Shown here one piece after another: positions 1 through 64,000 of a stretch of DNA of 64,000 nucleotides (position 1 is the first letter of the stretch; the number at the start of each line of letters is the position of its first letter). Made by a program: the position numbers and the translations under genes. Location: positions 62,001-126,000 of the forward strand of contig UEGR01000003.1 of NCBI GenBank assembly GCA_900465685.1, read 5' to 3'. The notes below the pieces were generated by a model. That model ran no database searches. It had not been told where the DNA came from and saw only the letters and a program-made list of their open reading frames with translations. This DNA comes from Hyphomicrobiales bacterium. Lineage in GTDB: Bacteria; Pseudomonadota; Alphaproteobacteria; Rhizobiales; Rhizobiaceae.

Positions 1-120
1 CTCGATTTTTATGACTCTTGCGCCAGCGTCGGCGAGTTTGAGAGTGCAAAGAGGAGCGGCCACGGCTTGTTCAATTGAAACAACGAGGACTCCGTCAAGT
101 GGCAGATTGGTATCAGACAT
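1..120 (-). CDS. CaiB/BaiF family III CoA-transferase, N-terminal fragment (cut by window edge)
   Basis: This is a partial gene too short to stand out as an ORF. It starts with ATG at 118-120 and its first 40 codons are open to the window edge. The translation contains LPLDGVLVVSIEQAVAAPLC followed by a stretch ending ADAGARVIKIE, the characteristic first strand-helix of family III CoA-transferases. These enzymes move CoA between acyl-CoA donors and free carboxylic acids. The start overlaps the stop of the upstream flavoprotein gene by 8 bases, which suggests translational coupling. With the acyl-CoA dehydrogenase two genes upstream, it probably activates an acid product of this catabolic cluster. 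Substrate unknown; the rest of the gene lies outside the window. Confidence 0.8.
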   Translation of the reverse strand, partial: MSDTNLPLDGVLVVSIEQAVAAPLCTLKLADAGARVIKIE

Positions 121-853
121 TTCTCTGTACCCCCGATCTCGCCAGAACTCCGGGTTTCAAACGCTCGTTCGCTCCGTAATCTTCGGCAGAATGGAAGAAC
201 AAGCGAGGTGTTGTCTCGATCTCGGTGAGCCGCTTTCTAAAAGCTTCCAGATATGCGGTTCTGCCGTCATCGCCTACACGTCCGGGCATGTAGGCAATAA
301 ACGGCGGAAGGACATCAAAACCGCTGTATCTGAAAAGGCCGTTGTGTATCGGCCAGAGCACCGTAAGGATATCGCCGTCTATGCCATCAGGCGCATATGT
401 GTCTGCGGAGGTTCCAGTCGTGGCAGCCACCATGGCGAGCTTGCCCTTGAACATACCAGTATCGTATTTCCGGCCTGCTATATAGGCGAAGCCACGAGCA
501 AAGACCCTGTCTGCCCACCCCTTAAGGATCGCTGGCATTCCAAACCACCACACCGGGAACTGGAAAATGATAAAATCTGCTGCCCTGACTTTTTCGATTT
601 CAGCTTGGATGTCCGGTGCCAGCTTGCCATTTTCGTAGGCGGAGGTCTGTTCTTTAGGCAGACTGAAGAAATCGTTGTTGGTAAGATCGCCGACAATATC
701 GCCCTTGCCCGCCACGGGATTAAAGTCAATCGCGTACAGATCGCTTACTGTGACAGTGTGCCCTTCTGCTTCAAGCGTAGCAACGGCTATGTCCTTCATT
801 GCACCGTTGAAAGATTTGGTCTCAGGATGGGCGTAAACGATTAATACGTTCAA
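113..853 (-). CDS. NAD(P)H dehydrogenase (quinone)/flavodoxin-fold oxidoreductase
   Basis: 246 aa. The N-terminus MNVLIVYAHPETKSFNGAMK is the FMN-binding loop of the NQO1/MdaB/KefF-type flavodoxin-like fold. The central FQFPVWWFGMPAILKGWADR is the second family signature, followed by a Gly-rich ATTGTSADTY segment. Such enzymes carry out two-electron reduction of quinones or related acceptors with NAD(P)H in the cytoplasm. The start is a TTG preceded by TAGGAG at 9-nt spacing. It lies 12 bp downstream of the acyl-CoA dehydrogenase gene and overlaps the CoA-transferase gene, so the three are probably co-transcribed. Family assignment is firm; the physiological substrate is not known. Confidence 0.88.
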   Translation of the reverse strand: MNVLIVYAHPETKSFNGAMKDIAVATLEAEGHTVTVSDLYAIDFNPVAGKGDIVGDLTNNDFFSLPKEQTSAYENGKLAPDIQAEIEKVRAADFIIFQFPVWWFGMPAILKGWADRVFARGFAYIAGRKYDTGMFKGKLAMVAATTGTSADTYAPDGIDGDILTVLWPIHNGLFRYSGFDVLPPFIAYMPGRVGDDGRTAYLEAFRKRLTEIETTPRLFFHSAEDYGANERLKPGVLARSGVQRNV

Positions 854-865
854 GGGAAACTACTC

Positions 866-2026
866 CTAATAAGAACGAGGCATACCCAAAACATGCTCGG
901 ACAAGTATGAGAGGATAAGGTTGGTCGAGATTGGTGCGACCTGGTAGAGGCGAGTCTCGCGAAATTTGCGTTCGACATCGTATTCTTCAGCGAATCCGAA
1001 ACCGCCATGAGTTTGAATGCAGGCATTTGCGGCCTCAAATGACGCATCGGCGGCGAGCATTTTTGCCATATTTGCCTCAGCACCCGGATTCTGGCCCGCT
1101 TCATACAGAGCAAGAGCAGCATGCACCATAAGTTCAGCGGCTCTTGTGTTTGCATAAGCTTTCGCTATTGGGAACTGGATACCCTGGTTTTGACCGATCG
1201 GACGTCCAAATATCGAACGCTCTTTGGCATAATTTACTGATTTCTCGGTAAACCATTTTGCATCGCCAATACATTCGGCTGCTATCAGAATTCGCTCCGC
1301 GTTCATTCCGGAAAGAATATAGCGAAAGCCTTTGCCTTCCTCGCCAATCAAGTTCGATACAGGTACGCGAAGATTGTCGAAGAAAACTTCAGTCGTGGCA
1401 TGGTTCATCATCGTTCGAATAGGACGGATTGTCAGACCATTATTCTTCGCTTGCGCCATATCGACGATCAGAACAGAAAGGCCGTCAGTTTTTTTCATCC
1501 CCTTAGTCAGAGGCGATGTTCGCGCCAGCAACAACATGAGATCTGAGTATTCTGCGCGACTCGTCCATATTTTCTGACCGTTGATGACAAAATCATCCCC
1601 ATCCCGACGAGCCGTGGTTTTAAGTGCGCCAGTGTCCGTTCCGCTGGTTGGCTCGGTTACGCCGAACGCTTGCAAGCGGAGCTCACCAGTCGCGATTTTC
1701 GGCAGATAGCGTGCTTTTTGCTCTTCCGATCCGTGCCTCAGAAGCGTGCCCATCGTATACATCTGGGCGTGACATGCGCCGCCATTGCACCCTGTCCGTT
1801 GTATTTCTTCCAGCACGGCTGCCGCCGCAGAAAGTGGCAAGCCAGATCCGCCATACTCTTCGGGAATAAGAATCGAAAGCCATCCTGCCTCGGTCAGCGC
1901 ATTCACAAATTCGGTAGGGTAAGCCATATCGCGATCAATTTTACGCCAATACTCGCCCGGAAACCGTTGGCAAAGCCTCGCAACGGCCTCGCGAATGTCA
2001 GCGTAATTATCGACTGCGACGTGCAT
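866..2026 (-). CDS. acyl-CoA dehydrogenase
   Basis: About 386 aa, the usual length for the family. Recognisable parts are the N-terminal helical domain, the FAD-contacting GVTEPTSGTDTGALKTTA block, KIWTSRAEYSD, RSIFGRPIGQNQGIQ, and QTHGGFGFAEEYDVERKFRE, which carries the usual region of the catalytic base. It oxidises an acyl-CoA to its 2,3-enoyl-CoA and passes electrons to ETF. The start chosen is the ATG at 2024-2026, 9 nt after AGGAG. An ATG two codons earlier (2032) sits only 3 nt from it, and a longer in-frame start exists at 2056. It lies downstream of the LysR gene and upstream of the flavoprotein and CoA-transferase genes, which suggests oxidation of the CoA ester made by this cluster. 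Confidence 0.93.
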   Translation of the reverse strand: MHVAVDNYADIREAVARLCQRFPGEYWRKIDRDMAYPTEFVNALTEAGWLSILIPEEYGGSGLPLSAAAAVLEEIQRTGCNGGACHAQMYTMGTLLRHGSEEQKARYLPKIATGELRLQAFGVTEPTSGTDTGALKTTARRDGDDFVINGQKIWTSRAEYSDLMLLLARTSPLTKGMKKTDGLSVLIVDMAQAKNNGLTIRPIRTMMNHATTEVFFDNLRVPVSNLIGEEGKGFRYILSGMNAERILIAAECIGDAKWFTEKSVNYAKERSIFGRPIGQNQGIQFPIAKAYANTRAAELMVHAALALYEAGQNPGAEANMAKMLAADASFEAANACIQTHGGFGFAEEYDVERKFRETRLYQVAPISTNLILSYLSEHVLGMPRSY

Positions 2027-2144
2027 GCCCATGATCTCCTCATCATTACGAGACAACAGCTACATCTCGCCACCCATATCGACAAGGAAATAGAAGTGAG
2101 AACAGATATGCCCTGTTGCTATAGCTTACGCATTGAGAGAACGA

Positions 2145-3077
2145 TTAGATGTCCTTCAGCATGCGACCTGACCAAACACCTTCTTCTACCAGCTTTTCGA
2201 CAGTGGACGCGATTACCTGGCCGCTGAAACGAGCGAGTCGGGAGGCAGGGCGGTCCGTCGGATATGAAATAATCAGGCGGCGCACCGGTATAGGGTCTAC
2301 AATTGGTACTGCACACAGTTGTCCAGCATTTAGCTCCTCTCTGATCGGAGCTAAAGGAAGTACAGTCACACCGTGATTATTCTGGACAAGTGATTTCAAT
2401 GTTGAATAACTGTCAGCCTCAATCTTAACGTTGAGGGCAATACCCGTGTCTTGTGCGTATTTTTCAAGAAGTGACCGCAAGCCATGCCCGATACTGGGTA
2501 AAAGTAGTCGTTCCCCATCCAACTCGCTAAAAGCAATGTGGTGACGCCTTTTTTGATCAAAGCCTGCGGGCCCGATGAGGAACAGCGATTCTTCCAAAAG
2601 CGGGTGGATCCGAAGCGACCTTGCATTCTTCGGATCATACAGGATCGCGGCATCGATATCGCCTCTATGGAGCCAGTCGAGCAAGTAACCGGAGTAGGCG
2701 CTGACTATGCGTAATGTCGCGTCCGGATGGGTATCTTGAAAGGCTGACACTAATGGTTCCGATAGAATATCAGAAGCGGTGGGAGGCATCCCGATTGAAA
2801 CATGTCCCCTTAGCGGCGCATTTTCGTCTTGGGCGACCGCGCGGATCTCTTCCATCTCAGCCATAATTCGCTGAGCGTGACGTAGAACGTCATGACCTTT
2901 CTCGGTTGCAATCATCCCACGGCCATGACGATCAAATAGCCGTGCTCCTAATTCCTGTTCCAGGAGTCTAATTTGTCTGCTCAGGGCTGGTTGCGCAATA
3001 CGCAGCCGATCGGCGGCTTTGGAGAGGCTTCCGAGCTCAGCTACATGAATCAATGTTCGAAGTTGCGATATATCCAT
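2145..3077 (-). CDS. LysR-family transcriptional regulator
   Basis: 310 aa, standard LTTR length. The N-terminal winged HTH is clear: MDISQLRTLIHVAELGSLSK, then AADRLRIAQPALSRQIRLLE. The C-terminal part (from about residue 95) is the periplasmic-binding-protein-like effector domain. It is divergent from the TPP-decarboxylase operon across a 104-bp gap holding a perfect inverted repeat, the classic LTTR arrangement. It also lies upstream of, and on the same strand as, the acyl-CoA dehydrogenase gene. The inference is that it senses a substrate or intermediate of the cluster and controls both directions. Confidence 0.95.
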   Translation of the reverse strand: MDISQLRTLIHVAELGSLSKAADRLRIAQPALSRQIRLLEQELGARLFDRHGRGMIATEKGHDVLRHAQRIMAEMEEIRAVAQDENAPLRGHVSIGMPPTASDILSEPLVSAFQDTHPDATLRIVSAYSGYLLDWLHRGDIDAAILYDPKNARSLRIHPLLEESLFLIGPAGFDQKRRHHIAFSELDGERLLLPSIGHGLRSLLEKYAQDTGIALNVKIEADSYSTLKSLVQNNHGVTVLPLAPIREELNAGQLCAVPIVDPIPVRRLIISYPTDRPASRLARFSGQVIASTVEKLVEEGVWSGRMLKDI

Positions 3078-3181
3078 ACCTATACAATATCGCTATAACT
3101 GTTCGTGCAAAAGGGTCGATGTAGAAACATTTTTGATAAGGCATAAAGCGGTTATCAATAACTCTTCAGGGGAGGCGAGCC
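3078..3181. promoter_or_regulatory. divergent promoter region with candidate LTTR operator
   Basis: The gap between the LysR gene and the catabolic operon contains a perfect 7-bp inverted repeat, TTGATAA (3133-3139) and TTATCAA (3152-3158), separated by 12 bp. A second, weaker dyad (TATA...CTATA) lies near 3090-3106, close to the LysR start. LTTRs bind dyads with a T-N11-A core in such divergent regions. The SD GGGGAGG (about 3169-3176) precedes the TTG start at 3182. Confidence 0.6.
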
Positions 3182-3742
3182 TTGAGCGCCGCTGATGTGA
3201 TATCCGCCCAGACGAAACGCCCGACACGCGATCTATCCGTGGATTGGCCGCTGGAACTTTATGATGCTCTTAAGTCTGCTGATGTAGGGCAGGTGTCCTA
3301 CGTACCCGATGCCGGACATTCGACGCTTATAAGGTTATTCGGTGAAGACAACGAAGTCGTCACCAACGTACTGACGACCGAAGAAGAAGGGATTGCACTT
3401 TCCGTAGGGGCTTGGCTCGGCGGAATGCGGAGCGTGATCTTGATGCAGTCTTCGGGCGTCGGAAATTGCATCAACATGCTTTCCCTACCTGTACAGGGAC
3501 GTTTTCCACTTCTCATGCTTGTGACAATGCGAGGTGAATGGGCAGAGTTTAATCCATGGCAAGTGCCAATGGGCCAGGCTACGCAGGCCTCCCTGGAAGC
3601 CATAGGGGTCACGGTTCTACGGGCGGAAACCGGGCAGGATCTGATCGAAGTTGTGGAGCAGGCCGCCACAATGGCATTCGAGGCGGATCAACAGATCGCT
3701 GTGCTGATTGGTCAGCGTCTTCTGGGAAAAAAGAAGTGGTAA
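3182..3742 (+). CDS. TPP-dependent 2-oxoacid decarboxylase, alpha (PYR-type) subunit
   Basis: 186 aa. It matches the N-terminal half of sulfopyruvate/phosphonopyruvate decarboxylases (ComD-like): the stretch NVLTTEEEGIALSVGAWLGG carries the conserved Glu that activates the thiamine ring, followed by SSGVGNCINMLSLP and FPLLMLVTMRGEW. The start is a TTG preceded by GGGGAGG. The beta subunit begins 5 bp downstream. Together the pair should decarboxylate a 2-oxoacid to an aldehyde, which the adjacent aldehyde dehydrogenase can oxidise. The two-subunit layout is like ComDE of coenzyme M synthesis, but the context is catabolic, so the substrate is probably different. Confidence 0.85.
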   Translation: MSAADVISAQTKRPTRDLSVDWPLELYDALKSADVGQVSYVPDAGHSTLIRLFGEDNEVVTNVLTTEEEGIALSVGAWLGGMRSVILMQSSGVGNCINMLSLPVQGRFPLLMLVTMRGEWAEFNPWQVPMGQATQASLEAIGVTVLRAETGQDLIEVVEQAATMAFEADQQIAVLIGQRLLGKKKW

Positions 3743-3747
3743 TTGAT

Positions 3748-4335
3748 ATGTCTCTTCCAACTTTTGACCGTCGCGCGGCTGTAAACAAACTCCTTGAAAA
3801 TCGAAATGGAGTTCTTGTCGTCACCGGTCTTGGATCGCCCAGTTACGATGTCCATGCTGCGGGGGATCGCGATGATAATTATTATCTATGGGGTGCAATG
3901 GGTGGGGCAGCGCTTGTCGGCCTTGGTCTTGCTCAAGCTCAGCCTGATAAACGAGTGATGGTGATTACAGGCGATGGCGAACAGCTGATGGCGTTTGGCG
4001 CATTAGCGACTATTGCTGTGGCTAGGCCCAGGAATCTTGACGTGATTGTCCTAGATAATCAACACTTTGGTGAAACAGGGATGCAAACCAGCCACACAGG
4101 ACGCGGCATTCAACTCGATAAAGTTGCCAATGCATGCGGGTTTGTGGAAACCGCTGAGTTGAGAAGTCTGGAAGAGGTGGATCAGTTGAGCCTTCGTTTA
4201 AGAAGCCAGCCAATTGGTCCGAGATTGTTCGTGTTGAAAATCACTGCGGAGAATTTGCCACGGTCGCTTCCTCCACGTGATGCAACGTTTATCAAGAACA
4301 GATTCAGGGCGCACCTAGGTTTGGCGACCTGTTAG
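3748..4335 (+). CDS. TPP-dependent 2-oxoacid decarboxylase, beta (PP-type) subunit
   Basis: 195 aa, ComE-like. The TPP/Mg2+ motif is seen as GDGEQLMAFGALATIA followed by LDVIVLDNQHFGETG, i.e. GDG followed by DN at the expected distance. The upstream segment NYYLWGAMGGAALVGLGLA is also typical of the PP domain. The start is the ATG at 3748, just after the alpha-subunit stop; the frame is open further upstream but only as overlap with the alpha gene. It should form an alpha/beta complex completing one decarboxylase active site at the interface. Odd point: no strong SD, consistent with translational coupling to the alpha subunit. Confidence 0.86.
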   Translation: MSLPTFDRRAAVNKLLENRNGVLVVTGLGSPSYDVHAAGDRDDNYYLWGAMGGAALVGLGLAQAQPDKRVMVITGDGEQLMAFGALATIAVARPRNLDVIVLDNQHFGETGMQTSHTGRGIQLDKVANACGFVETAELRSLEEVDQLSLRLRSQPIGPRLFVLKITAENLPRSLPPRDATFIKNRFRAHLGLATC

Positions 4336-4345
4336 GGAGGCTCTT

Positions 4346-5818
4346 TTGATTTCATTTCAGAACACGGTTGCTGGTAAATTGTTGCCATCGGGGACAACAT
4401 TTGAAAGCTATGATCCATTTACAGGCAAACCGTGGGCGTTAATTCCCAGAAACAACGCAGCTGAGGTTGATCAAGCCGTTGCAGCCGCAAAACAGGCCTT
4501 CAAATCGAAAGAATGGTCAGGGTTGTCGAATTCCGCGCGCGGCAAACTCCTGATCCGCGTTGCTGATCTGATAGCGGACAATGCGGAGCGTCTAGCCGCG
4601 ATTGAAACAAGAGATAACGGCAAGCTCATTTCGGAAATGACCGCACAGTTGCGTTACATACCGGAATGGTATCGTTATTTTGGCGGACTTGCAGACAAAA
4701 TTGAAGGTTCTGTTCTTCCTATCGACAAGCCCGGGATGTTCACCTTCACGAAACGTGAGCCTATCGGTGTGATCGCAGCTATCGTTCCGTGGAATTCGCC
4801 ACTCATGTTGCTGACGTGGAAGCTTGCACCTCTGCTGGCTGCCGGAAACACTGTTGTCATCAAGCCTTCCGAGTATACGTCCGCTTCAACACTAGAGCTG
4901 GTGAAATTGTTCACAGCAGCTGGTTTCCCTGCGGGTGTCGTAAATACCGTTACGGGTATGCCATTGGAAGTTGGCGTTCCGCTTGTATCCCATCCGGACG
5001 TTGCCAAGATCGCATTCACCGGTGGTGAACCTGGTGGTATCGCGGTTTACAAAGCGGCTGCCGAGGGGCTCAAAACCGTAACGCTTGAACTAGGTGGCAA
5101 GTCAGCAAATCTTGTATTCCCAGACGCCAACATCAAGAGCGCCGTAAACGGGGCCATTTCGGGAATATTTGCGGCCAGCGGCCAGACCTGCATCGCTGGA
5201 TCTCGCTTGGTCGTTCATCGGAAAGTTCACGATGAAGTGGTCGAAGGTTTGGTGAAGTTGGCTTCAACTGCTCGGATCGGGAATCCGGCCCTTGCCGAGA
5301 CGCAAGTCGGGCCGATAACAACCACTGCTCAGCGCACTAAAGTGCTCGATTACATTGATATCGCCCGCGACGAAGGGGCTAAATGCGTTCTGGGTGGTGG
5401 AGTACCCGAGGACCCGCGTCTCTCAGATGGTTGGTTTGTAGAACCCAGTATTTTCACTGGAGTTAACAACCAGATGCGCATTGCAAGAGAAGAGGTGTTT
5501 GGTCCGATCTTGTCAGTTATTCCTTTCGATGACGACGACGAAGCTTATGCAATCGCCAATGACAGCCCCTACGGATTGGCGGCTGGTCTTTGGACAGCTG
5601 ACATCGGACGCGCTCTTCGTGGTGCATCCGTACTGGAAGCGGGAACCATATGGGTGAATTCATATCGTGCTGTCAGCTACATGGCTCCGTTTGGAGGATA
5701 CAAGAGAAGTGGAGTGGGACGTGAAAGCGGTCAGGAGGCGATACAAGCTTATCTTCAGACCAAAACAGTTTGGATTGATACAGTTGGAGAGACCGCTAAT
5801 CCATTTGTGATTAGATAA
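4346..5818 (+). CDS. aldehyde dehydrogenase (NAD(P)+)
   Basis: 490 aa, full-length ALDH superfamily. Seen: the Asn-containing IVPWNSPLMLLTWKLAPLLA, cofactor-binding KPSEYT, the general base Glu in LELGGKSANLVF (residue 248), the catalytic Cys in GQTCIAGSR (residue 282), and EEVFGPILSV. The Rossmann Gly motif reads FTGGEPGGIAVYKAAA, where most relatives have FTGGTEVGR, a small deviation near the cofactor. The start is a TTG 6-7 nt after GGGAGG. It lies directly downstream of the decarboxylase genes, so it likely oxidises the aldehyde they make to a carboxylic acid, feeding the CoA-transferase. Confidence 0.94.
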   Translation: MISFQNTVAGKLLPSGTTFESYDPFTGKPWALIPRNNAAEVDQAVAAAKQAFKSKEWSGLSNSARGKLLIRVADLIADNAERLAAIETRDNGKLISEMTAQLRYIPEWYRYFGGLADKIEGSVLPIDKPGMFTFTKREPIGVIAAIVPWNSPLMLLTWKLAPLLAAGNTVVIKPSEYTSASTLELVKLFTAAGFPAGVVNTVTGMPLEVGVPLVSHPDVAKIAFTGGEPGGIAVYKAAAEGLKTVTLELGGKSANLVFPDANIKSAVNGAISGIFAASGQTCIAGSRLVVHRKVHDEVVEGLVKLASTARIGNPALAETQVGPITTTAQRTKVLDYIDIARDEGAKCVLGGGVPEDPRLSDGWFVEPSIFTGVNNQMRIAREEVFGPILSVIPFDDDDEAYAIANDSPYGLAAGLWTADIGRALRGASVLEAGTIWVNSYRAVSYMAPFGGYKRSGVGRESGQEAIQAYLQTKTVWIDTVGETANPFVIR

Positions 5819-5874
5819 CGTTGTATGGGCGTACTTCAAAGAATGAAAATAACGGAGCCGCCCAAGGAGGAAAA

Positions 5875-7047
5875 TTGAAACCGGGGAACGACAGCGTAGT
5901 TATTGTGGGCGGAGCTATTGTGGGTAGCTCTGTAGCTTATTTTTTGCGGGATCAGGGTTTCGTTGGGGATATCACTGTGGTCGAACGCGACCCAACCTAT
6001 CAGCGTTGTTCAACCGCGCTTTCTGCGGCTTCAATCAGGACGCAATTTGGTACTCCTGTAAATATCCATATGAGTTTGTATGGCGCAGGATTCTTCCGCT
6101 CCATAAAAGAACGTTTCGGACAAGATGCAGACATCGGCTTTACTGAGCGAGGATATCTTATCTTGGGTGATCATGCAGTTGTGGCCGAGCGCCAGGCAGG
6201 TATAGCAATGCAGTCATCTGAAGGCGCGAAAGTGGTTGCCCTGTCGCCTGAGGAAGCTAAAGTCAGGTTTCCTTGGTTGAATGTCAGCGACGTTGGTATC
6301 GCGACAACAGCATTGCAGGACGAGGGTTGGTTCGACGCATGGTCTCTGATGTCGATCGTTCGGCAAGCGGGGCGGCAAAAAAACGTCAAATACGTTAAAG
6401 GTCACGTGAGCTCACTCAAAGTGGATGGATATCGAGTGACCGGTGTAAACTTGTCAGATGGTACGACAATCGCAGCGACTTCCTGCGTCATCGCAGCGGG
6501 TGCCACATCAGCACTGGTTGTGAAGGATCTTGGAATAGCACTCCCGATTACACCGAAGAAGCGAACCGTGTTCTGCATCCGGGCACCACTTGCAACCCAC
6601 AATTTTCCAATGCTCTTTGACAGCTCAGGCGCTTGGATTCGACCAGAAGGGGAGGGCTTTATCTGCGGTATTGCTCCTTCAGAAGCCGAGGATGGCGACG
6701 CATATGACGACTTTGAGCCTGCACATGAATTGCTCGAAAATTCCTTGTGGCCATTGTTGGCCCATAGAATTCCGGCGCTAGAACAGCTGAGACTGGAACG
6801 ATCCTGGGCGGGCCACTACGAAGTGAATTCCCTGGACCACAATGGAATTATCGGACCTCACGATGAGATCAAGAACCTGATCTTCGCAACGGGGTTCTCG
6901 GGACATGGTGTGATGCACGCCCCGGCTACGGGACGCGGCGTTGCAGAATTAATCACCCATGGAGAATATCGCAGTCTGGACCTGTCGCCGCTTGGTTATT
7001 CCCGAATTAGGGCAGGAACACCGCTCCATGAGACTGTTGTTTATTAG
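5875..7047 (+). CDS. FAD-dependent oxidoreductase, DAO family
   Basis: About 390 aa. The N-terminal Rossmann motif is VVIVGGAIVGSSVAYFLRDQ; the family's middle Gly of GGGIVG is Ala here. Later blocks include STALSAASIRTQFG, an internal DEGWFDAWS, and the C-terminal FATGFSGHGVMHAPATGRGVAE typical of sarcosine oxidase/D-amino-acid dehydrogenase-like enzymes. The frame opens at 5821, but a TTG at 5875 sits 3-4 nt after AAGGAGG and immediately precedes the Rossmann strand, so it is preferred. Such enzymes convert amino acids or N-methyl amino acids to oxoacids or imines. In this operon it could supply the 2-oxoacid for the decarboxylase; this is inference. Confidence 0.9.
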   Translation: MKPGNDSVVIVGGAIVGSSVAYFLRDQGFVGDITVVERDPTYQRCSTALSAASIRTQFGTPVNIHMSLYGAGFFRSIKERFGQDADIGFTERGYLILGDHAVVAERQAGIAMQSSEGAKVVALSPEEAKVRFPWLNVSDVGIATTALQDEGWFDAWSLMSIVRQAGRQKNVKYVKGHVSSLKVDGYRVTGVNLSDGTTIAATSCVIAAGATSALVVKDLGIALPITPKKRTVFCIRAPLATHNFPMLFDSSGAWIRPEGEGFICGIAPSEAEDGDAYDDFEPAHELLENSLWPLLAHRIPALEQLRLERSWAGHYEVNSLDHNGIIGPHDEIKNLIFATGFSGHGVMHAPATGRGVAELITHGEYRSLDLSPLGYSRIRAGTPLHETVVY

Positions 7048-7069
7048 TTTGAATTGAAAGGAACTGGCT

Positions 7070-7846
7070 ATGAAGCTTTTAGACAGGGTTGCTATTGTTA
7101 CCGGTGCAGCGAAGGGCATTGGCAAAGCTTCCGCTATACGATTGTTGGCGGAAGGAGCCAAAGTTGTGATAGCGGACATAGACGCAAAGAGACTTGAGGA
7201 AACTGCAGCTGCCATCGGTACGCCTGAAACTCTTCATTATGTGATCACCGACGTCAGTAAAAAGGATGAGGTTGAAGCGCTGGTGAGCGCTGCCGTCGAA
7301 CGATTCGGGCGGTTGGACATAATGGTCAACAACGCGGGCATCGCACCTGTTAAAGATTTTCTTTCGATCACCAAGAAAGATTACGATCATGTGCTGAGTA
7401 TTAACCTGGAAGGCGCTTTCTGGGGGACGCAGGCCGCTGGTCGTCAAATGATCGCCCAAGGCGATGGCGGCGTGATAATCAATATGTCCTCGATCAACTC
7501 TGGGCTGGCTAATCCGAATGTTGCCACATATGCAATCAGCAAAGGTGGAATGAATCAGGTGACCGGAACTGCCGCTGTAGCATTCGCTCCACACGGTATT
7601 CGAGTCGTTGGAATTGGCCCTGGAACGATCGACACAGAGATGGTCCGTGGTGACTTTGTTTCGAGTGCCACCGATAAGGCAATTCTGGACCGCACTCCTC
7701 TCGGACGATATGGAACAGCCGATGAAATTGCGGCCGTTGTTGCATTTTTGGCGAGCGATGATGCTTCATATTTTACTGGGGAGACAATTTATCCCGACGG
7801 CGGTCGCCGCGTTTTGAACTACGTTATGCCAGAGAAGAAGAAATAA
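7070..7846 (+). CDS. short-chain dehydrogenase/reductase (SDR)
   Basis: 258 aa, classical SDR. Seen: the cofactor motif TGAAKGIGKASA (residues about 12-18), NNAGIAPV, the catalytic Ser in NMSSINSG and the YAISK catalytic pair (Tyr-x3-Lys), and the C-terminal GETIYPDGGRRVL. The acidic residue after beta-2 (VIADID) points to NAD+ preference. It has an ATG start after AAAGGAAC. It is the fifth gene of the operon, one base before the VOC gene. The likely role is oxidation or reduction of a hydroxyl/keto group on a pathway intermediate; substrate not deducible. Confidence 0.94.
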   Translation: MKLLDRVAIVTGAAKGIGKASAIRLLAEGAKVVIADIDAKRLEETAAAIGTPETLHYVITDVSKKDEVEALVSAAVERFGRLDIMVNNAGIAPVKDFLSITKKDYDHVLSINLEGAFWGTQAAGRQMIAQGDGGVIINMSSINSGLANPNVATYAISKGGMNQVTGTAAVAFAPHGIRVVGIGPGTIDTEMVRGDFVSSATDKAILDRTPLGRYGTADEIAAVVAFLASDDASYFTGETIYPDGGRRVLNYVMPEKKK

Positions 7847-7847
7847 G

Positions 7848-8294
7848 ATGGGAACGTTTGATAAACTGCACCACATCTGCATCGTCGTGTCAGATATAGA
7901 TGCTTCGCAAGCATGGTATGAAGCCATTGGCATTGGACCGTGGGAGGATTATCCTCCGCTCGTGGAGTATACGGATCTCAAAGTGCCTGACGAGAAGGGC
8001 TTCCATAACCTGATCTATCGGGTGTGCAACTTGCCGAACATTCAGTTCCAACTCTGCCAGCCGGACGATAATCCAAGTCCCCAGCGCAAGTTTCTTGATG
8101 AAAAAGGCGAGGGCGTTTTTCACGTCGGGTTTGAAGTAACGGATGCGAACGCCGCTGAAAAGGAAACGACGTCGAACGGATTGTCGATACTGATGCGTGG
8201 ACGACGGGCCAATGGCACTGGATTTACATATTATGATACTGCCGCTGATGGAGGTGTAAACCTCTTGACGCGTGCCACACCAAAGGCTGGTTAA
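7848..8294 (+). CDS. VOC-superfamily (glyoxalase/dioxygenase fold) protein
   Basis: 148 aa with two beta-alpha-beta-beta-beta modules. The first begins DKLHHICIVVSDIDASQAWY with a potential metal His; the second contains GVFHVGFEVTD with another His; the C-terminus has TYYDTAADGGVNLL. The pattern fits metal-dependent VOC enzymes such as methylmalonyl-CoA epimerase or glyoxalase-like lyases. Its start follows the SDR stop by one base, so it is translationally coupled. An epimerase or ring-opening/isomerase role in the pathway is possible, but no specific reaction can be assigned. Confidence 0.86.
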   Translation: MGTFDKLHHICIVVSDIDASQAWYEAIGIGPWEDYPPLVEYTDLKVPDEKGFHNLIYRVCNLPNIQFQLCQPDDNPSPQRKFLDEKGEGVFHVGFEVTDANAAEKETTSNGLSILMRGRRANGTGFTYYDTAADGGVNLLTRATPKAG

Positions 8295-8297
8295 ACT

Positions 8298-9062
8298 ATG
8301 CCGACAGCCATCGATCTGAATTCAGACCTGGGTGAGAGTTTCGGTCCCTGGAAAATGGGCGATGATGCAGCCATGCTCGAATTGGTGAGCAGCGCAAATA
8401 TCGCGTGTGGTGGTCATGCTGGTGATCCAACGACGATGTTTGAGACCGCCTTAATTGCCAAAGCTAAACAGGTGATAATTGGCGCGCATCCAGGATTCGC
8501 AGACCGTGAAGGGTTCGGAAGGCGTCTCATCAGATTGACCACTTCAGAAGTAGAGCAACTGATTGCAACGCAAATCGGCGCTTTGATGGGGGCGGCGGCA
8601 TTGGCAGGGGTTCCAGTTCGCTATGTAAAGCCCCACGGTGCGCTGGGAAACTGGGCGGCCGATGATCGATCGGTTGCCATCGCAATTACACGGGCAACGA
8701 AAGCTGTATCGAGAGAGTTGTCAGTCCTCGCAATATCTGGAACCGAGCTTGAATTTGCTTCGAAAGATGCAGGGCTGCAAACCTTCAGCGAGATTTTTGC
8801 GGATCGCGGATATTTGGAGAACGGACGGTTAGTACCGCGCTCTCAGGAAGGCGCGATGATCCACGACCCAGAGGCGGCGGCAAATCGTATTCTGGATTTT
8901 TTGGCTGAGGGAAAAATGCCCACAATTGAGGGTGGAAAAATTGACCTGGTAGCTCATTCCATCTGTGTTCATGGTGATAGTCCGAGTGCTTTGACTATGG
9001 CGAAGCACATCCGTTGCAAACTCGCCGCCGCAAACATCCGAACTCAATCGTTCTTGGCTTAA
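8298..9062 (+). CDS. pxpA: 5-oxoprolinase subunit A-like protein (LamB/YcsF family)
   Basis: 254 aa. The N-terminus IDLNSDLGESFGPWKMGDDA and SANIACGGHAGDP are the diagnostic LamB/YcsF blocks, followed by IIGAHPGFADREGFGRR, VRYVKPHGALGN, and the C-terminal HSICVHGDSPSAL. In bacteria PxpA works with PxpB and PxpC to open 5-oxoproline to glutamate with ATP. All three subunits are present here, with a DUF1330 gene between A and B. The setting in a catabolic operon raises the possibility that this copy acts on another lactam or cyclic amide. The start is 3 bases after the VOC stop. Confidence 0.93.
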   Translation: MPTAIDLNSDLGESFGPWKMGDDAAMLELVSSANIACGGHAGDPTTMFETALIAKAKQVIIGAHPGFADREGFGRRLIRLTTSEVEQLIATQIGALMGAAALAGVPVRYVKPHGALGNWAADDRSVAIAITRATKAVSRELSVLAISGTELEFASKDAGLQTFSEIFADRGYLENGRLVPRSQEGAMIHDPEAAANRILDFLAEGKMPTIEGGKIDLVAHSICVHGDSPSALTMAKHIRCKLAAANIRTQSFLA

Positions 9063-9079
9063 TAGGTGGAAATACAGCA

Positions 9080-9370
9080 ATGGCTAAGGGTTATCTGATT
9101 GCTCAAGTTACTGTTACAGATCCAGAGGCGTATGCTGAATACAGCAAAGCTGCGGGCGATTTGTTAAAGCGATGCGGAGCGCGGCTCATTATCAATCCAG
9201 ACACGTTAACTGTCGTGGAAGGATCGCCCAAAAACCGAACCGTTATTTTCGAGTTCGATAGCTTTTCACAAGCAAAATCGTTTTGGGATAGTACAGAGTA
9301 CGCAAAGGCAAAGGCTTTTCGTACAGGAGCAGCGGAGGCAGATTTCATGTTGGTCGAAGGCTTGGACTGA
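9080..9370 (+). CDS. DUF1330-family small protein
   Basis: 96 aa. MAKGYLIAQVTVTDPEAYAE and the C-terminal IFEFDSFSQAKSFWDSTEYA are typical of the DUF1330 ferredoxin-like (dimeric alpha-beta barrel) fold. The start chosen is the ATG at 9080 preceded by AGGTGGA; the frame is open upstream but that region overlaps pxpA. The function of the family is not established. Its placement between pxpA and pxpB suggests a small accessory or isomerase-like role in the same pathway. Confidence 0.85.
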   Translation: MAKGYLIAQVTVTDPEAYAEYSKAAGDLLKRCGARLIINPDTLTVVEGSPKNRTVIFEFDSFSQAKSFWDSTEYAKAKAFRTGAAEADFMLVEGLD

Positions 9371-9371
9371 A

Positions 9372-10076
9372 GTGTTCTTTCACCAATCACGGCCCCGAAT
9401 TTTCCCTCATTTCTCGCCAGCAGGAAGCCATTCTCTGTTGGTCGAATTCGGTGATGTAATCTGCAACGAAACGCATGAGCATGTCGTTTCTCTCGATAAA
9501 GCCTTAAGTACTGCGTCTATTTTCGGTTTTTTCGAAGCGGTGCCAGCTTATACAAGCCTACTGGTGAGATTCGATCCGCTTTTAACCGACCACGATATAA
9601 TCGAGAACGACGTTAGAAAGCTCATTCAATCTTCATCCCCCTCGATCCGCCCGAGAGAAAAGCGTGTCGTCGAAGTTTGTTACGATGCCGAATTCGCACC
9701 TGATCTTTCTGCGGTAGCAATGAAGACGGGTTTTTCTCGCGACGAGGTGATTGCTGCACACAGTTCGGCGGAATATGGCGTTTTCATGTATGGGTTCGCT
9801 CCGGGCTATGCATATCTGGCTGGAGTGCCCGAACAAATAAGACTTCCGCGAAAACAATCCGCCGTACGCGATATCCCAGCCGGAAGTGTTTTGATTGCAG
9901 GGCCCCAGTGCCTTGTTACCACAATGACTATGCCGACGGGTTGGTGGATAATTGGCCGCTCACCTACGAGAATTCTCGACAAGGATGGCGATAGACCGTT
10001 TCTGTTTGACGTTGGCGACGATGTCGTTTTCCGACGAATTAGTCGCGCAGATTTCGAAAAGAAGAGCAATCATTGA
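9372..10076 (+). CDS. pxpB: 5-oxoprolinase subunit B-like protein (KipI family)
   Basis: 234 aa with a GTG start one base after the DUF1330 stop. The N-terminal half carries HSLLVEFGDVICNETHEHVV and PAYTSLLVRFDP. The C-terminal cyclophilin-like half has YGVFMYGFAPGYAYLAGVPE, LPRKQSAVRDIPAGSVLIAG and TGWWIIGRSP, all hallmarks of the carboxyltransferase domain subdomain C/D (KipI/PxpB). It pairs with PxpC and acts with PxpA in ATP-dependent lactam hydrolysis. Its stop overlaps the start of pxpC by 4 bases (TTGA), so the two are coupled. Confidence 0.93.
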   Translation: MFFHQSRPRIFPHFSPAGSHSLLVEFGDVICNETHEHVVSLDKALSTASIFGFFEAVPAYTSLLVRFDPLLTDHDIIENDVRKLIQSSSPSIRPREKRVVEVCYDAEFAPDLSAVAMKTGFSRDEVIAAHSSAEYGVFMYGFAPGYAYLAGVPEQIRLPRKQSAVRDIPAGSVLIAGPQCLVTTMTMPTGWWIIGRSPTRILDKDGDRPFLFDVGDDVVFRRISRADFEKKSNH

Positions 10077-11056
10077 CCTCTGTAAAGATCGCCGTGAAAG
10101 CCTCTGGGCCTCTTATATCCATACAGGATGCTGGTCGTTCGGGATTTATGCGCTTCGGAGTTCCGAGTTCGGGCCCAATGGACAGACTATCTGCGGCTGC
10201 GGCAAATGCAGCGCTAGGAAACGAACAGAACAACCCTGTCATAGAAATCTCGACTGGTGGACTGGAACTGGAGTGTGTTACGGGCGAATTGACCTTTGCA
10301 ATCGCTGGCGGTGATTTCATCGTCGAGCATGCAGGCGAACGAAAGAGGTCGTGGATCGTCAGTACTCTTCGTCAAGGTGAAACCTTGGCGATAAAGCCCG
10401 GCTTTTGGGGGAACTGGACTTACCTCGCTTTCGCCGGGTTTATGGAAGCGGAGCCATGGCTGCAGAGCCACGCAACCCATGCATCATCCGGATTTGGAGG
10501 CGGGAAAATTGTGACGGGTAAGGCATTGATGATCGCGAACCCAGAAGTTCGTAAGTCGCGTGAAGGTTCCATATTTTTCCCTATATCGGCTCGACCATCA
10601 AATATTTTCCAAGTCATACTTGGGCCGCAAGATCGTTTTTTCTCGGATGCAACCATTCGGATGTTTTTCGAGAGCAGTTTCGAGGTCACCCCAGCGTACG
10701 ACCGGATGGGGATGAGGCTTAGAGGTCCCTTTATTAAGCCAATTGGTGAGTTAGATATCCCTTCAGAACCGATCGTTCGGGGCTCTATACAGATAGCTGG
10801 TGACGGCATCCCCACCGTGTTGCTTGCGGATCATCAAACCACAGGCGGATATCCGAAATTGGCGACGATGGTCGATGCCGACACTGATAGGATTGCACAA
10901 CTTCGGCCAAAGACAAAAATCGTGTTTAAGTTGGTGACGACGGAAGAAGCGAATGCTCATGCGAGGCGAACAGCCAATGGTATTCAGCACTATCTGGGCC
11001 TGATTGCTAATGCGGAACGCTCGAATTCAGATACGTGTGTGAGATCACGCGATTGA
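10073..11056 (+). CDS. pxpC: 5-oxoprolinase subunit C-like protein (KipA, biotin-dependent carboxyltransferase domain)
   Basis: 327 aa with a TTG start overlapping the pxpB stop. Typical blocks are GPLISIQDAGRSGFMRFGVP, SGPMDRLSAAAANAALGN, FAIAGGDF, and the C-terminal GDGIPTVLLADHQTTGGYPK. It forms the heteromer with PxpB; PxpA joins to complete ATP-dependent 5-oxoproline hydrolysis. It is the last enzyme gene of the operon, 45 bp before the AraC-type regulator. Family assignment is firm; the exact cyclic substrate in this cluster is an inference. Confidence 0.93.
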   Translation: MTSVKIAVKASGPLISIQDAGRSGFMRFGVPSSGPMDRLSAAAANAALGNEQNNPVIEISTGGLELECVTGELTFAIAGGDFIVEHAGERKRSWIVSTLRQGETLAIKPGFWGNWTYLAFAGFMEAEPWLQSHATHASSGFGGGKIVTGKALMIANPEVRKSREGSIFFPISARPSNIFQVILGPQDRFFSDATIRMFFESSFEVTPAYDRMGMRLRGPFIKPIGELDIPSEPIVRGSIQIAGDGIPTVLLADHQTTGGYPKLATMVDADTDRIAQLRPKTKIVFKLVTTEEANAHARRTANGIQHYLGLIANAERSNSDTCVRSRD

Positions 11057-11101
11057 CCTGCTCGCTACCGTGCATTGAAACGTTGATGGTGAACCGAAGA
11101 G

Positions 11102-11896
11102 ATGATGTCTCAATGTTTCGTATCTGACGCAGCAACGTTGGAAATGCCTTGGTCCATTCAATTTGAGGCCAATGATTTCAGTTCTGACGATTGCTTCGTC
11201 TCTCATCGGCATCTTTCCGGCCAGTTCAGTTATTCGGTGAACGGCGTTCTCGAACTTGATGTCGAAGGCTATACATTACTGGCTCCTCCCCAATTCGGTA
11301 TTTGGATTCCTTCAGAACGAATTCACTCCTCGCGTTCGCTAGCGGTGGGACGATGCGCTTCGATTCATGTCGCCGCCGAACTTTGCGAGGGCATGCCGTT
11401 GGAGGCTTGCACGCTCAGAATACCAACTATTGTAAAGGCAATCTCTGACGACCTGATCAGGCGGAACATTTCAGTTCCGTCTAACGAAAGGGATCAACGA
11501 TTAATGAACGTATTGATTGACCAATTGCAGTCAGAGGGGGCTTTGCAAAGTTACCTGCCAACAACAAGTGATCCGCTGCTTGCCCCTATGATCAGACGAT
11601 TGCAAAAAGATCCAGGAAATTGTGATACTTTGGCTGCATGGGCCGAACGGCTCAATACAGTCGAGCGCGTGTTAGCACACCGCTTTCGTGCCATTGTCGG
11701 AATTGGTTTTAATGAGTGGAGGCAGAGACTACGTTTTCTCAACGCATTAATGCTTCTACGCAAGGGTTTTTCAATTCAGGAAATATCTTCGCAACTTGGG
11801 TACAATACTCCCTCGTCGTTCATTTCCATGTTTCGTCGGCACGCAAACATGAGTCCCGATCAATATAGGCGAAATACGCAAGTAAATAGATTATAA
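11102..11896 (+). CDS. AraC-family transcriptional regulator
   Basis: 264 aa. The N-terminal cupin-like sensor contains LLAPPQFGIWIPSERIHSSR; the C-terminal double HTH is seen as LAAWAERLNTVERVLAHRFR and IQEISSQLGYNTPSSFISMF followed by HANMSPDQYRR. An ATG start is taken at 11102 (AGAG upstream; a second ATG follows immediately). It closes the catabolic operon, suggesting local control in addition to the divergent LysR. It is convergent with the HEPN-like gene, with only 24 bp between the stops. Confidence 0.93.
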   Translation: MMSQCFVSDAATLEMPWSIQFEANDFSSDDCFVSHRHLSGQFSYSVNGVLELDVEGYTLLAPPQFGIWIPSERIHSSRSLAVGRCASIHVAAELCEGMPLEACTLRIPTIVKAISDDLIRRNISVPSNERDQRLMNVLIDQLQSEGALQSYLPTTSDPLLAPMIRRLQKDPGNCDTLAAWAERLNTVERVLAHRFRAIVGIGFNEWRQRLRFLNALMLLRKGFSIQEISSQLGYNTPSSFISMFRRHANMSPDQYRRNTQVNRL

Positions 11897-11920
11897 GAAC
11901 GTGCTGTTTCGTTTTTAAAT

Positions 11921-12919
11921 TTAGTCGTTCCCTTCGTTTTGATATTCGCCGCACGAGTGACATCTACCTTCGTTGTTATCGTTGTGGTCGCCAATCACGT
12001 TTCCCTTGCAGCTGTCGTGACCGCATGGAAGCCGCTTAATGGTGAATGTTTTGCAACACATCGCGCATCGTAACCGTTCGTTATTATCGGATGATATAAA
12101 TGCCGTCTTTGAGGAATCGTCGTAGTTTTCAAACCACTTCGTCTTAGCGGCATCAACGCAATCAAAACAAAAATAACGGCGCTTCGATTTTGCGTCTCCA
12201 AATACTATTTTGAATTCTGACTTTGTGAAAAGTTCGATGTTGAATTTTTGTTCTTCCATCACAACCTCATGAACGGAAAACACCCTTCCATCAGCAAAGA
12301 ATGCAATCCGTTCCTGAGAAGCAAAAGTAACTCTATCTTTCAACCAGCTCCGCTGGGGCCATAACTCTGCATATATTGCTATCATTGATCGTAGTAGTTC
12401 GAAAGGATCAAGGCTCCTGTCACTGAGACCCAAGTGAACAAACCTGTTTCGAAACGCGCGAATGTCGGAATATGTCTGAACAAATCGGGCTGTAAGCTTA
12501 CGTGGGCAGAAATTATTTACAGCTGCGGGGAGGTCGACTGCGTCGATGGTGCGAAAATCTGAAAATGCCAAATCGCGCGTTGGTGCACTGCTAAGTTTCA
12601 AATCGTTTCCTATCAGTAGCAGATAAGGACTGACTTCACAGACCATTGCCTTCAAGGCGAGCTCATTCGAATGCTGCACCAAGGAGAATATTGATTGCAT
12701 TTCCGCTTGGGAAGCTTGGAGGTACTCCATCCATTCGTCATCCCACCCTGCAGAATCCAGGGGTCCGAACCCTTCGAACTCACGGCAGAAATCCGACCAG
12801 ATTTCAATTAGCGACGACCACGCCGAAAAATAAAGTCTGAGTGAGACGTCATTTAACTTCGCAGGAGTGGGCACATTAATTATCATAAAACGCTCGATAA
12901 ATTGCGAAGTAGTTGCCAA
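11921..12919 (-). CDS. HEPN-like protein with C-terminal zinc ribbons (unknown function)
   Basis: 332 aa, not recognised as a named family. The helical N-terminal half includes HSNELALKAMVCEVSPYLLL (about residues 83-102) and, at residues 157-162, RNRFVH, matching the RNxxxH motif of HEPN ribonuclease domains. The C-terminus is Cys-rich: CFDC, CAMC, CGHDSC and CHSCG pairs (residues about 255-325), consistent with two zinc ribbons that could bind nucleic acid or protein. The start is uncertain: a TTG is used here, no clear SD is seen, and the frame stays open about 25 codons upstream without an ATG or GTG. It neighbours other defence-type genes. RNase activity is inference from the motif only. 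Confidence 0.7.
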   Translation of the reverse strand: MATTSQFIERFMIINVPTPAKLNDVSLRLYFSAWSSLIEIWSDFCREFEGFGPLDSAGWDDEWMEYLQASQAEMQSIFSLVQHSNELALKAMVCEVSPYLLLIGNDLKLSSAPTRDLAFSDFRTIDAVDLPAAVNNFCPRKLTARFVQTYSDIRAFRNRFVHLGLSDRSLDPFELLRSMIAIYAELWPQRSWLKDRVTFASQERIAFFADGRVFSVHEVVMEEQKFNIELFTKSEFKIVFGDAKSKRRYFCFDCVDAAKTKWFENYDDSSKTAFISSDNNERLRCAMCCKTFTIKRLPCGHDSCKGNVIGDHNDNNEGRCHSCGEYQNEGND

Positions 12920-13059
12920 AAAGTGAGTATCTGCATCCGCGATGTATATGTCATAAGATACATATTGCTCCGTCGCAAAAAGTTGGTGGTCAGTTTAACA
13001 GGACCTTGGATGTACTGAGATATCTCAAGGATTGAATAGAAAATGCGGATGCGTCTGTT

Positions 13060-14238
13060 CTAAACGCATGCGATCGGATCAACTGAATTCAAGCGATAAA
13101 GCACGTACCAGGTTGCCGCCACGCCAATCCAAGCCACCGCTGCAATGGAAAACAAAACGATCTTGTGCATGAATACCCGACCATTCAACTTGTCAAAAAG
13201 CGAGATGAACTGTTCAGCGATAAGCGCGTATTGCGCTTTAAGTTTTTCTTTCTGTCGCGTGAGATCGCTGTTGATGCTGGTAAGGGTCATAATCTGGTTG
13301 AAAATGGCAAGTGTTAAAAACGCAGCGAAAAGAGTTGCTCCGATTGCGATCATTGTATTGGTCCAGAATTCATTTCCGCACGTCGTAATTTTTTTCAACT
13401 GAACTGCGACAATGACGGTTGCCAATGGAACGCCAAGTATCTGGTTTTGTATATCGTGAAACGTTTTGTGAATTTTATTGGCGTATTCGCTGATTGCCTC
13501 TTCTGTTTTACTTTTAATTTTCTCATAAGAGAATTCCGAGGCAAAGAGATTATAGCCCTCTTGCGCGTCATTCAGAATTCTCCTTATATTCTTAACAATG
13601 TAACGGAAACGATCCGCCTCCGGGATGTCTTTACAAAATTCGAATAAAACGGAGGACAAAATAGTTGATTTTTGATCCTTATGAATTTTTTCAAGTACGA
13701 AGCGTTCGAGCTCGTCCACATCAAAAGTATTTAGCGTCAATAAATCTTTCGAAGAGTAATTGATCGGCAGCTTCAGCTTATTTTTTCCGAAGAATACAGC
13801 CTCAGCTTCGGAGTAATCCACAAAAGCGGCTACATTTGAAAGTGACTTCACAAGTCTTAAGGTGAGCCGATATTTACTTACGGAATCGGGTACCCTACCA
13901 TCATTATAGGCAAATCGTTCCTCAAGAAGATACCAGCGTGACGGCTCGCGAAGTCGATAATCCGGAGTGTTAATTATTTCAGTCAAGCTTTCAGCACGAA
14001 CACCCAAACCTGTTCTTGGAGCCCAAACGTCAGCTTCGACAAACGCGCCAATTGCCAAATCCGTTTGACTGCTATCAATATGAATTTGAGAATCGTTAAG
14101 TGCTTTTTGATCTGTTAAAATGAGGTTTAATGTTGCAAGCATTGATGCGTCTGCAATGCGCAAACGCCATCGCCCATCGGCTTGTAATTCCGAATTCTTG
14201 TATATCGGTATTAATTGGTCGAAGGTAATACTCGGCAT
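13060..14238 (-). CDS. membrane-anchored protein of unknown function, partner of NA37-like gene
   Basis: 392 aa, family not recognised. Residues 1-260 look soluble and mixed alpha/beta. The C-terminal third holds hydrophobic segments near 268-282 (weak), 296-320 (NTMIAIGATLFAAFLTLAIF) and 360-383 (VLFSIAAVAWIGVAATWYVL). A Lys/Glu-rich probable coiled coil (DLTRQKEKLKAQYALIAEQF) lies between the last two. It starts with ATG one base after the stop of the YejK/NA37-like gene, so the two are almost certainly one operon. A membrane effector or sensor paired with a DNA-binding protein is the obvious reading, but this is inference. Confidence 0.75.
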   Translation of the reverse strand: MPSITFDQLIPIYKNSELQADGRWRLRIADASMLATLNLILTDQKALNDSQIHIDSSQTDLAIGAFVEADVWAPRTGLGVRAESLTEIINTPDYRLREPSRWYLLEERFAYNDGRVPDSVSKYRLTLRLVKSLSNVAAFVDYSEAEAVFFGKNKLKLPINYSSKDLLTLNTFDVDELERFVLEKIHKDQKSTILSSVLFEFCKDIPEADRFRYIVKNIRRILNDAQEGYNLFASEFSYEKIKSKTEEAISEYANKIHKTFHDIQNQILGVPLATVIVAVQLKKITTCGNEFWTNTMIAIGATLFAAFLTLAIFNQIMTLTSINSDLTRQKEKLKAQYALIAEQFISLFDKLNGRVFMHKIVLFSIAAVAWIGVAATWYVLYRLNSVDPIACV

Positions 14239-14239
14239 T

Positions 14240-15241
14240 TTATTCTTGTTCGCGTTCGAGTTCTTCGATTAAGTCTGCAGGCAAATCTCTAATCAGTATA
14301 GTCTTTTTTTCGCCGTTATAGACGATCTTCTTCTGGGCGAGTGCACTTCGATCGAATTCTATTCGCCAGTGTTGCGTCTTCGCCCGGAATTTGACGAGTG
14401 TTTTAAGAACCCGATCGTTCGGAATGAATCCATCTGAGAGCCCCTGTTCCTGAACCAGAGCTAATGCTAAATCATTTGGATTTTCTGGGAACAATTCATT
14501 CGAAAATACCTCGAAATCGATGGGAGACCCTGACCGAATGTGTCTTTCGCAGATCTCAAAGGCCTTTTTCAGAAATTTCTCTTTATCTTTAACGATGCCA
14601 TTGGTCGGATCTGAAAAGTCTCGCAAAATGCGAATTAAAGTCTTGGTATCCTCTTGGTCTTGAACGGCAGTATCACATCCCAGAAATTCCTTGAAATATT
14701 CCGCTACGTTGCCTTTTCCTTTCAAGAAACCGATGTAACGGTCGGCTCCTGCAAGCCAGGCGGTAATGTTCACACGACCCGCAAATCGGAAACCGCTTAA
14801 ATCCAGATGCTTGATATCGGCAATGTCCAAATCATTTGTAAGTGCCGCACCTAGTTTCTCAGTGATAATTGCGACCAACAGGTAGACCTGTTTATCTTTC
14901 TCAATATGAGCAAAGAGCACGTGTCCGCCCGTGGAACCCGACTTTAGCTTTGCTTGATAAGCCAATGTGTCCATTAGCTTCTTAGTAATTTCAGAGAAGT
15001 TATTATAGTTATTGTCTTTCAAATTTTTTATGAACGTTTGTGCTGGATAGTTCTCTATCGGCTCAGAAAACTTCCCATGAGCTTTTGCTGATTTACTCGC
15101 ATAGAGCCCGTGGATCTCGGTCACAACGCGAACTACTGTTTTGGACAGCTTTAGCTTTTTCTTGCCGATTTTAATTTCGAAGTTGCCTAAATCATTCCGC
15201 CGCAAACCATGTAATGCGACTTGAATTATTTTATCTGCCAT
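14240..15241 (-). CDS. YejK/NA37-family nucleoid-associated protein
   Basis: 333 aa, the usual length for this family (E. coli YejK is about 335). Matching landmarks are IIQVALHGLRRND at the N-terminus, TEIHGLYASKSAKAHGKFSE, VYLLVAIITEKLGAALT, HLDLSGFRFAGRVNITAW, RYIGFLKGKGNVAEYFKEFL, and a C-terminal WRIEFDRSAL strand. YejK binds DNA and is nucleoid-associated; its precise role is unclear. An ATG start is chosen behind GGGGGTAGATTCT; a GTG five codons upstream is also in frame. It is the first gene of a two-gene operon with a membrane-anchored protein, a context unlike housekeeping yejK and within a defence-like cluster. Confidence 0.85.
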   Translation of the reverse strand: MADKIIQVALHGLRRNDLGNFEIKIGKKKLKLSKTVVRVVTEIHGLYASKSAKAHGKFSEPIENYPAQTFIKNLKDNNYNNFSEITKKLMDTLAYQAKLKSGSTGGHVLFAHIEKDKQVYLLVAIITEKLGAALTNDLDIADIKHLDLSGFRFAGRVNITAWLAGADRYIGFLKGKGNVAEYFKEFLGCDTAVQDQEDTKTLIRILRDFSDPTNGIVKDKEKFLKKAFEICERHIRSGSPIDFEVFSNELFPENPNDLALALVQEQGLSDGFIPNDRVLKTLVKFRAKTQHWRIEFDRSALAQKKIVYNGEKKTILIRDLPADLIEELEREQE

Positions 15242-15474
15242 AGAATCTACCCCCACAAATGCCAGCTTCTTGCGTTTCTGAATTCATTCTTGCAAAAATT
15301 CAAGGCGTAATGGTTCTAGATATCTGTTCCTGTGATCAAGGGGCTGGAAGTTGACCGAACGTGTCAGTGGACGCGTAATTGAATAAACTTCCCTATTTTG
15401 CCATCCGCCCAAAAACCGTGTCCCTTGCAACAAAGCAAGCGATCATTGCCTGAGTTTAACTCAGGGAGGACACT
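15242..15474. promoter_or_regulatory. divergent intergenic region
   Basis: 233 bp between the NA37-like gene (leftward) and an orphan gene (rightward), so it must hold both promoters. The SD for the rightward gene is CAGGGAGG just before 15475. No clear operator dyad was seen. Confidence 0.4.
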
Positions 15475-16008
15475 ATGGAACTGGAATGGGATATTTTTGG
15501 AGAAGATGCACAGATAATTCTTGATGCCGAAATACCGGTTGTGCAGGGAGAGGCTTATTTCTCTAGCCTGAAATATCGGGACAGCATGTATCGCGTTTCT
15601 AGGTTGCGGATTTTGGACTTAGATACTGAATTTGCTTATTCCGTTTTTGGGTATTTTGAATTGACGGATGCCATCAACTTGGCGATGAAATTGCCTCCTG
15701 CCAGAGCCGAGTTGGACGGTTTACGTTTATCTTGTACGGAGACGAGCACGGTCGAACTGGGCGAACTAGGCAGACATTATGGAAGATACTGTGTCGGAAA
15801 TCACCTGTACCGTGTGGAGCATTCCGGACAAACTGACATTCCTGTCGGGACACTTTTTGAGCATTTGGGTCTTGGGATAAGGCCGTGTGATCCCGCACAG
15901 GCAACTAGAGCTGAATTCGATGAACATGCTGCCTTGAGAGCCAGAGATGCACCGGTAGAGCCAGAGAGCCGTAGTCTCGGGTTGCCAGATGGTCCGCGCT
16001 GTTTATAG
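15475..16008 (+). CDS. hypothetical protein
   Basis: 177 aa, not recognised. It has a strong ribosome-binding site (GGGAGGACACT before ATG). The first 80 residues are acidic and strand-rich (MELEWDIFGEDAQIILDAEI). A middle part contains GRYCVGNHLYRVEHSGQTD. The last 40 residues are low-complexity and Ala/Arg/Glu-rich. No signal peptide or membrane segment is visible. It stands alone on the plus strand, convergent with the phosphatase gene, inside the defence-like segment. Confidence 0.6.
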   Translation: MELEWDIFGEDAQIILDAEIPVVQGEAYFSSLKYRDSMYRVSRLRILDLDTEFAYSVFGYFELTDAINLAMKLPPARAELDGLRLSCTETSTVELGELGRHYGRYCVGNHLYRVEHSGQTDIPVGTLFEHLGLGIRPCDPAQATRAEFDEHAALRARDAPVEPESRSLGLPDGPRCL

Positions 16009-16059
16009 CCTTGGCTACCGGGAAATTCCAAGCAAACGCCATATACCGATATTTTGAGG

Positions 16060-16779
16060 CTACGGAGAAACGGTTAACATCGTTTCACGTTCGCCATTTA
16101 TCACTTTCAATGCACTTAGCCTTCCAGACACGTATGCGCCGCTGTCGAGGTTGATACGGTTGGGATGGCGCTCAGGTTGGAAATTGTCGGTTATGGTGTG
16201 ACCGTGAACCACTGTGTATCCGTGGTCGCCTTCAAAATCGAGAAACCCTTCTCTGATCCAGCGAAGATCTTTTTCTTTCTGCTCCGCTATCGTGACCCCA
16301 GGTCGAATGCCTGCGTGAACGAAAAGGTATTGACCTTCGATCACATAGCTGACGGATTCTTTTAGGGCTCTTAAATGGCGTGGATAGAGCTCTTCGAATT
16401 CATCCAAGATTAAACTGGAATTCTCATAACCGAGGAACGAGTACGAGCAAAATGTAGTGTCGCCGCCCTGCTTCTTCCAATGTTCCAGCACGCGGTCACT
16501 GTTTTCATCGCACGCCAAAACTCTGAGCAGTAATTCTTCATGGTTTCCCTGGATCAAAAAACTGCCGGGGAGAGTGTCAAGTGTATGGCAGACCAATTCC
16601 ATGGCGGCGCGACTATTGGAGCCGCGATCAATTATATCGCCCAGGAAGATGACCCGATACGGCTCTCCGTCAGCATCTGCCTCGATCGTTGATAGCATTT
16701 TCTGCAGTAGATCGGCGCAACCGTGTACATCGCCGATGGCGTACGTAAGTTTCAAGATGGCCCCCAATATGCTAGGCAT
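16060..16779 (-). CDS. metallophosphoesterase (PP2A/ApaH-like serine/threonine phosphatase)
   Basis: About 239 aa. All PPP-family metal motifs are present: YAIGDVHGCADLLQ, FLGDIIDRGSNSR, IQGNHEELLL, FVHAGIRPG and VVHGHT. It resembles bacterial phosphatases of the PrpA/ApaH type, which dephosphorylate proteins or nucleotides in the cytoplasm. The open frame extends to 17031, but that part does not look like the family. The start is the ATG at 16777-16779, or a TTG at 16755 that has GGGGG 5 nt upstream and gives the typical MKLTYAIGDVHG N-terminus. Confidence 0.9.
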   Translation of the reverse strand: MPSILGAILKLTYAIGDVHGCADLLQKMLSTIEADADGEPYRVIFLGDIIDRGSNSRAAMELVCHTLDTLPGSFLIQGNHEELLLRVLACDENSDRVLEHWKKQGGDTTFCSYSFLGYENSSLILDEFEELYPRHLRALKESVSYVIEGQYLFVHAGIRPGVTIAEQKEKDLRWIREGFLDFEGDHGYTVVHGHTITDNFQPERHPNRINLDSGAYVSGRLSALKVINGERETMLTVSP

Positions 16780-17131
16780 CCTGTGCCTACTCAGTAATCG
16801 CAATTGAGAGCATTGAGAGAGATAGACCAAGACGTCAAGGCTTCGACGCAATTGAAGCATGCGTATCGCTCCTGAGTTGCCAGCGATTCTTGACGGTATG
16901 AGCTCAATGGGGGATAGCTTGACCACCGGGATATCCGAAGTAGTTGATCTATAACTGTTTTGAGGAATTGCGGAGAAAGACGTGAAACAGGGTGCGAATT
17001 TTTCTGTGAGCATTAGGCTCGCTCGCATCATGGGTGAAATTTATCGCACCAGAGAGGGACTTGCCGGAAAAACAAAAGACATAGCTGGAAAATGACCAAG
17101 AACGCGCTCAGTGAGATGGCAATTATAACAA
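16780..17131. other. intergenic region, divergent
   Basis: 352 bp between the phosphatase gene (leftward) and the DUF4238 gene (rightward). The minus-strand frame is open through most of it, but the translation does not resemble the phosphatase family and no good SD supports an earlier start. Presumably it holds two promoters; no operator-like repeat was identified. Confidence 0.4.
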
Positions 17132-18007
17132 ATGTCCATGCAACAGGCCCCGAAACGACATCACTTTGTACCAAAGATGCTTCAAAAGCACTTCCTTACT
17201 GACGACGGCGGGTTATGGGCATATGACCATCGACGTACGGAACAAAAAGTATGGTATGGGAAACCCGATAATCTGTTTTTGCGAGGGCACCTATACAGTC
17301 ATTTAAACGGGGACGGCAGCAAGGATGCGGAGTTGGAAACTCAATTTAGCCGATTGGAATCCGCCACCGCGCCAATTATCGATAAAATATTAGCTGCGGC
17401 AAGGATGTGGAGGACGCCACAGCTAACCGTATCTGAACGAGCGAACTGGGATCTGTTTCTCTACCAGCAATTTCGACGCGTACCTGATTTTTATGCATCG
17501 CTTCTCACCGAGGAGCAGCATAAAGGGACGGTCGAAGCCCATATCGATACGTTCCACAGGAAAGTCCGACCGGTAACCAATAAAGAGCGCAGCGATACGC
17601 TAGATCCATCAAATCTTGAAAAATTATATCGCAATCTTAGAGTTTCATCACTTAAATCAATCAGCAGGAATGTTTTAGAGACTATAGCAGGCCGAGGGCT
17701 CGCGGTCTGTCGCGTACCCAACCCGAAGAAATCGTTCATCTTGGGCAGTCGTCCGGTGATAAAACTGACGCCGCCTGAAACAAACGACCTCTGTAACCCG
17801 CGTGTGGAATTATGGCTTGCAGTCGCGCCAGATGTCATGATTGGGGTCGGACCGTTGGATGAACGTGAGATCATTGTCGACATCAACGATAGAAATCTCC
17901 GACTGTTGAACGAAGCCGTCGCTGCACAGAGTTCGCAGATTGTTGGTCGCTCAATGCTTTTGGTTGCATCGCTTGCGCCGCATGTTGGTCGCAAGATTGG
18001 AAAATGA
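17132..18007 (+). CDS. DUF4238 family protein
   Basis: 291 aa. The N-terminal KRHHFVPKMLQKHFLTDDG is the hallmark of DUF4238, followed by LWAYDHRRTEQKVWYGKPDN and the helical NWDLFLYQQFRRVPDF. The C-terminal half contains SFILGSRPVIKL and ELWLAVAPDVMIGVGP, the family's second conserved part. Biochemical function is unknown; such genes are common in accessory and defence-rich regions. The start is the first ATG (17132); a second lies two codons later, and no strong SD is visible. Confidence 0.82.
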   Translation: MSMQQAPKRHHFVPKMLQKHFLTDDGGLWAYDHRRTEQKVWYGKPDNLFLRGHLYSHLNGDGSKDAELETQFSRLESATAPIIDKILAAARMWRTPQLTVSERANWDLFLYQQFRRVPDFYASLLTEEQHKGTVEAHIDTFHRKVRPVTNKERSDTLDPSNLEKLYRNLRVSSLKSISRNVLETIAGRGLAVCRVPNPKKSFILGSRPVIKLTPPETNDLCNPRVELWLAVAPDVMIGVGPLDEREIIVDINDRNLRLLNEAVAAQSSQIVGRSMLLVASLAPHVGRKIGK

Positions 18008-18204
18008 TGACAACAACGAATTATCCTACTATGGTCCAATAAAAAGCAGTCACAAATGTGCGACGCACATGATGCCGTCAGTTCCCTCGGGAAGGAATTC
18101 AACTGCCAGAATGCGCTAGTTGTTAGTTTGTGATAATCGCTAGCTGCCTTTAAGGCCAAAGAGACTCTAGGGACATCGCGCGTCAGTCGGCGTTGGTTGG
18201 ATCT

Positions 18205-20526
18205 TCACGCTCCACTCATGGCTCTGGCCACCTCAAGCTGACCTTTGGCATATTTTTCCACGATTCGGACCGCTTCATCACACGCATCACGCAGTTCGTC
18301 CGGACTAGGAGTCTCATCGTAATAAGTACCATGAGACAGATTATTGATGAGGACGCTCTTGATCTCGAAGCCTTCTTCTCCCGCGAGATAACTTATGTAG
18401 TTTGACAGACTGTCACATTTATCAGGGTGGCAGAAGCGACCTACGGCTTCCAAAACGCAACGTATAGCGTGCCCTGTCGTATGAGAAGGTTCTGCTCCGT
18501 GATGTACGTTGACTATCTCCCGCAGATGCTCTTCGAAGGGGGCGACGTACTTCTTCAGCTTTGACAACTGGTGAGAAGCCCCGGTCTTATACAGGAAAAA
18601 GGCGGCTTCATCTTTGATGACTCGGTTCGTGACGCAGATATTGTAGAAATAGCTACTATGGGTAAAGACCAAAAGATCAGGTCTCAGGTGGCCTTTTTTT
18701 ATATCCGCTGGATTGATCGAGACTTCGCCTATCGAAGAAATGCTCAAGTGCTTAAGCGTCTGTGCAATAGCAAAGACATAGTCATAAGACATGGATGTAA
18801 TCGGATCATCGAACACCAGAAAAATTTTTGCGTAGTCGGAGGTCGCTTTTACTTTCTTATGAACACACGCGATAAAATAGCAGAAGGCGATCACAGTCTT
18901 TTCGCCGTCACTCAGGGTTCTGCTTGGCCCTCGCGCCATCTCGCGATTTTCTCGCCGAAGAGTGAATGATGCTTTGTCGAAAGTATATTTATGACCGAAG
19001 AAGCTAGTCACGAGGGCTTCGAATGTCGCAGCGACCCGGTCGCGAGCGCTATCCGAAAGTTGAGATTTCTTAAGCGAAGCGAGGTCTTCCGAGGCTAGTC
19101 GCACATCACCCTCTCGTGCTCGAATAGCTTCGAATGAAGTCCAGTTTGATCGCACAAAGTCGATAACGAAAACAGAGCAAGCTTCCCGATGAAGATTTCG
19201 CCGTTCAGTGTCAGAAGCTTTGATCGCCATCGCCAGTGCGGAGAACGTTTTATTGATCTCATCGATCATTGTATGCAGTGTCTGGAATAAGGAAAGCGGA
19301 TCACCTGTTGGAAGGACGACTTCCTTGCTTGGGTTTCTTCCCTTCTGCTCAATGGTATCAGCCAATTCACCCAGATATTTGTCTATAGCCTCGATTTGGG
19401 TTGAAAGATTGGGTACTGAAACGCTCGCTTGTGACGGTACCAACTTCCTTAACCGGTCGTATTTGATTAGGTTTCTGGCTACAGACCTTTCACATTGAGA
19501 AAGGGCATCTCTAAGGCCTTTAATCCACGTCCAATCTTTGCGAAGTGCTGCTTTATGCCCACCTTCTGCATCTGCATAGAAAGCTATGTACGAGGCGATT
19601 AGGTCTTTGGCGGGCGGGTGCACGATGGATTGTTCACAGAAAGGGCAGCAATCGTGCGCATCCTTCTGAATGATGTCGACTCCAGTTTCGATAAACTCAG
19701 GGTTCGCGGCGATCTTGGATTTGATTTCGTCGGCAACTGTCGAGGGAGAGGTGATCTTAGCGATATTTTCGGAGGTGGCATTTAAAAACGCGGGGTCGAA
19801 AAGCGGTTTGCTTATATCATCCGGATAGTCAGGTTCGGCGGGGACGCTTTTGAGTCTATCAAGATCGTTTAGAACATCCCCGAAAGATCGCGCAGCCTGC
19901 TCTGGTAAAGTTGTGTGCGTCGTTAAAAGGGTGGCCAAGTCTATGTCGCCGTATTCTCTGAGGCGCTTATTTACGCTAGCCTTCGAAGCGAGTTGCTGGT
20001 CTTTGAGCTGTAGCGTTCGCTGTTCTAGCCGTTCTCTTATTTCTTTCAAATGAGATTCCGCCCGCGCCAGAGTCTCCTCTGCATCCTTGGTGCTGATTAT
20101 CGACTGGTCTAGGCTTATTTTGCTCTCGATATTGCCGTTGACGACAAAATTTGATTGTCGAAGTTCGGCGTGAACGAAATCATCGGAGAAGACATGGAAA
20201 ATGCGGTCGCTGACGTCGGGAGTGACCCGCGATGTAGTTGAGCTCAATGTGAGTTTGCAGATATTGATGCCGCCCCGCGAAAGCTCGAAAAAACCATCTC
20301 CGTTCGTGGATTCTTCGGCAAGGAGATTAATCAGCGCGTCTTGGATATCTTCGCCATCCCCGTGAAGGTCAAGGTACCTGAGTGCACGAGTAAGAAATGA
20401 TTTCCCCGTACCGTTTCGGGCATAAACTAGGTTTTGAGCATGCTTACTTAGGTCAGCATCTAAACTACCGACAGGGCCGAGCCAATTAGCTCGCATGTGA
20501 AGACATGCCTTTGGCGCAGACGACAT
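18205..20526 (-). CDS. AAA_13-type ATPase with CxxC hook (RloC/Rad50-like architecture)
   Basis: 773 aa. The Walker A is ARNGTGKSF (residues 36-44). Long helical arms flank a CPFCEQ motif (about residues 292-297), resembling a zinc hook. The ABC-like signature TLSDGEKTVIAFCYFIA (near 540) is followed by Walker B LVFDDPITSMS (near 568) and an H-loop in FTHSSYFYN (near 622). The C-terminal 150 residues contain HGAEPSHTTGH and NNLSHGTYYDE. Length and layout match RloC/PrrC-like ATPases, some of which carry anticodon nuclease domains; that activity is not proven here. An ATG start follows GGGGGTGATTCTA; an in-frame ATG exists five codons earlier. Confidence 0.85.
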   Translation of the reverse strand: MSSAPKACLHMRANWLGPVGSLDADLSKHAQNLVYARNGTGKSFLTRALRYLDLHGDGEDIQDALINLLAEESTNGDGFFELSRGGINICKLTLSSTTSRVTPDVSDRIFHVFSDDFVHAELRQSNFVVNGNIESKISLDQSIISTKDAEETLARAESHLKEIRERLEQRTLQLKDQQLASKASVNKRLREYGDIDLATLLTTHTTLPEQAARSFGDVLNDLDRLKSVPAEPDYPDDISKPLFDPAFLNATSENIAKITSPSTVADEIKSKIAANPEFIETGVDIIQKDAHDCCPFCEQSIVHPPAKDLIASYIAFYADAEGGHKAALRKDWTWIKGLRDALSQCERSVARNLIKYDRLRKLVPSQASVSVPNLSTQIEAIDKYLGELADTIEQKGRNPSKEVVLPTGDPLSLFQTLHTMIDEINKTFSALAMAIKASDTERRNLHREACSVFVIDFVRSNWTSFEAIRAREGDVRLASEDLASLKKSQLSDSARDRVAATFEALVTSFFGHKYTFDKASFTLRRENREMARGPSRTLSDGEKTVIAFCYFIACVHKKVKATSDYAKIFLVFDDPITSMSYDYVFAIAQTLKHLSISSIGEVSINPADIKKGHLRPDLLVFTHSSYFYNICVTNRVIKDEAAFFLYKTGASHQLSKLKKYVAPFEEHLREIVNVHHGAEPSHTTGHAIRCVLEAVGRFCHPDKCDSLSNYISYLAGEEGFEIKSVLINNLSHGTYYDETPSPDELRDACDEAVRIVEKYAKGQLEVARAMSGA

Positions 20527-21101
20527 TAGAATCACCCCCATTATTTATAGGCTAACAAGGGTGCGGCTAACCGTCTATTAATGAAAACGATGCCGAGTTT
20601 ATGGTAGCCGATATAATTTGGCCATGAGTTTTCGAGTGCAATCGCAATATCGAACTTCACCGACACGCCCGTAGATCGCGAAGTAGAACTGTTGAATGCA
20701 AACGGTCTGCTTCCCGTTAATTCGATGATTTTCCCGAACTGGACAAATCAAATGCAACGAAATGCCCATACCAAGGCGCAGGGGGACAAACCACGGCGGC
20801 GTTTACACAAAGGCGGATGGCAGACATCTGCTCACAGCTCGCGAAATTTTGACGTTTACGGAAACGTCAAACTGCGCTAGTTTTGAGTCCGAACTGGTCC
20901 GGCTCGACCCGAGTTTGGGTTGAGGCTGGCCAGAATGCTGCAAAAATGGCAGGTTTTCGAGCGAGAACGTCCTTTTTTGTTGCAACATATCGGCTGTCAC
21001 GATGTTTTTCTAATAAAGCAGGCAGCAGGTGTGAAACGCGGTTTGGAGCCGGTATCCGTCTATCGCGGGGCTGGCTCAGGTGATGAATTTGGAGGATTTT
21101 G
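20527..21101. other. island/core junction and regulatory region
   Basis: 575 bp with no convincing gene. The left part is AT-rich like the accessory region; base composition becomes core-like towards the right. No tRNA, integrase or direct repeat was seen. It contains the perfect palindrome at 20849-20870 and the SD GGAGG before the acyl-CoA dehydrogenase gene. Confidence 0.6.
20849..20870. promoter_or_regulatory. perfect palindromic operator upstream of the beta-oxidation operon
   Basis: TTGACGTTT (20849-20857), 4-nt spacer ACGG, AAACGTCAA (20862-20870): 9-bp perfect arms. TTGACG itself resembles a -35 hexamer. The pattern resembles MerR-type sites described for regulators of fatty acid and branched-chain amino acid catabolism in proteobacteria (LiuR-like). 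Regulator identity is an inference; the dyad itself is certain. Confidence 0.7.
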
Positions 21102-22895
21102 ATGCCGAGCTATCGCGCGCCCGTTGAAGATACGAATTTCGTACTTAACGACGTTCTGAACTATCAGCGTTACAACAATCTGCCGGGCTTTGCCGACGCG
21201 TCGCCCGACGTGGTCGAGGCGATCCTGTCGGAAGGTGCGAAGCTCGCTGAAGGCACCCTGTTTCCGGTCAATCACAGCGGTGACCGCGAAGGCTGCAAGC
21301 GCGCCTCCGATGGCAGCGTCACCACGCCGAAAGGTTTCAAGGAAGCCTTCGATCTTTACCGCGAAGGCGGCTGGCTCGGCCTCGCCGTGCCGGAGCAATA
21401 TGGCGGGCAGGGTCTGCCCTATCTGCTGCACACGGCAGTTGGCGAATATATGTCGTCGGCCAATATGGCGCTCACCATGTATCCCGGCCTGACGCAGGGC
21501 GCGATTGCCGCAATCCTCGCGCACGGCACCGATGAGCAGAAGGATACCTATCTGCCGAAGATGGTGGAAGGCACCTGGACCGGCACAATGAACCTGACCG
21601 AGCCGCATTGCGGCACGGATCTGGGTCTTCTGCGCACCAGTGCTGCACCGCAGGGCGACGGCTCCTACAAGATTTCCGGTCAGAAGATTTTCATCTCGGC
21701 TGGCGAACACGACATGTCGGACAATATCATCCATCTGGTGCTCGCCCGTATCGACGGGGCACCGGAAGGCGTGAAGGGCATTTCGCTCTTCATCGTGCCG
21801 AAGTTCATTCTGGATGAAAATGGCAATCCAGGCACACGCAACGGTGTGTCCTGTGGTTCCATCGAAGAAAAGATGGGCATTCACGGCAATTCCACCTGCG
21901 TCATGAATTATGACGAGGCGACCGGCTTTCTGATCGGTGAGGCGCATAAGGGGCTGCGCGCCATGTTCACCATGATGAATGAAGCGCGTCTGGGCGTTGC
22001 CTTGCAGGGGCTTTCAATAGCCGAAACCGCCTACCAGAATGCAGCGATCTATGCCCGCGAGCGCATTCAGGGCCGCGCCCTTTCCGGCGCGAAAGAGCCG
22101 GAAAAGAAGGCCGATCCGATCATCGTGCATCCGGATATCCGTCGTAACCTGATGACGATCCGCGCTTTCAACGAAGCAGGCCGCGCGTTCATCCTCTGGA
22201 CGGCGCTGAACTCCGACATTGCGCACCGCTCCGGTGACGAGGCCGAGCGTCAGGCCGCCGACGATCTGGTCGGTCTGCTGACACCGGTTCTGAAAGGCGT
22301 TCTGACCGACAAGGGTTTTGAACATGCCGTCATGGCGCAGCAGGTCTTCGGTGGCCACGGCTATATCGAAGAACACGGCATGAGCCAGTATGTGCGCGAT
22401 GCGCGTATCGCCATGATCTATGAAGGTGCCAACGGTATTCAGGCGCTCGATCTGGTCGGTCGCAAGCTGGCGCTGAATGGCGGCCGTGCCGTTACGACCT
22501 TCTTCAAGGAAGTGGGCGAATTCTGCGAAGCCAATCGCGACAATGAAAAGCTGTCCTTCTTCACCAAGCATCTGAAGAAAGGTCTCAACGATCTTCAGGC
22601 CGCCACCATGTGGCTGATGCAGAATGCAATGGCGAAGCCCGACAATGCCGGTGCTGCGTCCAATGATTATATGCATCTGTTCGGTCTGGTCGCGCTGGGG
22701 CTGATGTGGGGCCGCATGGCCAAGGTCGCAGAAGAAAAGCTGGCGGCAGGCGAAGGCAACAAGGCTTATCTTGAAGCGAAGCTCGTCACTGCACGGTACT
22801 ATTTCGAGCGTATTATGCCGGAAAGTGCCGCCCATCTCGCGCGCATCCAGTCGGGTGCGGATAGCATGATGGCGCTGCCTGCGGACGCGTTCTGA
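21102..22895 (+). CDS. acyl-CoA dehydrogenase (long form with C-terminal domain)
   Basis: 597 aa, the long ACAD class. Blocks seen: [54 protein letters not shown], and [20 protein letters not shown] carrying the probable catalytic acidic region, then [16 protein letters not shown] and an extra C-terminal helical domain. It catalyses the first step of beta-oxidation, with electrons to ETF. The start is the ATG after GGAGG (6-7 nt). It is first in an operon with a thiolase and a FadB-like fusion, giving a complete beta-oxidation set. Confidence 0.95.
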
Positions 22896-22956
22896 TTTTC
22901 TGCTGACATTTTAAAGGTTAGGCCGGGTTCTTCGGACCCGGCGGGAAGGAGAAAAA

Positions 22957-24165
22957 ATGGCTGAGGCTTATATTTACGATCACGTGCGGACGCCGCGCGG
23001 GCGCGGCAAGAAGGACGGTAGCCTGCATGAAGTGCCTGCCGTGCGTTTGGGCGCGAAGGTTCTGGAATCCCTGCGCGATCGCAACGGCATCGATACCGCA
23101 AAGGTCGATGACATTATTTTCGGCTGTGTCGATCCGGTCGGCGAAGCCGGTGCCGTCATTCCGCGCTCTGCCGCTTTCGAAGCCGGTTACGACTTCAAGG
23201 CTCCGGGCATCCAGATTTCGCGCTTCTGCGCCTCCGGTCTCGACGCCATCAATCTGGCTGCCGCGAAGGTCGCCTTCGGCGCGGACGAACTGGTGGTTGC
23301 TGGCGGCGTTGAAAGTATGTCCCGCGTCGGCATGGGCATGTCGGGCGGTGCCTGGTACATGGACCCATCGGTCGGCTTCCCCGGCTATTTCATGCCGCAG
23401 GGCGTGTCCGCCGATCTGATCGCCACGAAATACGGTTTCAGCCGCGATGATGTCGATGCCTATGCTGTCGAAAGCCAGAAGCGCGCCGCCAAGTCGTGGG
23501 AAAAGGGCTATTTCAAAAATTCGGTCATTTCGATCAAGGATCAGAATGGTCTGACCATTCTCGACCATGATGAACATATGCGCCCGACGACCGATATGCA
23601 GGCGCTGGGCCAGTTGAACCCGTCCTTTGTGATGCCGGGCGAAATGGGCGGCTTCAATGCTGTCGGCATTCAGGCTCATCCGGAAATCGAAACGGTCAAT
23701 CATGTCCACCATGCCGGTAATTCGTCGGGCATCGTCGACGGTGCAGCGGGCGTTCTGGTTGGCTCCAAGAAGGCTGGCAAGGCATTCGACATCAAGCCGC
23801 GCGCCCGTATCCGCGCTTTCACCAATATCGGCTCCGACCCGGCGCTGATGCTGACCGGCCCGGTTGATGTAACGGAAAAGCTGCTCAAGCAGGCCAAGCT
23901 GAAGATTTCGGATATTGATCTGTTCGAGCTCAACGAAGCTTTCGCCGCTGTGGTCCTGCGCTACATGCAGGCCTTCGATATTCCGCACGACAAGATCAAC
24001 GTCAATGGCGGCGCGATTGCCATGGGCCATCCGCTTGGCGCAACCGGCGCGATGATCCTCGGTACGGTGCTGGATGAGCTGGAACGCCGCGATCTCAACA
24101 CCGCGCTGGTGACCTTGTGCATCGGTGCCGGCATGGGCACGGCGACGATCATCGAGCGCGTATAA
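22957..24165 (+). CDS. fadA: acetyl-CoA C-acyltransferase (thiolase, FadA-type)
   Basis: 402 aa. The nucleophilic Cys is in [40 protein letters not shown] holds the catalytic His, and [13 protein letters not shown] the second catalytic Cys. It cleaves 3-ketoacyl-CoA with CoA to acetyl-CoA and a shortened acyl-CoA. It lies 61 bp after the acyl-CoA dehydrogenase. That gap holds a GC hairpin (GCCGGGT...ACCCGGC, about 22922-22942) immediately before the SD GGAAGGAG, which could affect translation or stabilise the mRNA. Confidence 0.95.
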
Positions 24166-24185
24166 AGCGAGGGAGGTTTTTACGA

Positions 24186-26402
24186 ATGGCTTACACGAAT
24201 TTCAAAGTTGAGACCGACGCCGACGGCATTGCCCTCGTCACCTGGGACATGCCTGAAAAGTCGATGAATGTGTTCACCGTCGAGGTGATGCAGGAACTGA
24301 ACGCCATCATCGATGCGGTGGTCGCGGACGACAAGATCAAGGGCGTGGTCATCACGTCCGGCAAGGAAAGCTTCTCCGGCGGTGCCGACCTGACCATGCT
24401 CGAAGGCATGTTCAAGGAGTTCCAGAAGCAGAAGGCCAAGGACCCACAGGGCGCGGTCCAGTCTCTCTTCGACAATGTCGGCAAGATGAGCGGCCTGTTC
24501 CGCAAGCTGGAAACCAGCGGCAAGCCGTGGGTGTCGGCGATTAACGGCACCTGCATGGGCGGTGCGTTGGAAATGTCGCTTTCCTGCCATGCGCGTGTTG
24601 TGTCGGATGCGCCGGGCGTGAAGCTGGCGCTTCCTGAAGTGAAGGTCGGCCTGTTCCCGGGCGCTGGTGGTACGCAGCGCGTTCCGCGTCTTGCCAACCA
24701 GCAGGATGCGCTGCAGATGATGACGACCGGCTCCAGCCTGACGGCGCAGCGCGCCAAGGCAATGGGTCTCGTCACGGAAGTCGCTCCGGCAAAGAAGCTG
24801 GTCGAAACCGCCAAGAAGCTCATCAAGGGCGGCCTCAAGCCGGTTCAGCCTTGGGATGAAAAGGGCTTCAAGCTGCCGGGCGGCGCGATCTATTCGGCTG
24901 CCGGTGCCAATCTCTGGCCTGCTGCGACTGCCATTCTGCGTCGCGAAACTTCCGGTAATTACCCGGCGGCGCTCGCCATTCTGAAGTCGGTTTATGAAGG
25001 CCTTCTGGTGCCGTTCGATACCGGTCTCAAGATTGAGCAGCGCTATTTCACCGAAATCCTCCAGACGACCGAAGCGGGCATGATGATCCGTTCGCTGTTC
25101 GTGTCGTTGCAGGAACTGAACAAGGGCGCACGCCGCCCGGCGGATGAAAAGCCGACCAAGCTCAAGAAGATCGGCGTCATCGGCGCTGGTTTCATGGGTG
25201 CAGGCATTGCCTATGTGACCGCCAAGGCGGGCATTCCGGTGGTGCTGATCGACCGCGATCAGGAAGCAGCCGACAAGGGCAAGGCCCATACGGCTGATCT
25301 CGTGACCAAGGAAATGCAGAAGGGCCGTGCCACCGAGGCCGACAAGGAAAAGCTCCTGTCGCTCATCACCGCAACGCCTGATTATGCTGAACTCGACGGT
25401 GCCGATCTGGTGATCGAAGCGGTGTTTGAAGACCGCGACGTCAAGCGCGTTGCGACCGAGAAGGCCGAGGAAGTGCTGAAGTCTTCGGCGATCTTCGCGT
25501 CGAACACCTCGACCCTGCCGATCAGCGGTCTTGCCAAGGTCTCGAAGCGCCCGAAAAACTTCATCGGCATCCACTTCTTCTCGCCTGTCGACAAGATGAT
25601 GCTGGTGGAAGTGATCCTCGGCAAGAAGACCTCCGACAAGGCTTTGGCCGTCGCGCTCGATTATGTCCGCGCGATCAAGAAGACGCCGATTGTTGTCAAC
25701 GACACGCGCGGCTTCTACGTCAATCGTTGCGTGCTGCGCTATATGTCGGAAGCCTACAACATGCTGGTGGAAGGCGTTCCGGCTGCCATGATCGAAAATG
25801 CCGCCCGCATGGCCGGTATGCCGGTCGGTCCGCTGGCGCTCAACGACGAAACCGCCATCGATCTGTCGCAAAAGATCCTCAAGGCAACGCTTGCTGATCT
25901 TGGCGAGAAGGCTGTCGATCCGCGCCATGTCGAGCTGGTGGACAGGCTCGTCAACGAGTTCGACCGCAAGGGCCGCAAGAATGGCAAGGGATTCTACGAA
26001 TATCCGGCCAAACCTGCCAAGAAGCATCTCTGGGCCGGTCTCAAGGATCTCTATCCGCAGCAGGACCCCGACAAGATCGATGTGAAGGAGCTGAAGGAAC
26101 GCTTCCTCGTCACCATCGCTCTGGAAGCTTCCCGCGTGATGGAAGAAGGCATTGTCACCGATCCGCGCGAGGCGGATGTCGGCTCGATCCTGGCTTTCGG
26201 GTTTGCACCTTATACGGGCGGCACGCTGTCCTATATCGATGGCATGGGCGCGAAGAAATTCGTCAAGCTTGCCAAGGAGTTGCAGAAGAAATACGGCCAG
26301 CAGTTCAAGGCTCCGAAGCTGCTTCTCGACATGGCCGAGAACGGCGAAAGCTTCTACCAGCGGTTCAACCCCTACAAGGGCGAAACCAAGAAAGCAGCTT
26401 GA
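24186..26402 (+). CDS. fadB: fused enoyl-CoA hydratase / 3-hydroxyacyl-CoA dehydrogenase (FadB/FadJ-like)
   Basis: 738 aa. N-terminal crotonase domain (residues 1 to about 290): FSGGADLTMLEG oxyanion hole, NGTCMGGALEMSLSCHARV, LPEVKVGLFPGAGGTQRVPR. The dehydrogenase part then begins with KKIGVIGAGFMGAGIAYVTA (NAD-binding) and contains GIHFFSPVDKMMLVEVI and the C-terminal helical domain. It performs hydration and NAD+-dependent oxidation steps of beta-oxidation. The start is the ATG at 24186 after GAGGG; the open frame upstream overlaps the thiolase end. Last gene of the operon, followed by a strong terminator. Confidence 0.95.
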   Translation: MAYTNFKVETDADGIALVTWDMPEKSMNVFTVEVMQELNAIIDAVVADDKIKGVVITSGKESFSGGADLTMLEGMFKEFQKQKAKDPQGAVQSLFDNVGKMSGLFRKLETSGKPWVSAINGTCMGGALEMSLSCHARVVSDAPGVKLALPEVKVGLFPGAGGTQRVPRLANQQDALQMMTTGSSLTAQRAKAMGLVTEVAPAKKLVETAKKLIKGGLKPVQPWDEKGFKLPGGAIYSAAGANLWPAATAILRRETSGNYPAALAILKSVYEGLLVPFDTGLKIEQRYFTEILQTTEAGMMIRSLFVSLQELNKGARRPADEKPTKLKKIGVIGAGFMGAGIAYVTAKAGIPVVLIDRDQEAADKGKAHTADLVTKEMQKGRATEADKEKLLSLITATPDYAELDGADLVIEAVFEDRDVKRVATEKAEEVLKSSAIFASNTSTLPISGLAKVSKRPKNFIGIHFFSPVDKMMLVEVILGKKTSDKALAVALDYVRAIKKTPIVVNDTRGFYVNRCVLRYMSEAYNMLVEGVPAAMIENAARMAGMPVGPLALNDETAIDLSQKILKATLADLGEKAVDPRHVELVDRLVNEFDRKGRKNGKGFYEYPAKPAKKHLWAGLKDLYPQQDPDKIDVKELKERFLVTIALEASRVMEEGIVTDPREADVGSILAFGFAPYTGGTLSYIDGMGAKKFVKLAKELQKKYGQQFKAPKLLLDMAENGESFYQRFNPYKGETKKAA

Positions 26403-26423
26403 CGCTTAATCCCTGAAAATCTG

Positions 26424-26455
26424 AAAAGCGCGGTGTGAAAACACCGCGCTTTTTT
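26424..26455 (+). terminator. rho-independent terminator of the beta-oxidation operon
   Basis: AAAAGCGCGGTGT, loop GAAA, ACACCGCGCTTTT, continuing into TT. A 13-bp perfect stem with a T run, 22 bp after the stop codon. It is nearly symmetrical, so it may work in both directions. Confidence 0.92.
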
Positions 26456-26651
26456 ATTGCCCCCACTTTTCGGCGACCGCTAAATAAGAAAATTTTCCCT
26501 GTCAATTCGTGCATCTTGCGCAAAACCCCAATTTTCGGTAGGTTCTGGCAAAAGTCGGCACAAGTTATAGGTTTAAAATCCTAAGCGGCGCGTCCCCCAT
26601 GGTCCGAGTTCGTCGTGGGAAGAGACCGACCCGAAATTGGCGGATCATACC

Positions 26652-27308
26652 ATGTTTTCTCACGACAGCATCTGGGCGGCGATAGACGCGTTGGCCGAGC
26701 GTTATTCCCTGAGTGCATCGGGGCTTGCCCGCCGTGCAGGTCTTGACCCTACGACCTTCAACAAATCCAAGCGTTACGCTGCCGATGGGCGCGCACGCTG
26801 GCCCTCGACGGAGTCGCTTGCCAAGGTGATGGAAGCCACCGGCGCGAGCTTTGAAGAACTCACGCGCCTGATGGGCGGCAGCGGTACTGCGAACCAGGGT
26901 TTCGGCGAATATTTGCAGGACCCGCAGCCGATCCCGCTTCTGGGCATGGCGGAGGCCGGTGCAGGCGGTTATTTCGACGATGCCGGTTTTCCCGCGGGAC
27001 AGGGCTGGGACATTGTGGAATTTCCGGTGGGCGACAGCGAAGGTGTGTATGCGCTGGAAGTTTCGGGCGACAGCATGTTGCCCCTTTACCGTGACGGCGA
27101 TACGTTGATCGTCGCGCCCAATGCGCCGGTGCGTCGCGGCGACCGCGTGGTGGTGCGAACCAAGGACGGAGAAGTCATGGCCAAAATCCTTTATCGCCAG
27201 ACACCACGTACAATCGAATTGCATTCGCTCAATCCAGAGCATTCAAACCGCAGCTTTGAGACCAAGGATGTGGAATGGATTGCCAGAATTCTATGGGCAA
27301 GCCAGTAA
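26652..27308 (+). CDS. helix-turn-helix regulator with S24 (LexA/CI-like) peptidase domain
   Basis: 218 aa. The N-terminal HTH covers YSLSASGLARRAGLDPTTFN. The C-terminal S24 fold is shown by ALEVSGDSMLPLYRDGDTLI (nucleophile Ser in GDSM) and RRGDRVVVRTKDGEVMAKIL, placing a Lys at the catalytic dyad position. CI/LexA-like proteins of this type repress until triggered to self-cleave, but many core alphaproteobacterial homologues have no known trigger. The start chosen is an ATG; a TTG five codons upstream is in frame. Its stop TAA overlaps the ATG of the next gene. Confidence 0.88.
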   Translation: MFSHDSIWAAIDALAERYSLSASGLARRAGLDPTTFNKSKRYAADGRARWPSTESLAKVMEATGASFEELTRLMGGSGTANQGFGEYLQDPQPIPLLGMAEAGAGGYFDDAGFPAGQGWDIVEFPVGDSEGVYALEVSGDSMLPLYRDGDTLIVAPNAPVRRGDRVVVRTKDGEVMAKILYRQTPRTIELHSLNPEHSNRSFETKDVEWIARILWASQ

Positions 27309-28279
27309 TGGTGCAGTCGCAGATGAAAAACGCGAGAAGCCATTCGCGCATCGTTTATGGCAGTCTCGCCGCATTGACCGGCGCGCTGCTGGCCGCAGCT
27401 TTCATTGCCCCTTTTTACGGTGCGCTTGAGGGACCGGTTCAGGTGATCACCAGTGATGGCGATGCCGCGAAGCCGAATGGCGGTTCCGGCAATGGCATCG
27501 TTGTCGAACAGTTCGATTATAACGAACCGGACAGCAACGCTGACGCGAAGACACAGACCCCGCCTGCGGGTGAACAGCAAAATGCACCATCCGGCAATTC
27601 CAGCGATGAGGCCAATGGGCTTCAGCGTGAAGCGCCGCGCCCGCCGCTCAGCGATCTGGGATTGGCCGCCTCGCCAAAGCCGCCGGAACCCGTCGCGCCG
27701 ACCGAGACAAACACCCAGCCACTCACACAGGTTGGCGAGAACGAGGACATGCAGCTTCTGCAACGTCCCGTCGCTGTGGCGGCTGGACGGCTTGAAAGTC
27801 AAGGTCGCCTGATTGATTTGCAGGGTATCGAGGTTGTGCCGGTCGAACAGACCTGCCAGACGGCAGCGAGGGAAAGCTGGCCTTGCGGCATGCAGGCGCG
27901 GACCGCTTTTCGGCAATGGCTGCGTTCGCGCGCCATTATGTGCCGCCTTCCGCAGAATGACAGCGGTGCTGCTATCGCCACTGCCTGCAAGCTGGGCAAT
28001 GACGATGCCGCCGAATGGCTGGTGACGAATGGCTGGGCCAAGGCCGCGTCAGACGGCACCTATGCCGATGCGGGCCGCAAGGCGGAAGATGCGCGTCTCG
28101 GCATTTTCGGAGACAAGCCGGATGCTTCCTTGCAGAGCCTTGAGCCTGACACGGGCAATGGTTTGAACAGTCCGTCGCCTTTGGCACCGGAAACGGAGCC
28201 GCAACCCTCGACGCCTTCTCCGCAGCAGGGTGAATTTCCGCCAGCACCGGCGGCGCCAACACCTGCACCAGCAAACTAG
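27308..28279 (+). CDS. membrane-anchored thermonuclease-like (SNase-fold) protein, probably inactive
   Basis: About 323 aa from the ATG overlapping the previous stop (TAATG). One N-terminal membrane segment (IVYGSLAALTGALLAAAFIA) is followed by a long Pro/Gln/Ala-rich linker, then an SNase-like domain: LIDLQGIEVVPVEQTC, ARESWPCGMQARTAFRQWL, AEWLVTNGWAKA, and ARLGIFG. The catalytic arginines and aspartates of active SNases are not visible (QNDSGAAIA where D-x-x-GR is usual). A Pro-rich tail ends the protein. Exposed on the outer face of the inner membrane by topology. It may bind rather than cut nucleic acid. Confidence 0.8.
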   Translation: MVQSQMKNARSHSRIVYGSLAALTGALLAAAFIAPFYGALEGPVQVITSDGDAAKPNGGSGNGIVVEQFDYNEPDSNADAKTQTPPAGEQQNAPSGNSSDEANGLQREAPRPPLSDLGLAASPKPPEPVAPTETNTQPLTQVGENEDMQLLQRPVAVAAGRLESQGRLIDLQGIEVVPVEQTCQTAARESWPCGMQARTAFRQWLRSRAIMCRLPQNDSGAAIATACKLGNDDAAEWLVTNGWAKAASDGTYADAGRKAEDARLGIFGDKPDASLQSLEPDTGNGLNSPSPLAPETEPQPSTPSPQQGEFPPAPAAPTPAPAN

Positions 28280-29214
28280 GCTTCCGCTATTGCCTTCGGG
28301 CTCCTGCGTGACACTGTTTTCAGCGGAATGGTGATGACAATCAGGCACGCGATGACCAGCGCTAAGCCCAGCCAGCCCATGGCTGGGAGACGTTCCCCGA
28401 CGATGACTACGGCCAGCAGCGCAGCGATTACAGGCTCGACCAGTGTGATCGTCGTTGCCATGCTGACGGGAACACGCGCAAGGCCAATGCCGAAGCAGAC
28501 ATAGCCGAGGAACATCGGCACCGCGGCCATGTAAATGCCGACGGCGGCATTGTTCCATGAGGCGAGAAAGGGCGCGCCGGTCATCAGCAGGACCGGCATC
28601 AACAGCAGGCCGCCAATGCCGAAGGTCGCGCCCATCGCGACGGATGAATGTATGCCGCTCAGGATCAATCCGCGTGCGGTCCACGAATAGAGCGCGTAGG
28701 TCAAACCGCCGACCAGTCCGAGACCGATGCCGATCAGCACAGAGCTTCCGGTTTGAATGCCGCTATGGGCCGATCCCTCGGCGACTGATATGAGGATCAT
28801 ACCAAGCAGTCCGATCATGGCCCCCCACAGCCATTGCCGCGACAAGCACGAACCATCGAACACATATTCGATCAAAGCGGAAAGCAGTGGTGCTGAACCG
28901 AGCGTTACGACGGTTCCGATGGTCACGCCAGCCATGCGCATCGAGGCGTAAAATGCGAGCGGATAAATGGCGACTGCCACTCCGCCCAGAACGAGGTTGC
29001 GCCGATGCTGAGCCAGTTGCGGCAATGCGCGCATGATGCCGCGTCCGGCGAGAACGGCCTGCATCAGTCCACCCACACCCATTGCGGCAGCGCCTATAGC
29101 GGCAGCACCCACTTCCGGGGCAAAGGTGGCCGCTGTACCGGTCGTGCCCCAAACGGCGGAGGAAAACAAAATGGCGGCGACGCCAATCGCATAATTGCGG
29201 GATGAAGTGCTCAT
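28276..29214 (-). CDS. EamA/DMT-family transporter
   Basis: 312 aa with about ten hydrophobic segments in two EamA repeats. The first includes AAILFSSAVWGTTGTAATFA; the second includes GLVGGLTYALYSWTARGLIL. The C-terminal VPVSMATTITLVEPVIAALL is a common signature of DMT exporters. It probably exports metabolites or drugs across the inner membrane. Its stop shares a CTAG with the stop of the convergent thermonuclease-like gene. Its start overlaps the stop of the TetR gene by 4 bases, so the two form an operon under the TetR operator. Confidence 0.92.
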   Translation of the reverse strand: MSTSSRNYAIGVAAILFSSAVWGTTGTAATFAPEVGAAAIGAAAMGVGGLMQAVLAGRGIMRALPQLAQHRRNLVLGGVAVAIYPLAFYASMRMAGVTIGTVVTLGSAPLLSALIEYVFDGSCLSRQWLWGAMIGLLGMILISVAEGSAHSGIQTGSSVLIGIGLGLVGGLTYALYSWTARGLILSGIHSSVAMGATFGIGGLLLMPVLLMTGAPFLASWNNAAVGIYMAAVPMFLGYVCFGIGLARVPVSMATTITLVEPVIAALLAVVIVGERLPAMGWLGLALVIACLIVITIPLKTVSRRSPKAIAEA

Positions 29215-29810
29215 AATGTCCCCAGCATGTCAGATGCCATTGCCCGCGCTTCCTGAATACAGGTGCTGTTTCCCTCAAGCCCGGCACGCGACATCGCTCC
29301 TTCCAGCAGAAACGACAGTGTCCGGGCCAGTGCCGCCGCCCGCTCCGGCGCTTCCGGCAGCAGTTCTGCCAAATGGCCCGCCAGCAAGGCTTCAACTTCA
29401 CGCTTGTGATTTTTCACGGCCTGACGGCCGATATCGCCAACGGTCAGTTCGGCTGCGGCATTCAACAAACCGCACCCGCGAAACCCGTGCTCATAGGCAA
29501 ATTCGGCGTGGTCCTGATAGGCGTCGAAAATCGCGAGAACCTTCTCCTGCGGCGTGATCGCCTGTTGCAGGCGCATATCGTAAAGGCCCAGCCATTCGGC
29601 ATGGCGCACTTCGAGATACTGGTTCACCAGATCGGCTTTGGAAGCAAAATTGTTATAGAGGCTCTTCTTCGCAACGCCCGCTTTTTCAACGATGGCATCG
29701 ATGCCGGTTCCGCCAATCCCATGATTGTAGAAAAGGACGGCAGCGGCGTTGAGCAGCTTTTCGCGTGCGCTTTCCGTCGAAGCCGGAAATGGAGTTTGAA
29801 CGGTCGTCAT
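29211..29810 (-). CDS. TetR-family transcriptional regulator
   Basis: 199 aa. N-terminal HTH: AREKLLNAAAVLFYNHGIGG, then GIDAIVEKAGVAKKSLYNNF. C-terminal ligand-binding helical domain. The start at the ATG 29808-29810 has GAGG 9 nt upstream; an upstream in-frame ATG at 29825 falls inside the operator palindrome and is unlikely. It leads an operon with the EamA transporter and most likely represses both from the palindrome immediately upstream. Confidence 0.94.
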   Translation of the reverse strand: MTTVQTPFPASTESAREKLLNAAAVLFYNHGIGGTGIDAIVEKAGVAKKSLYNNFASKADLVNQYLEVRHAEWLGLYDMRLQQAITPQEKVLAIFDAYQDHAEFAYEHGFRGCGLLNAAAELTVGDIGRQAVKNHKREVEALLAGHLAELLPEAPERAAALARTLSFLLEGAMSRAGLEGNSTCIQEARAMASDMLGTL

Positions 29811-29820
29811 CTCGGATTTC

Positions 29821-29854
29821 CTCACAGTAGGTAGACCGTACTACCTACTGTGAG
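29821..29854. promoter_or_regulatory. TetR operator palindrome
   Basis: CTCACAGTAGGTAG, spacer ACCGTA, CTACCTACTGTGAG: a perfect 14-bp inverted repeat just upstream of the TetR start codon. Size and position fit autoregulation of the tetR-eamA operon. Confidence 0.88.
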
Positions 29855-29900
29855 GAGCAGAGTCAATCGGTGCAAACCACGGCGGTGATTTCAGATGCAA

Positions 29901-29936
29901 AAAAAGCCCCGCGCCGGGTGGCCGCGGGGCTTTTCA
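29901..29936 (-). terminator. terminator downstream of lysK
   Basis: AAAAGCCCCGCG...CGCGGGGCTTTT stem; on the minus strand it ends in a run of six T. It lies 15 bp past the lysK stop. The almost symmetric A/T flanks could also stop transcription from the left. Confidence 0.9.
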
Positions 29937-29950
29937 TTGGTGATGTCGGA

Positions 29951-31603
29951 TCAGGCGAGTTCGCCAGCCAGCGCCTTTTTGATCAGGGCGCGGGTTTCGT
30001 CGATGCCGTAAAGCGCGACGAAAGAGCCGAAGCGGGGCCCTCGTTCCTGACCGATCAGCACTTCATAGAGCATCTGGAAGAAGGAAACCGACACGCCGGG
30101 GCCGCCTTCCGGGCTTTTCTTGGTGTGATCCTGATAGCGCTCGATAGCGCGGGCGACATCCAGAATGGCGTTCTGGATGTCGTTGCCATCGGTCCCGGCA
30201 GGCAGGGTTCCGAGCTTGGCATCCAGCGCTTCCAGTGCAGCGCGCTCCACATCGTCCGGGGCGCGGAACTGCTTGGTCGGCTTGACGAAATCGTTGAAGT
30301 AACGGATCGCGTAACCGACGAGCGCATCCAGTTCCGGATTGTTTTCCGGCGTGACGCCAGGTGCGTGGCGCGAGATGAAGCCCCACAGAACCGATGGGCT
30401 TTCCGCATTCGAAGCGCTGACCAGATTGAGCATCAGGGCAAAGGTAACCGGCAGGTTGACCTTGGGCGGGTTGCCGTAATGGATATGCCAGACCGGATTG
30501 TTCAGGCGGTCTTTCCATTCCTGACGGTCATAAGCCGAAAGATAGGTGAAATACTCGTCCACCGCCTTCGGGATGACATCAAAATAGAGACGCTTTGCCG
30601 TCTTCGGCTTCTGGAAATTGTAAAGTGCAAGGCTTTCGGTCGGTGCATAGGAAAGCCATTCATCGATCGAGATGCCGTTGCCCTTGGACTTGGAAATCTT
30701 CTGGCCGAGCTGGTCGAGGAACAGTTCGTAGACGAAATGTTCCGGCGCGCGTCCGCCGAGGATGACACAGATACGGTCATAGATTTCCGAATTGGTCTGG
30801 TGATCCTTGCCGAACATTTCGAAGTCGACGCCGAGTGCTGCCCAGCGCATACCGAAATCCGGCTTCCACTGCAGCTTCACATTGCCGCCCGTGACGGGAA
30901 GGGTTGTTTCAACGCCGTCATCGTCGAAAGTGATCGTGCCAGCCTTGGCGTCGACCTTCTTCATCGGCACGTAGAGCACGCGGCCCGACTTGGGCGAAAT
31001 CGGCAGGAACGGGCTGTAGGTCGCCTGCCGCTCTTCGCCAAGCGTTGGCAGCATGACCTTCATGATGTCGTCATAGCGCTCGACAGCCTTGAGCAGCACG
31101 GCATCGAATTTGCCGGACTTGTAATATTCCGTCGCGCTTGCGAATTCATAGTCGAAGCCGAAAGTGTCGAGGAAGCGGCAGAGCATGGCATTGTTATGCT
31201 CGGCAAAGCTCTTGTATTCGCCGCCAAACGGGTTCGGCACCGACGAAAGCGGCATTTGCAGATAAGGCTCAAGAGCGGCCTTGTCCGGCACATTGTCCGG
31301 AATCTTGCGCATGCCGTCGAGATCGTCGGAGAAGCAGATCAGGCGCGTCTTCACCTTGTCTTCCGTCAGAACACGGAAGGCATGGCGCACCATCGAGGTG
31401 CGGGCCACTTCGCCGAAGGTGCCGATATGCGGCAGGCCCGACGGGCCATAGCCCGTTTCGAAGATCACCGTGTCTGGCAGGCCAGTCTTGGCATAGCGCT
31501 TGAGGATTTTCTTCGCCTCTTCAAAGGGCCATGCTTTCACGTCTGCAGCCGCCGCGGTCAGTTCCGGGGTCAGCGTGATTTCGAGCAGACGATGCGAGGT
31601 CAT
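29951..31603 (-). CDS. lysK: lysyl-tRNA synthetase, class I
   Basis: 550 aa. It charges tRNA-Lys. Class I signatures: the HIGH-like site in [19 protein letters not shown] and the KMSKS-like [11 protein letters not shown]. Class I LysRS occurs in archaea and in alphaproteobacteria and a few other bacteria, in place of the class II enzyme. The start is the ATG at 31601-31603 after CAGGAT; the frame remains open 32 codons upstream without family similarity. Stand-alone gene with its own terminator, divergent from the TerB gene. Confidence 0.96.
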
Positions 31604-31806
31604 GGTTTTATCCTGATATCCTGTGAAGGGCGTGATTTTTGAAAAACGGTGCACAAATCCGTGCTTATGCTCTATGGCGCGCCAACCCCGTGTCGTCAAC
31701 GGCTGGTGCGGAATTTCCTTGCGTAACCGCAGGAGGCTTCCTAACTTTCCCGCAAATTATAACCGGAAACGCTGATTCCTATCCGAGTGTTGCTGAGGAG
31801 TACCCG

Positions 31807-32217
31807 ATGAAGAAAATCTCGCCGCAGGATGCGCTCGTCTACATCATGATCACGACGTCGGCTGCCGATACAACCGTGACCGATGCGGAACTGGAGTCCA
31901 TCGGCAATGTGGTGACGCGCCTTCCGGTGTTCCGTGGGTTCGATACGGCCGAGCTGCCGCGCCTCGCCAATGAGTGCTATGCGCTGCTGGCCGATGAAGA
32001 CGGTCTGGAAAAGATCCTCGACCTTGCCCACGACGCACTGCCGGAAAAGCTCTACGACACGGCCTATGCGCTGGCGGTTGAAGTCGCCGCCGCCGATCTG
32101 CATGTCGAGCAGGAAGAGCTTGAGTTTCTCCAGATGCTGCGCGACCGCTGGACGCTGGACGAACTGACCGTCGCCGCCATCGAGCGCAGCGCACGCGTGC
32201 GGTTCCGCAAGCTCTGA
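31807..32217 (+). CDS. TerB-family (tellurite resistance TerB-like) protein
   Basis: 136 aa, acidic and all-helical. MKKISPQDALVYIMITTSAA and the repeated pattern AADTTVTDAELESIGNVV / AAADLHVEQEELEFLQML match the two metal-binding acidic helices of the TerB fold. GAGGAG stands 8 nt before the ATG. The role of stand-alone TerB proteins is unclear; association with membrane stress is proposed for the family. Divergent from lysK and followed by a strong hairpin. Confidence 0.85.
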   Translation: MKKISPQDALVYIMITTSAADTTVTDAELESIGNVVTRLPVFRGFDTAELPRLANECYALLADEDGLEKILDLAHDALPEKLYDTAYALAVEVAAADLHVEQEELEFLQMLRDRWTLDELTVAAIERSARVRFRKL

Positions 32218-32235
32218 ATCTATTTATTCCGTCAA

Positions 32236-32276
32236 AGAAAAACGCCGGTCCGATACTCTCGGGCCGGCGTTTTCTT
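32236..32276 (+). terminator. rho-independent terminator after the TerB gene
   Basis: AAAACGCCGG(T)CCG...CGG(G)CCGGCGTTTT forms a strong GC stem with a T-rich end, about 20 bp after the stop. A/T flanks on both sides make it potentially bidirectional. Confidence 0.88.
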
Positions 32277-32282
32277 TTGCGA

Positions 32283-32386
32283 TAGAGCATTTCCAGCAAA
32301 AGTGCGTAGCGGTTTTGCGTAGGATAATGCGTAAAAACAAATAGATAGAGCGGTTCCACGATTCCATTTTAATCGGAACCGCTCTA
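32283..32386 (+). repeat. Bru-RS/RIME-like intergenic repeat, copy 1
   Basis: 104-bp element beginning TAGAGCATTTCCAGCAAAAG and ending GGAACCGCTCTA. It contains the internal hairpin AGAGCGGTTCC...GGAACCGCTCT and has inverted termini (TAGAGC/GCTCTA). The same element recurs at 35730, 52562 and (inverted, shorter) 56454. Confidence 0.9.
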
Positions 32387-32403
32387 GCGTCGGGTGAAGC
32401 GGC

Positions 32404-33183
32404 TTACCAGGACGGCTGAACCGAGCCCTTGAAGGTTTCTTCGATGAAGGCCTTCACTTCCGGGCTGTGATAGGCGCTGACAAGTTCCTTGACCCAGTCA
32501 GCATCCTTGTCGGCGGTGCGCACGGCGATGATGTTGAAATAGGGCGCCTTTTCGCCCTCGCGGATCAGCGGATCCTTGGCCGGGTTAAGGCCAGCTTCCA
32601 TGGCGTAGTTGGTGTTGATGACGGCGGCCTCGACATCCTCCAGCGAGCGCGGCAATTGTGCCGCATCAAGCTCGACGAATTTGAGGTTCTTCGGGTTTTC
32701 GGTCACGTCAATAACGCTGGCGCGCAAACCCTTGGCCGGATCGATCTTGATCAGGCCGTTATCGGCCAGAACCAGAAGGGCGCGAGCGCCATTGGTCGGA
32801 TCGTTGGGGATCGCCACTGTCGCGCCATCGGCAAGCTCGGAGATGTTCTTGAGCTTTTTGGAATACATGCCCATCGGGAAGTTTACGGACTGCGCCACGC
32901 TCACAATGTCGAACTTGCGGTCGGCAACCTGATTGTCGAGATAGGGCTGATGCTGGAACGAATTGGCTTCTATCGCGCCATCGGCCAGCGCCATGTTTGG
33001 AATGACGTAATCAGAAAATTCCTGAATATCGATTTCCAGCCCCTTGGCAGCGGCCACTTCCTTGACCTTTTCCATGATCTGGGCGTGCGGGCCGGGCGTG
33101 ACGCCGACGCGTATGGTTTTTGCCATCGCCGATCCGGCTGTGCAGAAAGCGAGAATGAGGGCGGCGGTAAGCAGCTTACGCAT
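32404..33183 (-). CDS. MetQ/NlpA-type ABC transporter substrate-binding protein
   Basis: 259 aa. The signal peptide MRKLLTAALILAFCTAGSAM is followed by AKTIRVGVTPGPHAQIMEKV, YVIPNMALADGAIEANSFQHQPYL and the C-terminal HSPEVKAFIEETFKGSVQPSW, all typical of the NlpA family that binds methionine or related amino acids in the periplasm. No canonical lipobox is seen; signal peptidase I cleavage after AMA is likely. No metN or metI gene is adjacent, so it must use a transporter encoded elsewhere. SD AGGAGT before ATG. Confidence 0.92.
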   Translation of the reverse strand: MRKLLTAALILAFCTAGSAMAKTIRVGVTPGPHAQIMEKVKEVAAAKGLEIDIQEFSDYVIPNMALADGAIEANSFQHQPYLDNQVADRKFDIVSVAQSVNFPMGMYSKKLKNISELADGATVAIPNDPTNGARALLVLADNGLIKIDPAKGLRASVIDVTENPKNLKFVELDAAQLPRSLEDVEAAVINTNYAMEAGLNPAKDPLIREGEKAPYFNIIAVRTADKDADWVKELVSAYHSPEVKAFIEETFKGSVQPSW

Positions 33184-33293
33184 CGGAACTCCTGAGATGA
33201 TTTGTACGGGGCTTGGGAGGCTTATTGATTGCTCATAAAGGGATCGTTCCGGCTGAAAAAGATCATACTGGCTGCGTTCGACCTTTCGTGCAC

Positions 33294-33323
33294 AAAAAAG
33301 CGGGCGGGGATGAACCCGCCCGC
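33294..33323 (-). terminator. terminator downstream of the 33342-33686 gene
   Basis: GCGGGCGGG, loop GATGAA, CCCGCCCGC; on the minus strand it runs into six T. It lies about 18 bp past the stop of the small gene. Confidence 0.9.
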
Positions 33324-33341
33324 CTGGCTGTTTTCAAAATA

Positions 33342-33686
33342 TCAGCACACGACAGGGAGCCGTCGTGCCTTACGCCGTTCCAAAGCAGCGCGCATGACAT
33401 GGGCGGCTTCCGAAAAAGTTGCGTTTTCTTTCCAGCGTTCCGCATGCACCAGTGTCGACGGAACGATATCCTTCAATGCTTCCAGCGTGTGGCGCGGCAC
33501 CATGTCGGTGCAGCTCCACAGGCGGCGGAAGACAACGCTGATACGCGTAATCTTGCCATTGACCTGAACAACCGGCTCGGCCGATTCCAAAGTCCAATCT
33601 TCATAAGCGTCAACTGCATCCTGAAATGCATGATGAAGATAGATCGGTGCGTGACCGTCATGAAGCGGGGGCAGCAAACTAGTCAT
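33342..33686 (-). CDS. small conserved-type hypothetical protein
   Basis: 114 aa. The sequence MTSLLPPLHDGHAPIYLHHA continues with VQVNGKITRISVVFRRLWSC and ERWKENATFSEAAHVMRAAL. No signal peptide, membrane segment or known motif. The start is supported by GAGAGGAAACAGAA before ATG, and a strong terminator follows, so it looks like a real single-gene unit. Function unknown. Confidence 0.65.
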   Translation of the reverse strand: MTSLLPPLHDGHAPIYLHHAFQDAVDAYEDWTLESAEPVVQVNGKITRISVVFRRLWSCTDMVPRHTLEALKDIVPSTLVHAERWKENATFSEAAHVMRAALERRKARRLPVVC

Positions 33687-34115
33687 TTCTGTTTCCTCTC
33701 TTCCAATGTGGTTCAGCTTCAAAAAACTCGCAGCCGGATTTTCCTGTCGGGCCTGCAAGTGGGTGAAACAGGAGTGGGGTATTCTCCTGTCGTCATGTGC
33801 TGATCGTGTTCGCTCCTCACGAAATGCGACAACACATAATTAACCATGATCTATGCAAAGACGCCTGTTTGGCAAGGGGAGAATTTCTTAAGATAGGCAT
33901 TATGTGAAAAATTAATTCAGCAATATTCTGGGAAATACTGAACAATCAGCGAGCATATAATTGGATTATACTGCATTGATCTATTGGTCAAAATTTCAAA
34001 AAAGGAAATGATTTTCAATATTTATTGTCGTGGTGACAGGATTTGACCCTGTCATTTGCAGGCGGCTGCGATAGAAATATGCCGACAGGAAGAAAAATGC
34101 GAGGCCGGAGGGGTC
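33687..34115. other. AT-rich intergenic region
   Basis: 429 bp between divergent genes. The stretch from about 33830 to 34040 is markedly AT-rich compared with the surrounding core. It should hold the promoter of the peptide-type ABC operon (rightward) and of the small gene (leftward). No convincing operator, ORF or RNA structure was identified. Confidence 0.5.
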
Positions 34116-35732
34116 ATGTCTCAATTCACCACGTCGCGAAGAGCTTTTCTGGTCGGCTCGACCTTTTTGGCCGCATCAATCGCAATTCCGAAATGGGCGC
34201 GGGCAGCTGGCGACGTGCAGAAGGGCGGACGACTTGTCGTGGCTGCGGACTCCGAACCGCGCAATCTCAACCCGGCTATCGTCGCCTCCAATGGCGTATT
34301 TTTCGTTGCAAGCAAGATCGTCGAGCCTTTGGCCGAAGCCTCATTCAATGGTGAAAACGGTTTGAGCCCGCGTCTGGCCACGGCCTGGGAAGGCTCGGCT
34401 GACGGGCTGACGGTAACATTCCGCCTGCGCGAAGGCGTGAAATGGCATGACGGCACGCCGTTTACGGCGGCAGATGTGGCTTTTTCGGCCCTTGAAGTCT
34501 GGAAGCCATTGCAAAATCTTGGTCGCGTTGTGTTCAAGGCGCTGGAAAAGGTGGAAACGCCGGATGATCATACCGCCGTCTTTCATTTCTCGGAGCCGAC
34601 GCCGTTCCAGCTCATACGCAACGCTCTTCCAGCGCTGACCGCTGTTTTGCCGAAACATGTTTTTGCGGGAACCGATATTGCGGCCAATCCGGCCAATGAA
34701 AAGCTTATCGGTACGGGACCGTTCAAATATGCGGAGCACAAGACCGGCGAATATTACCGGCTGGTCCGGAACGATGCCTATTGGGGCGAGGGCGAGCCTT
34801 ATCTCGACGAGATCGTCTATCGTGTTCTGCCCGACCGGGCTGCCGCAGCCGGAGCGCTGGAGGCCGAAGAGATTGATCTGGCGGCGTTCTCCGCCGTGCC
34901 GCTGGCCGACCTTGACCGCATTTCGAAAGTGCCGAGGCTGACGGTCGTTTCCAAGGGCTACGAGGCGCTGACCTATCAGCTCGTGGTCGAAATCAATCAT
35001 CGCCGCAAGGAACTGGCCGATCTGAAGGTTCGTCAGGCGATCGCTCATGCGATCGATCGCGACTTTGTGGTCAACACCATATTCCTCGGCTATGCCAAGA
35101 CATCGACCGGTCCCGTGCCGCGCTATGACAGCCAGTTCTATACGGATGATGTGCCGTCCTATCCGTTTGATGTGGCCAAGGCGAATGCGCTGCTGGACGA
35201 GGCGGGCTACAAGCGGGGCGATGGCGGAACACGCTTCGCGCTGAAGCTGCTGCCCGCGCCTTATTTCAATGAGACGAGGCAATTCGGTGATTATCTGCGC
35301 CAGGCTCTGGCCGCGATTGGCATTGATGCGCGCATCGTCAACAATGACGCGGCGGCGCACCAGAAGGCGGTCTATACCGACCACGACTTCGACCTCGCTG
35401 TTGCGCCAACCGTCTATCGTGGCGATCCGGCTATCTCCACCACTATTCTGGTTGAAAGTGGCATTCCGGCGGGTGTACCATTCTCCAATCAAGGCGGCTA
35501 TGCCAATGCAGAACTGGATACCCTGATTGCCGCTGCAGCGCGCGAAATCGATGAGAAGAAACGCACGGCGCTTTACCATCAGTTCCAGCAAAAAGTGGAA
35601 GCGGATCTGCCGCTTATCAATGTTGCCGAATGGGGTTTCATCACTGTTGCCAATGAGCGGGTGAAGAATGTTTCCAACAATCCGCGCTGGGCTGTTTCCA
35701 ACTGGGCTGATACCTGGGTTGAACCGCGATAG
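34116..35732 (+). CDS. peptide/nickel-type ABC transporter substrate-binding protein (SBP_bac_5)
   Basis: 538 aa. The N-terminus MSQFTTSRRAFLVGSTFLAA is a twin-arginine signal, ending near WARAAG. The mature part has GGRLVVAADSEPRNLNPAIV, TFRLREGVKWHDGTPFTAAD, and LLDEAGYKRGDGG, all standard for DppA/OppA-like proteins binding oligopeptides or similar solutes. SD GGAGG before ATG. Its TAG stop codon is the first three bases of the repeat at 35730, so the repeat may have set the C-terminus. First gene of a complete five-gene transporter operon. Confidence 0.94.
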   Translation: MSQFTTSRRAFLVGSTFLAASIAIPKWARAAGDVQKGGRLVVAADSEPRNLNPAIVASNGVFFVASKIVEPLAEASFNGENGLSPRLATAWEGSADGLTVTFRLREGVKWHDGTPFTAADVAFSALEVWKPLQNLGRVVFKALEKVETPDDHTAVFHFSEPTPFQLIRNALPALTAVLPKHVFAGTDIAANPANEKLIGTGPFKYAEHKTGEYYRLVRNDAYWGEGEPYLDEIVYRVLPDRAAAAGALEAEEIDLAAFSAVPLADLDRISKVPRLTVVSKGYEALTYQLVVEINHRRKELADLKVRQAIAHAIDRDFVVNTIFLGYAKTSTGPVPRYDSQFYTDDVPSYPFDVAKANALLDEAGYKRGDGGTRFALKLLPAPYFNETRQFGDYLRQALAAIGIDARIVNNDAAAHQKAVYTDHDFDLAVAPTVYRGDPAISTTILVESGIPAGVPFSNQGGYANAELDTLIAAAAREIDEKKRTALYHQFQQKVEADLPLINVAEWGFITVANERVKNVSNNPRWAVSNWADTWVEPR

Positions 35733-35833
35733 AGCATTTCCAGCAAAAGTGCGTAGCGGTTTTGCGTAGGATAATGCGTAAAAACAAATAGATAGAGCGG
35801 TTCCACGATTCCGTTTTAACCGGAACCGCGATA
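35730..35833 (+). repeat. Bru-RS/RIME-like repeat, copy 2, inside the ABC operon
   Basis: Nearly identical to copy 1 for about 100 bp; the right terminus has changed (CGATA in place of CTCTA). It supplies the stop codon of the binding-protein gene and fills most of the gap before the first permease gene, so its hairpin lies within the operon transcript. Confidence 0.9.
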
Positions 35834-35858
35834 GAACGGTGACGAAACATCGCGTTGA

Positions 35859-36869
35859 TTGTATCGTCGCGGCGTGGCGCAGATTCTAACCCTTCTCCGG
35901 AAACGTTTGATCGGCAGCATTCTTGTGCTGCTGATTGTCGTTGTCGGCTGTTTTCTGATGCTGGAACTTGCCCCCGGCGATGCGGTTGACGCCTATGCCG
36001 TCAGTTTTGGCGGTGATGCTGCGCAGATAGCGGATATGCGCGCCCGCTGGGGATTGGATCAGTCGGTCTGGCATCGGCTTGCCGCCTATCTCGCCTCTCT
36101 CGTGCAGGGCAATCTCGGCTGGTCGGTCAGTTTCAACCGGCCCATTCTCGGCGTCATTCTGGAGCGGCTGCCCAATACGCTTCTGCTCATGGGCGCGGCG
36201 ACGGCGCTGTCTTTTGCCGTCGGCACTTTGCTTGGGCTTGTCGCAGGCGCAAGACCCGGCAGTTTCCGGGATCGGTTTCTGTCGATCACCTCGCTCGTGC
36301 TCTACGCCATTCCGGGCTTCTGGCTGGCGCTGGTGCTGGTCATTCTGTTTTCGATACGACTGCGCTGGTTGCCATCGAGCGGCATCGAAACGATTGCATC
36401 GGGCAAGCAGGGGCTGGCGCGGGCAGGCGATATAGCGCTTCATCTTGTGCTGCCGGTTGTGTCACTGGCGCTGATTTATCTGGCGCTTTATCTGCGTGTC
36501 ATGCGCGCTGCGATGGCTGACATATGGCGTATGGATTTTGTGCGGGCTTTGCGCGCACGCGGCATTTCGCGACCGCGCATCGTGTTGCGCCATGTGGCGC
36601 GCAATGCGTTGCTGCCGCTCGTCACCCTGCTCGGATTGCAGGCGGCCAGCATGTTGGGCGGCAGCGTGGTGATTGAAAGCGTCTTTGCAGTTCCCGGCCT
36701 CGGACGATTGGCGCAGGAAGCCGTGGCAAGCCGCGATACGCCCTTGCTTCTGGGCGTCATTCTCACAAGCGCGATCATGGTGATCGTGGTCAATTTCCTT
36801 GTCGACCTTCTCTATGTCTGGCTCGATCCGCGTATTGCCCAGCGGGCGGCAGGAAAGGCCCGCGCATGA
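35859..36869 (+). CDS. ABC transporter permease (DppB/OppB-type)
   Basis: 336 aa with about six membrane segments. The N-terminal LIGSILVLLIVVVGCFLMLE is followed by the periplasmic part LAPGDAVDAYA... and PNTLLLMGAATALSFAVGTL. The EAA loop is seen as FVRALRARGISRPRIVLRHV. It pairs with the next permease to form the channel. The start is uncertain: a TTG at 35859 or a GTG at 35874; no clear SD is seen because the repeat copy 2 lies just upstream. Its stop overlaps the start of the next gene. Confidence 0.93.
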   Translation: MYRRGVAQILTLLRKRLIGSILVLLIVVVGCFLMLELAPGDAVDAYAVSFGGDAAQIADMRARWGLDQSVWHRLAAYLASLVQGNLGWSVSFNRPILGVILERLPNTLLLMGAATALSFAVGTLLGLVAGARPGSFRDRFLSITSLVLYAIPGFWLALVLVILFSIRLRWLPSSGIETIASGKQGLARAGDIALHLVLPVVSLALIYLALYLRVMRAAMADIWRMDFVRALRARGISRPRIVLRHVARNALLPLVTLLGLQAASMLGGSVVIESVFAVPGLGRLAQEAVASRDTPLLLGVILTSAIMVIVVNFLVDLLYVWLDPRIAQRAAGKARA

Positions 36870-37696
36870 AGGTTTTTCTGCGCAGCCTCAAAACCGGCGA
36901 AGGTCTGGCGGGTTCGATCATCCTGACGATCCTCGTCGCAGCCACGCTGCTGGCGCCGCTTCTCTTCCCCGGTGATCCACTCCGGATTGTCGCCGCCCCC
37001 TTGCTGTCACCGTTCGACAATAGCGCCTTTCCGCTCGGTACAGACCGGCTCGGTCGTGACGTGCTGGCCGAGCTTTTCCATGGCGGGCGCACCTCGCTGA
37101 TTGTCGGGCTTGCGGCGGCTTTGGCCTCCATCCTTGTCGGCAGCGCGGTCGGCGTGCTGGCAGGCTTTGCAGGCGGGATTGTCGATGAAATCCTGATGCG
37201 GATCACCGAGGCGTTTCAAACCGTGCCCGGCTTTCTCCTGGCGCTGGCGCTGGTCAGTCTTGCCGGGCCGTCATTGCCGGTTCTGGTGGCGGCTATCGTG
37301 CTTTCGAGCTGGACGCAGGCAGCAAGGCTGACACGCGGGCAGGTGCTATCCATCCGCGAACGCGACTACGTAGCATCGGCTCGCATTATCGGTATGCATC
37401 CGCTGGAGATCGCCTTTCGTCAGATCTTGACCAATGCCTTGCCGCCGGTTCTGGCGCTGGTGCCGGTGATCGTCGCTTCGGCCATATTGATCGAGGCGGC
37501 ATTGTCCTTTCTGGGGCTGGGTGATCCGAACCGGGTCACATGGGGCGGCATGATTGCGGAAGGCCGGACGGTGCTGCGCTCCGCGCCGTGGCTTTCGATT
37601 GTGCCGGGATTGGCATTGGCATTGACCGTCGTCGGCGTCTATCTGGCGGGCGAGGGTGTGACGGCCGCAGCTACACGGCGCGAGGGGCAATCATGA
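36866..37696 (+). CDS. ABC transporter permease (DppC/OppC-type)
   Basis: 276 aa. The N-terminal membrane segment SIILTILVAATLLAPLLFPG precedes the family's PLGTDRLGRDVLAELFHGGR. The EAA loop is DYVASARIIGMHPLEIAFRQ, and the C-terminus has FLGLGDPNRVTWGGMIAEGR. It forms the second half of the transmembrane channel. ATG overlaps the preceding stop by 4 bases, and its stop overlaps the next start. Confidence 0.95.
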   Translation: MKVFLRSLKTGEGLAGSIILTILVAATLLAPLLFPGDPLRIVAAPLLSPFDNSAFPLGTDRLGRDVLAELFHGGRTSLIVGLAAALASILVGSAVGVLAGFAGGIVDEILMRITEAFQTVPGFLLALALVSLAGPSLPVLVAAIVLSSWTQAARLTRGQVLSIRERDYVASARIIGMHPLEIAFRQILTNALPPVLALVPVIVASAILIEAALSFLGLGDPNRVTWGGMIAEGRTVLRSAPWLSIVPGLALALTVVGVYLAGEGVTAAATRREGQS

Positions 37697-38451
37697 GCCT
37701 GCTCGTGCGGCTGGAAAATCTCTCCGTCACCTATGGACGCGAAACGGCGCTGGGCAATGTCCGGCTTGATATAGAGGTGGGCAAAACGCTCGCCATTATC
37801 GGCGAGAGCGGCTCCGGTAAAAGCACGCTGGCGCTGGCGCTTGCCGGGCTTCTGCCTGCCAATGCGCGGGTATCGGGGCGCATTGACTGGGCCGAGGGGC
37901 CGATGAAGCCCGGACGCGATATCGGCTTTGTCTTTCAGGATCCGGCATCGAGCTTCGACCCGCTGATGAGCATCGGCGCGCAGCTGGTCGAAACCATTCG
38001 CGCCCACGAAAAGCTGGACAGTTCTGCTGCAAAGGAGCGGGCGCTCGCCCTGCTTGAGCGCGTCCATATCCCCGATGCGGAGCGGAGTTTTCACCGCTAT
38101 CCGCATCAGTTTTCCGGCGGGCAAAAGCAGCGTATCGCCATAGCGCTCGCCATCGCTGCCAATCCCCGTGTGCTGATCGCTGACGAGCCGACAAGCGCGC
38201 TCGACACCATCGTTCAAAAAGAAATCGTTGCGCTGCTGCGCAAACTGGTGCGTGAAGACGGCATGACGCTGATCTTCATCACGCATGATATTGCACTCGC
38301 TTCCGGGCTTGCGGATCGTATCGTAGTCTTCCGCCGGGGTGCGCTTGTGGAAAGCGGCGAAACGCGCGCGATCATCGACACACCGCAGACGGACTATACG
38401 CGCGCGCTGATTGCCGCTGTGCCTGCACTGGAGTTGACACCCCATGGCTGA
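37693..38451 (+). CDS. ABC transporter ATP-binding protein (DppD/OppD-type)
   Basis: 252 aa. Walker A GESGSGKSTLALA, Q-loop FVFQDPASSFDPLMS, signature FSGGQKQRIAIALA, Walker B VLIADEPTSALD and the H-loop FITHDIALA are all intact. It is shorter than many OppD proteins because the usual C-terminal oligopeptide extension is missing. ATG overlaps the permease stop (ATGA). Confidence 0.95.
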   Translation: MSLLVRLENLSVTYGRETALGNVRLDIEVGKTLAIIGESGSGKSTLALALAGLLPANARVSGRIDWAEGPMKPGRDIGFVFQDPASSFDPLMSIGAQLVETIRAHEKLDSSAAKERALALLERVHIPDAERSFHRYPHQFSGGQKQRIAIALAIAANPRVLIADEPTSALDTIVQKEIVALLRKLVREDGMTLIFITHDIALASGLADRIVVFRRGALVESGETRAIIDTPQTDYTRALIAAVPALELTPHG

Positions 38452-39187
38452 GGCTTTGTTGCAGGCTGACGGGCTGGTGGCGCGTTATGGCGGTGCATTG
38501 GCGCTCGACCATGTCGGCCTTGAGATCGCTAAGGGTGAAACGTTGGCGCTGGTAGGTCCGTCGGGCAGCGGCAAATCCACGCTTGCATGTGCTTTGCTGC
38601 GCCTGCACCCGCTGGAAAGCGGAACGATCCGTTTCGAAGGCGAGGATTGGCTGGCATGGCAAGGTGCTGTACTGCGCAGCCGACGCGCGCGCATGCAGAT
38701 GGTATTTCAGGACCCGCTATCCGCTTTCAATCCCCGCGCCAGCGTCGGCGATCTTCTGCATGAACCGCTGCGCATTCACGGAATCAAACGCGATATTGCG
38801 GGACTTTTGGAAAAGGTCGGGCTTGATCCGGCGCTTGCACGGCGTGGAGTGCACGAAATTTCCGGAGGCCAGCGGCAGCGCGTGGCCATTGCTCGCGCGC
38901 TTGCGACATCCCCTTCACTGATCGTGCTGGATGAAGCGGTTTCCGCGCTCGATGTGACGGTGCGCGGCGCAATTCTCGACCTGTTGCGGGAGATACAAAG
39001 GGCCGAACAGACGGCCTATCTCTTCATCACCCATGATCTTGCGGTTGCAGCACTTATGGCGGATCGCATTGCGGTGATGGAGTGCGGGCGGATCGTTGAA
39101 AACCGCCCGACGCAGGAGCTGATTCTGACACCGCAAGCGCCTGTCACCAGAGCGCTGATCGAAGCGGTGCCGAGACTGGCTGATTAG
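38444..39187 (+). CDS. ABC transporter ATP-binding protein (DppF/OppF-type)
   Basis: 247 aa. Walker A GPSGSGKSTLACA, Q-loop MVFQDPLSAFNPRAS, signature ISGGQRQRVAIARA, Walker B LIVLDEAVSALD and H-loop FITHDLAVA are present. It forms the heterodimeric ATPase with the preceding protein. The start overlaps its partner by 8 bases. The stop overlaps that of the convergent proC gene by 4 bases. Confidence 0.95.
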   Translation: MAEALLQADGLVARYGGALALDHVGLEIAKGETLALVGPSGSGKSTLACALLRLHPLESGTIRFEGEDWLAWQGAVLRSRRARMQMVFQDPLSAFNPRASVGDLLHEPLRIHGIKRDIAGLLEKVGLDPALARRGVHEISGGQRQRVAIARALATSPSLIVLDEAVSALDVTVRGAILDLLREIQRAEQTAYLFITHDLAVAALMADRIAVMECGRIVENRPTQELILTPQAPVTRALIEAVPRLAD

Positions 39188-39999
39188 GCCTTGCCGAGTT
39201 CCACGGAACGCTTGCGCGCTGCTTCAACCGCTTCGGCAACAAGCGTCTTGAGACGGTCGCCACCCATCAGCACTTCCAGAGCCGCCGCCGTGGTGCCGTT
39301 CGGGCTCGTCACCTGCTCGCGCAGTTTCGACGGAGTGTCTGTGCTGGCGTCGGCAAGCGCGCCTGCACCCATCACGGTCTGCATGGCAAGAAGCCCTGCC
39401 GTTTCGCGCGGCAGGCCAGCGGTGACACCGGCATCGGTCAAGGCTTCGATGAAGTGGAACACATAGGCCGGGCCGGAACCCGAAACCGCCGTGACGGCAT
39501 CCATCAGCGCTTCTTCGTGGACGCTTGCGACCTTGCCTGAAGTGGCGAGCAGGCGTGCGACGAAAGCTTCATTATCGGCAGTCACATTGGCGTTCTTGAA
39601 GGTCACCATCATGCCCTTGCCGATGGCGGCAGGCGTATTGGGCATGCAGCGGAGGATGGCTGCATCGTGGCCCAGATGCGTCTCGAACAGCGCAACCGGG
39701 ATGCCTGCTGCAACGCTGACAAAGGTGGCGGCTGGCGCAAAGCGCTTATAGGCAGGCAGAACAGCGTTCATGACCTGCGGCTTGACGGCAACCAGTATCA
39801 TGCGCGGCTCGAGGTCGGCAGGCAGCGCTTCCGCACTGGAATAGGCATGAACGCCAGCGCCCGCAGCACGCTCGCGAAGCGCATCCGTCGGCTCGACGAC
39901 ATGAACGTCGCCAGCTTTCAAAATGCCGTTGTCGAGCCAGCCTTTGAGCATGGCAAAGCCCATATTGCCGCAACCGACGAGAATGACCGTATCCTGCAT
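39184..39999 (-). CDS. proC: pyrroline-5-carboxylate reductase
   Basis: 271 aa. It reduces pyrroline-5-carboxylate to proline with NAD(P)H. The N-terminal VILVGCGNMGFAMLKGWLDN binds the cofactor; VKPQVMNAVL, CMPNTPAAIGKGM and the signature MDAVTAVSGSGPAYVFHFIE with REQVTSPNGTTAAALEVL are diagnostic. The start is the ATG at 39997-39999; the frame is open 42 codons upstream but that part is not family-like. Its 3' end overlaps the convergent ABC gene. Confidence 0.95.
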   Translation of the reverse strand: MQDTVILVGCGNMGFAMLKGWLDNGILKAGDVHVVEPTDALRERAAGAGVHAYSSAEALPADLEPRMILVAVKPQVMNAVLPAYKRFAPAATFVSVAAGIPVALFETHLGHDAAILRCMPNTPAAIGKGMMVTFKNANVTADNEAFVARLLATSGKVASVHEEALMDAVTAVSGSGPAYVFHFIEALTDAGVTAGLPRETAGLLAMQTVMGAGALADASTDTPSKLREQVTSPNGTTAAALEVLMGGDRLKTLVAEAVEAARKRSVELGKA

Positions 40000-40264
40000 A
40001 GTGATTGTTCCGCCTGTCTGAATGTTTCGGCGCCGGAGCGCCAAGGTTGTTTGCAGAGGGTATAAACCTCTGCCTTCTCGATCCGCAAGGCGGCTGTGCC
40101 ATATTTGATCGATACGAGCAGACAAAACATAAAACTGCGGAAACTATAGCTTTCTTGCCCGTGAATTATTGAAGCCTCATAAAATATCGACCAGTATGTT
40201 CTGAGGGAATTGCATGGAAGTTGCGGATTTTTAAGTTTATCTGCGCAGTTGGATTGAGGGGCCA

Positions 40265-40867
40265 ATGGATCCGTCTTTGACTACTGGTATTCCGCCAGCA
40301 GAAGCATTCGGCCACGTCCGCATCATCATCGGCATGATTCTGGGCTTGTGCGTTTCGCGCCTTCTCACCGGCGTTGCGCGTTTCATCCAGCATCCCGGCA
40401 AGCAGAGAATCTATCCGGTGCATATGGCCTGGGTGGCCTTCGTGCTGCTGTCGGTGGTGCATTTCTGGTGGTTCGAGTTCGGCCTCAGAATTATTCCTCA
40501 ATGGACATTCGAAAAATATCTTTTCGTTATTTTCTATGCCGGGCTTTATTTCCTGCAATGCACGCTGCTCTTTCCCGACAGCATGGAGGAATATACCGGC
40601 TATCGCGATTATTTCCTGTCACGGCGCAAATGGTTCTTCGGCATTCTGGCGCTGATCCATGTCGTGGACGTCCTCGACACCTTGTTGAAAGGCGTCGATC
40701 ACTATCACCTCTATGGTATCGAATATCCGATTCAGACTGTGTGTTTCATCGTGTTCAGCGTCATCGCCATGTTCTGGGATAACCGGCGTTATCATGCGGT
40801 CTTTGCCACACTCGCCTTGCTCTACCAGATTGTCTTCACGCTGCGGCACTTCGCGACGCTAAACTGA
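40265..40867 (+). CDS. integral membrane protein, unknown function
   Basis: 200 aa with about five to six hydrophobic segments, e.g. HVRIIIGMILGLCVSRLLTG, MAWVAFVLLSVVHFWWFEFG, LFVIFYAGLYFLQCTLLFP, WFFGILALIHVVDVLDTLL and TVCFIVFSVIAMFW. No family recognised. Start ATG after GGGGCCA. Aromatic- and His-rich segments are notable. It is convergent with, and overlaps by a few bases, the HD-domain gene. Confidence 0.75.
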   Translation: MDPSLTTGIPPAEAFGHVRIIIGMILGLCVSRLLTGVARFIQHPGKQRIYPVHMAWVAFVLLSVVHFWWFEFGLRIIPQWTFEKYLFVIFYAGLYFLQCTLLFPDSMEEYTGYRDYFLSRRKWFFGILALIHVVDVLDTLLKGVDHYHLYGIEYPIQTVCFIVFSVIAMFWDNRRYHAVFATLALLYQIVFTLRHFATLN

Positions 40868-41464
40868 TCGCTTCTGCTTATCCGCATTGCGCGCCGTTTG
40901 CGCATCCACAAGGGTGCGAAACTGGCGCAATAGCGGGTGGCGCTCGGTCTGCTTGAGGCCATAGCCGAGATTGAATGCATAATCGAAATCGGGCGGGTTT
41001 AGCCCGATATTGTGCTGCAGCATGGTTTCGATCTTGTCGAACCCCTTGGCGAAGATCGCTTCCGGAGAGGTGCCGCGATTATAATCGGCCCACAGGTCAA
41101 GAATTTCCGCACCCAGATCGTCGGGAAGCGGCGCGCATAGCTGGATCAGATCGGCCTTTTCACGCTCGGCGCGGCCATCGTCAGCGCTTTGATGAATGGC
41201 CGGGACGTCGCCGGAAATCGCCTCGCCCAAATCATGCACAAGACACATTTTGAGAAGGCGCAGGCGGTCGCAATCTTCAAGCTCCTTGTCGAAAAGCGTG
41301 ACCAGAAGACAGAGCCGCCAGCTGTGTTCGGCAGTACTTTCCGGGCGGCCTTCGGCGGTATGGCCGGAACGCAATGTGCTTTTCAGACGTTCTGCTGCCT
41401 GAATGAACTGAACAATGCCTTCGAGGCGTCCCATATCGACCGGATGTTCCATTTTGGGCTGCAT
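40859..41464 (-). CDS. HD-domain phosphohydrolase (YfbR/HDDC2-like)
   Basis: 201 aa. The HD metal site is built from STAEHSWRLCLL and KMCLVHDLGEAISGDVPA, and the C-terminal Asp is probably in ADYNRG... or GFDKIETMLQH. The pattern resembles 5'-nucleotidases of the YfbR/HDDC2 type, which hydrolyse dNMPs. SD GGAGGA, 6-7 nt before ATG. The stop overlaps that of the convergent membrane protein gene. Confidence 0.9.
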   Translation of the reverse strand: MQPKMEHPVDMGRLEGIVQFIQAAERLKSTLRSGHTAEGRPESTAEHSWRLCLLVTLFDKELEDCDRLRLLKMCLVHDLGEAISGDVPAIHQSADDGRAEREKADLIQLCAPLPDDLGAEILDLWADYNRGTSPEAIFAKGFDKIETMLQHNIGLNPPDFDYAFNLGYGLKQTERHPLLRQFRTLVDAQTARNADKQKRSV

Positions 41465-41641
41465 CTTGGCTTCCTCCGGTTGCGCATCGGTATGAATCAC
41501 TATGGAAAATTACAATTTTAACGGTTTGTTTGCCATGGTGGATGCCATAATTCTCTTGGTCTGTGTTATGGCATGATCATGGGCGGATGGTCCGGGCATT
41601 CGGACCGGTAGATGGGCTTGGATAGGCATCGGGAAAAAGCG

Positions 41642-43423
41642 ATGGTTGAGCAAAACAACAAGGGACAAGCTGCTGTTGTACGCCCCTTATTAGCTTATGC
41701 TCCCGAGTTTCTGGCCCGGTCTCAGGGCATCACACCCGATCTCAGCCCGACCAAGACCACTGCCGAGCTTGCCGAAGAATTGCTGGCCGAGCGCGAGCAT
41801 CGCAGGCGTCGCGACGAACTTCTACGCCGTAAGCAGGAAATGCTGGATGGCGAACCCACAGCACCTTCGACGGTCCATGACCCTGCTGCCGATATGCGTC
41901 AGCGCATGAGCGCCATACGCGCCGAATTGCAGTCCCGGCTTGAGCCGGAAACAGCCCCGCAAACGGCGGCCCCTGCACCGGACCTGCAAAGGCAGGCCGA
42001 ACCGGAACACGCGGTGTCTGCCGTTGTCGCTCCTGCCGCTGTGGCGCAACCTGCCAAGCCGCGCGGGCGCTGGCGCCTGCGTTGGGGCCGCATTCTCGGC
42101 TTCACCGTACTGGGCGGGTTGCTGGGGCTTGGTTATGCAGCTCTTGAGCCGCAGCATTATAGCGCGTCTACATCCTTGCAGGTGTTTCCTTCAGAACGTC
42201 GTAGCGAGATTGCATCCGAGGCGGTGCTGAACCGTGCTGCCCAGCTGGCGCGTATCCAGTCGCCGCAGGATTTCGGGACTCCACCGCTGCTTGACCAGCT
42301 ACGCCACGCGCTTGATCGTTTCACCACAGCGGAAGGCGAAGCCGCCCCCGCGACGCCTTCCGGGCAAACGGGCGCGGCATTGCTTCGCCCGCATCTGGAA
42401 TTTTCGCAGGCGCTTGATAGCGGCATCGTCACGGTTGAAGCCAAGGCCGCAACACAGCAAACGGCAACAGCAGTTGCCAATGCCGTTGCGCAGGCTTTCC
42501 GCGATCAGCTGACAGGAAGCACGGGCGGGCCGGATGTAGGTTTGCCAGAACGTTTGCAGGCGCTGGAAGCGGATGCAGCTTCCGCCAAGGCGGCGGTTGA
42601 AGCGTTCCGCGCCAGCCGGAATTTTGGCGACGGTGATCGTGCAGCACTTGAGAGTGCATTTGCCGACGCCAAGGCAGAAACGGCGCGGATCGGTGCCGAG
42701 GCTGGTCGCTTGAGCAATATGACGGCGGAAAGCCTGTTGCAGGATGGTTTGCCGGAAGATATGCGGTCAGGCGTGCTGGGTACGCTCGTCGATCAATATC
42801 GTGCGGCCGGTCAAAGCGATGCGGCCAAAACCCTTGCCGCTGAAATCGACACGGAAATCGCTAATCAGCGTAGTCTGATTCAGGCCGATCTGCGAAAAGC
42901 TGTCGAAAACGAACAGAAGGCGGCTTCTGCAATGAGGGGGCTGAATGCAGCGCCCGCAACGGATGAAGACCGCAATCGTCTTCAGGCGATGGAGCGCGAT
43001 CTGGCGGCACGGCAGGCGCTTTATGAAGATGCGCAAATGCGTGCGGCGCAAGGTGATATGAGCACCTTGTCGGCGACGGGAGCCACGGTGCGCCTCGTCG
43101 CGCCGGCGAATTTGTCTTCCAGTCGACATGGCCTGTCGGTGCAGAATTCACTTCTGGCCGGATTGCTGGGCGGGCTATGGCTCGGTCTGTTTTCGTGCCT
43201 GTTTGGAAGCAGGGTGGAGCCGTCGAGAGAAGCGCAGGCGCCGGACGAACCAGAAGCCGAAGACGTGCTCGAAACCTATGGCGAAACGCGGCTGGCCGCC
43301 GTCATTCGCGAAGCGAACGAGCGCTGGGAAGTCGAGAACAATCGGGCCGATACGGTCGGAGAGGCGGACGAGTTGCAGCGCACTATCGACGATGTGCGCG
43401 CGAACCGTGGCACGCGGTTCTGA
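41642..43423 (+). CDS. Wzz/chain-length-determinant-like membrane protein
   Basis: 593 aa. A basic, Glu-rich and then Ala/Pro-rich cytoplasmic N-terminal region is followed by a first membrane segment near residues 150-170 (RILGFTVLGGLLGLGYAAL) and a long coiled-coil periplasmic part. The second membrane segment lies near 503-522 (LLAGLLGGLWLGLFSCLFG), with a cytoplasmic tail after it. This is the polysaccharide co-polymerase/GumC-like layout, but no kinase motifs are visible, so it may control chain length or export. An alternative start lies at 41612. No other polysaccharide genes are adjacent. Confidence 0.78.
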   Translation: MVEQNNKGQAAVVRPLLAYAPEFLARSQGITPDLSPTKTTAELAEELLAEREHRRRRDELLRRKQEMLDGEPTAPSTVHDPAADMRQRMSAIRAELQSRLEPETAPQTAAPAPDLQRQAEPEHAVSAVVAPAAVAQPAKPRGRWRLRWGRILGFTVLGGLLGLGYAALEPQHYSASTSLQVFPSERRSEIASEAVLNRAAQLARIQSPQDFGTPPLLDQLRHALDRFTTAEGEAAPATPSGQTGAALLRPHLEFSQALDSGIVTVEAKAATQQTATAVANAVAQAFRDQLTGSTGGPDVGLPERLQALEADAASAKAAVEAFRASRNFGDGDRAALESAFADAKAETARIGAEAGRLSNMTAESLLQDGLPEDMRSGVLGTLVDQYRAAGQSDAAKTLAAEIDTEIANQRSLIQADLRKAVENEQKAASAMRGLNAAPATDEDRNRLQAMERDLAARQALYEDAQMRAAQGDMSTLSATGATVRLVAPANLSSSRHGLSVQNSLLAGLLGGLWLGLFSCLFGSRVEPSREAQAPDEPEAEDVLETYGETRLAAVIREANERWEVENNRADTVGEADELQRTIDDVRANRGTRF

Positions 43424-43605
43424 CATCATTCCTGAAACTTCTGAAAATCCTGTCCCGATTTTCACTTTGTCGCGCTTTCGCCAATTGTCATCGCGCGCCA
43501 TGACGCTTATTGGCATGTATGCCCGACGGATGTGATGTATCTCCCAGACATTGCAGCCCGTTTATCTCGCAAAGCCGATATTTCGAACAGAAAGAAGCGC
43601 TCGCT

Positions 43606-44505
43606 ATGGCCCAGTTGATCGATGGCAAGAAGCTCGCCGAGGATGTGGTTTCCACGGTGAAGACCGAAACCGAAAAGCTCGTTGCAGCGACCGGCGTTGT
43701 TCCCGGTATTGCCGTGGTGATCGTGGGTGAAGACCCGGCGAGCCAGGTCTATGTTGCCTCCAAGGGCCGCAAGGCCAAGGAATGCGGCTTCCATTCCGTT
43801 CAGCATGATCTGCCGGACACGGCGTCGGAGCAGGAGCTTCTCGACCTGATCGAGAGCCTCAATAACGATCCGGCCATTCACGGCATTCTGGTGCAGCTGC
43901 CGCTGCCGAAGCATATCGATTCAGGCCGCGTCATTCAGACGATTTCACCGGACAAGGACGTGGACGGCTTCCACTTCATCAATGTCGGCAAGCTGGGCAC
44001 TGGCGAGGTCGATACGGCCTTCGTGCCCTGCACGCCAGCCGGTGCGATGATCATGATCGAGCGCGTTCATGGCCGCGATCTTTCCGGTCTCAATGCCGTG
44101 GTGATCGGGCGCTCCAACATTGTCGGCAAGCCGATGTTCAATCTGCTGCTTGCTGCCAATGCAACGGTCACGGTTGCCCATAGCCGCACCAAGGACCTGC
44201 CTGCGATTGCACGCACGGCGGATATTCTGGTCGCAGCCGTTGGTCGTCCGCAGATGGTCAAGGGCGATTGGGTAAAGCCCGGCGCGACGGTGATTGATGT
44301 CGGCATCAACCGCATTCCGGCACCGGAAAGGGGCGAGGGCAAAACCCGTCTCGTCGGCGACGTCGATTTTGCGGATGCGGAGAAGGTTGCGGGCGCGATC
44401 ACGCCGGTTCCGGGTGGTGTCGGCCCGATGACCATCGCCATGCTGATGGCAAATACGCTGACGGCGGCTTGCCGCAGTGTAGGCGCAAAAAAGCCCGTTT
44501 TCTGA
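43606..44505 (+). CDS. folD: bifunctional methylenetetrahydrofolate dehydrogenase/cyclohydrolase
   Basis: 299 aa. FolD interconverts methylene-, methenyl- and 10-formyl-THF. The active-site region is [17 protein letters not shown] (Tyr and Lys); [28 protein letters not shown] and [18 protein letters not shown] follow, and the C-terminus has [17 protein letters not shown]. The start is the ATG at 43606 after GAAAGAAG. The frame is open about 30 codons further upstream without family similarity. Confidence 0.96.
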
Positions 44506-44512
44506 CACAATT

Positions 44513-44536
44513 GAGAGGCGCTTTTTGCGCCTCTTC
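44513..44536 (+). terminator. hairpin after folD
   Basis: AGAGGCGC, loop TTTTT, GCGCCTCT, 8-10 bp past the folD stop. The T tract after the stem is weak, so this is a probable but not classic terminator. Confidence 0.6.
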
Positions 44537-44558
44537 ACGCAAACTAGTGCGATTTGAG

Positions 44559-44589
44559 AGGCAAAGCGGCGCAAAACCCGCTTTGCCTT
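44559..44589 (-). terminator. hairpin downstream of edd
   Basis: AGGCAAAGCGG...CCCGCTTTGCCTT stem lies just beyond the edd stop. T-richness on the minus-strand side is modest, so assignment as terminator is tentative. Confidence 0.55.
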
Positions 44590-44599
44590 ATTTCATGGG

Positions 44600-46423
44600 C
44601 TAGAAGACCGATGCGCCCTCATCGGCCCGCCCGGCGATCTGCCGGAAGGCGCGGAACAATTCGCGACCCATGCCATGTTCGTTGGCGGAAAGATCGGGAC
44701 GCTCTTGAAGTCGGGCGTCGAGTGTCGCGTGATTGATCAAAACTTCCAGCGTACCATTGACGGCATCCAGGCGGATAACATCGCCATTGCGGATTTTTCC
44801 GATGGCGCCGCCATCGAGTGCTTCCGGCGTGACGTGGATCGCGGAAGGAACCTTGCCCGAAGCGCCGGACAAACGACCATCGGTGACAAGCGCCACGCGC
44901 TGGCCGCGATCCTGCAGGATGCCGAGAACGGTCATCAGCTTGTGCAGTTCCGGCATGCCATTGGCTTTCGGCCCCTGATAGCGAACCACCGCGACGAAAT
45001 CGCCGGTCAGATCGCCTGCCTTGAAGGCAGCCTGCAATTCGGCCTGATCGTTGAACACCTTTGCAGGCGCTTCGATCACTTGACGCTCCGGCTTCACGGC
45101 GGAAACCTTGATGATCGCATTGCCAATATTGCCCGTCAGCACCTTGAGACCGCCGCTCGGCTGGAATGGCGAATGGATTTTCGCCAGCACCTTGTCGTCG
45201 CCGCTCTTTTCGGGAACCGGCTCGCGTATGACGGTGCCGTCAGCGCCAAGCTTTGGCTCGATGGCGTAAGGGCGCAGTCCTTCACCCCAGACGGTGCGCA
45301 CATCTTCATGAAGAATGCCGCAGTCGAGAAGCTCGCGGATGAGGAAGCCCATGCCGCCAGCAGCGTGGAAATGGTTCACATCGGCAAGACCGTTCGGATA
45401 GACACGGGCGAGCAGCGGCACCACGTCCGAAATCTCGGAAATATCGTGCCAGGTCAGCTTGATCCCAGCTGCCGCAGCCATCGCGATCAGATGGATCGTA
45501 TGGTTGGTCGAACCACCAGTGGCATTGAGGCCGATGATGCCATTGACGAAGGAACGTTCGTCCAGCATTTCGCCGACAGGCGTATATTCATTGCCGCAGG
45601 CCGTGATCGCCAGCGCCCGCTTGGCGGCTTCGCGCGTCAGCGCATCGCGCAGCGGCGTGCCCGGATTGATGAAGGACGCGCCCGGCAGATGCAGGCCCAT
45701 GATTTCCATCAGCATCTGGTTGGAATTGGCGGTGCCGTAGAACGTGCAGGTGCCGGGACCGTGATAGGACTTGGATTCCGAGATCAGCAGTTCCTCGCGC
45801 CCGACCTTGCCTTCCGCATAAAGCTGACGGGTCTTTGCCTTCTCGTCATTCGGCAGACCGCTGGTCATGGGACCGGCAGGTACGAAGATCGCAGGCAAGT
45901 GACCGAAGGTCAGCGCGCCAATGATCAGGCCCGGCACGATCTTGTCGCAGACGCCGAGATAGACGGCGGCATCGAACATGTCGTGGGACAGGCCGACAGC
46001 TGCAGCCATGGCAATGACTTCACGCGAGAACAGCGACAGTTCCATCCCGGCGAAACCCTGGGTGACGCCATCGCACATCGCCGGTACGCCGCCTGCCACC
46101 TGCGCAACGCCGCCCGCATCGCGGGCAGCCTGCTTGATCAGCTGCGGAAAGGTCTCGAACGGCTGATGCGCCGAGAGCATGTCGTTATAGGCGGTGATGA
46201 TGCCCAGATTCAGCACTTCGTCGCCAGTCAGCGCAGCCTTGTCATGCGGTCCGCAGGCCGCAAAACCATGGGCGAGATTGGCGCAGGCCAGAACCGTGCG
46301 GTTCGGCTTTTTCAACGCAGCCTCGCGCACGCGGCCAATATAGGCCTCGCGGGTTGGTTTGGAGCGTTCACGGATGCGCTCGGTGATTTCCTGAATGCGT
46401 TTGTGAGCGGACTGCATGGGCAT
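44600..46423 (-). CDS. edd: phosphogluconate dehydratase
   Basis: 607 aa. It converts 6-phosphogluconate to 2-keto-3-deoxy-6-phosphogluconate in the Entner-Doudoroff pathway. IlvD/Edd family signatures: [50 protein letters not shown] (cluster Cys residues) and [20 protein letters not shown]. The start is the ATG at 46421-46423 after AGGTGAT; a TTG 6 codons upstream is possible. Last gene of the zwf-pgl-edd operon; the aldolase gene eda is not in the window. Confidence 0.96.
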
Positions 46424-46458
46424 GGGTATCACCTGTGCCAATCTGGCCTGAATGGAAT

Positions 46459-47157
46459 TTAACTGGTCCAGTAAAGCTGGATGGGGGTGCGGGCATGGTG
46501 GAAGACGGCCCGTACCGGCATTTCAAGTTCGTCGTCGCCGGACAGCGCCTTTTCAAGCGTTGCCTGCTTGGCCGCGCCTTCGATGTGAAGCACGAGCATG
46601 TCGGCCTCGGCGATCAGCGGCAAGGTCAGTGTCAGGCGCTTTTCGCCCGCGCCTTCGGCATGGATTGGCAGAACGAGCGCCCGTGTTGCCGGGTCGATCG
46701 CCTGATCGAGCCGGTCGGCATTCGGGAAGAATGATGCGGTATGACCGTCATTACCCATGCCAAGCACCACCACGTCGAAAGGACGGCGCAATGCGTCGAT
46801 GCGGCTGGCGGCAGCAAGTGCCGCCGTTTCAGCCGTCGCCGCCGGATTAAAGAGCCCGATGAAACGGGCCACGCCTGCATGATCGCGCAAAAGATGGTCC
46901 CGTACCAGCTTTTCGTTGGAACGATCGCTGTCTGTTGCCACGAAACGCTCGTCAACGAGGGTAATCGTGACGAGGTTCCAGTCGATCATCTTGCGCGACA
47001 GCACCTCGAACAGTTTCAGCGGCGTGGTGCCGCCGGAGACGGCCAGTGTGGCCTGTCCCCGCTCAGCGATTGCGGCAGCCAGCTTGATTGCAATCGCCTC
47101 AGAAAGCGATTGCGCCAGTTCCGTTCCGCTGGTGAAGTCGTGACGTTCGATGTTCAT
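46459..47157 (-). CDS. pgl: 6-phosphogluconolactonase
   Basis: 232 aa. It hydrolyses 6-phosphogluconolactone. DevB/Pgl signatures: [40 protein letters not shown], and [33 protein letters not shown] before ATG. It lies between zwf (19 bp upstream) and edd (35 bp downstream), so the three sequential enzymes are made together. Confidence 0.96.
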
Positions 47158-47176
47158 GCCGTTCCTTTCAGGGTCC

Positions 47177-48652
47177 TTACAACGTTTCGTGCCAAGTGCG
47201 ACCGTCGCGTTCAATCAATGCGATGGACGACGATGGCCCCCACGTCCCTGCGGTGTAACCCTGGACCGGCTGACTGTTCAACTCCCATCCCTGGAGGATC
47301 GGATCGACCCAGCGCCATGCGGCCTCGACTTCGTCGCGACGCATGAACAGGGTCTGATTACCGCGAACAACGTCCATGATCAGCCGTTCATAGGCATCCG
47401 GATTGCGTTCGCTGAAGGATTCGGCAAAGCTCATGTCGAGTGGAACATGACGCAGGCGCATGCCGCCCGGGCCCGGATCCTTGATCATCAGCCACTGCTT
47501 GACGCCCTCATCGGGCTGCAGGCGGATGACGAGCTGGTTGGCGATGACCTTGCCAGCACTTTCACCGAAGATCGAATGCGGGATCGGCTTGAAGGTCACG
47601 ACGATTTCCGACACACGGGTCGCCAGACGCTTGCCTGTGCGCAGGTAGAACGGCACGCCCGCCCAGCGCCAGTTGGCGATTTCGGCTTTCAGCGCCACGA
47701 AGGTTTCCGTGTTGCTGGTGTCGCTTTCGAGGTCTTCGAGATAACCGCGAACCGGACCGCCGGCAGATGCGCCCGCGCGATACTGGCCGCGAACCGTCAC
47801 ATCCTCGACATTGGCATTGGTGATGGGCTTCAGCGAGCGCAGCACCTTGACCTTTTCGTCATGCACGGCATCCGCTTCAATCGACGATGGGGGTTCCATT
47901 GCCACAAGGCAGAGCAGCTGGAGAATATGGTTCTGCACCATGTCGCGCAGTGCGCCTGCCGTGTTGTAATAACCGGCGCGACCTTCAAGGCCGACAGCTT
48001 CGGCAACGGTGATCTGGACATGGTCGATATGGGCGGAGTTCCAGAGCGGCTCATAAAGCGCATTGGCAAAGCGCAGCGCCATCAGGTTCTGCACTGTTTC
48101 CTTGCCCAGATAGTGGTCGATACGGAAAATCTGGTCTTCGCGGAACACGCTGCCCAGCGTGTCGTTGAGCGCCATTGCCGAATCCAGATCGCGGCCAATC
48201 GGCTTTTCAACGATGATGCGGGTGTCGCGGGTGATGAGGCCATGGCTCTTCAGGCGCGTGGCAATGTCGCCGAACAGGGTCGGGCTGACCGCGAGGTAAA
48301 AGGCGCGAATCTTTTCCGGCTTCTTGCCGATCAGCGTCTTGAGCGCATCCCAGCCCTCTTCGGACTTGGCGTCGACGGCCACATAGCTGACACGCTTCAG
48401 AAATTCTTCGACCTGCTTTTCGTCGACTTCCGCAGGCTTGACGTGCTCATGAATGGCATCGCGCGCAAACTTGCGATACTCGTCATCGGTCATGGCGCTG
48501 CGTGACGCGCCGATAATGCGCGTCGGGTCGGAGAGCTGGCCTGCACGCTGCCGCTGATACAATGCCGGGATCAGTTTGCGTTCGGCTAGGTCGCCCGAGC
48601 CGCCAAAAACGATGCAGTCGAAAGGCTCTACCGGAATAGTCTGGCTGGTCAT
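47177..48652 (-). CDS. zwf: glucose-6-phosphate 1-dehydrogenase
   Basis: 491 aa. The NADP-binding FDCIVFGGSGDLAERKLIPA, the active-site RIDHYLGKETVQNLMALRFA and the substrate-binding EKPIGRDL are all present, as is FYLRTGKRLA. First step of the Entner-Doudoroff and oxidative pentose phosphate routes. The start is the ATG at 48650-48652 with GAGAGCGA upstream; the frame is open 15 codons further. Head of the zwf-pgl-edd operon, divergent from an SDR gene. Confidence 0.96.
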   Translation of the reverse strand: MTSQTIPVEPFDCIVFGGSGDLAERKLIPALYQRQRAGQLSDPTRIIGASRSAMTDDEYRKFARDAIHEHVKPAEVDEKQVEEFLKRVSYVAVDAKSEEGWDALKTLIGKKPEKIRAFYLAVSPTLFGDIATRLKSHGLITRDTRIIVEKPIGRDLDSAMALNDTLGSVFREDQIFRIDHYLGKETVQNLMALRFANALYEPLWNSAHIDHVQITVAEAVGLEGRAGYYNTAGALRDMVQNHILQLLCLVAMEPPSSIEADAVHDEKVKVLRSLKPITNANVEDVTVRGQYRAGASAGGPVRGYLEDLESDTSNTETFVALKAEIANWRWAGVPFYLRTGKRLATRVSEIVVTFKPIPHSIFGESAGKVIANQLVIRLQPDEGVKQWLMIKDPGPGGMRLRHVPLDMSFAESFSERNPDAYERLIMDVVRGNQTLFMRRDEVEAAWRWVDPILQGWELNSQPVQGYTAGTWGPSSSIALIERDGRTWHETL

Positions 48653-48978
48653 CTGTCGCTCTCTTCTTTCGTTCGCGCAAATCAGTCTGTCAGTCATAGC
48701 CTACTATGACAACGGTGCCATATGCGCGGCCCATCTTTATAATTTAATCGATTTAAATTCAACCGTCCGATTGCCGCATTCTCGTGAATTTGAACTCGGG
48801 GGCAAATGTCGGCAAAGTGCAGGGATTAGACCCCACGCGGAGGCAGCCTGTCGGTTTTGTCGGGTTAACCGCTTATGCACACATGACATGTTCATCTTAA
48901 AGCCATATTGGAACAAACAATCGTGTTTCAAGTGATTTGCACACAAAGTCTGAAACGACTTTGTCAAAGGAGAATGAC
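48653..48978. promoter_or_regulatory. divergent promoter region zwf / SDR
   Basis: 326 bp without a gene. An AT-rich partial palindrome AATTTAATCGATTTAAATT (48741-48759) is centred on AATCGATT. Centres with CG flanked by A/T are common in LacI-family operators. No match to the gammaproteobacterial HexR box was noticed. The SD AAAGGAG for the SDR gene lies at the right end. Confidence 0.45.
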
Positions 48979-49728
48979 ATGAAGAGGCTGCAGGATAAGG
49001 TCGCAATCATCACCGGTGCCGGATCGGGTTTCGGTTCAGGCATGGCGCACCGATTTGCAGCCGAAGGCGCGAAAGTCGTGCTGGCTGACGTCAATGTGAA
49101 GCGCGTGGAAGACGAACTGGCGCATCTGGGCAAGAATGCGCTGTCGGTTCAGGCGGATGTCTCACGCAAGGACGATGTCGAACGCGTGGCGCGTGCAGCC
49201 TTCGAGGCTTTCGGGCGCATCGATATCATGGTCAATAATGCCGGTTTCACCCATCGCAACATGCCGCTGACCGAGGTGGACGAACACAATTTCGATCTGA
49301 TCAGCGCGGTCAATATGAAGGCGCTCTATTATTCGACGCAGATCGTCGTGCCGATCATGGAGCATCAGGGCGGGGGCGTCATCATCAACACCGCTTCGGC
49401 GACAGCCCTGCGTCCGCGCAAGGGGCTGGTCTGGTATAGCGCGTCCAAGGGCTGGATTATCAGCGCGACCAAGGCGATGGCGCTGGAGCTGGCCGAAAAG
49501 AACATTCGCGTCAATTGCATCTGCCCGGCGGAAAGCGACAGCGAAGCGCTGAAGCTGTTTCTGGAGGACGATACACCGGAAGCGCGTCAGGCCCTGAAAG
49601 CGACGATCCCGCTCGATCGGTTTTCGACACCGGACGATGTGGCCGAGGCTGCCCTTTGGCTCGCATCCGACTCCGCCTCGATGGTGACGGGGACGGCGCT
49701 CAGTGTCGATGGCGGCTATTCCATTTAG
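48979..49728 (+). CDS. short-chain dehydrogenase/reductase (SDR)
   Basis: 249 aa, classical SDR. TGAGSGFGSGMA cofactor motif, NNAGFTHRN, NTASATALRP with the catalytic Ser position, and YSASK for the catalytic Tyr and Lys. VLADVN after beta-2 suggests NAD+. The start is the ATG after AAAGGAGAATGAC; the frame extends to 48937. Substrate unknown (glucose dehydrogenase/3-oxoacyl reductase-like). Its stop overlaps that of the convergent HD-domain gene. Confidence 0.94.
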   Translation: MKRLQDKVAIITGAGSGFGSGMAHRFAAEGAKVVLADVNVKRVEDELAHLGKNALSVQADVSRKDDVERVARAAFEAFGRIDIMVNNAGFTHRNMPLTEVDEHNFDLISAVNMKALYYSTQIVVPIMEHQGGGVIINTASATALRPRKGLVWYSASKGWIISATKAMALELAEKNIRVNCICPAESDSEALKLFLEDDTPEARQALKATIPLDRFSTPDDVAEAALWLASDSASMVTGTALSVDGGYSI

Positions 49729-50375
49729 CAACCTGCTTCGGCGAGGAAGTCATCGTAAATGGCTTCCAGCCGCTTATGGCGTTCGGCGGCCATGCGCCTT
49801 CCGGTTTCTGTTCTGAAACCGGAGGCAAGCTTGAACAGCTTTGTGCGGAAATGATCGAGCGCATAGGCTTTGTCGTCAAGCGCGCGGTCATCAGCGCGCG
49901 GGTCGCGCCAGTCATAAAGGGCGCTTCCCATACGGCCTGCAATATAGAAGCAGCGTGCTGCACCGATCACGCCAATTGCGTCGAGCCTGTCGGCATCCTG
50001 CAAGGTCTGCGCCTCGATGGTCACGGGCTCGATATTGGCGGAAAAGCTGTGCGCTTCAACCGCATGGGCGACGCGGGCAATGCGCTCATCGTCCCATCCG
50101 AGGCTGCGCAGCAGTGCGGACGCCTTGTCGGCAGCAAGGCGCGAGGCCTTGTGCCGGTCGGGTGAATTTTTCTCCACACTCACGCAATCATGCAGAATTG
50201 CCGCCGCGCAGAGAATTTCGGCGTCGCCGCCTTCGGTACTGTGAATGGCCGAGGCATTCTTCCAGACGCGGGCGAGGTGGGACAGATCGTGTGATCCGTC
50301 CTCACCATGTTCCAATGCATGCGGCAGAAGTTCAGCGGCAAGCGTTTCGAAGGGCGCGAAGATATGGTCTGTCAT
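49725..50375 (-). CDS. HD-domain phosphohydrolase
   Basis: 216 aa. Metal-binding His/Asp residues are seen in GSHDLSHLARVWKNA, CAAAILHDCVSVEKNSPDRH and VAHAVEAHSFSA, and the final Asp in LQDADRLDAIGVIGAARCFY. This is the YedJ/YpgQ-like HD pattern of small-molecule phosphohydrolases. Start ATG; stand-alone gene between a convergent SDR and an MFS gene. Substrate unknown. Confidence 0.9.
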   Translation of the reverse strand: MTDHIFAPFETLAAELLPHALEHGEDGSHDLSHLARVWKNASAIHSTEGGDAEILCAAAILHDCVSVEKNSPDRHKASRLAADKASALLRSLGWDDERIARVAHAVEAHSFSANIEPVTIEAQTLQDADRLDAIGVIGAARCFYIAGRMGSALYDWRDPRADDRALDDKAYALDHFRTKLFKLASGFRTETGRRMAAERHKRLEAIYDDFLAEAGC

Positions 50376-50433
50376 TCAATGTCTCAAAGAATCATGGAAG
50401 TGATGGAGTGACAGCCAGTATCCCTTGGTTGCG

Positions 50434-51717
50434 TCAGTTCTGTGAAGCGCGGCGCAGCACTATCCAGTTATAAAGCGCACCGAATGCCATCATCAGGCAG
50501 GTGCCGAGAAACACGGCCCGCATGCCGAAATGGCCGCCGACAAAGCCGCCTGCCACCGGGCCCGCGACCTGTCCGACATATTGCGCCGAGACCGAATAGC
50601 CGAGGATACCGCCGGCGACACGGTCGGGCACATTGTGCCGGATGACGCTGGTGATGCAGGGCAGGAGGCCGCCCAGCGCCAGCCCCATCAGGAAGCGCAG
50701 GCCGATCAGTTGCCAGGCTTGCGTAACGAAAGCCTGCGGGATCAGCAACAATGCGGAAACCGCCAGCGCACCGATGATGACATATCTGTGCCCGACGCGG
50801 TCGGCCAGACGCCCGAGGCGCGACGAGGACAGGATGCTGCCCAGTGCAGCCGTAGCCATCACAACGCCGGAAATCAGCGTGACCTTGGTCTGGTCGTCCA
50901 TCAGCTGCATGACATAGACAGTGATGATCGGCTCGATCGACATATTGGCGAACAGCAGCAGCATGCCCGTCACCAGCATGGCCAGAACCGGCTTTCTGTC
51001 GGGGATGGCAGCCCAGATGGATTCCGCCTTCTGCTCCTTGGTCGGTTTCGGCGGCTTGCGCTCTTCGCGGATCAGGAAAGTCGTGGCGAGGAAGGTCAGG
51101 AAAATCACGCCGCCCGCCAGCCAGAATGTGGCGCGGATGCCGATCAATGGCGGCAATGCGCCGCCGAGCAGCGGCCCGGCCAGATTACCTGCCATGATGC
51201 CCGCCGAAAGCGCGCCCAGCGCCCAGCCGGTCTTGTCTTTCGGGGTCTGTGTCGCGACGAGGATCATTGAGCCGGAGGAGTAGCCGCCCGCAATGCCGAC
51301 GAACAGGCGCAGCGCGACCAGCTGCCAGACGCTCGTCACCATGCCGATCAGCGACATGGCGATGGCCATGCCGAGACTGGCGCGGATCAGCATCAGCTTG
51401 CGGCCATAACGGTCACCAAGCTTGCCCCAGAGCGGCGCGACGAAGGCGGCGGCGAGAAAGGTGGCGCCATAGGCGATACCGGACCACTGCACGATGGCCG
51501 CATGATCGGACACGCCAAGCTGCTCCACATAAAGCGGCAGGAAAGGCAGCAGGAGCGACATTGCGATCAGCGTGGTGAACGAACCGAGGAGGCAAATGAG
51601 CAGGTTCTGTTTCCAGTAGCGCTCGTGGTTTTCCTCAGCCTGTTTCGGGCCAGCCATAGGGCCAGCGGAGCCGTCTAAAGCGTCGGCGTCCCTGGCGGCA
51701 GCTTGGGTCGTACTCAT
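50434..51717 (-). CDS. MFS-family transporter
   Basis: 427 aa, about 12 membrane segments. The loop 2-3 motif is GKLGDRYGRKLMLIRASLGM, repeated in the second half as GRLADRVGHRYVII. The hydrophilic linker (PPKPTKEQKAESIW) separates the halves. The pattern fits multidrug or sugar exporters. The start is the ATG at 51715-51717 after CAGGACATG; the frame continues upstream only as an antisense shadow of the GntR gene. Divergent from gntR with an operator dyad between them, so likely repressed by it. Confidence 0.94.
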   Translation of the reverse strand: MSTTQAAARDADALDGSAGPMAGPKQAEENHERYWKQNLLICLLGSFTTLIAMSLLLPFLPLYVEQLGVSDHAAIVQWSGIAYGATFLAAAFVAPLWGKLGDRYGRKLMLIRASLGMAIAMSLIGMVTSVWQLVALRLFVGIAGGYSSGSMILVATQTPKDKTGWALGALSAGIMAGNLAGPLLGGALPPLIGIRATFWLAGGVIFLTFLATTFLIREERKPPKPTKEQKAESIWAAIPDRKPVLAMLVTGMLLLFANMSIEPIITVYVMQLMDDQTKVTLISGVVMATAALGSILSSSRLGRLADRVGHRYVIIGALAVSALLLIPQAFVTQAWQLIGLRFLMGLALGGLLPCITSVIRHNVPDRVAGGILGYSVSAQYVGQVAGPVAGGFVGGHFGMRAVFLGTCLMMAFGALYNWIVLRRASQN

Positions 51718-51776
51718 GTCATGTCCTGCGATTGCATCTTGATGTGTGAATGGACGATGCGGGAATGGGATTGTCT

Positions 51777-51810
51777 TGTATTCCATTTTGGGATACCAAA
51801 ACGGAATACA
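51777..51810. promoter_or_regulatory. GntR-type operator dyad
   Basis: TGTATTCCATTTTGG, spacer GATA, CCAAAACGGAATACA: 15-bp arms with one mismatch, in the gap between the MFS gene and the GntR gene. The centre TTTTGG-GATA-CCAAAA is fully symmetric. Likely binding site of the adjacent regulator. Confidence 0.8.
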
Positions 51811-51893
51811 TGCATGCGCCTGTTGCTTCGCCTTGTCAACTCCCGTCAGGAGCAAGGCATTCACGGCGTGATGAATAAGGAGACCGGTCGGCA

Positions 51894-52559
51894 ATGTCAC
51901 AGATGCAAGAAGTGGAAACGCAGCTTCGCGACATGATACTCGGGCTTGAGCTTGGGCCGGGCGAACGCGTGACGGAGCGCTGGGTGGAGGCGCAGTTTGC
52001 CGCTTCCCGCACGCCGATCCGCGCAGCACTGTTGCGGCTGGAAGCAGAAGGTCTCGTCTGTCGCGAAGGGCGCGGCTGGACCGTTTCGCCGATCAATCTC
52101 AACGAAATTGAACAGATCGGCGTCTATCGTGAGGCGCTGGAAGTGGCGGCGATCCGTTTGACTGCGGCGCTTAATGATCGCAGCGGCGTCGAGCCGATTG
52201 GCGCCATGCTGGACAGTTGCGATGCCGAAACCTCGCGGGAGGAATGGCATCGGGTCGGCATGGATTTTCATATCGAACTGGCGCGCCTATCAGGCAATGA
52301 GTTTCTAAGCCGTGGCGTCCGCGATGCAATGCAGCGCCTGTCGCGGGCGCGCTGGCTGGAAGTGCGCGATGAAGCAGCACTTGCCCGCGCCTGGCGCGAG
52401 CATCACGCAATCCTTGAAGCGGTGCGCAATGGCGATCCCGACGAGGCGGCAAAGCTGTTGAGCGCCCATCTGGGCGGCAGCCGCGACCGTCTCGTCAGCA
52501 GTTTGCACGAAGACCGTCGCGGCCTGAAGGCGCGGGGCTTTGCGGTTATCAGCGCGTGA
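51894..52559 (+). CDS. GntR-family transcriptional regulator (FadR/FCD subfamily)
   Basis: 221 aa. The N-terminal winged HTH contains LELGPGERVTERWVEAQFAA and SRTPIRAALLRLEAEGLVCR; the C-terminal FCD domain has IGVYREALEVAAIRLTAALN and WREHHAILEAVRNGDPDEAA with potential metal-binding His residues. It probably represses the divergent MFS gene and itself through the dyad at 51777-51810. The start ATG is 11 nt from AAGGAG, slightly long. A repeat element begins 3 bp after its stop. Confidence 0.94.
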   Translation: MSQMQEVETQLRDMILGLELGPGERVTERWVEAQFAASRTPIRAALLRLEAEGLVCREGRGWTVSPINLNEIEQIGVYREALEVAAIRLTAALNDRSGVEPIGAMLDSCDAETSREEWHRVGMDFHIELARLSGNEFLSRGVRDAMQRLSRARWLEVRDEAALARAWREHHAILEAVRNGDPDEAAKLLSAHLGGSRDRLVSSLHEDRRGLKARGFAVISA

Positions 52560-52561
52560 AC

Positions 52562-52665
52562 TAAAGCATTTCCAGCAAAAGTGCGAAGCGGTTTTGCGTA
52601 GGACAATGCGTAAAAACAAATGGATAGAGCGGTTCCACGATTCCGTTTTAACCGGAACCGCTCTA
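52562..52665 (+). repeat. Bru-RS/RIME-like intergenic repeat, copy 3
   Basis: 104 bp, TAAAGCATTTCC... to GGAACCGCTCTA, with few differences from copies 1 and 2. It fills the gap between two convergent genes, starting 3 bp after the gntR stop. Its right end (CTA, 52663-52665) is the stop codon of the small gene on the minus strand. Confidence 0.9.
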
Positions 52666-52899
52666 GCGCCAGTCAGGTAGCCTGTGTCCGCCGCGCGGCA
52701 AGCGTGACTGACGCCCTTCCATGAGGCCAAGGTCGCGCAGCAGGTAATCGGGCGAATGTTCGCTGACGACATAGGGCGCTGGTTTGCGCTGAAACAGGCG
52801 CATGAACAGGCGATACCAGCCAGTGGCGGCTTTATCGGAAGGGCCAGACGCAGTGCAGACCCCTGCAAGGGTTGGCGCATTGATCTTGATGTTTTGCAT
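52663..52899 (-). CDS. small DUF1127-like protein
   Basis: 78 aa. MQNIKINAPTLAGVCTASGP is followed by GWYRLFMRLFQRKPAPYVVS and SPDYLLRDLGLMEGRQSRLP, which resembles the C-terminal helix (L-x-D-L/I-G-L) of DUF1127 proteins, small regulators or RNA-binding proteins in alphaproteobacteria. The ATG start has only a weak SD (GGAACC). Its TAG stop is supplied by the repeat. It is divergent from the LysR gene. The call is tentative. Confidence 0.5.
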   Translation of the reverse strand: MQNIKINAPTLAGVCTASGPSDKAATGWYRLFMRLFQRKPAPYVVSEHSPDYLLRDLGLMEGRQSRLPRGGHRLPDWR

Positions 52900-53002
52900 G
52901 GTTCCGGCTTTGCTTTTGTGAGCCGTGGGAGACAGCTCAGTTAAATTCTGCCTATAGATATGGCCAGAAAAGCTGTTGTTTTCCAATTGAACGTCGATTA
53001 CC

Positions 53003-53025
53003 ATGCATAAGGAGAACTTATGCAT
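53003..53025 (+). promoter_or_regulatory. perfect stem-loop holding the SD of the LysR gene
   Basis: ATGCATAA (53003-53010), loop GGAGAAC, TTATGCAT (53018-53025), ending one base before the ATG at 53027. The SD GGAG is the loop itself. As DNA it could be an operator overlapping the start; as RNA it would present the SD in a hairpin loop. Confidence 0.65.
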
Positions 53026-53026
53026 C

Positions 53027-53911
53027 ATGGTGTCGTCGCTTCCCCCTTTATCCGCCATTCGCGTCTTTGAATCCGCATCCCGGCATGCAAGTTTTACCAA
53101 GGCTGCGGAAGAGCTTGGCATGACGCAGGCCGCTGTCAGCTATCAGATCAAGATGCTGGAGGAGCGCGTCGGTGCGCCCCTGTTTCTGCGCATGCCGAGA
53201 CAGGTGAAGCTGACCGAGCTTGGTGAGCGACTGGCGCCGTCCATCACCGAAGCTTTTGAAACGATGCGCACGGCTTTCGCGACCTTGCGGGAGGATACGG
53301 AAGGTGTTCTCTCGATTAGCGTCGTGGCCACTTTTGCGGCCAACTGGCTGGTTCAGCGCCTTGGCTCGTTCCAGATGGAGCATCCGCTTCTGGCGGTGCG
53401 GCTCGATTCCAACGACAGACTGGTCGATTTCACCCAGAGCGAGGTTGATCTGGCTGTCCGCACCGGCACTGGCAACTGGCCGGGATTGGTCAGTCATGAG
53501 CTGATCAAGGCGCAATTCACTCCCATGCTGAGCCCGAAACTTGCGGCGAGCATTGGCGGGGTGCGCGAGCCCGCCGACCTGTTGCGCCTGCCCGCCATTG
53601 ATGCGAGCGATCCGTGGTGGCGGCTGTGGTTCGAAGCCGCTGGCGTTCGCGATCCGCAGGTGCGGGGTAACACGCAGAACCGGTTGGGTGCACAACATCT
53701 GGAAGGGCGTGCAGCCACGGCAGGCCTTGGCATGGGTATCCTCACACCAGCTTTTCATACGGCGGAAGTTGCGGCGGGTCTGCTGATCCAGCCCTTCGAC
53801 CTCCTCTGCGACGATGGCCGTTCCTATTGGCTGGTCTATCCGGAATCCCGCCGTAATGTGCCGAAAATCCGGGCTTTTCGGGCATGGATATTGGGGGAAC
53901 TTGGAAAATAA
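53027..53911 (+). CDS. LysR-family regulator (GcvA-like)
   Basis: 294 aa. HTH: LPPLSAIRVFESASRHASFT then KAAEELGMTQAAVSYQIKML. The effector domain has GTGNWPGLVSHEL and AATAGLGMGILTPAF, typical of the GcvA/AmpR-type LysR group. The ATG at 53027 is preferred; an ATG at 53003 is in frame but lies in the hairpin that carries the SD. It stands between a small divergent gene and the AhpD-like/ECF pair, whose regulation it might share, though there is no direct evidence. Confidence 0.92.
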   Translation: MVSSLPPLSAIRVFESASRHASFTKAAEELGMTQAAVSYQIKMLEERVGAPLFLRMPRQVKLTELGERLAPSITEAFETMRTAFATLREDTEGVLSISVVATFAANWLVQRLGSFQMEHPLLAVRLDSNDRLVDFTQSEVDLAVRTGTGNWPGLVSHELIKAQFTPMLSPKLAASIGGVREPADLLRLPAIDASDPWWRLWFEAAGVRDPQVRGNTQNRLGAQHLEGRAATAGLGMGILTPAFHTAEVAAGLLIQPFDLLCDDGRSYWLVYPESRRNVPKIRAFRAWILGELGK

Positions 53912-54009
53912 CGGCCATCGGCAAATTTTTTTGCCTGCATGTCACATTCAGTGTTGCTCGCTCGTCATGTCTTTCGAACCACCAAATTAAACCCGAAAGG
54001 AACGAGACC

Positions 54010-54495
54010 ATGACTGCTACGCTGAACCCATTCAATGTTGCTCCTGCTCTGATGAAGTCCTGGATGACCACCTCGCAGGCCGTCGCTTCCAGTCTGGAAG
54101 GAAGCCTGATCGAACTGGTCAAAATTCGCTCGTCGCAGATCAATGCCTGCGCAAATTGCATCAACATGCATACGATTGAGGCCCGTTCGCTGGGTGAAAC
54201 CGAACAGCGGATTTATTTGCTCTCGGCCTGGCAGGAAGCGCCATGCTATTCTGAACGCGAGCGCGCTGCGCTTGGCTGGGTGGACGCGCTGACTCGCCTC
54301 TCGCAGGGTCATGATCTTGCCGAAGCGCGCAAGGCCTTACAGGCGCAGTTTACGGAGGGGGAACAGGTGAATCTCACGCTGATGATCAACATTATCAATG
54401 GCTGGAACCGCATGGCCGTTGGCTTCGGCCTCTGGTTCGATCCGGCGGCTGCAAAAGCCACCGCCCAGAAGCCCGCCGCCGAGGCGGTCGCCTGA
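54010..54495 (+). CDS. carboxymuconolactone decarboxylase/AhpD-like protein
   Basis: 161 aa. The CxxC redox motif with the following His is in NACANCINMHTIEARSLGET, the AhpD core signature. The C-terminal Ala/Lys-rich tail is extra. AhpD-like proteins act as peroxidases or reductants. ATG start after AAAGGAACGAGACC. Its stop overlaps the start of an ECF41-type sigma factor (TGATG), a pairing well known for ECF41 systems. Confidence 0.93.
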   Translation: MTATLNPFNVAPALMKSWMTTSQAVASSLEGSLIELVKIRSSQINACANCINMHTIEARSLGETEQRIYLLSAWQEAPCYSERERAALGWVDALTRLSQGHDLAEARKALQAQFTEGEQVNLTLMINIINGWNRMAVGFGLWFDPAAAKATAQKPAAEAVA

Positions 54496-55358
54496 TGGTG
54501 GGTGAGCAGGCTCATGACGACGCAGCGGAGATTTTCGATCCGCTGCGTCCGAAACTGATCCGCGTCGCCTATCGCATGCTCGGCTCTGTCGCCGATGCGG
54601 AAGATATGGTGCAGGAGGCGTTCATCCGCTGGATGAACGCCGATCGCAGCGAAGTCCGCGAGCCGGAAGCCTTTCTGCGGCGCACGGTGACGCGGCTTTG
54701 TCTCGACCGGCTTAAATCCGGCCAAAGGCAGCGCGAAACCTATCTCGGCCCGTGGATTCCAGACCCGGTGATCGAGGAGGAAGAGGAAGACGACGATGTT
54801 ACCTTGCCGCTGATGCTGGCATTGGAGCGGCTTTCACCGCTGGAACGGGCGGCTTTCCTGTTGCATGACGTATTCGGCCTCGACTTCGATGAAATCTCGA
54901 AAACAATCCAGCGCGATGCAGCGGCCTGCCGCCAGCTCGCTGCCCGTGCGCGCAAACATGTCCGCGAAGAGCGCCCGCGATTTCAGGTCGACAAGCAACG
55001 CGGTCTTGAACTGGCGCAGGCTTTCTTCACGGCTTCACGCAGCGGCGATATGAACGCGCTGGGAACCATGCTCGCCGCCGATGTGCACATGCATGCGGAT
55101 GGCGGCGGAAAACGTCCGGCTTTCCCGAAGCCGATTTTCGGTTTTACCGATGTCATGGAAATTCACGAGAAGCTTGCCGGCTATTTCAGAGCCAATGGTT
55201 CCAAGCTCTTGCGCACCACCTTTATCAATGGTCTGCCGGGCTTTATCTCGCTTGAATCGGATGGTCAGATCCAGACCACCGCGCTCGATATCGAAGACGG
55301 AAAGATTGCGGCGATCTATGTCGTCCGCAATCCCGACAAGTTACAGCACCTGCATTGA
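54495..55358 (+). CDS. ECF41-type (SigJ-like) RNA polymerase sigma factor
   Basis: 287 aa. Sigma-2: LIRVAYRMLGSVADAEDMVQ then EAFIRWMN. Sigma-4: LSPLERAAFLLHDVFGLDFD then EISKTIQRDAAACRQLAARA. The C-terminal SnoaL-like domain, which replaces an anti-sigma factor in ECF41, shows DVHMHADGGGKRPAFP (family DGGGR) and NPDKLQHL near the end (family NPDKL). The linker reads YLGPWIPDPV. Coupled to the AhpD-like gene, which is its usual target in this group. Confidence 0.94.
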   Translation: MVGEQAHDDAAEIFDPLRPKLIRVAYRMLGSVADAEDMVQEAFIRWMNADRSEVREPEAFLRRTVTRLCLDRLKSGQRQRETYLGPWIPDPVIEEEEEDDDVTLPLMLALERLSPLERAAFLLHDVFGLDFDEISKTIQRDAAACRQLAARARKHVREERPRFQVDKQRGLELAQAFFTASRSGDMNALGTMLAADVHMHADGGGKRPAFPKPIFGFTDVMEIHEKLAGYFRANGSKLLRTTFINGLPGFISLESDGQIQTTALDIEDGKIAAIYVVRNPDKLQHLH

Positions 55359-55370
55359 AGTGCGTTGCCG

Positions 55371-55670
55371 CTACCCGATCAGGTAGCGGCAAAGACCGGC
55401 AGCGCTGATGCCGATGATCACGGTCGGCAGCATGGAAAAGCGCGTGGCGGCAAGAATGGTGATTGCCAGCGCCAGAAGATCGGCGGGTTTGTCGGAGACG
55501 AAATCCGGCGCGATGACTGATATCAGCACACAACCGGGCGCGGCTTCCATCACGGCGGTGGCGCGTTTGCTGAGCGTGCGATTGCGCAACAGCACATAGC
55601 CGCCGATGCGGGTGAGATAGGTGACGCTGGCCATCAAAACGATGGTGAGAACGGCTAACGGATCGATCAT
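55371..55670 (-). CDS. azlD: AzlD-family branched-chain amino acid exporter subunit
   Basis: 99 aa with three to four membrane segments: AVLTIVLMASVTYLTRIGGY, APGCVLISVIAPDF and LLALAITILAAT. AzlD is the small partner of AzlC in export of branched-chain amino acids. Its start overlaps the azlC stop by 4 bases. Convergent with the sigma factor gene, 12 bp between stops. Confidence 0.92.
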   Translation of the reverse strand: MIDPLAVLTIVLMASVTYLTRIGGYVLLRNRTLSKRATAVMEAAPGCVLISVIAPDFVSDKPADLLALAITILAATRFSMLPTVIIGISAAGLCRYLIG

Positions 55671-56407
55671 TCTTCACCTGCCAGAAGATAGGCGGCAACG
55701 AGGCCGGAAAGTGCACCGGCGGCGACATACCATGCGCCGGGAATGGTGAGATAGGTAACGGCGGCGACGACAAGGCTGACCAGCCAGGGGCGCGCTGCGG
55801 CAAAGCCCTTCCACATGCCGGCCAGCAGCACCAGAAACACTGCCGGAAACGCCATGTCGAAACCATAGGGCCGCAAATCGCCCATCATCGGGCCAAAGGC
55901 TGCACCAAGCGTGGTGAAAAGCACCCACGCGATGTAGAACGGAATGGCGACGCCCGCATAGAATTTGAGGCTCAGCGCCGGATTGACGCCCTTCTCCTGA
56001 CGGCGCTTTGCATCGGCGAGGCCGAGCGCCCAGCTTTCATCGCACATCAGAAACAGGCTGGCGAAAGCCTTGCGCTTCGGCAGATGGCGGATGAAGGGTG
56101 CAAGGGCCGCGCCCATCAGCAGATGGCGGCTGTTGACCAGAAGCGTGATGGCAGCAATGAGCAGGACATGTGGCGGCGAGGTCCAGAGCTGGATAGCTGC
56201 AAATTCCGAACCGCCTGCGAAATTCAGGCCGGTCATCAAGGGTACTTCAACGACGCTGAGACCCTTCTGTGCGGCCTGTGCGCCCAGAACCAGAGCATAG
56301 GGAATAATGCCAAGCAAAACTGGCAGTCCGGCGGCAGCACCCCGCCAGAATTCAGATCGGCGCCCGGATTTGCTTTGTTGAGGCACATAGGCCTGCGAAA
56401 TATCCAT
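55667..56407 (-). CDS. azlC: AzlC-family branched-chain amino acid exporter subunit
   Basis: 246 aa, multi-pass. Landmarks: GAAAGLPVLLGIIPYALVLG, LMTGLNFAGGSEFAAIQLW, LLVNSRHLLMGAALAP and MCDESWALG, which are typical AzlC/YgaZ blocks. It works with AzlD. Divergent from an Lrp-type gene across a 269-bp gap that contains a repeat copy; such regulators commonly control azlCD. Confidence 0.94.
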   Translation of the reverse strand: MDISQAYVPQQSKSGRRSEFWRGAAAGLPVLLGIIPYALVLGAQAAQKGLSVVEVPLMTGLNFAGGSEFAAIQLWTSPPHVLLIAAITLLVNSRHLLMGAALAPFIRHLPKRKAFASLFLMCDESWALGLADAKRRQEKGVNPALSLKFYAGVAIPFYIAWVLFTTLGAAFGPMMGDLRPYGFDMAFPAVFLVLLAGMWKGFAAARPWLVSLVVAAVTYLTIPGAWYVAAGALSGLVAAYLLAGEE

Positions 56408-56453
56408 AAAATTCCCGTTGGCGGGCCTCGCGGCTGCCCCTTGTCTGTTACTC

Positions 56454-56547
56454 CAGAGCGGTTCCCGTTTTTACTGAACCGCTCTGTCCATTTTTTCACG
56501 CATTATCCGACGCAAAACCGCTTTGCACTTTTGCTGGAAATGCTTGA
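56454..56547 (-). repeat. Bru-RS/RIME-like intergenic repeat, copy 4 (inverted, shorter)
   Basis: About 94 bp in the opposite orientation to copies 1-3: AGAGCGGTTC...GAACCGCTCT hairpin, then CACGCATTATCC and GCACTTTTGCTGGAAATGCT. It lies in the azlC-lrp divergent region. Confidence 0.88.
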
Positions 56548-56676
56548 GCATCTTTGCCTGAGAGCGAACGGCAATATAGCCAATGTCTTGAGCAATCGGG
56601 TTGCAAAGATTGGCCAATTGCAGCAATATTTGGCAGGAAATGCCAATAGTGTGGGCACAATTGAAATCGGTGGCCA

Positions 56677-57135
56677 ATGAAACTGGACGAGATCGACAAG
56701 CGGATTCTGCGCGTGCTGCAACGCGACGGGCGCATCGCCAACAATGATTTGGCGCGCGAGGTCGGTCTGTCGCCGTCGCCCTGTCTCAGGCGGGTGAAGC
56801 TTCTGGAAGAAGCGGGCGTGATCGACCGCTATGTCGCGGTGCTCAATCCCGCCAAGATCGGCAAGGGGCTGACTTTCTTCACCCGCATTCGGCTGGACAG
56901 GCAGGACGAGGAGACGCTTCAGGAATTTGCGCGCGAGATATTGAAGCTGCCGCAGGTGCTCGAATGCTATTTCATGCTGGGCGATTACGACGCGATGATC
57001 CGCGTGGTCGCGGCAGATATTGAGGAATATAGGCGGTTCCAGTCGGAATATCTAAGTCGCATCAAGGGTGTGCAGAACCTCAAGACGGATGTGCCCAGCC
57101 AGGCCGTCAAGCAGACCTCGGCAATGCCACTTTAG
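56677..57135 (+). CDS. Lrp/AsnC-family transcriptional regulator
   Basis: 152 aa. HTH: LDEIDKRILRVLQRDGRIAN then NDLAREVGLSPSPCLRRVKL. The C-terminal RAM domain has VLECYFMLGDYDAMIRVVAA and SEYLSRIKGVQNLKT. It probably senses amino acids and controls the divergent azlCD export genes. No strong SD is seen before the ATG. Confidence 0.94.
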   Translation: MKLDEIDKRILRVLQRDGRIANNDLAREVGLSPSPCLRRVKLLEEAGVIDRYVAVLNPAKIGKGLTFFTRIRLDRQDEETLQEFAREILKLPQVLECYFMLGDYDAMIRVVAADIEEYRRFQSEYLSRIKGVQNLKTDVPSQAVKQTSAMPL

Positions 57136-57153
57136 GGCCACTCTAGGACCGCT

Positions 57154-58356
57154 TCAGGCATTCCTGGTGCGCGGTTTAGGAAGCAGCAGCAGGCTTAAAA
57201 GCGCGACCGCGGAGAGGAACGCTCCGGCGAGAAAGGTGGCAGACGAGCCATGGGCCTCCCATAGCCAGCCCGCGCCGATATTTCCCGTCAGCATCACAAA
57301 GCCGGTGATCACGTTGAATATGCCGAAGGCGGTGCCCTTGAGATGGGCGGGCGCGGTATCTGCGATAAGCGTTGCGAGAATGCCTTGCGAAAAGCCCATA
57401 TGCAGTCCCCACAGGACAATGCCCGCCAGAAAGGGATAAATCGACGTCGAAAGGGCGATCACCAGATCAGCGGCGACAAGAAAGCCAAGGCTTGCGGCAA
57501 GCAGGCCCTTGCGGCCCATCCGGTCCGACAGGCTGCCGACGGGATAGGCGGTCAGTCCATAAACCGCATGCATGACAACCATGGTGATTGGCACCCATGC
57601 AGCGGCAAAACCGGCTTCCTGCGCTTTGAGCAGCAGAAACGCTTCGCTAAAACGGGCAAGCGTCAGGATCGACGCGACAGCAATGACGATCCACACGGCG
57701 GCATTGAGTTTCCCTGTATCGGCAAAGCGGGGAAAGCCTTTTGAACGCGCAGGCGGTGTTTCCGGTTCGCGAATGCCGACGATCAGAAGCGCGACCGCGA
57801 TGAAGGCCGGGATGGCGGCAATCCAGAAGATCGTGACGATGTTGCCGCCTGTCGCGAGCATCAAGCCGATAGCGACAAGCGGACCGACAAAGCCGCCAAC
57901 CGTATCAAGCGATTTCCGCAAGCCGAAGGCCGCGCCGCGAATTTCCGGCGGCGTAACGTCGGCAATCAGAGCGTCGCGCGGTGTGCCGCGTATGCCCTTG
58001 CCGACACGGTCAATGGCTTTGGCGGTGACGATGCCGCCCGCAGTCGTGGCAAGCGGAAAGATCAGCTTGGAGAGGGCCGCGAGCCCATAGCCCGCCACTG
58101 CGAGGGGTTTTCGGCGGCCGGTCCAGTCGGATATGACGCCGGAGAAAAGCTTGGTGATCGTGGCGATGGCGACCGACAGGCCTTCGATAAAGCCGACCAT
58201 CATCGCGGATGCGCCCAATCCCGCCACCAGATAAAGCGGCAGCAGTGTCTGTACCATTTCCGACGAAATATCCATCAACAGGCTGACGAAACCCAAAATC
58301 CACACGGTTGAGGGAATTGCGGTTTTCTTGTCGGTGGAAGCTGAACCGGTCGCCAT
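57154..58356 (-). CDS. MFS-family transporter
   Basis: 400 aa, about 12 membrane segments. WILGFVSLLMDISSEMVQTL begins the first segment; DWTGRRKPLAVAGYGLAALS is the loop 2-3 motif and RVGKGIRGTPRDALIADVTP is typical of a DHA-like/YfkF-type group. The second half has GSLSDRMGRKGLLAAS. The start is the ATG at 58354-58356; upstream 17 codons are open but lack an SD. Substrate unknown. Confidence 0.92.
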   Translation of the reverse strand: MATGSASTDKKTAIPSTVWILGFVSLLMDISSEMVQTLLPLYLVAGLGASAMMVGFIEGLSVAIATITKLFSGVISDWTGRRKPLAVAGYGLAALSKLIFPLATTAGGIVTAKAIDRVGKGIRGTPRDALIADVTPPEIRGAAFGLRKSLDTVGGFVGPLVAIGLMLATGGNIVTIFWIAAIPAFIAVALLIVGIREPETPPARSKGFPRFADTGKLNAAVWIVIAVASILTLARFSEAFLLLKAQEAGFAAAWVPITMVVMHAVYGLTAYPVGSLSDRMGRKGLLAASLGFLVAADLVIALSTSIYPFLAGIVLWGLHMGFSQGILATLIADTAPAHLKGTAFGIFNVITGFVMLTGNIGAGWLWEAHGSSATFLAGAFLSAVALLSLLLLPKPRTRNA

Positions 58357-58431
58357 GCAGAAAATCCGAATCTGTCGAAGGATTATCGGTCTGATAGCAC
58401 AGTTCAATCAAATATGAGCGACAGTCTCACA

Positions 58432-58707
58432 TTATTTCAGATAGGCGCGAACCACATCCACAAGTTCGCCGGCGCCTTCGTCGCGCTCTTTCTGTGGCAG
58501 GTCGCCATCGGCGACATGCATCAGAATATGATCCTCGATCACCTCTGCCATCAGCCCGTTCACAGCGCCGCGCACGCCGGCAATTACTTGCATGACTTCG
58601 GAACAGCCCTTTTCCTCTTCAAGCATCCGCTCCACACCCTCAAGCTGCCCGCGAATGCGGCGCACGCGGTTGATAAGCTTCTGCTTTTCGCGGATGGTAT
58701 GGGTCAT
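58432..58707 (-). CDS. dmeR: RcnR/CsoR-family Ni/Co-responsive repressor
   Basis: 91 aa. The N-terminus MTHTIREKQKLINRVRRIRG matches RcnR. The H-C-H-H metal set is intact: His3, Cys35, His60, His64, which is diagnostic of Ni(II)/Co(II) sensing RcnR-type proteins rather than the Cu(I) set of CsoR. It lies 24 bp downstream of dmeF in one operon. It should bind the G-tract operator upstream of dmeF and release it with metal. Confidence 0.92.
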   Translation of the reverse strand: MTHTIREKQKLINRVRRIRGQLEGVERMLEEEKGCSEVMQVIAGVRGAVNGLMAEVIEDHILMHVADGDLPQKERDEGAGELVDVVRAYLK

Positions 58708-58731
58708 GGCTGCTCCTGAATGGTCGATCGG

Positions 58732-59721
58732 TCAGGCGGGGCGGGCTTCCACCTCCACCGTCACATGCGACAAATCGTGGATCGCTGCAAGCTTCTTGCG
58801 GTAATAGGACGGCGCCTTCGGAGTTGCCGTGACAATCGACACGATGGCGCCGTGATGTCCCGGCCCAAGCTGCCAGACATGCAGGTCGGCAATTTCGCCG
58901 CCTTCCTTCGCAATGATTTCACTGATCTCTTCGGGCAGATCCTCGCCTTCAGGAATATAATCGAGAAGCGTTGCGCCCGCATCGCGAACGAGACCCCAGG
59001 ACCAGCGTGCAATCACCAATGCACCGACAATGCCCATGGCCGGGTCGAGCCATAGCCAGCCGTAAAGGCTGCCGAGAAGAAGTGCGGCAATTGCCAGTAC
59101 CGAGGTCAGCGCGTCGGCCAGCACGTGGACATAAGCGGCGCGCAGGTTCTGGTCGTGACCCTTTTCATGGTCATGCGCGTGCTCATGTCCGTGGTGGTGA
59201 TGCGCGTGGTCGTCCTTCAACAACCATGCGCAGACGAGATTGACCGCGAGGCCAACGCAGGCGACCAGAATGGCTTCATGGAAATTGATGCTCACCGGAG
59301 CACTGAAGCGTTGGAAACTTTCCCAGCCGATGAGCAGTGCGATCAGGGCCAGAACAATTGCGCTGGCAAAGCCCGCCAGATCGCCGAGCTTGCCGGTGCC
59401 GAAGGTGAAACGCGGATTGTTGGCATGCTTGCGGGCATAGAGATAGGCCAGCGCTGCAATGAGCATCGCCGCCGCATGAGTGGACATGTGCCAGCCATCG
59501 GCAACCAGCGCCATCGACCCGTAAAGGTTCCCGGCAATGATCTCGATCACCATCATCGTGGCGGTAATGGCGATCACGATCCAGGTGCGTCGTTCATTGC
59601 GCTGGTGGTTCTCGCCCAGAAACACATGCTCGTGCCGCGCTTCGAGCTGGCGCCCGTGCGAATGCGAATGAGGGTGCTCATGTGAATGAACATGATCGCT
59701 GTGCGGATGATGCGTGCTCAT
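58732..59721 (-). CDS. dmeF: cation diffusion facilitator, DmeF-type Co/Ni exporter
   Basis: 329 aa. His-rich N-terminus (HHPHSDHVHSHEHPHSHSH), six membrane segments, and a cytoplasmic His-rich loop (HAHHHHGHEHAHDHEKGHD). CDF metal sites: HMSTHAAAM in the second segment (ADGWHMSTH) and YVHVLADALTSVLA. The C-terminal domain has LHVWQLGPGHH. It exports Co2+/Ni2+ by proton antiport. Start ATG with AAGGAGG upstream. The His clusters and the RcnR partner support DmeF rather than a zinc CDF. Confidence 0.94.
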   Translation of the reverse strand: MSTHHPHSDHVHSHEHPHSHSHGRQLEARHEHVFLGENHQRNERRTWIVIAITATMMVIEIIAGNLYGSMALVADGWHMSTHAAAMLIAALAYLYARKHANNPRFTFGTGKLGDLAGFASAIVLALIALLIGWESFQRFSAPVSINFHEAILVACVGLAVNLVCAWLLKDDHAHHHHGHEHAHDHEKGHDQNLRAAYVHVLADALTSVLAIAALLLGSLYGWLWLDPAMGIVGALVIARWSWGLVRDAGATLLDYIPEGEDLPEEISEIIAKEGGEIADLHVWQLGPGHHGAIVSIVTATPKAPSYYRKKLAAIHDLSHVTVEVEARPA

Positions 59722-59736
59722 ATCGCCGCCTCCTTA

Positions 59737-59762
59737 TAAAATAGGGGGGTATACTATTTTTA
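59737..59762. promoter_or_regulatory. DmeR operator (RcnR-type G-tract site)
   Basis: AAAATAGGGGGGTATACTATTTT lies immediately upstream of the dmeF SD. A six-G tract flanked by AT-rich TAGTA/TACTA elements is the established RcnR/DmeR recognition pattern. Confidence 0.78.
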
Positions 59763-60153
59763 GCATCGCGACAAGCGGCAGAATCGGAGGCTGCAAGCGG
59801 CGGCGCTTAATCTCGATCAGTTCGCGAAGTTTTGTGGCACACGAGAAAACGCCGAAAATCTCCCCCTTTGGAGGTAGGCTCTACGCCTGTTTACCGAGGA
59901 TTTCGTCCGTTTTGCCGGAATATTCAGCGGAGAATGATCAGCTAAGATCAGAACCGTAGTCTTGGGGCAAAGCGATCGAAACGACGAATTTCCACGCAAT
60001 GGCAAGCGTCGTTTCGGGTTTTCAATCTGTGCATCGTGCTTTGCAAAACTCCGCACTGGTTTTCAGGCCGATGTTCAACCGTATTTCCGGCAAAAGCGCG
60101 CGGCGCTTTATGCGGGCGATGCGTCGTAACAGACAGATGGAGCGGAGGGATTT
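59763..60153. other. intergenic region, no gene seen
   Basis: About 390 bp between dmeF (leftward) and the Hint-domain gene (rightward). The only recognisable content is a decayed repeat at its right end (60079-60146). Confidence 0.5.
60079..60146 (+). repeat. decayed Bru-RS/RIME-like repeat forming the leader of the Hint gene
   Basis: It aligns to copy 3 over about 68 bp with scattered substitutions: ATTTCCGGCAAAAGCGCG (copy 3 ATTTCCAGCAAAAGTGCG), GCGCTTTATGCG, GATGCGTCGTAACA and ATGGAGCGG. The GAGCGG end merges into GGAGGGA, the SD of the next gene. Confidence 0.7.
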
Positions 60154-60975
60154 ATGTCGACAGAACAACAAAACAGGCATTCACCGCGCAACCGAGCGCG
60201 ACGCCATTTTTTGGGCGTGGCGGGAGCAGCCGCCGCAAGGGCTGCCACGATTGGCGCTCTGGCGTCATCTTTCACAACGCCAGCCCGCGCCTTGGGAACC
60301 AAATGGTGGGAGGATGGAGGCAGTGGCGGTGATGGCGGCGGCACCAACTGCCTGCTGCAAGGGACGCTGGTTGAAACCATGAGCGGACCGGTCGCCGTGG
60401 AAAACCTCGCCGTTGGCGACCTTGTCGTGACCGCTGATTGCAAGGTCGTGCCGGTCAAATGGGTCGGCTGGCAACGCTACAGAAAGGGCGGCGCGGAATG
60501 GGGCGAAGACGTGATGCCGATCCGCATCGCCAGCCATGCGCTGGATCGCATGACACCGCGTCGCGATCTCTATCTTTCGCCCAATCATGCGCTTTTCATC
60601 GACGGCGTTTTGATCCGCGCCAAGGATCTCGTCAACGGACGTTCCATTACCCGCGTGGCGATGGATCAATCCATCGATTACTACAATATTCTGCTCGAAA
60701 GCCATGAAGCGATATTTGCCGAAGGGGCCGCGGTTGAAACCTATCTGCTGCGTGGCGACAGCTATAAGAGCTTCATGAATTTTGCCGAGTATCAGCAGCT
60801 CTATGCAGACGAGCCAAACATCGTGATGCAGCCCTTCGCGCCGATCATGGGCTATGAGGGCGGACGCGAACATATGCGCGCATTGTTGTGTCTCAGCGGC
60901 ATGTTGCCGATGCGTGATGTCGTGGAAGAAACCTATCAGCGTCTGGCTTTGAGGGCCGGGGAGCGCGCTGCTTAG
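60154..60975 (+). CDS. Tat-exported Hint-domain protein
   Basis: 273 aa. Twin-arginine signal RARRHFLGVAGAAAARAATI, ending near TPARALG. A Gly-rich spacer leads to the Hint domain: the first strand NCLLQGTLVETMSGPVAVEN carries the conserved Cys, then LAVGDLVVTADCKVVPVKWV, LSPNHALFIDGVLIRAKDLV and the C-terminal block YYNILLESHEAIFAEGAAVE with His. Hint domains of hedgehog/intein type can cleave a peptide bond at Cys; this Hint_2-like family is common in alphaproteobacterial secreted proteins, and activity is untested. SD GGAGGG, 6 nt from ATG. Confidence 0.88.
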   Translation: MSTEQQNRHSPRNRARRHFLGVAGAAAARAATIGALASSFTTPARALGTKWWEDGGSGGDGGGTNCLLQGTLVETMSGPVAVENLAVGDLVVTADCKVVPVKWVGWQRYRKGGAEWGEDVMPIRIASHALDRMTPRRDLYLSPNHALFIDGVLIRAKDLVNGRSITRVAMDQSIDYYNILLESHEAIFAEGAAVETYLLRGDSYKSFMNFAEYQQLYADEPNIVMQPFAPIMGYEGGREHMRALLCLSGMLPMRDVVEETYQRLALRAGERAA

Positions 60976-61118
60976 CACTACAGTTGCATTCTTCGCCATA
61001 CCGGGCTGCAACGAGCAACTTCCTGCGCGCCGGTGCTCACGTACCTAAAAGTACGCTCCGCTCCGGTGCTCGAAAATCACTCGTTTCGCCACGGCCTGAC
61101 GAATTTGCAATTGTAGTG
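60976..61118. repeat. candidate 143-bp palindromic element with terminal inverted repeats
   Basis: CACTACAGTTGCATTCTTCG (left end) matches the reverse complement of the right end CACTACAATTGCAAATTCGT with few differences over about 22 bp. Inside is a second dyad, CGTAC-CTAAAA-GTACG, in a longer stem. It starts immediately after the Hint gene's stop codon. No ORF. It may be a small mobile repeat or a transcript-end structure. Confidence 0.55.
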
Positions 61119-61188
61119 TGAGAGCGTGTTTCACACTTTTCGGGATGTGCTCTTAGGGGAGCGGCCTGCAAGAATGCAGGTCGAAGAA

Positions 61189-61222
61189 AGGCGAGGCGCC
61201 TATTGGCGCCTCGCCTCTATTT
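61189..61222 (-). terminator. terminator shared by puuB-like gene and Hint gene side
   Basis: AGGCGAGGCGCC, loop TATT, GGCGCCTCGCCT: a perfect 12-bp stem. On the minus strand it is followed by TTTCTTC; on the plus strand by CTATTTTATA. Probably bidirectional. Confidence 0.82.
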
Positions 61223-62508
61223 TATACGCGATCCATCAGCGCGTACCATGACAGCGCGAGGAAGAGGAGCGGTGCGCGGAATGTGCGGCCGCCGGGGAAG
61301 GCGGGAATGCGCAGTTCTTCAAACAGTTTGAGCTTCTCGCGCTTGCCGGAAATGCTGTCCGCATAAAGCTTGCCCATGAAATTCGCCAGCATCACGCCAT
61401 GGCCGGAATAGCCGCCTGCCGAAATGACGCCCGGCATCACTTCGCGGACAAAAGGCTGGCGCGGCATGGTTATGCCGACCGAACCGCCCCAGGCATGGGT
61501 AATTTCGACATTGCCAAGCGCGGGATAGATTTCCGCGATCTGACGGCGGATATGCGTGCTGATCTCACGCGGATTGTCTGCCGTATAGGCTTCGCGACCG
61601 CCAAACAGTAGTCGGCCATCTTTCGAACGGCGGAAATAGCGAACCACAAAGCGGGAATCGTCGATCGACTCGCCGCCCGGTATGACCGGGCTGTCGTTGC
61701 CGAGCGGCACCGTCGCACCGATAAAAGAGCGGATCGGCATGACATGCGATGCGCTGATCGGCTCCAGCGTGCCACCATAAGCATTGACGGCGATGAAGGC
61801 GTTTTTCGCAACAATAGTGCCGCGTGTCGTCGCGACTTCCACGCGCCCGCTGGCCGTGGTGATCCCGGTTGCCTTGGTATTCTCATAGAGCTTCGCGCCA
61901 GCCGTCTTTGCCGCCTTGGCGGTGCCGATGAGCAGCTTCAGCGGGTGTATGTGGCCGGTTCCGGCATCGTAGACGCCGCCGTGATAGCGGCTGGACCCCA
62001 GCAAGGCCGCCGTTTCATCGCGGCCGATGAAACGTACATGCGGATAGTTGAAGCGGCTCTGCATCAGTTCCGCGTGGCGCTCATATTGCTTGAGATAGCG
62101 CGGCTTGTGCACGACGGAGATTTGCCCGGGCACATAGTCCATGTCGATCTGGTGCTCGCTCGCGAAGGCCAGCAGATAGGCTTTCGCCTCTTCGGCAACA
62201 TCGAACAGGGCCTTGGCGCGTTCATAGCCATATTCGGCTTCGAGGTCTTCCGCCCATGTGCGCTGGCCGGTGCCGAACTGGCCGCCATTGCGCCCCGATG
62301 CGCCATCGCCGAAACGCTCGGCTTCGATCAGAACCACGTCTGCGCCCTGTTTCGCCAGATGGTAGGCAGCGGAAAGTCCCGTATAGCCGCCGCCGATGAT
62401 CACGACATCGGCCTGCCGCGAACCGTCAAGTTCTGGATATTCAGGCCGCTCCGGCACACTCGCTTCGTACCACGAAAGGCCGGGGGAGATTGGGGACTGG
62501 TAGGGCAT
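61222..62508 (-). CDS. FAD-dependent oxidase, gamma-glutamylputrescine oxidase-like (PuuB/OrdL)
   Basis: 428 aa. The N-terminal SWYEASVPERPEYPELDGSR and Rossmann ADVVIIGGGYTGLSAAYHLA are typical of PuuB/OrdL; GASGRNGGQFGTGQRTW and the C-terminal GGYSGHGVMLANFMGKLYAD complete the DAO fold. PuuB oxidises gamma-glutamylputrescine in polyamine catabolism. SD GGAG before ATG. The upstream glutamine synthetase-like gene could be the PuuA that makes this substrate; the two are separated here by a four-helix-bundle gene. Confidence 0.93.
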   Translation of the reverse strand: MPYQSPISPGLSWYEASVPERPEYPELDGSRQADVVIIGGGYTGLSAAYHLAKQGADVVLIEAERFGDGASGRNGGQFGTGQRTWAEDLEAEYGYERAKALFDVAEEAKAYLLAFASEHQIDMDYVPGQISVVHKPRYLKQYERHAELMQSRFNYPHVRFIGRDETAALLGSSRYHGGVYDAGTGHIHPLKLLIGTAKAAKTAGAKLYENTKATGITTASGRVEVATTRGTIVAKNAFIAVNAYGGTLEPISASHVMPIRSFIGATVPLGNDSPVIPGGESIDDSRFVVRYFRRSKDGRLLFGGREAYTADNPREISTHIRRQIAEIYPALGNVEITHAWGGSVGITMPRQPFVREVMPGVISAGGYSGHGVMLANFMGKLYADSISGKREKLKLFEELRIPAFPGGRTFRAPLLFLALSWYALMDRV

Positions 62509-62527
62509 CGTTGTCTCCGGGGCGGAA

Positions 62528-62569
62528 TAGGGCAGTAAGGCAATAAGGCAGTAGGGCAGTAGGGCAGTA
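62528..62569 (+). repeat. tandem octamer repeat (GGGCAGTA), left flank
   Basis: About five imperfect units of GGGCAGTA between the puuB-like gene and the four-helix-bundle gene. The reverse-complement array lies on the other side of that gene. Confidence 0.85.
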
Positions 62570-62576
62570 TGTTTTT

Positions 62577-62936
62577 CTAGTCGGAGAGCTTTCTGATCAA
62601 AAAGCGTAGAAGTTTGCCGACACTTTCACTCGCAGCCATCATCGGATCTATTGCCTCTTTCTGGATGTAACCTAACCGCTCGGCGATAAGCAGATGTGTT
62701 TCCAATTCTTTCAGGGAACCTTGAGCTATGCGCAGAAACTGCTGGTAGGAGCCGCGATTTTCGCGGCCAAAGCCTTCAGCAATATTGGCAGGTACAGAGA
62801 CAGCGGCCCGGCGCGCCTGACTTGTCAGTCCATAAATTTCTTCTTTGGGCCAACCATTGGTCAATTCGTAAATCGAAGTCACCAATTCCATCGCTTGCTG
62901 CCACACGAGGAGATCACGGTATGAATTGACTGCCAT
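62577..62936 (-). CDS. four-helix-bundle protein (S23/23S rRNA intervening-sequence family)
   Basis: 119 aa. MAVNSYRDLLVWQQAMELVT, GLTSQARRAAVSVPANIAEG, FGRENRGSYQQFLRIAQGSL and KELETHLLIAERLGYI are the characteristic blocks of this family, first found as an ORF in 23S rRNA intervening sequences. Function unknown. Here it sits between two co-oriented metabolic genes and is flanked on both sides by inverted GGGCAGTA arrays, which suggests it came in as a unit. Confidence 0.93.
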   Translation of the reverse strand: MAVNSYRDLLVWQQAMELVTSIYELTNGWPKEEIYGLTSQARRAAVSVPANIAEGFGRENRGSYQQFLRIAQGSLKELETHLLIAERLGYIQKEAIDPMMAASESVGKLLRFLIRKLSD

Positions 62937-62954
62937 GATCCCCCGTTTATCGTT

Positions 62955-62984
62955 CCCTACTGCCCTACTGCCCTACTCCCCTAA
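62955..62984 (-). repeat. tandem octamer repeat, right flank (inverted)
   Basis: CCCTACTG units on the plus strand, i.e. three or more GGGCAGTA-type units on the minus strand, directly before the stop of the glutamine synthetase-like gene. Opposite orientation to the array at 62528-62569. Confidence 0.85.
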
Positions 62985-62985
62985 C

Positions 62986-64000
62986 CTACACATTGAGCAA
63001 CAGGAACTCGCGTTCCCATGGGCTAATGACTTCCATGAAGGTTTCGAACTCGGCGCGCTTGATGGCGGCATAGGTCGTGACGAAGGAACTGCCGATCAGA
63101 TTGCGCAGTTCGTCGTCCCTTTCGAACAATTCCACGGCGTCGATGAGACCGCGCGGCAGTTCCACTTCCTTGGTGTTGACGCTTGTCGTTGCGGGCTGTT
63201 CCGCCTCGATCTTGTTGACGAGGCCAATCAGACCACAGGCAAGCGAAGCCGCCAGCGCCAGATAGGGATTGGCGTCGGAGGAGGGGATGCGGTTTTCCAC
63301 GCGGCGCGCATTGGGGTCGGAGCGCGGCACGCGGAAGGCGGTGGTGCGGTTGTCGTAGCCCCATTTGACGTTGACCGGCGCGGAGGCATCCGGCGTCAGG
63401 CGACGATAGGAATTCACATAGGGCGCAAACATCACCAGAGCATTCGGCACATGGCGCTGCATGCCGCCGATGAAGTGGCGGAAAGCCTCGCTCTCGCTGC
63501 CATCCTCATTGGTGAAGATGTTGCGGCCCGTCTTCTTGTCGATGATCGACTGGTGGATATGCATTGCGGAACCCGGCTGGCCCTGAATGGGCTTGGCCAT
63601 GAAGGTGGCATACATGTCATGTTTGAGCGCGGCCTCGCGGATCGTGCGCTTGAACAGGAAAACCTGATCGGCAAGTTCGACAGGGTCGCCATGGCGCAGG
63701 TTGATTTCCAGCTGACCGGCGCCTTCTTCGTGGATCAGCGTGTCGATCTCCAGACCCTGACCTTCGGAGAAATGGTAGATATCATCGATGAGTTCATCGA
63801 ACTCGTTGACGCCCGCAATCGAATAACCCTGTCCGCCGCCGATGGCGCGGCCCGAACGGCCAACCGGCGGGGTCAGCGGATAATCCGGGTCGGGGTTCTT
63901 GCGCACCAGATAGAATTCAATTTCCGGTGCCACCACCGGCTTGAGGCCGCGCTTGTTGTAAGCCGCAACGACATTGCGCAGCACATTGCGCGGCGTGAAT
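62986..64000 (-). CDS. glutamine synthetase family protein, probably gamma-glutamylputrescine synthetase-like (5' end outside window)
   Basis: At least 338 codons; the frame stays open to the right edge (TPRNVLRNVVAAYNKRGLKP). GS blocks: VVAPEIEFYLV (metal Glu residues), EEGAGQLEINLRHGDPVELA, MAKPIQGQPGSAMHIHQSII (metal His), and GYDNRTTAFRVPRS with NRIPSSDANPYLALAASLAC. The sequence is closer to GS-III/PuuA-like enzymes than to GlnA of nitrogen assimilation. Adjacent to a PuuB-like oxidase, it may gamma-glutamylate putrescine or another amine. Confidence 0.9.
   Translation of the reverse strand, partial: FTPRNVLRNVVAAYNKRGLKPVVAPEIEFYLVRKNPDPDYPLTPPVGRSGRAIGGGQGYSIAGVNEFDELIDDIYHFSEGQGLEIDTLIHEEGAGQLEINLRHGDPVELADQVFLFKRTIREAALKHDMYATFMAKPIQGQPGSAMHIHQSIIDKKTGRNIFTNEDGSESEAFRHFIGGMQRHVPNALVMFAPYVNSYRRLTPDASAPVNVKWGYDNRTTAFRVPRSDPNARRVENRIPSSDANPYLALAASLACGLIGLVNKIEAEQPATTSVNTKEVELPRGLIDAVELFERDDELRNLIGSSFVTTYAAIKRAEFETFMEVISPWEREFLLLNV

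What the first reader, a model, noticed from the sequence alone, without database searches (positions are those of the whole stretch)
13060..15241. Two-gene operon: NA37/YejK-like DNA-binding protein plus membrane-anchored partner
The genes are one base apart. The first clearly belongs to the YejK/NA37 nucleoid-associated family, the second is a new protein with C-terminal membrane segments. A membrane partner joined to a DNA-binding protein recalls the logic of the Kiwa defence system (membrane KwaA with DNA-binding KwaB), but the proteins are not recognisably the same. I judge this the best candidate for an undescribed anti-phage or anti-plasmid system in the window.
Basis: partly seen in the sequence, partly recalled or inferred. 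Interest (0 to 1): 0.8.

Follow-up and report, generated by a model that had tools for sequence, protein, structure and literature searches.

The report
DNA-binding and membrane protein phage-defence pair
Two back-to-back genes encode a DNA-binding protein and a membrane protein that travel together on viruses and mobile DNA of many bacteria; they are distant relatives of a recently reported anti-virus gene pair of E. coli whose way of working is still unknown.

Summary
In detail: on the minus strand an NA37/YejK-family gene (15241..14240) is followed one base later by a 392-aa protein with C-terminal membrane segments (14238..13060). The pair is not undescribed. Both proteins hit NCBIfam's DS1_1/DS1_2 antiphage models (E 6e-18, 2e-14), which mark a pair in E. 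coli lambdoid prophages; I infer this is the YejK system validated in the 2026 DefensePredictor paper. The window pair is divergent (16-17% identity), far below both equivalog cut-offs, and lacks the E. coli zinc ribbon. The partner family has NA37 directly upstream in 55 of 56 genome loci and 53 of 54 viral contigs; both exceptions are contig ends. Flanking genes include restriction, Zorya, Septu and AbiE genes; in viruses often repressors, Q and lysis genes. In the window it lies on a recently transferred island of at least 82 kb. The partner's most conserved part is a helix entering the membrane. Kiwa: no sequence-profile relation, but KwaB is the best solved structure after YejK (weak). 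Most likely mechanism, inferred only: membrane-held DNA binding; main rival: a RexAB-like DNA sensor with a membrane-damaging effector.

The parts
14240..15241 (-). NA37/YejK-family DNA-binding protein, 333 aa, first gene of the pair
   Evidence: PF04245 8.4e-63; NF053868 DS1_1 6.3e-18, 64.9 bits vs cut-off 330; phrog_3767 3.8e-78; AlphaFold2 pLDDT 90.0; best solved relative YejK 9be2
13060..14238 (-). membrane partner, 392 aa, second gene
   Evidence: NF053869 DS1_2 2.4e-14, 53.3 bits vs cut-off 315; phrog_5023 7.9e-71; AlphaFold2 pLDDT 94.0
13693..14238 (-). partner residues 1-182: variable alpha/beta N-terminal domain, presumably cytoplasmic
   Evidence: mean column entropy 2.74 (1-112) and 2.67 (113-182) bits; DSSP of model
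13396..13587 (-). partner residues 218-281: long stalk helix and membrane-entry segment, the most conserved part (F236, S237, Q264, P271 invariant in 52 rows)
   Evidence: entropy 1.81 (218-262) and 1.13 (263-281) bits; invariants; same residues in E. coli DS1_2
13300..13362 (-). partner residues 293-313: transmembrane segment
   Evidence: family hydropathy peak 2.37
13168..13299 (-). partner residues 314-357: helical loop with conserved N314, Q315, R354
   Evidence: mean 7.4 K/R and 6.2 D/E per sequence
13099..13167 (-). partner residues 358-380: last transmembrane segment
   Evidence: family hydropathy peak 2.14
11921..20541 (.). lower-G+C accessory cluster around the pair: unknown protein with cysteine-rich tail (11921-12919 -), metallophosphatase (16060-17031 -), DUF4238 protein (17132-18007 +), PDC-S06 candidate defence ATPase (18205-20541 -)
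   Evidence: PDLC04898 3.3e-120; G+C 0.42-0.49 from 12 to 21 kb against 0.57-0.61 for the next kilobases to the right
1..20885 (.). right part of a transferred island of at least 82 kb that continues to the left end of the contig; right end about 20,824-20,885
   Evidence: 99.7-99.99% identity to Ochrobactrum chromiisoli inside, about 85% outside; fetched stretches of three relatives match only from 20,824-20,839 on

Best explanation
The pair is a divergent member of the family of DS-1 (NA37 + membrane protein), an anti-phage system carried by prophages and mobile islands. Shown: near-obligate pairing, close gene coupling, DNA-binding family of gene 1, membrane segments in gene 2, mobile context. 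Inferred: the two proteins form a complex in which the partner's conserved stalk and membrane-entry segment sits in the inner membrane and its variable N-terminal domain holds the NA37 protein there. When a phage injects or replicates its DNA near the membrane, the NA37 protein loads on that DNA without cutting it and blocks its replication or expression, while the chromosome is spared because the binder is kept at the membrane. That is the working logic of Kiwa, with different proteins. Identity as a DS-1-like anti-phage pair: about 0.8 (lowered from 0.85 on recheck, because the neighbour control is less clean than I first wrote). The mechanism as stated: about 0.4.
For: Homology to DS1_1/DS1_2 and to phrog_5023 over nearly the full length of both the window and E. 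coli partners. Pairing 55 of 56 and 53 of 54. Genes overlap or lie a few bases apart in most loci. Paired trees correlate, r 0.92 against at most 0.29 in 1000 shuffles. NA37 by itself is usually solo (4 of 25 NA37 genes recognised in a 150-genome sample have the partner), so the partner defines the system. No enzyme family in either protein in Pfam, which fits binding without cutting. Flanking genes include type I and III restriction-modification, Zorya, Septu, AbiE and Cas genes; none of these kinds was among the control matches. Best non-YejK solved structure for NA37 is KwaB. Kiwa's mechanism as summarised in PMC12904381 (passages).
Against: No complex was predicted or shown. The KwaB match is weak (TM 0.23, rmsd 16) and the profile test is negative. 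The most conserved residues lie in the membrane-entry segment, more than a passive tether needs. NA37 proteins of the family are mostly acidic (median net charge -9 of 56; window +5). The E. coli pair that carries the DS1 names is only 16-17% identical. In the one close relative with the island the partner gene is interrupted. In the neighbour control, generic ATPase models (mad3, mad8, AriA) matched up to 8 of 120 control genes, so the share of genes with any PADLOC match may not differ; the difference is in the kind of system.
Confidence: 0.42

Rival explanations
1. RexAB-like abortive infection: the NA37 protein senses phage DNA or a phage nucleoprotein complex and switches the partner, whose conserved kinked membrane helix opens a pore or depolarises the membrane, so the infected cell stops before phage release.
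For: The least variable part of the partner is its membrane-entry segment with invariant Q264 and P271, and N294, N314, Q315, R354 are conserved. DNA-binding gene first and membrane gene second, carried by lambdoid prophages, is also the layout of lambda rexAB (recalled, not tested).
Against: No significant match of the partner to solved structures or to BFVD models. No toxicity or leakage data. RexA and RexB were not compared here.
Confidence: 0.33
2. Not defence: a gene pair of mobile elements that organises or regulates the element's own DNA, for instance by anchoring it to the membrane, as ICE-borne NdpA2 counters MvaT silencing in PAPI-1.
For: A YejK-family protein on a mobile element can regulate transfer (PMC8565334, passages). 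The pair is found on an island, plasmids and phages.
Against: NCBIfam names the E. coli homologues antiphage proteins, and a YejK-domain system was validated against phages (PMC13092281, section 5). It travels in unrelated kinds of element. Some flanking genes are defence genes.
Confidence: 0.1
3. A relic: the pair descends from a defence system but no longer protects in this lineage.
For: Only 2 of 35 genomes of the genus hold the partner (own and G003), and in the other holder it is interrupted.
Against: Both window genes are open; the partner is 48-52% identical over nearly its full length to partners of a Rhizobium, a Rhizobiales isolate and Mesorhizobium and the NA37 protein 59-68%, so selection has probably kept them.
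Confidence: 0.1

Closest known systems
DS-1 of E. coli prophages (NCBIfam NF053868/NF053869; inferred to be the YejK system of DefensePredictor, PMC13092281)
   Same: Gene order, NA37 first then membrane partner; partner in the same PHROG over nearly full length; F-S-K-KI-Q-L-P positions kept
   Different: 16-17% identity; window scores 64.9 and 53.3 bits against cut-offs 330 and 315; E. coli NA37 has an N-terminal zinc ribbon, not seen in the other 55 examined; prophage versus a large catabolic island
Kiwa (KwaA membrane, KwaB DNA-binding; PF16162)
   Same: Two genes, one membrane protein and one DNA-binding protein; KwaB is the best structural match to the NA37 model after YejK
   Different: Order reversed in the nine loci whose KwaA I aligned; no profile relation for either protein; KwaA is a small membrane protein, the partner has a large soluble N-terminal domain
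Housekeeping YejK (NF001557, PDB 9be2)
   Same: Same NA37 family (E 1.7e-54)
   Different: 185.3 bits against cut-off 341; mostly a solo gene elsewhere; the window genome has no other NA37 match
RexAB of phage lambda
   Same: Prophage-borne DNA-binding plus membrane protein (recalled)
   Different: No sequence or structure comparison made here

Membership tests
DS-1 (NCBIfam equivalogs) | scores above the curated equivalog cut-offs (330 and 315 bits) | tested here: not met
   64.9 and 53.3 bits; hence filed as DS-1-like, not as a DS-1 equivalog
DS-1 (NCBIfam equivalogs) | significant similarity of both proteins to DS1_1 and DS1_2, adjacent and in that order | tested here: met
   E 6.3e-18 and 2.4e-14, one base apart
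DS-1 (NCBIfam equivalogs) | zinc ribbon before NA37 | tested here: not met
   pattern found in 1 of 56 NA37 proteins, E. coli only; some of the 56 were cut at an assumed start
DS-1 (NCBIfam equivalogs) | protects against phages | not testable with these tools
   needs plating assays
NA37 family (PF04245) | profile above gathering score | tested here: met
   213.2 bits against 24.6
Kiwa | KwaB (PF16162) profile in the DNA-binding protein | tested here: not met
   no PF16162 hit up to E 0.1; hhalign 0.3%
Kiwa | KwaA-like membrane protein | tested here: not met
   hhalign 1.2%
Kiwa | KwaB fold | tested here: inconclusive
   Foldseek E 8.9e-3, prob 0.69, TM 0.23; another chain prob 0.28; second aligner unavailable
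YejK housekeeping equivalog | NF001557 cut-off | tested here: not met
   185.3 against 341 bits
RexAB | homology to RexA/RexB | not tested
   comparison recalled only

The most novel reading that the evidence does not exclude
NA37 and KwaB share an ancestral fold, so Kiwa and the DS-1-like pairs are two branches of one class of membrane-held nucleoid-protein immunity. In the DS-1 branch a new membrane-protein architecture, with an invariant kinked membrane-entry helix, takes the place of KwaA, and the class is a widespread cargo of temperate phages.
Probability: 0.22. Interest if true: 0.75.

Novelty: new variant of a known kind. Interest (0 to 1): 0.48.

Why it matters
Nucleoid-associated proteins are thought of as housekeeping. 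Here one is welded to a membrane protein and traded between phages, plasmids and islands across Alpha-, Beta- and Gammaproteobacteria. The E. coli member is annotated as antiphage, but the main-text sections I read give no mechanism for it. The family alignment points at a short membrane-entry segment as the functional core, which can be tested directly by mutation, and leaves two clearly separable mechanisms.

Tried and rejected
'Undescribed system' was rejected after the NCBIfam hits. Membership of Kiwa was rejected on sequence; the fold relation is left open. A housekeeping YejK was rejected (only NA37 match in the genome; recently transferred island). An enzyme: no Pfam family in the window proteins beyond NA37 except marginal hits. 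Partner fold: no significant match in PDB or BFVD, nor by sequence in PDB (best E 0.14). A tree of paired and solo NA37 proteins did not separate the two sets (weak supports), so I claim no single origin. Promoter and terminator scans gave about what shuffles give. No tRNA on the stretches scanned. The search with the window partner alone found only the own genome among 385 of its class, so reach depends on the profile: 10 of 398 with NF053869, 12 of 398 with A1, two of these marginal and partial, own genome included in both.

The neighbour comparison is qualitative. 97 and 96 flanking genes matched 204 and 158 PADLOC families, 120 control genes 8, but many models fit one protein, the tool gives no count of matched proteins, only the first 25 families are shown, and nearly all shown rows count a single gene. 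Controls are 20 mid-contig stretches of other genomes, not matched places. Dropped before the count: 6 of 56 loci (one contig edge, five that looked like copies by their scores) and 1 of 194 genes (over 1200 aa).

Papers: PMC13092281 sections 5, 7 and 15 and passages; PMC12904381, PMC13190303, PMC8565334, PMC12409358 and PMC12715929 passages only; the Kiwa Cell paper and the Gamma-Mobile-Trio paper are not held, so I could not check whether the latter also uses a 'DS-1' name. Searches for NA37/YejK defence in print; in their listings I saw no such paper other than PMC13092281. Supplements were not open to me, so the link between DS1 and the YejK system rests on the list order in section 5, the ZF and TM labels in the legend, and the E. 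coli gene.

The structural re-alignment (pdb_via) was never available, and a complex of the two proteins could not be modelled.

Full report
WHAT IS THERE. On the minus strand, 15241..14240 encodes a 333-aa NA37/YejK protein (PF04245, E 8.4e-63), and 14238..13060 a 392-aa protein; one base separates them.

IT IS A KNOWN KIND. NCBIfam gives the first protein DS1_1_antiphage (E 6.3e-18) and the second DS1_2_antiphage (E 2.4e-14). Both are far under the equivalog cut-offs (64.9 of 330, 53.3 of 315 bits). In E. coli the models fit a pair between the Q antiterminator and the holin of lambdoid prophages. DNA of that pair is in 105 of 5426 complete E. coli genomes at 99% identity or more, and RefSeq calls the genes 'nucleoid-associated anti-phage protein' and 'anti-phage protein' in some of the rows shown. 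PMC13092281 (sections 5, 7, 15) validates 42 of 94 tested units, names them DS, and lists a YejK nucleoid-associated domain first among newly validated domains, with ZF and TM labels in the figure legend. The E. coli NA37 has an N-terminal zinc ribbon. I infer that this is DS-1; the sections read do not say so in words and give no mechanism for it.

THE FAMILY. One genome-contig scan with a five-row partner alignment found 56 loci, from Rhizobium, Mesorhizobium, Paraburkholderia, Cupriavidus, Aeromonas, Pectobacterium, Acinetobacter, Pseudomonas and others, some of them near-identical copies. NA37 lies directly upstream in 55 of 56; the exception begins at a contig end. Gene ends mostly overlap or lie within a few bases. 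A viral-contig scan gave 54 loci, 53 with NA37 upstream; the exception is again cut by a contig end. In the phylum sample, NF053869 matched 10 of 398 genomes including the own one; of the nine others eight have NA37 beside it and one is at a contig edge. Conversely NA37 is mostly solo: a 150-genome sample gave 26 NA37 matches, of which my profile recognised 25 (one a fragment), and 4 of these 25, the window's included, have the partner. Distances of NA37 and partner across 56 pairs correlate at r 0.92, at most 0.29 in 1000 shuffles; shared descent of hosts also adds to this.

ANATOMY. AlphaFold2 gives confident models of both (pLDDT 94.0 and 90.0). The partner has an alpha/beta N-terminal domain, a 50-residue helix (218-267), a break before P271, a helix to 280, two long helices (289-336, 338-383) and hydrophobic peaks near 263-285, 293-313 and 358-380. 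The loop 314-357 carries a mean of 7.4 K/R and 6.2 D/E, the short loop 282-291 1.4 of each. By the positive-inside rule this leans to three membrane passes with the N-domain and loop 314-357 inside, but it is weak, so topology is inference. Conservation is uneven: about 2.7 bits of entropy in residues 1-182, 1.81 in 218-262 and 1.13 in 263-281. F236, S237, Q264 and P271 are invariant in 52 rows and are kept in the E. coli protein. The partner has no significant match in PDB by sequence or fold, nor in BFVD.

CONTEXT. In the window the pair lies with a PDC-S06 candidate defence ATPase (3.3e-120), a DUF4238 protein and a metallophosphatase in a stretch of lower G+C. From the contig's left end to about 20,850 the DNA is 99.7-99.99% identical to two contigs of Ochrobactrum chromiisoli, while DNA to the right is about 85% identical; stretches of three relatives match only from 20,824-20,839 on. 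So an island of at least 82 kb moved recently; its left 62 kb carry catabolic genes (DMSP lyase, proline racemase, transporters). In O. chromiisoli a multi-copy element, probably an insertion sequence, interrupts the partner gene at the position of window 13855-13859. Only 2 of 35 genomes of the genus have the partner.

Around 50 family loci, 193 flanking genes were scanned against PADLOC in two sets: 97 genes matched 204 families and 96 genes 158 families at 1e-10. Among those shown are type I and III restriction-modification, type II methyltransferases, Zorya, Septu, AbiE and Cas models, nearly all on one gene each. The 120 control genes matched 8 families, none of these kinds: mad3 on 8 genes, mad8 on 5, AriA on 3, others on 1. 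Because many models fit one protein, the counts of families overstate the contrast, and the share of genes with any match may be similar. I read it only as: hallmark defence genes occur beside the pair and did not occur in the control. In viral contigs, 147 flanking genes of 39 distinct loci match transcriptional regulators and repressors, Q antiterminators, HNH nucleases, endolysins, holins and tail proteins most often (first 25 of 141 families). Several of these are usual places of lysogenic-conversion genes (established knowledge). Deposited phages (7 records) and plasmids (6 records) carry partner relatives too.

KIWA. Profile comparison gives nothing (NA37-KwaB 0.3%, partner-KwaA 1.2%, from 10 KwaB and 9 KwaA sequences). 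Yet Foldseek ranks KwaB 9mtn second after YejK for the NA37 model (E 8.9e-3, prob 0.69; another chain prob 0.28), with poor overall superposition. The second aligner was never available. I keep it as a lead.

MECHANISM. Two models fit. (A) Kiwa-like: the partner holds the DNA binder at the inner membrane, where phage DNA enters; binding stops replication or expression. (B) RexAB-like: DNA binding by NA37 triggers the partner's membrane segment to open or damage the membrane. For A: two-part layout, no enzyme signature, the KwaB lead. For B: the membrane-entry segment is the most conserved part of the partner. I lean slightly to A (0.42 against 0.33). Everything about action is inferred; I know of no assay of this pair.

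VERDICT. The finding is real: an intact, divergent DS-1-like pair, not a new system. Its worth is that it shows how broad and phage-borne the family is and where its conserved core lies.

Noticed in passing
L117 (G000:C13, 28130-28684, minus): The window's genome also carries a KwaB (PF16162) gene preceded by a KwaA-like membrane gene, so a Kiwa-like pair coexists with the NA37 pair on another contig.
   Followed up: partly
window 18205-20541: AAA_13/PrrC-like protein matching PADLOC candidate PDC-S06 at 3.3e-120 at the right end of the island.
   Followed up: no
window 11921-12919: Protein without any Pfam, PADLOC or NCBIfam match at the limits used, with a C-terminal cysteine-rich (zinc-ribbon-like) tail, downstream of the pair.
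   Followed up: no
window 17132-18007: DUF4238 protein; a DUF4238 protein is also among the flanking genes of another family locus.
   Followed up: no
L106/L107, homologous to window 13855-13859: In O. chromiisoli the partner gene is interrupted by a multi-copy element (one other 100% copy and diverged copies in that genome), with a 5-base overlap of the two flanks like a target duplication.
   Followed up: partly
L128, L129, L110 (left of the window): The same island carries DMSP lyase, proline racemases, betaine-type transporters and ETF genes: a catabolic island with a defence-like cluster at one end.
   Followed up: no
L036 and other family loci: Partner lengths run from about 340 to 470 aa (two 316-aa entries are open pieces only); some, such as L036, have long extra C-terminal tails of unknown meaning.
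   Followed up: no
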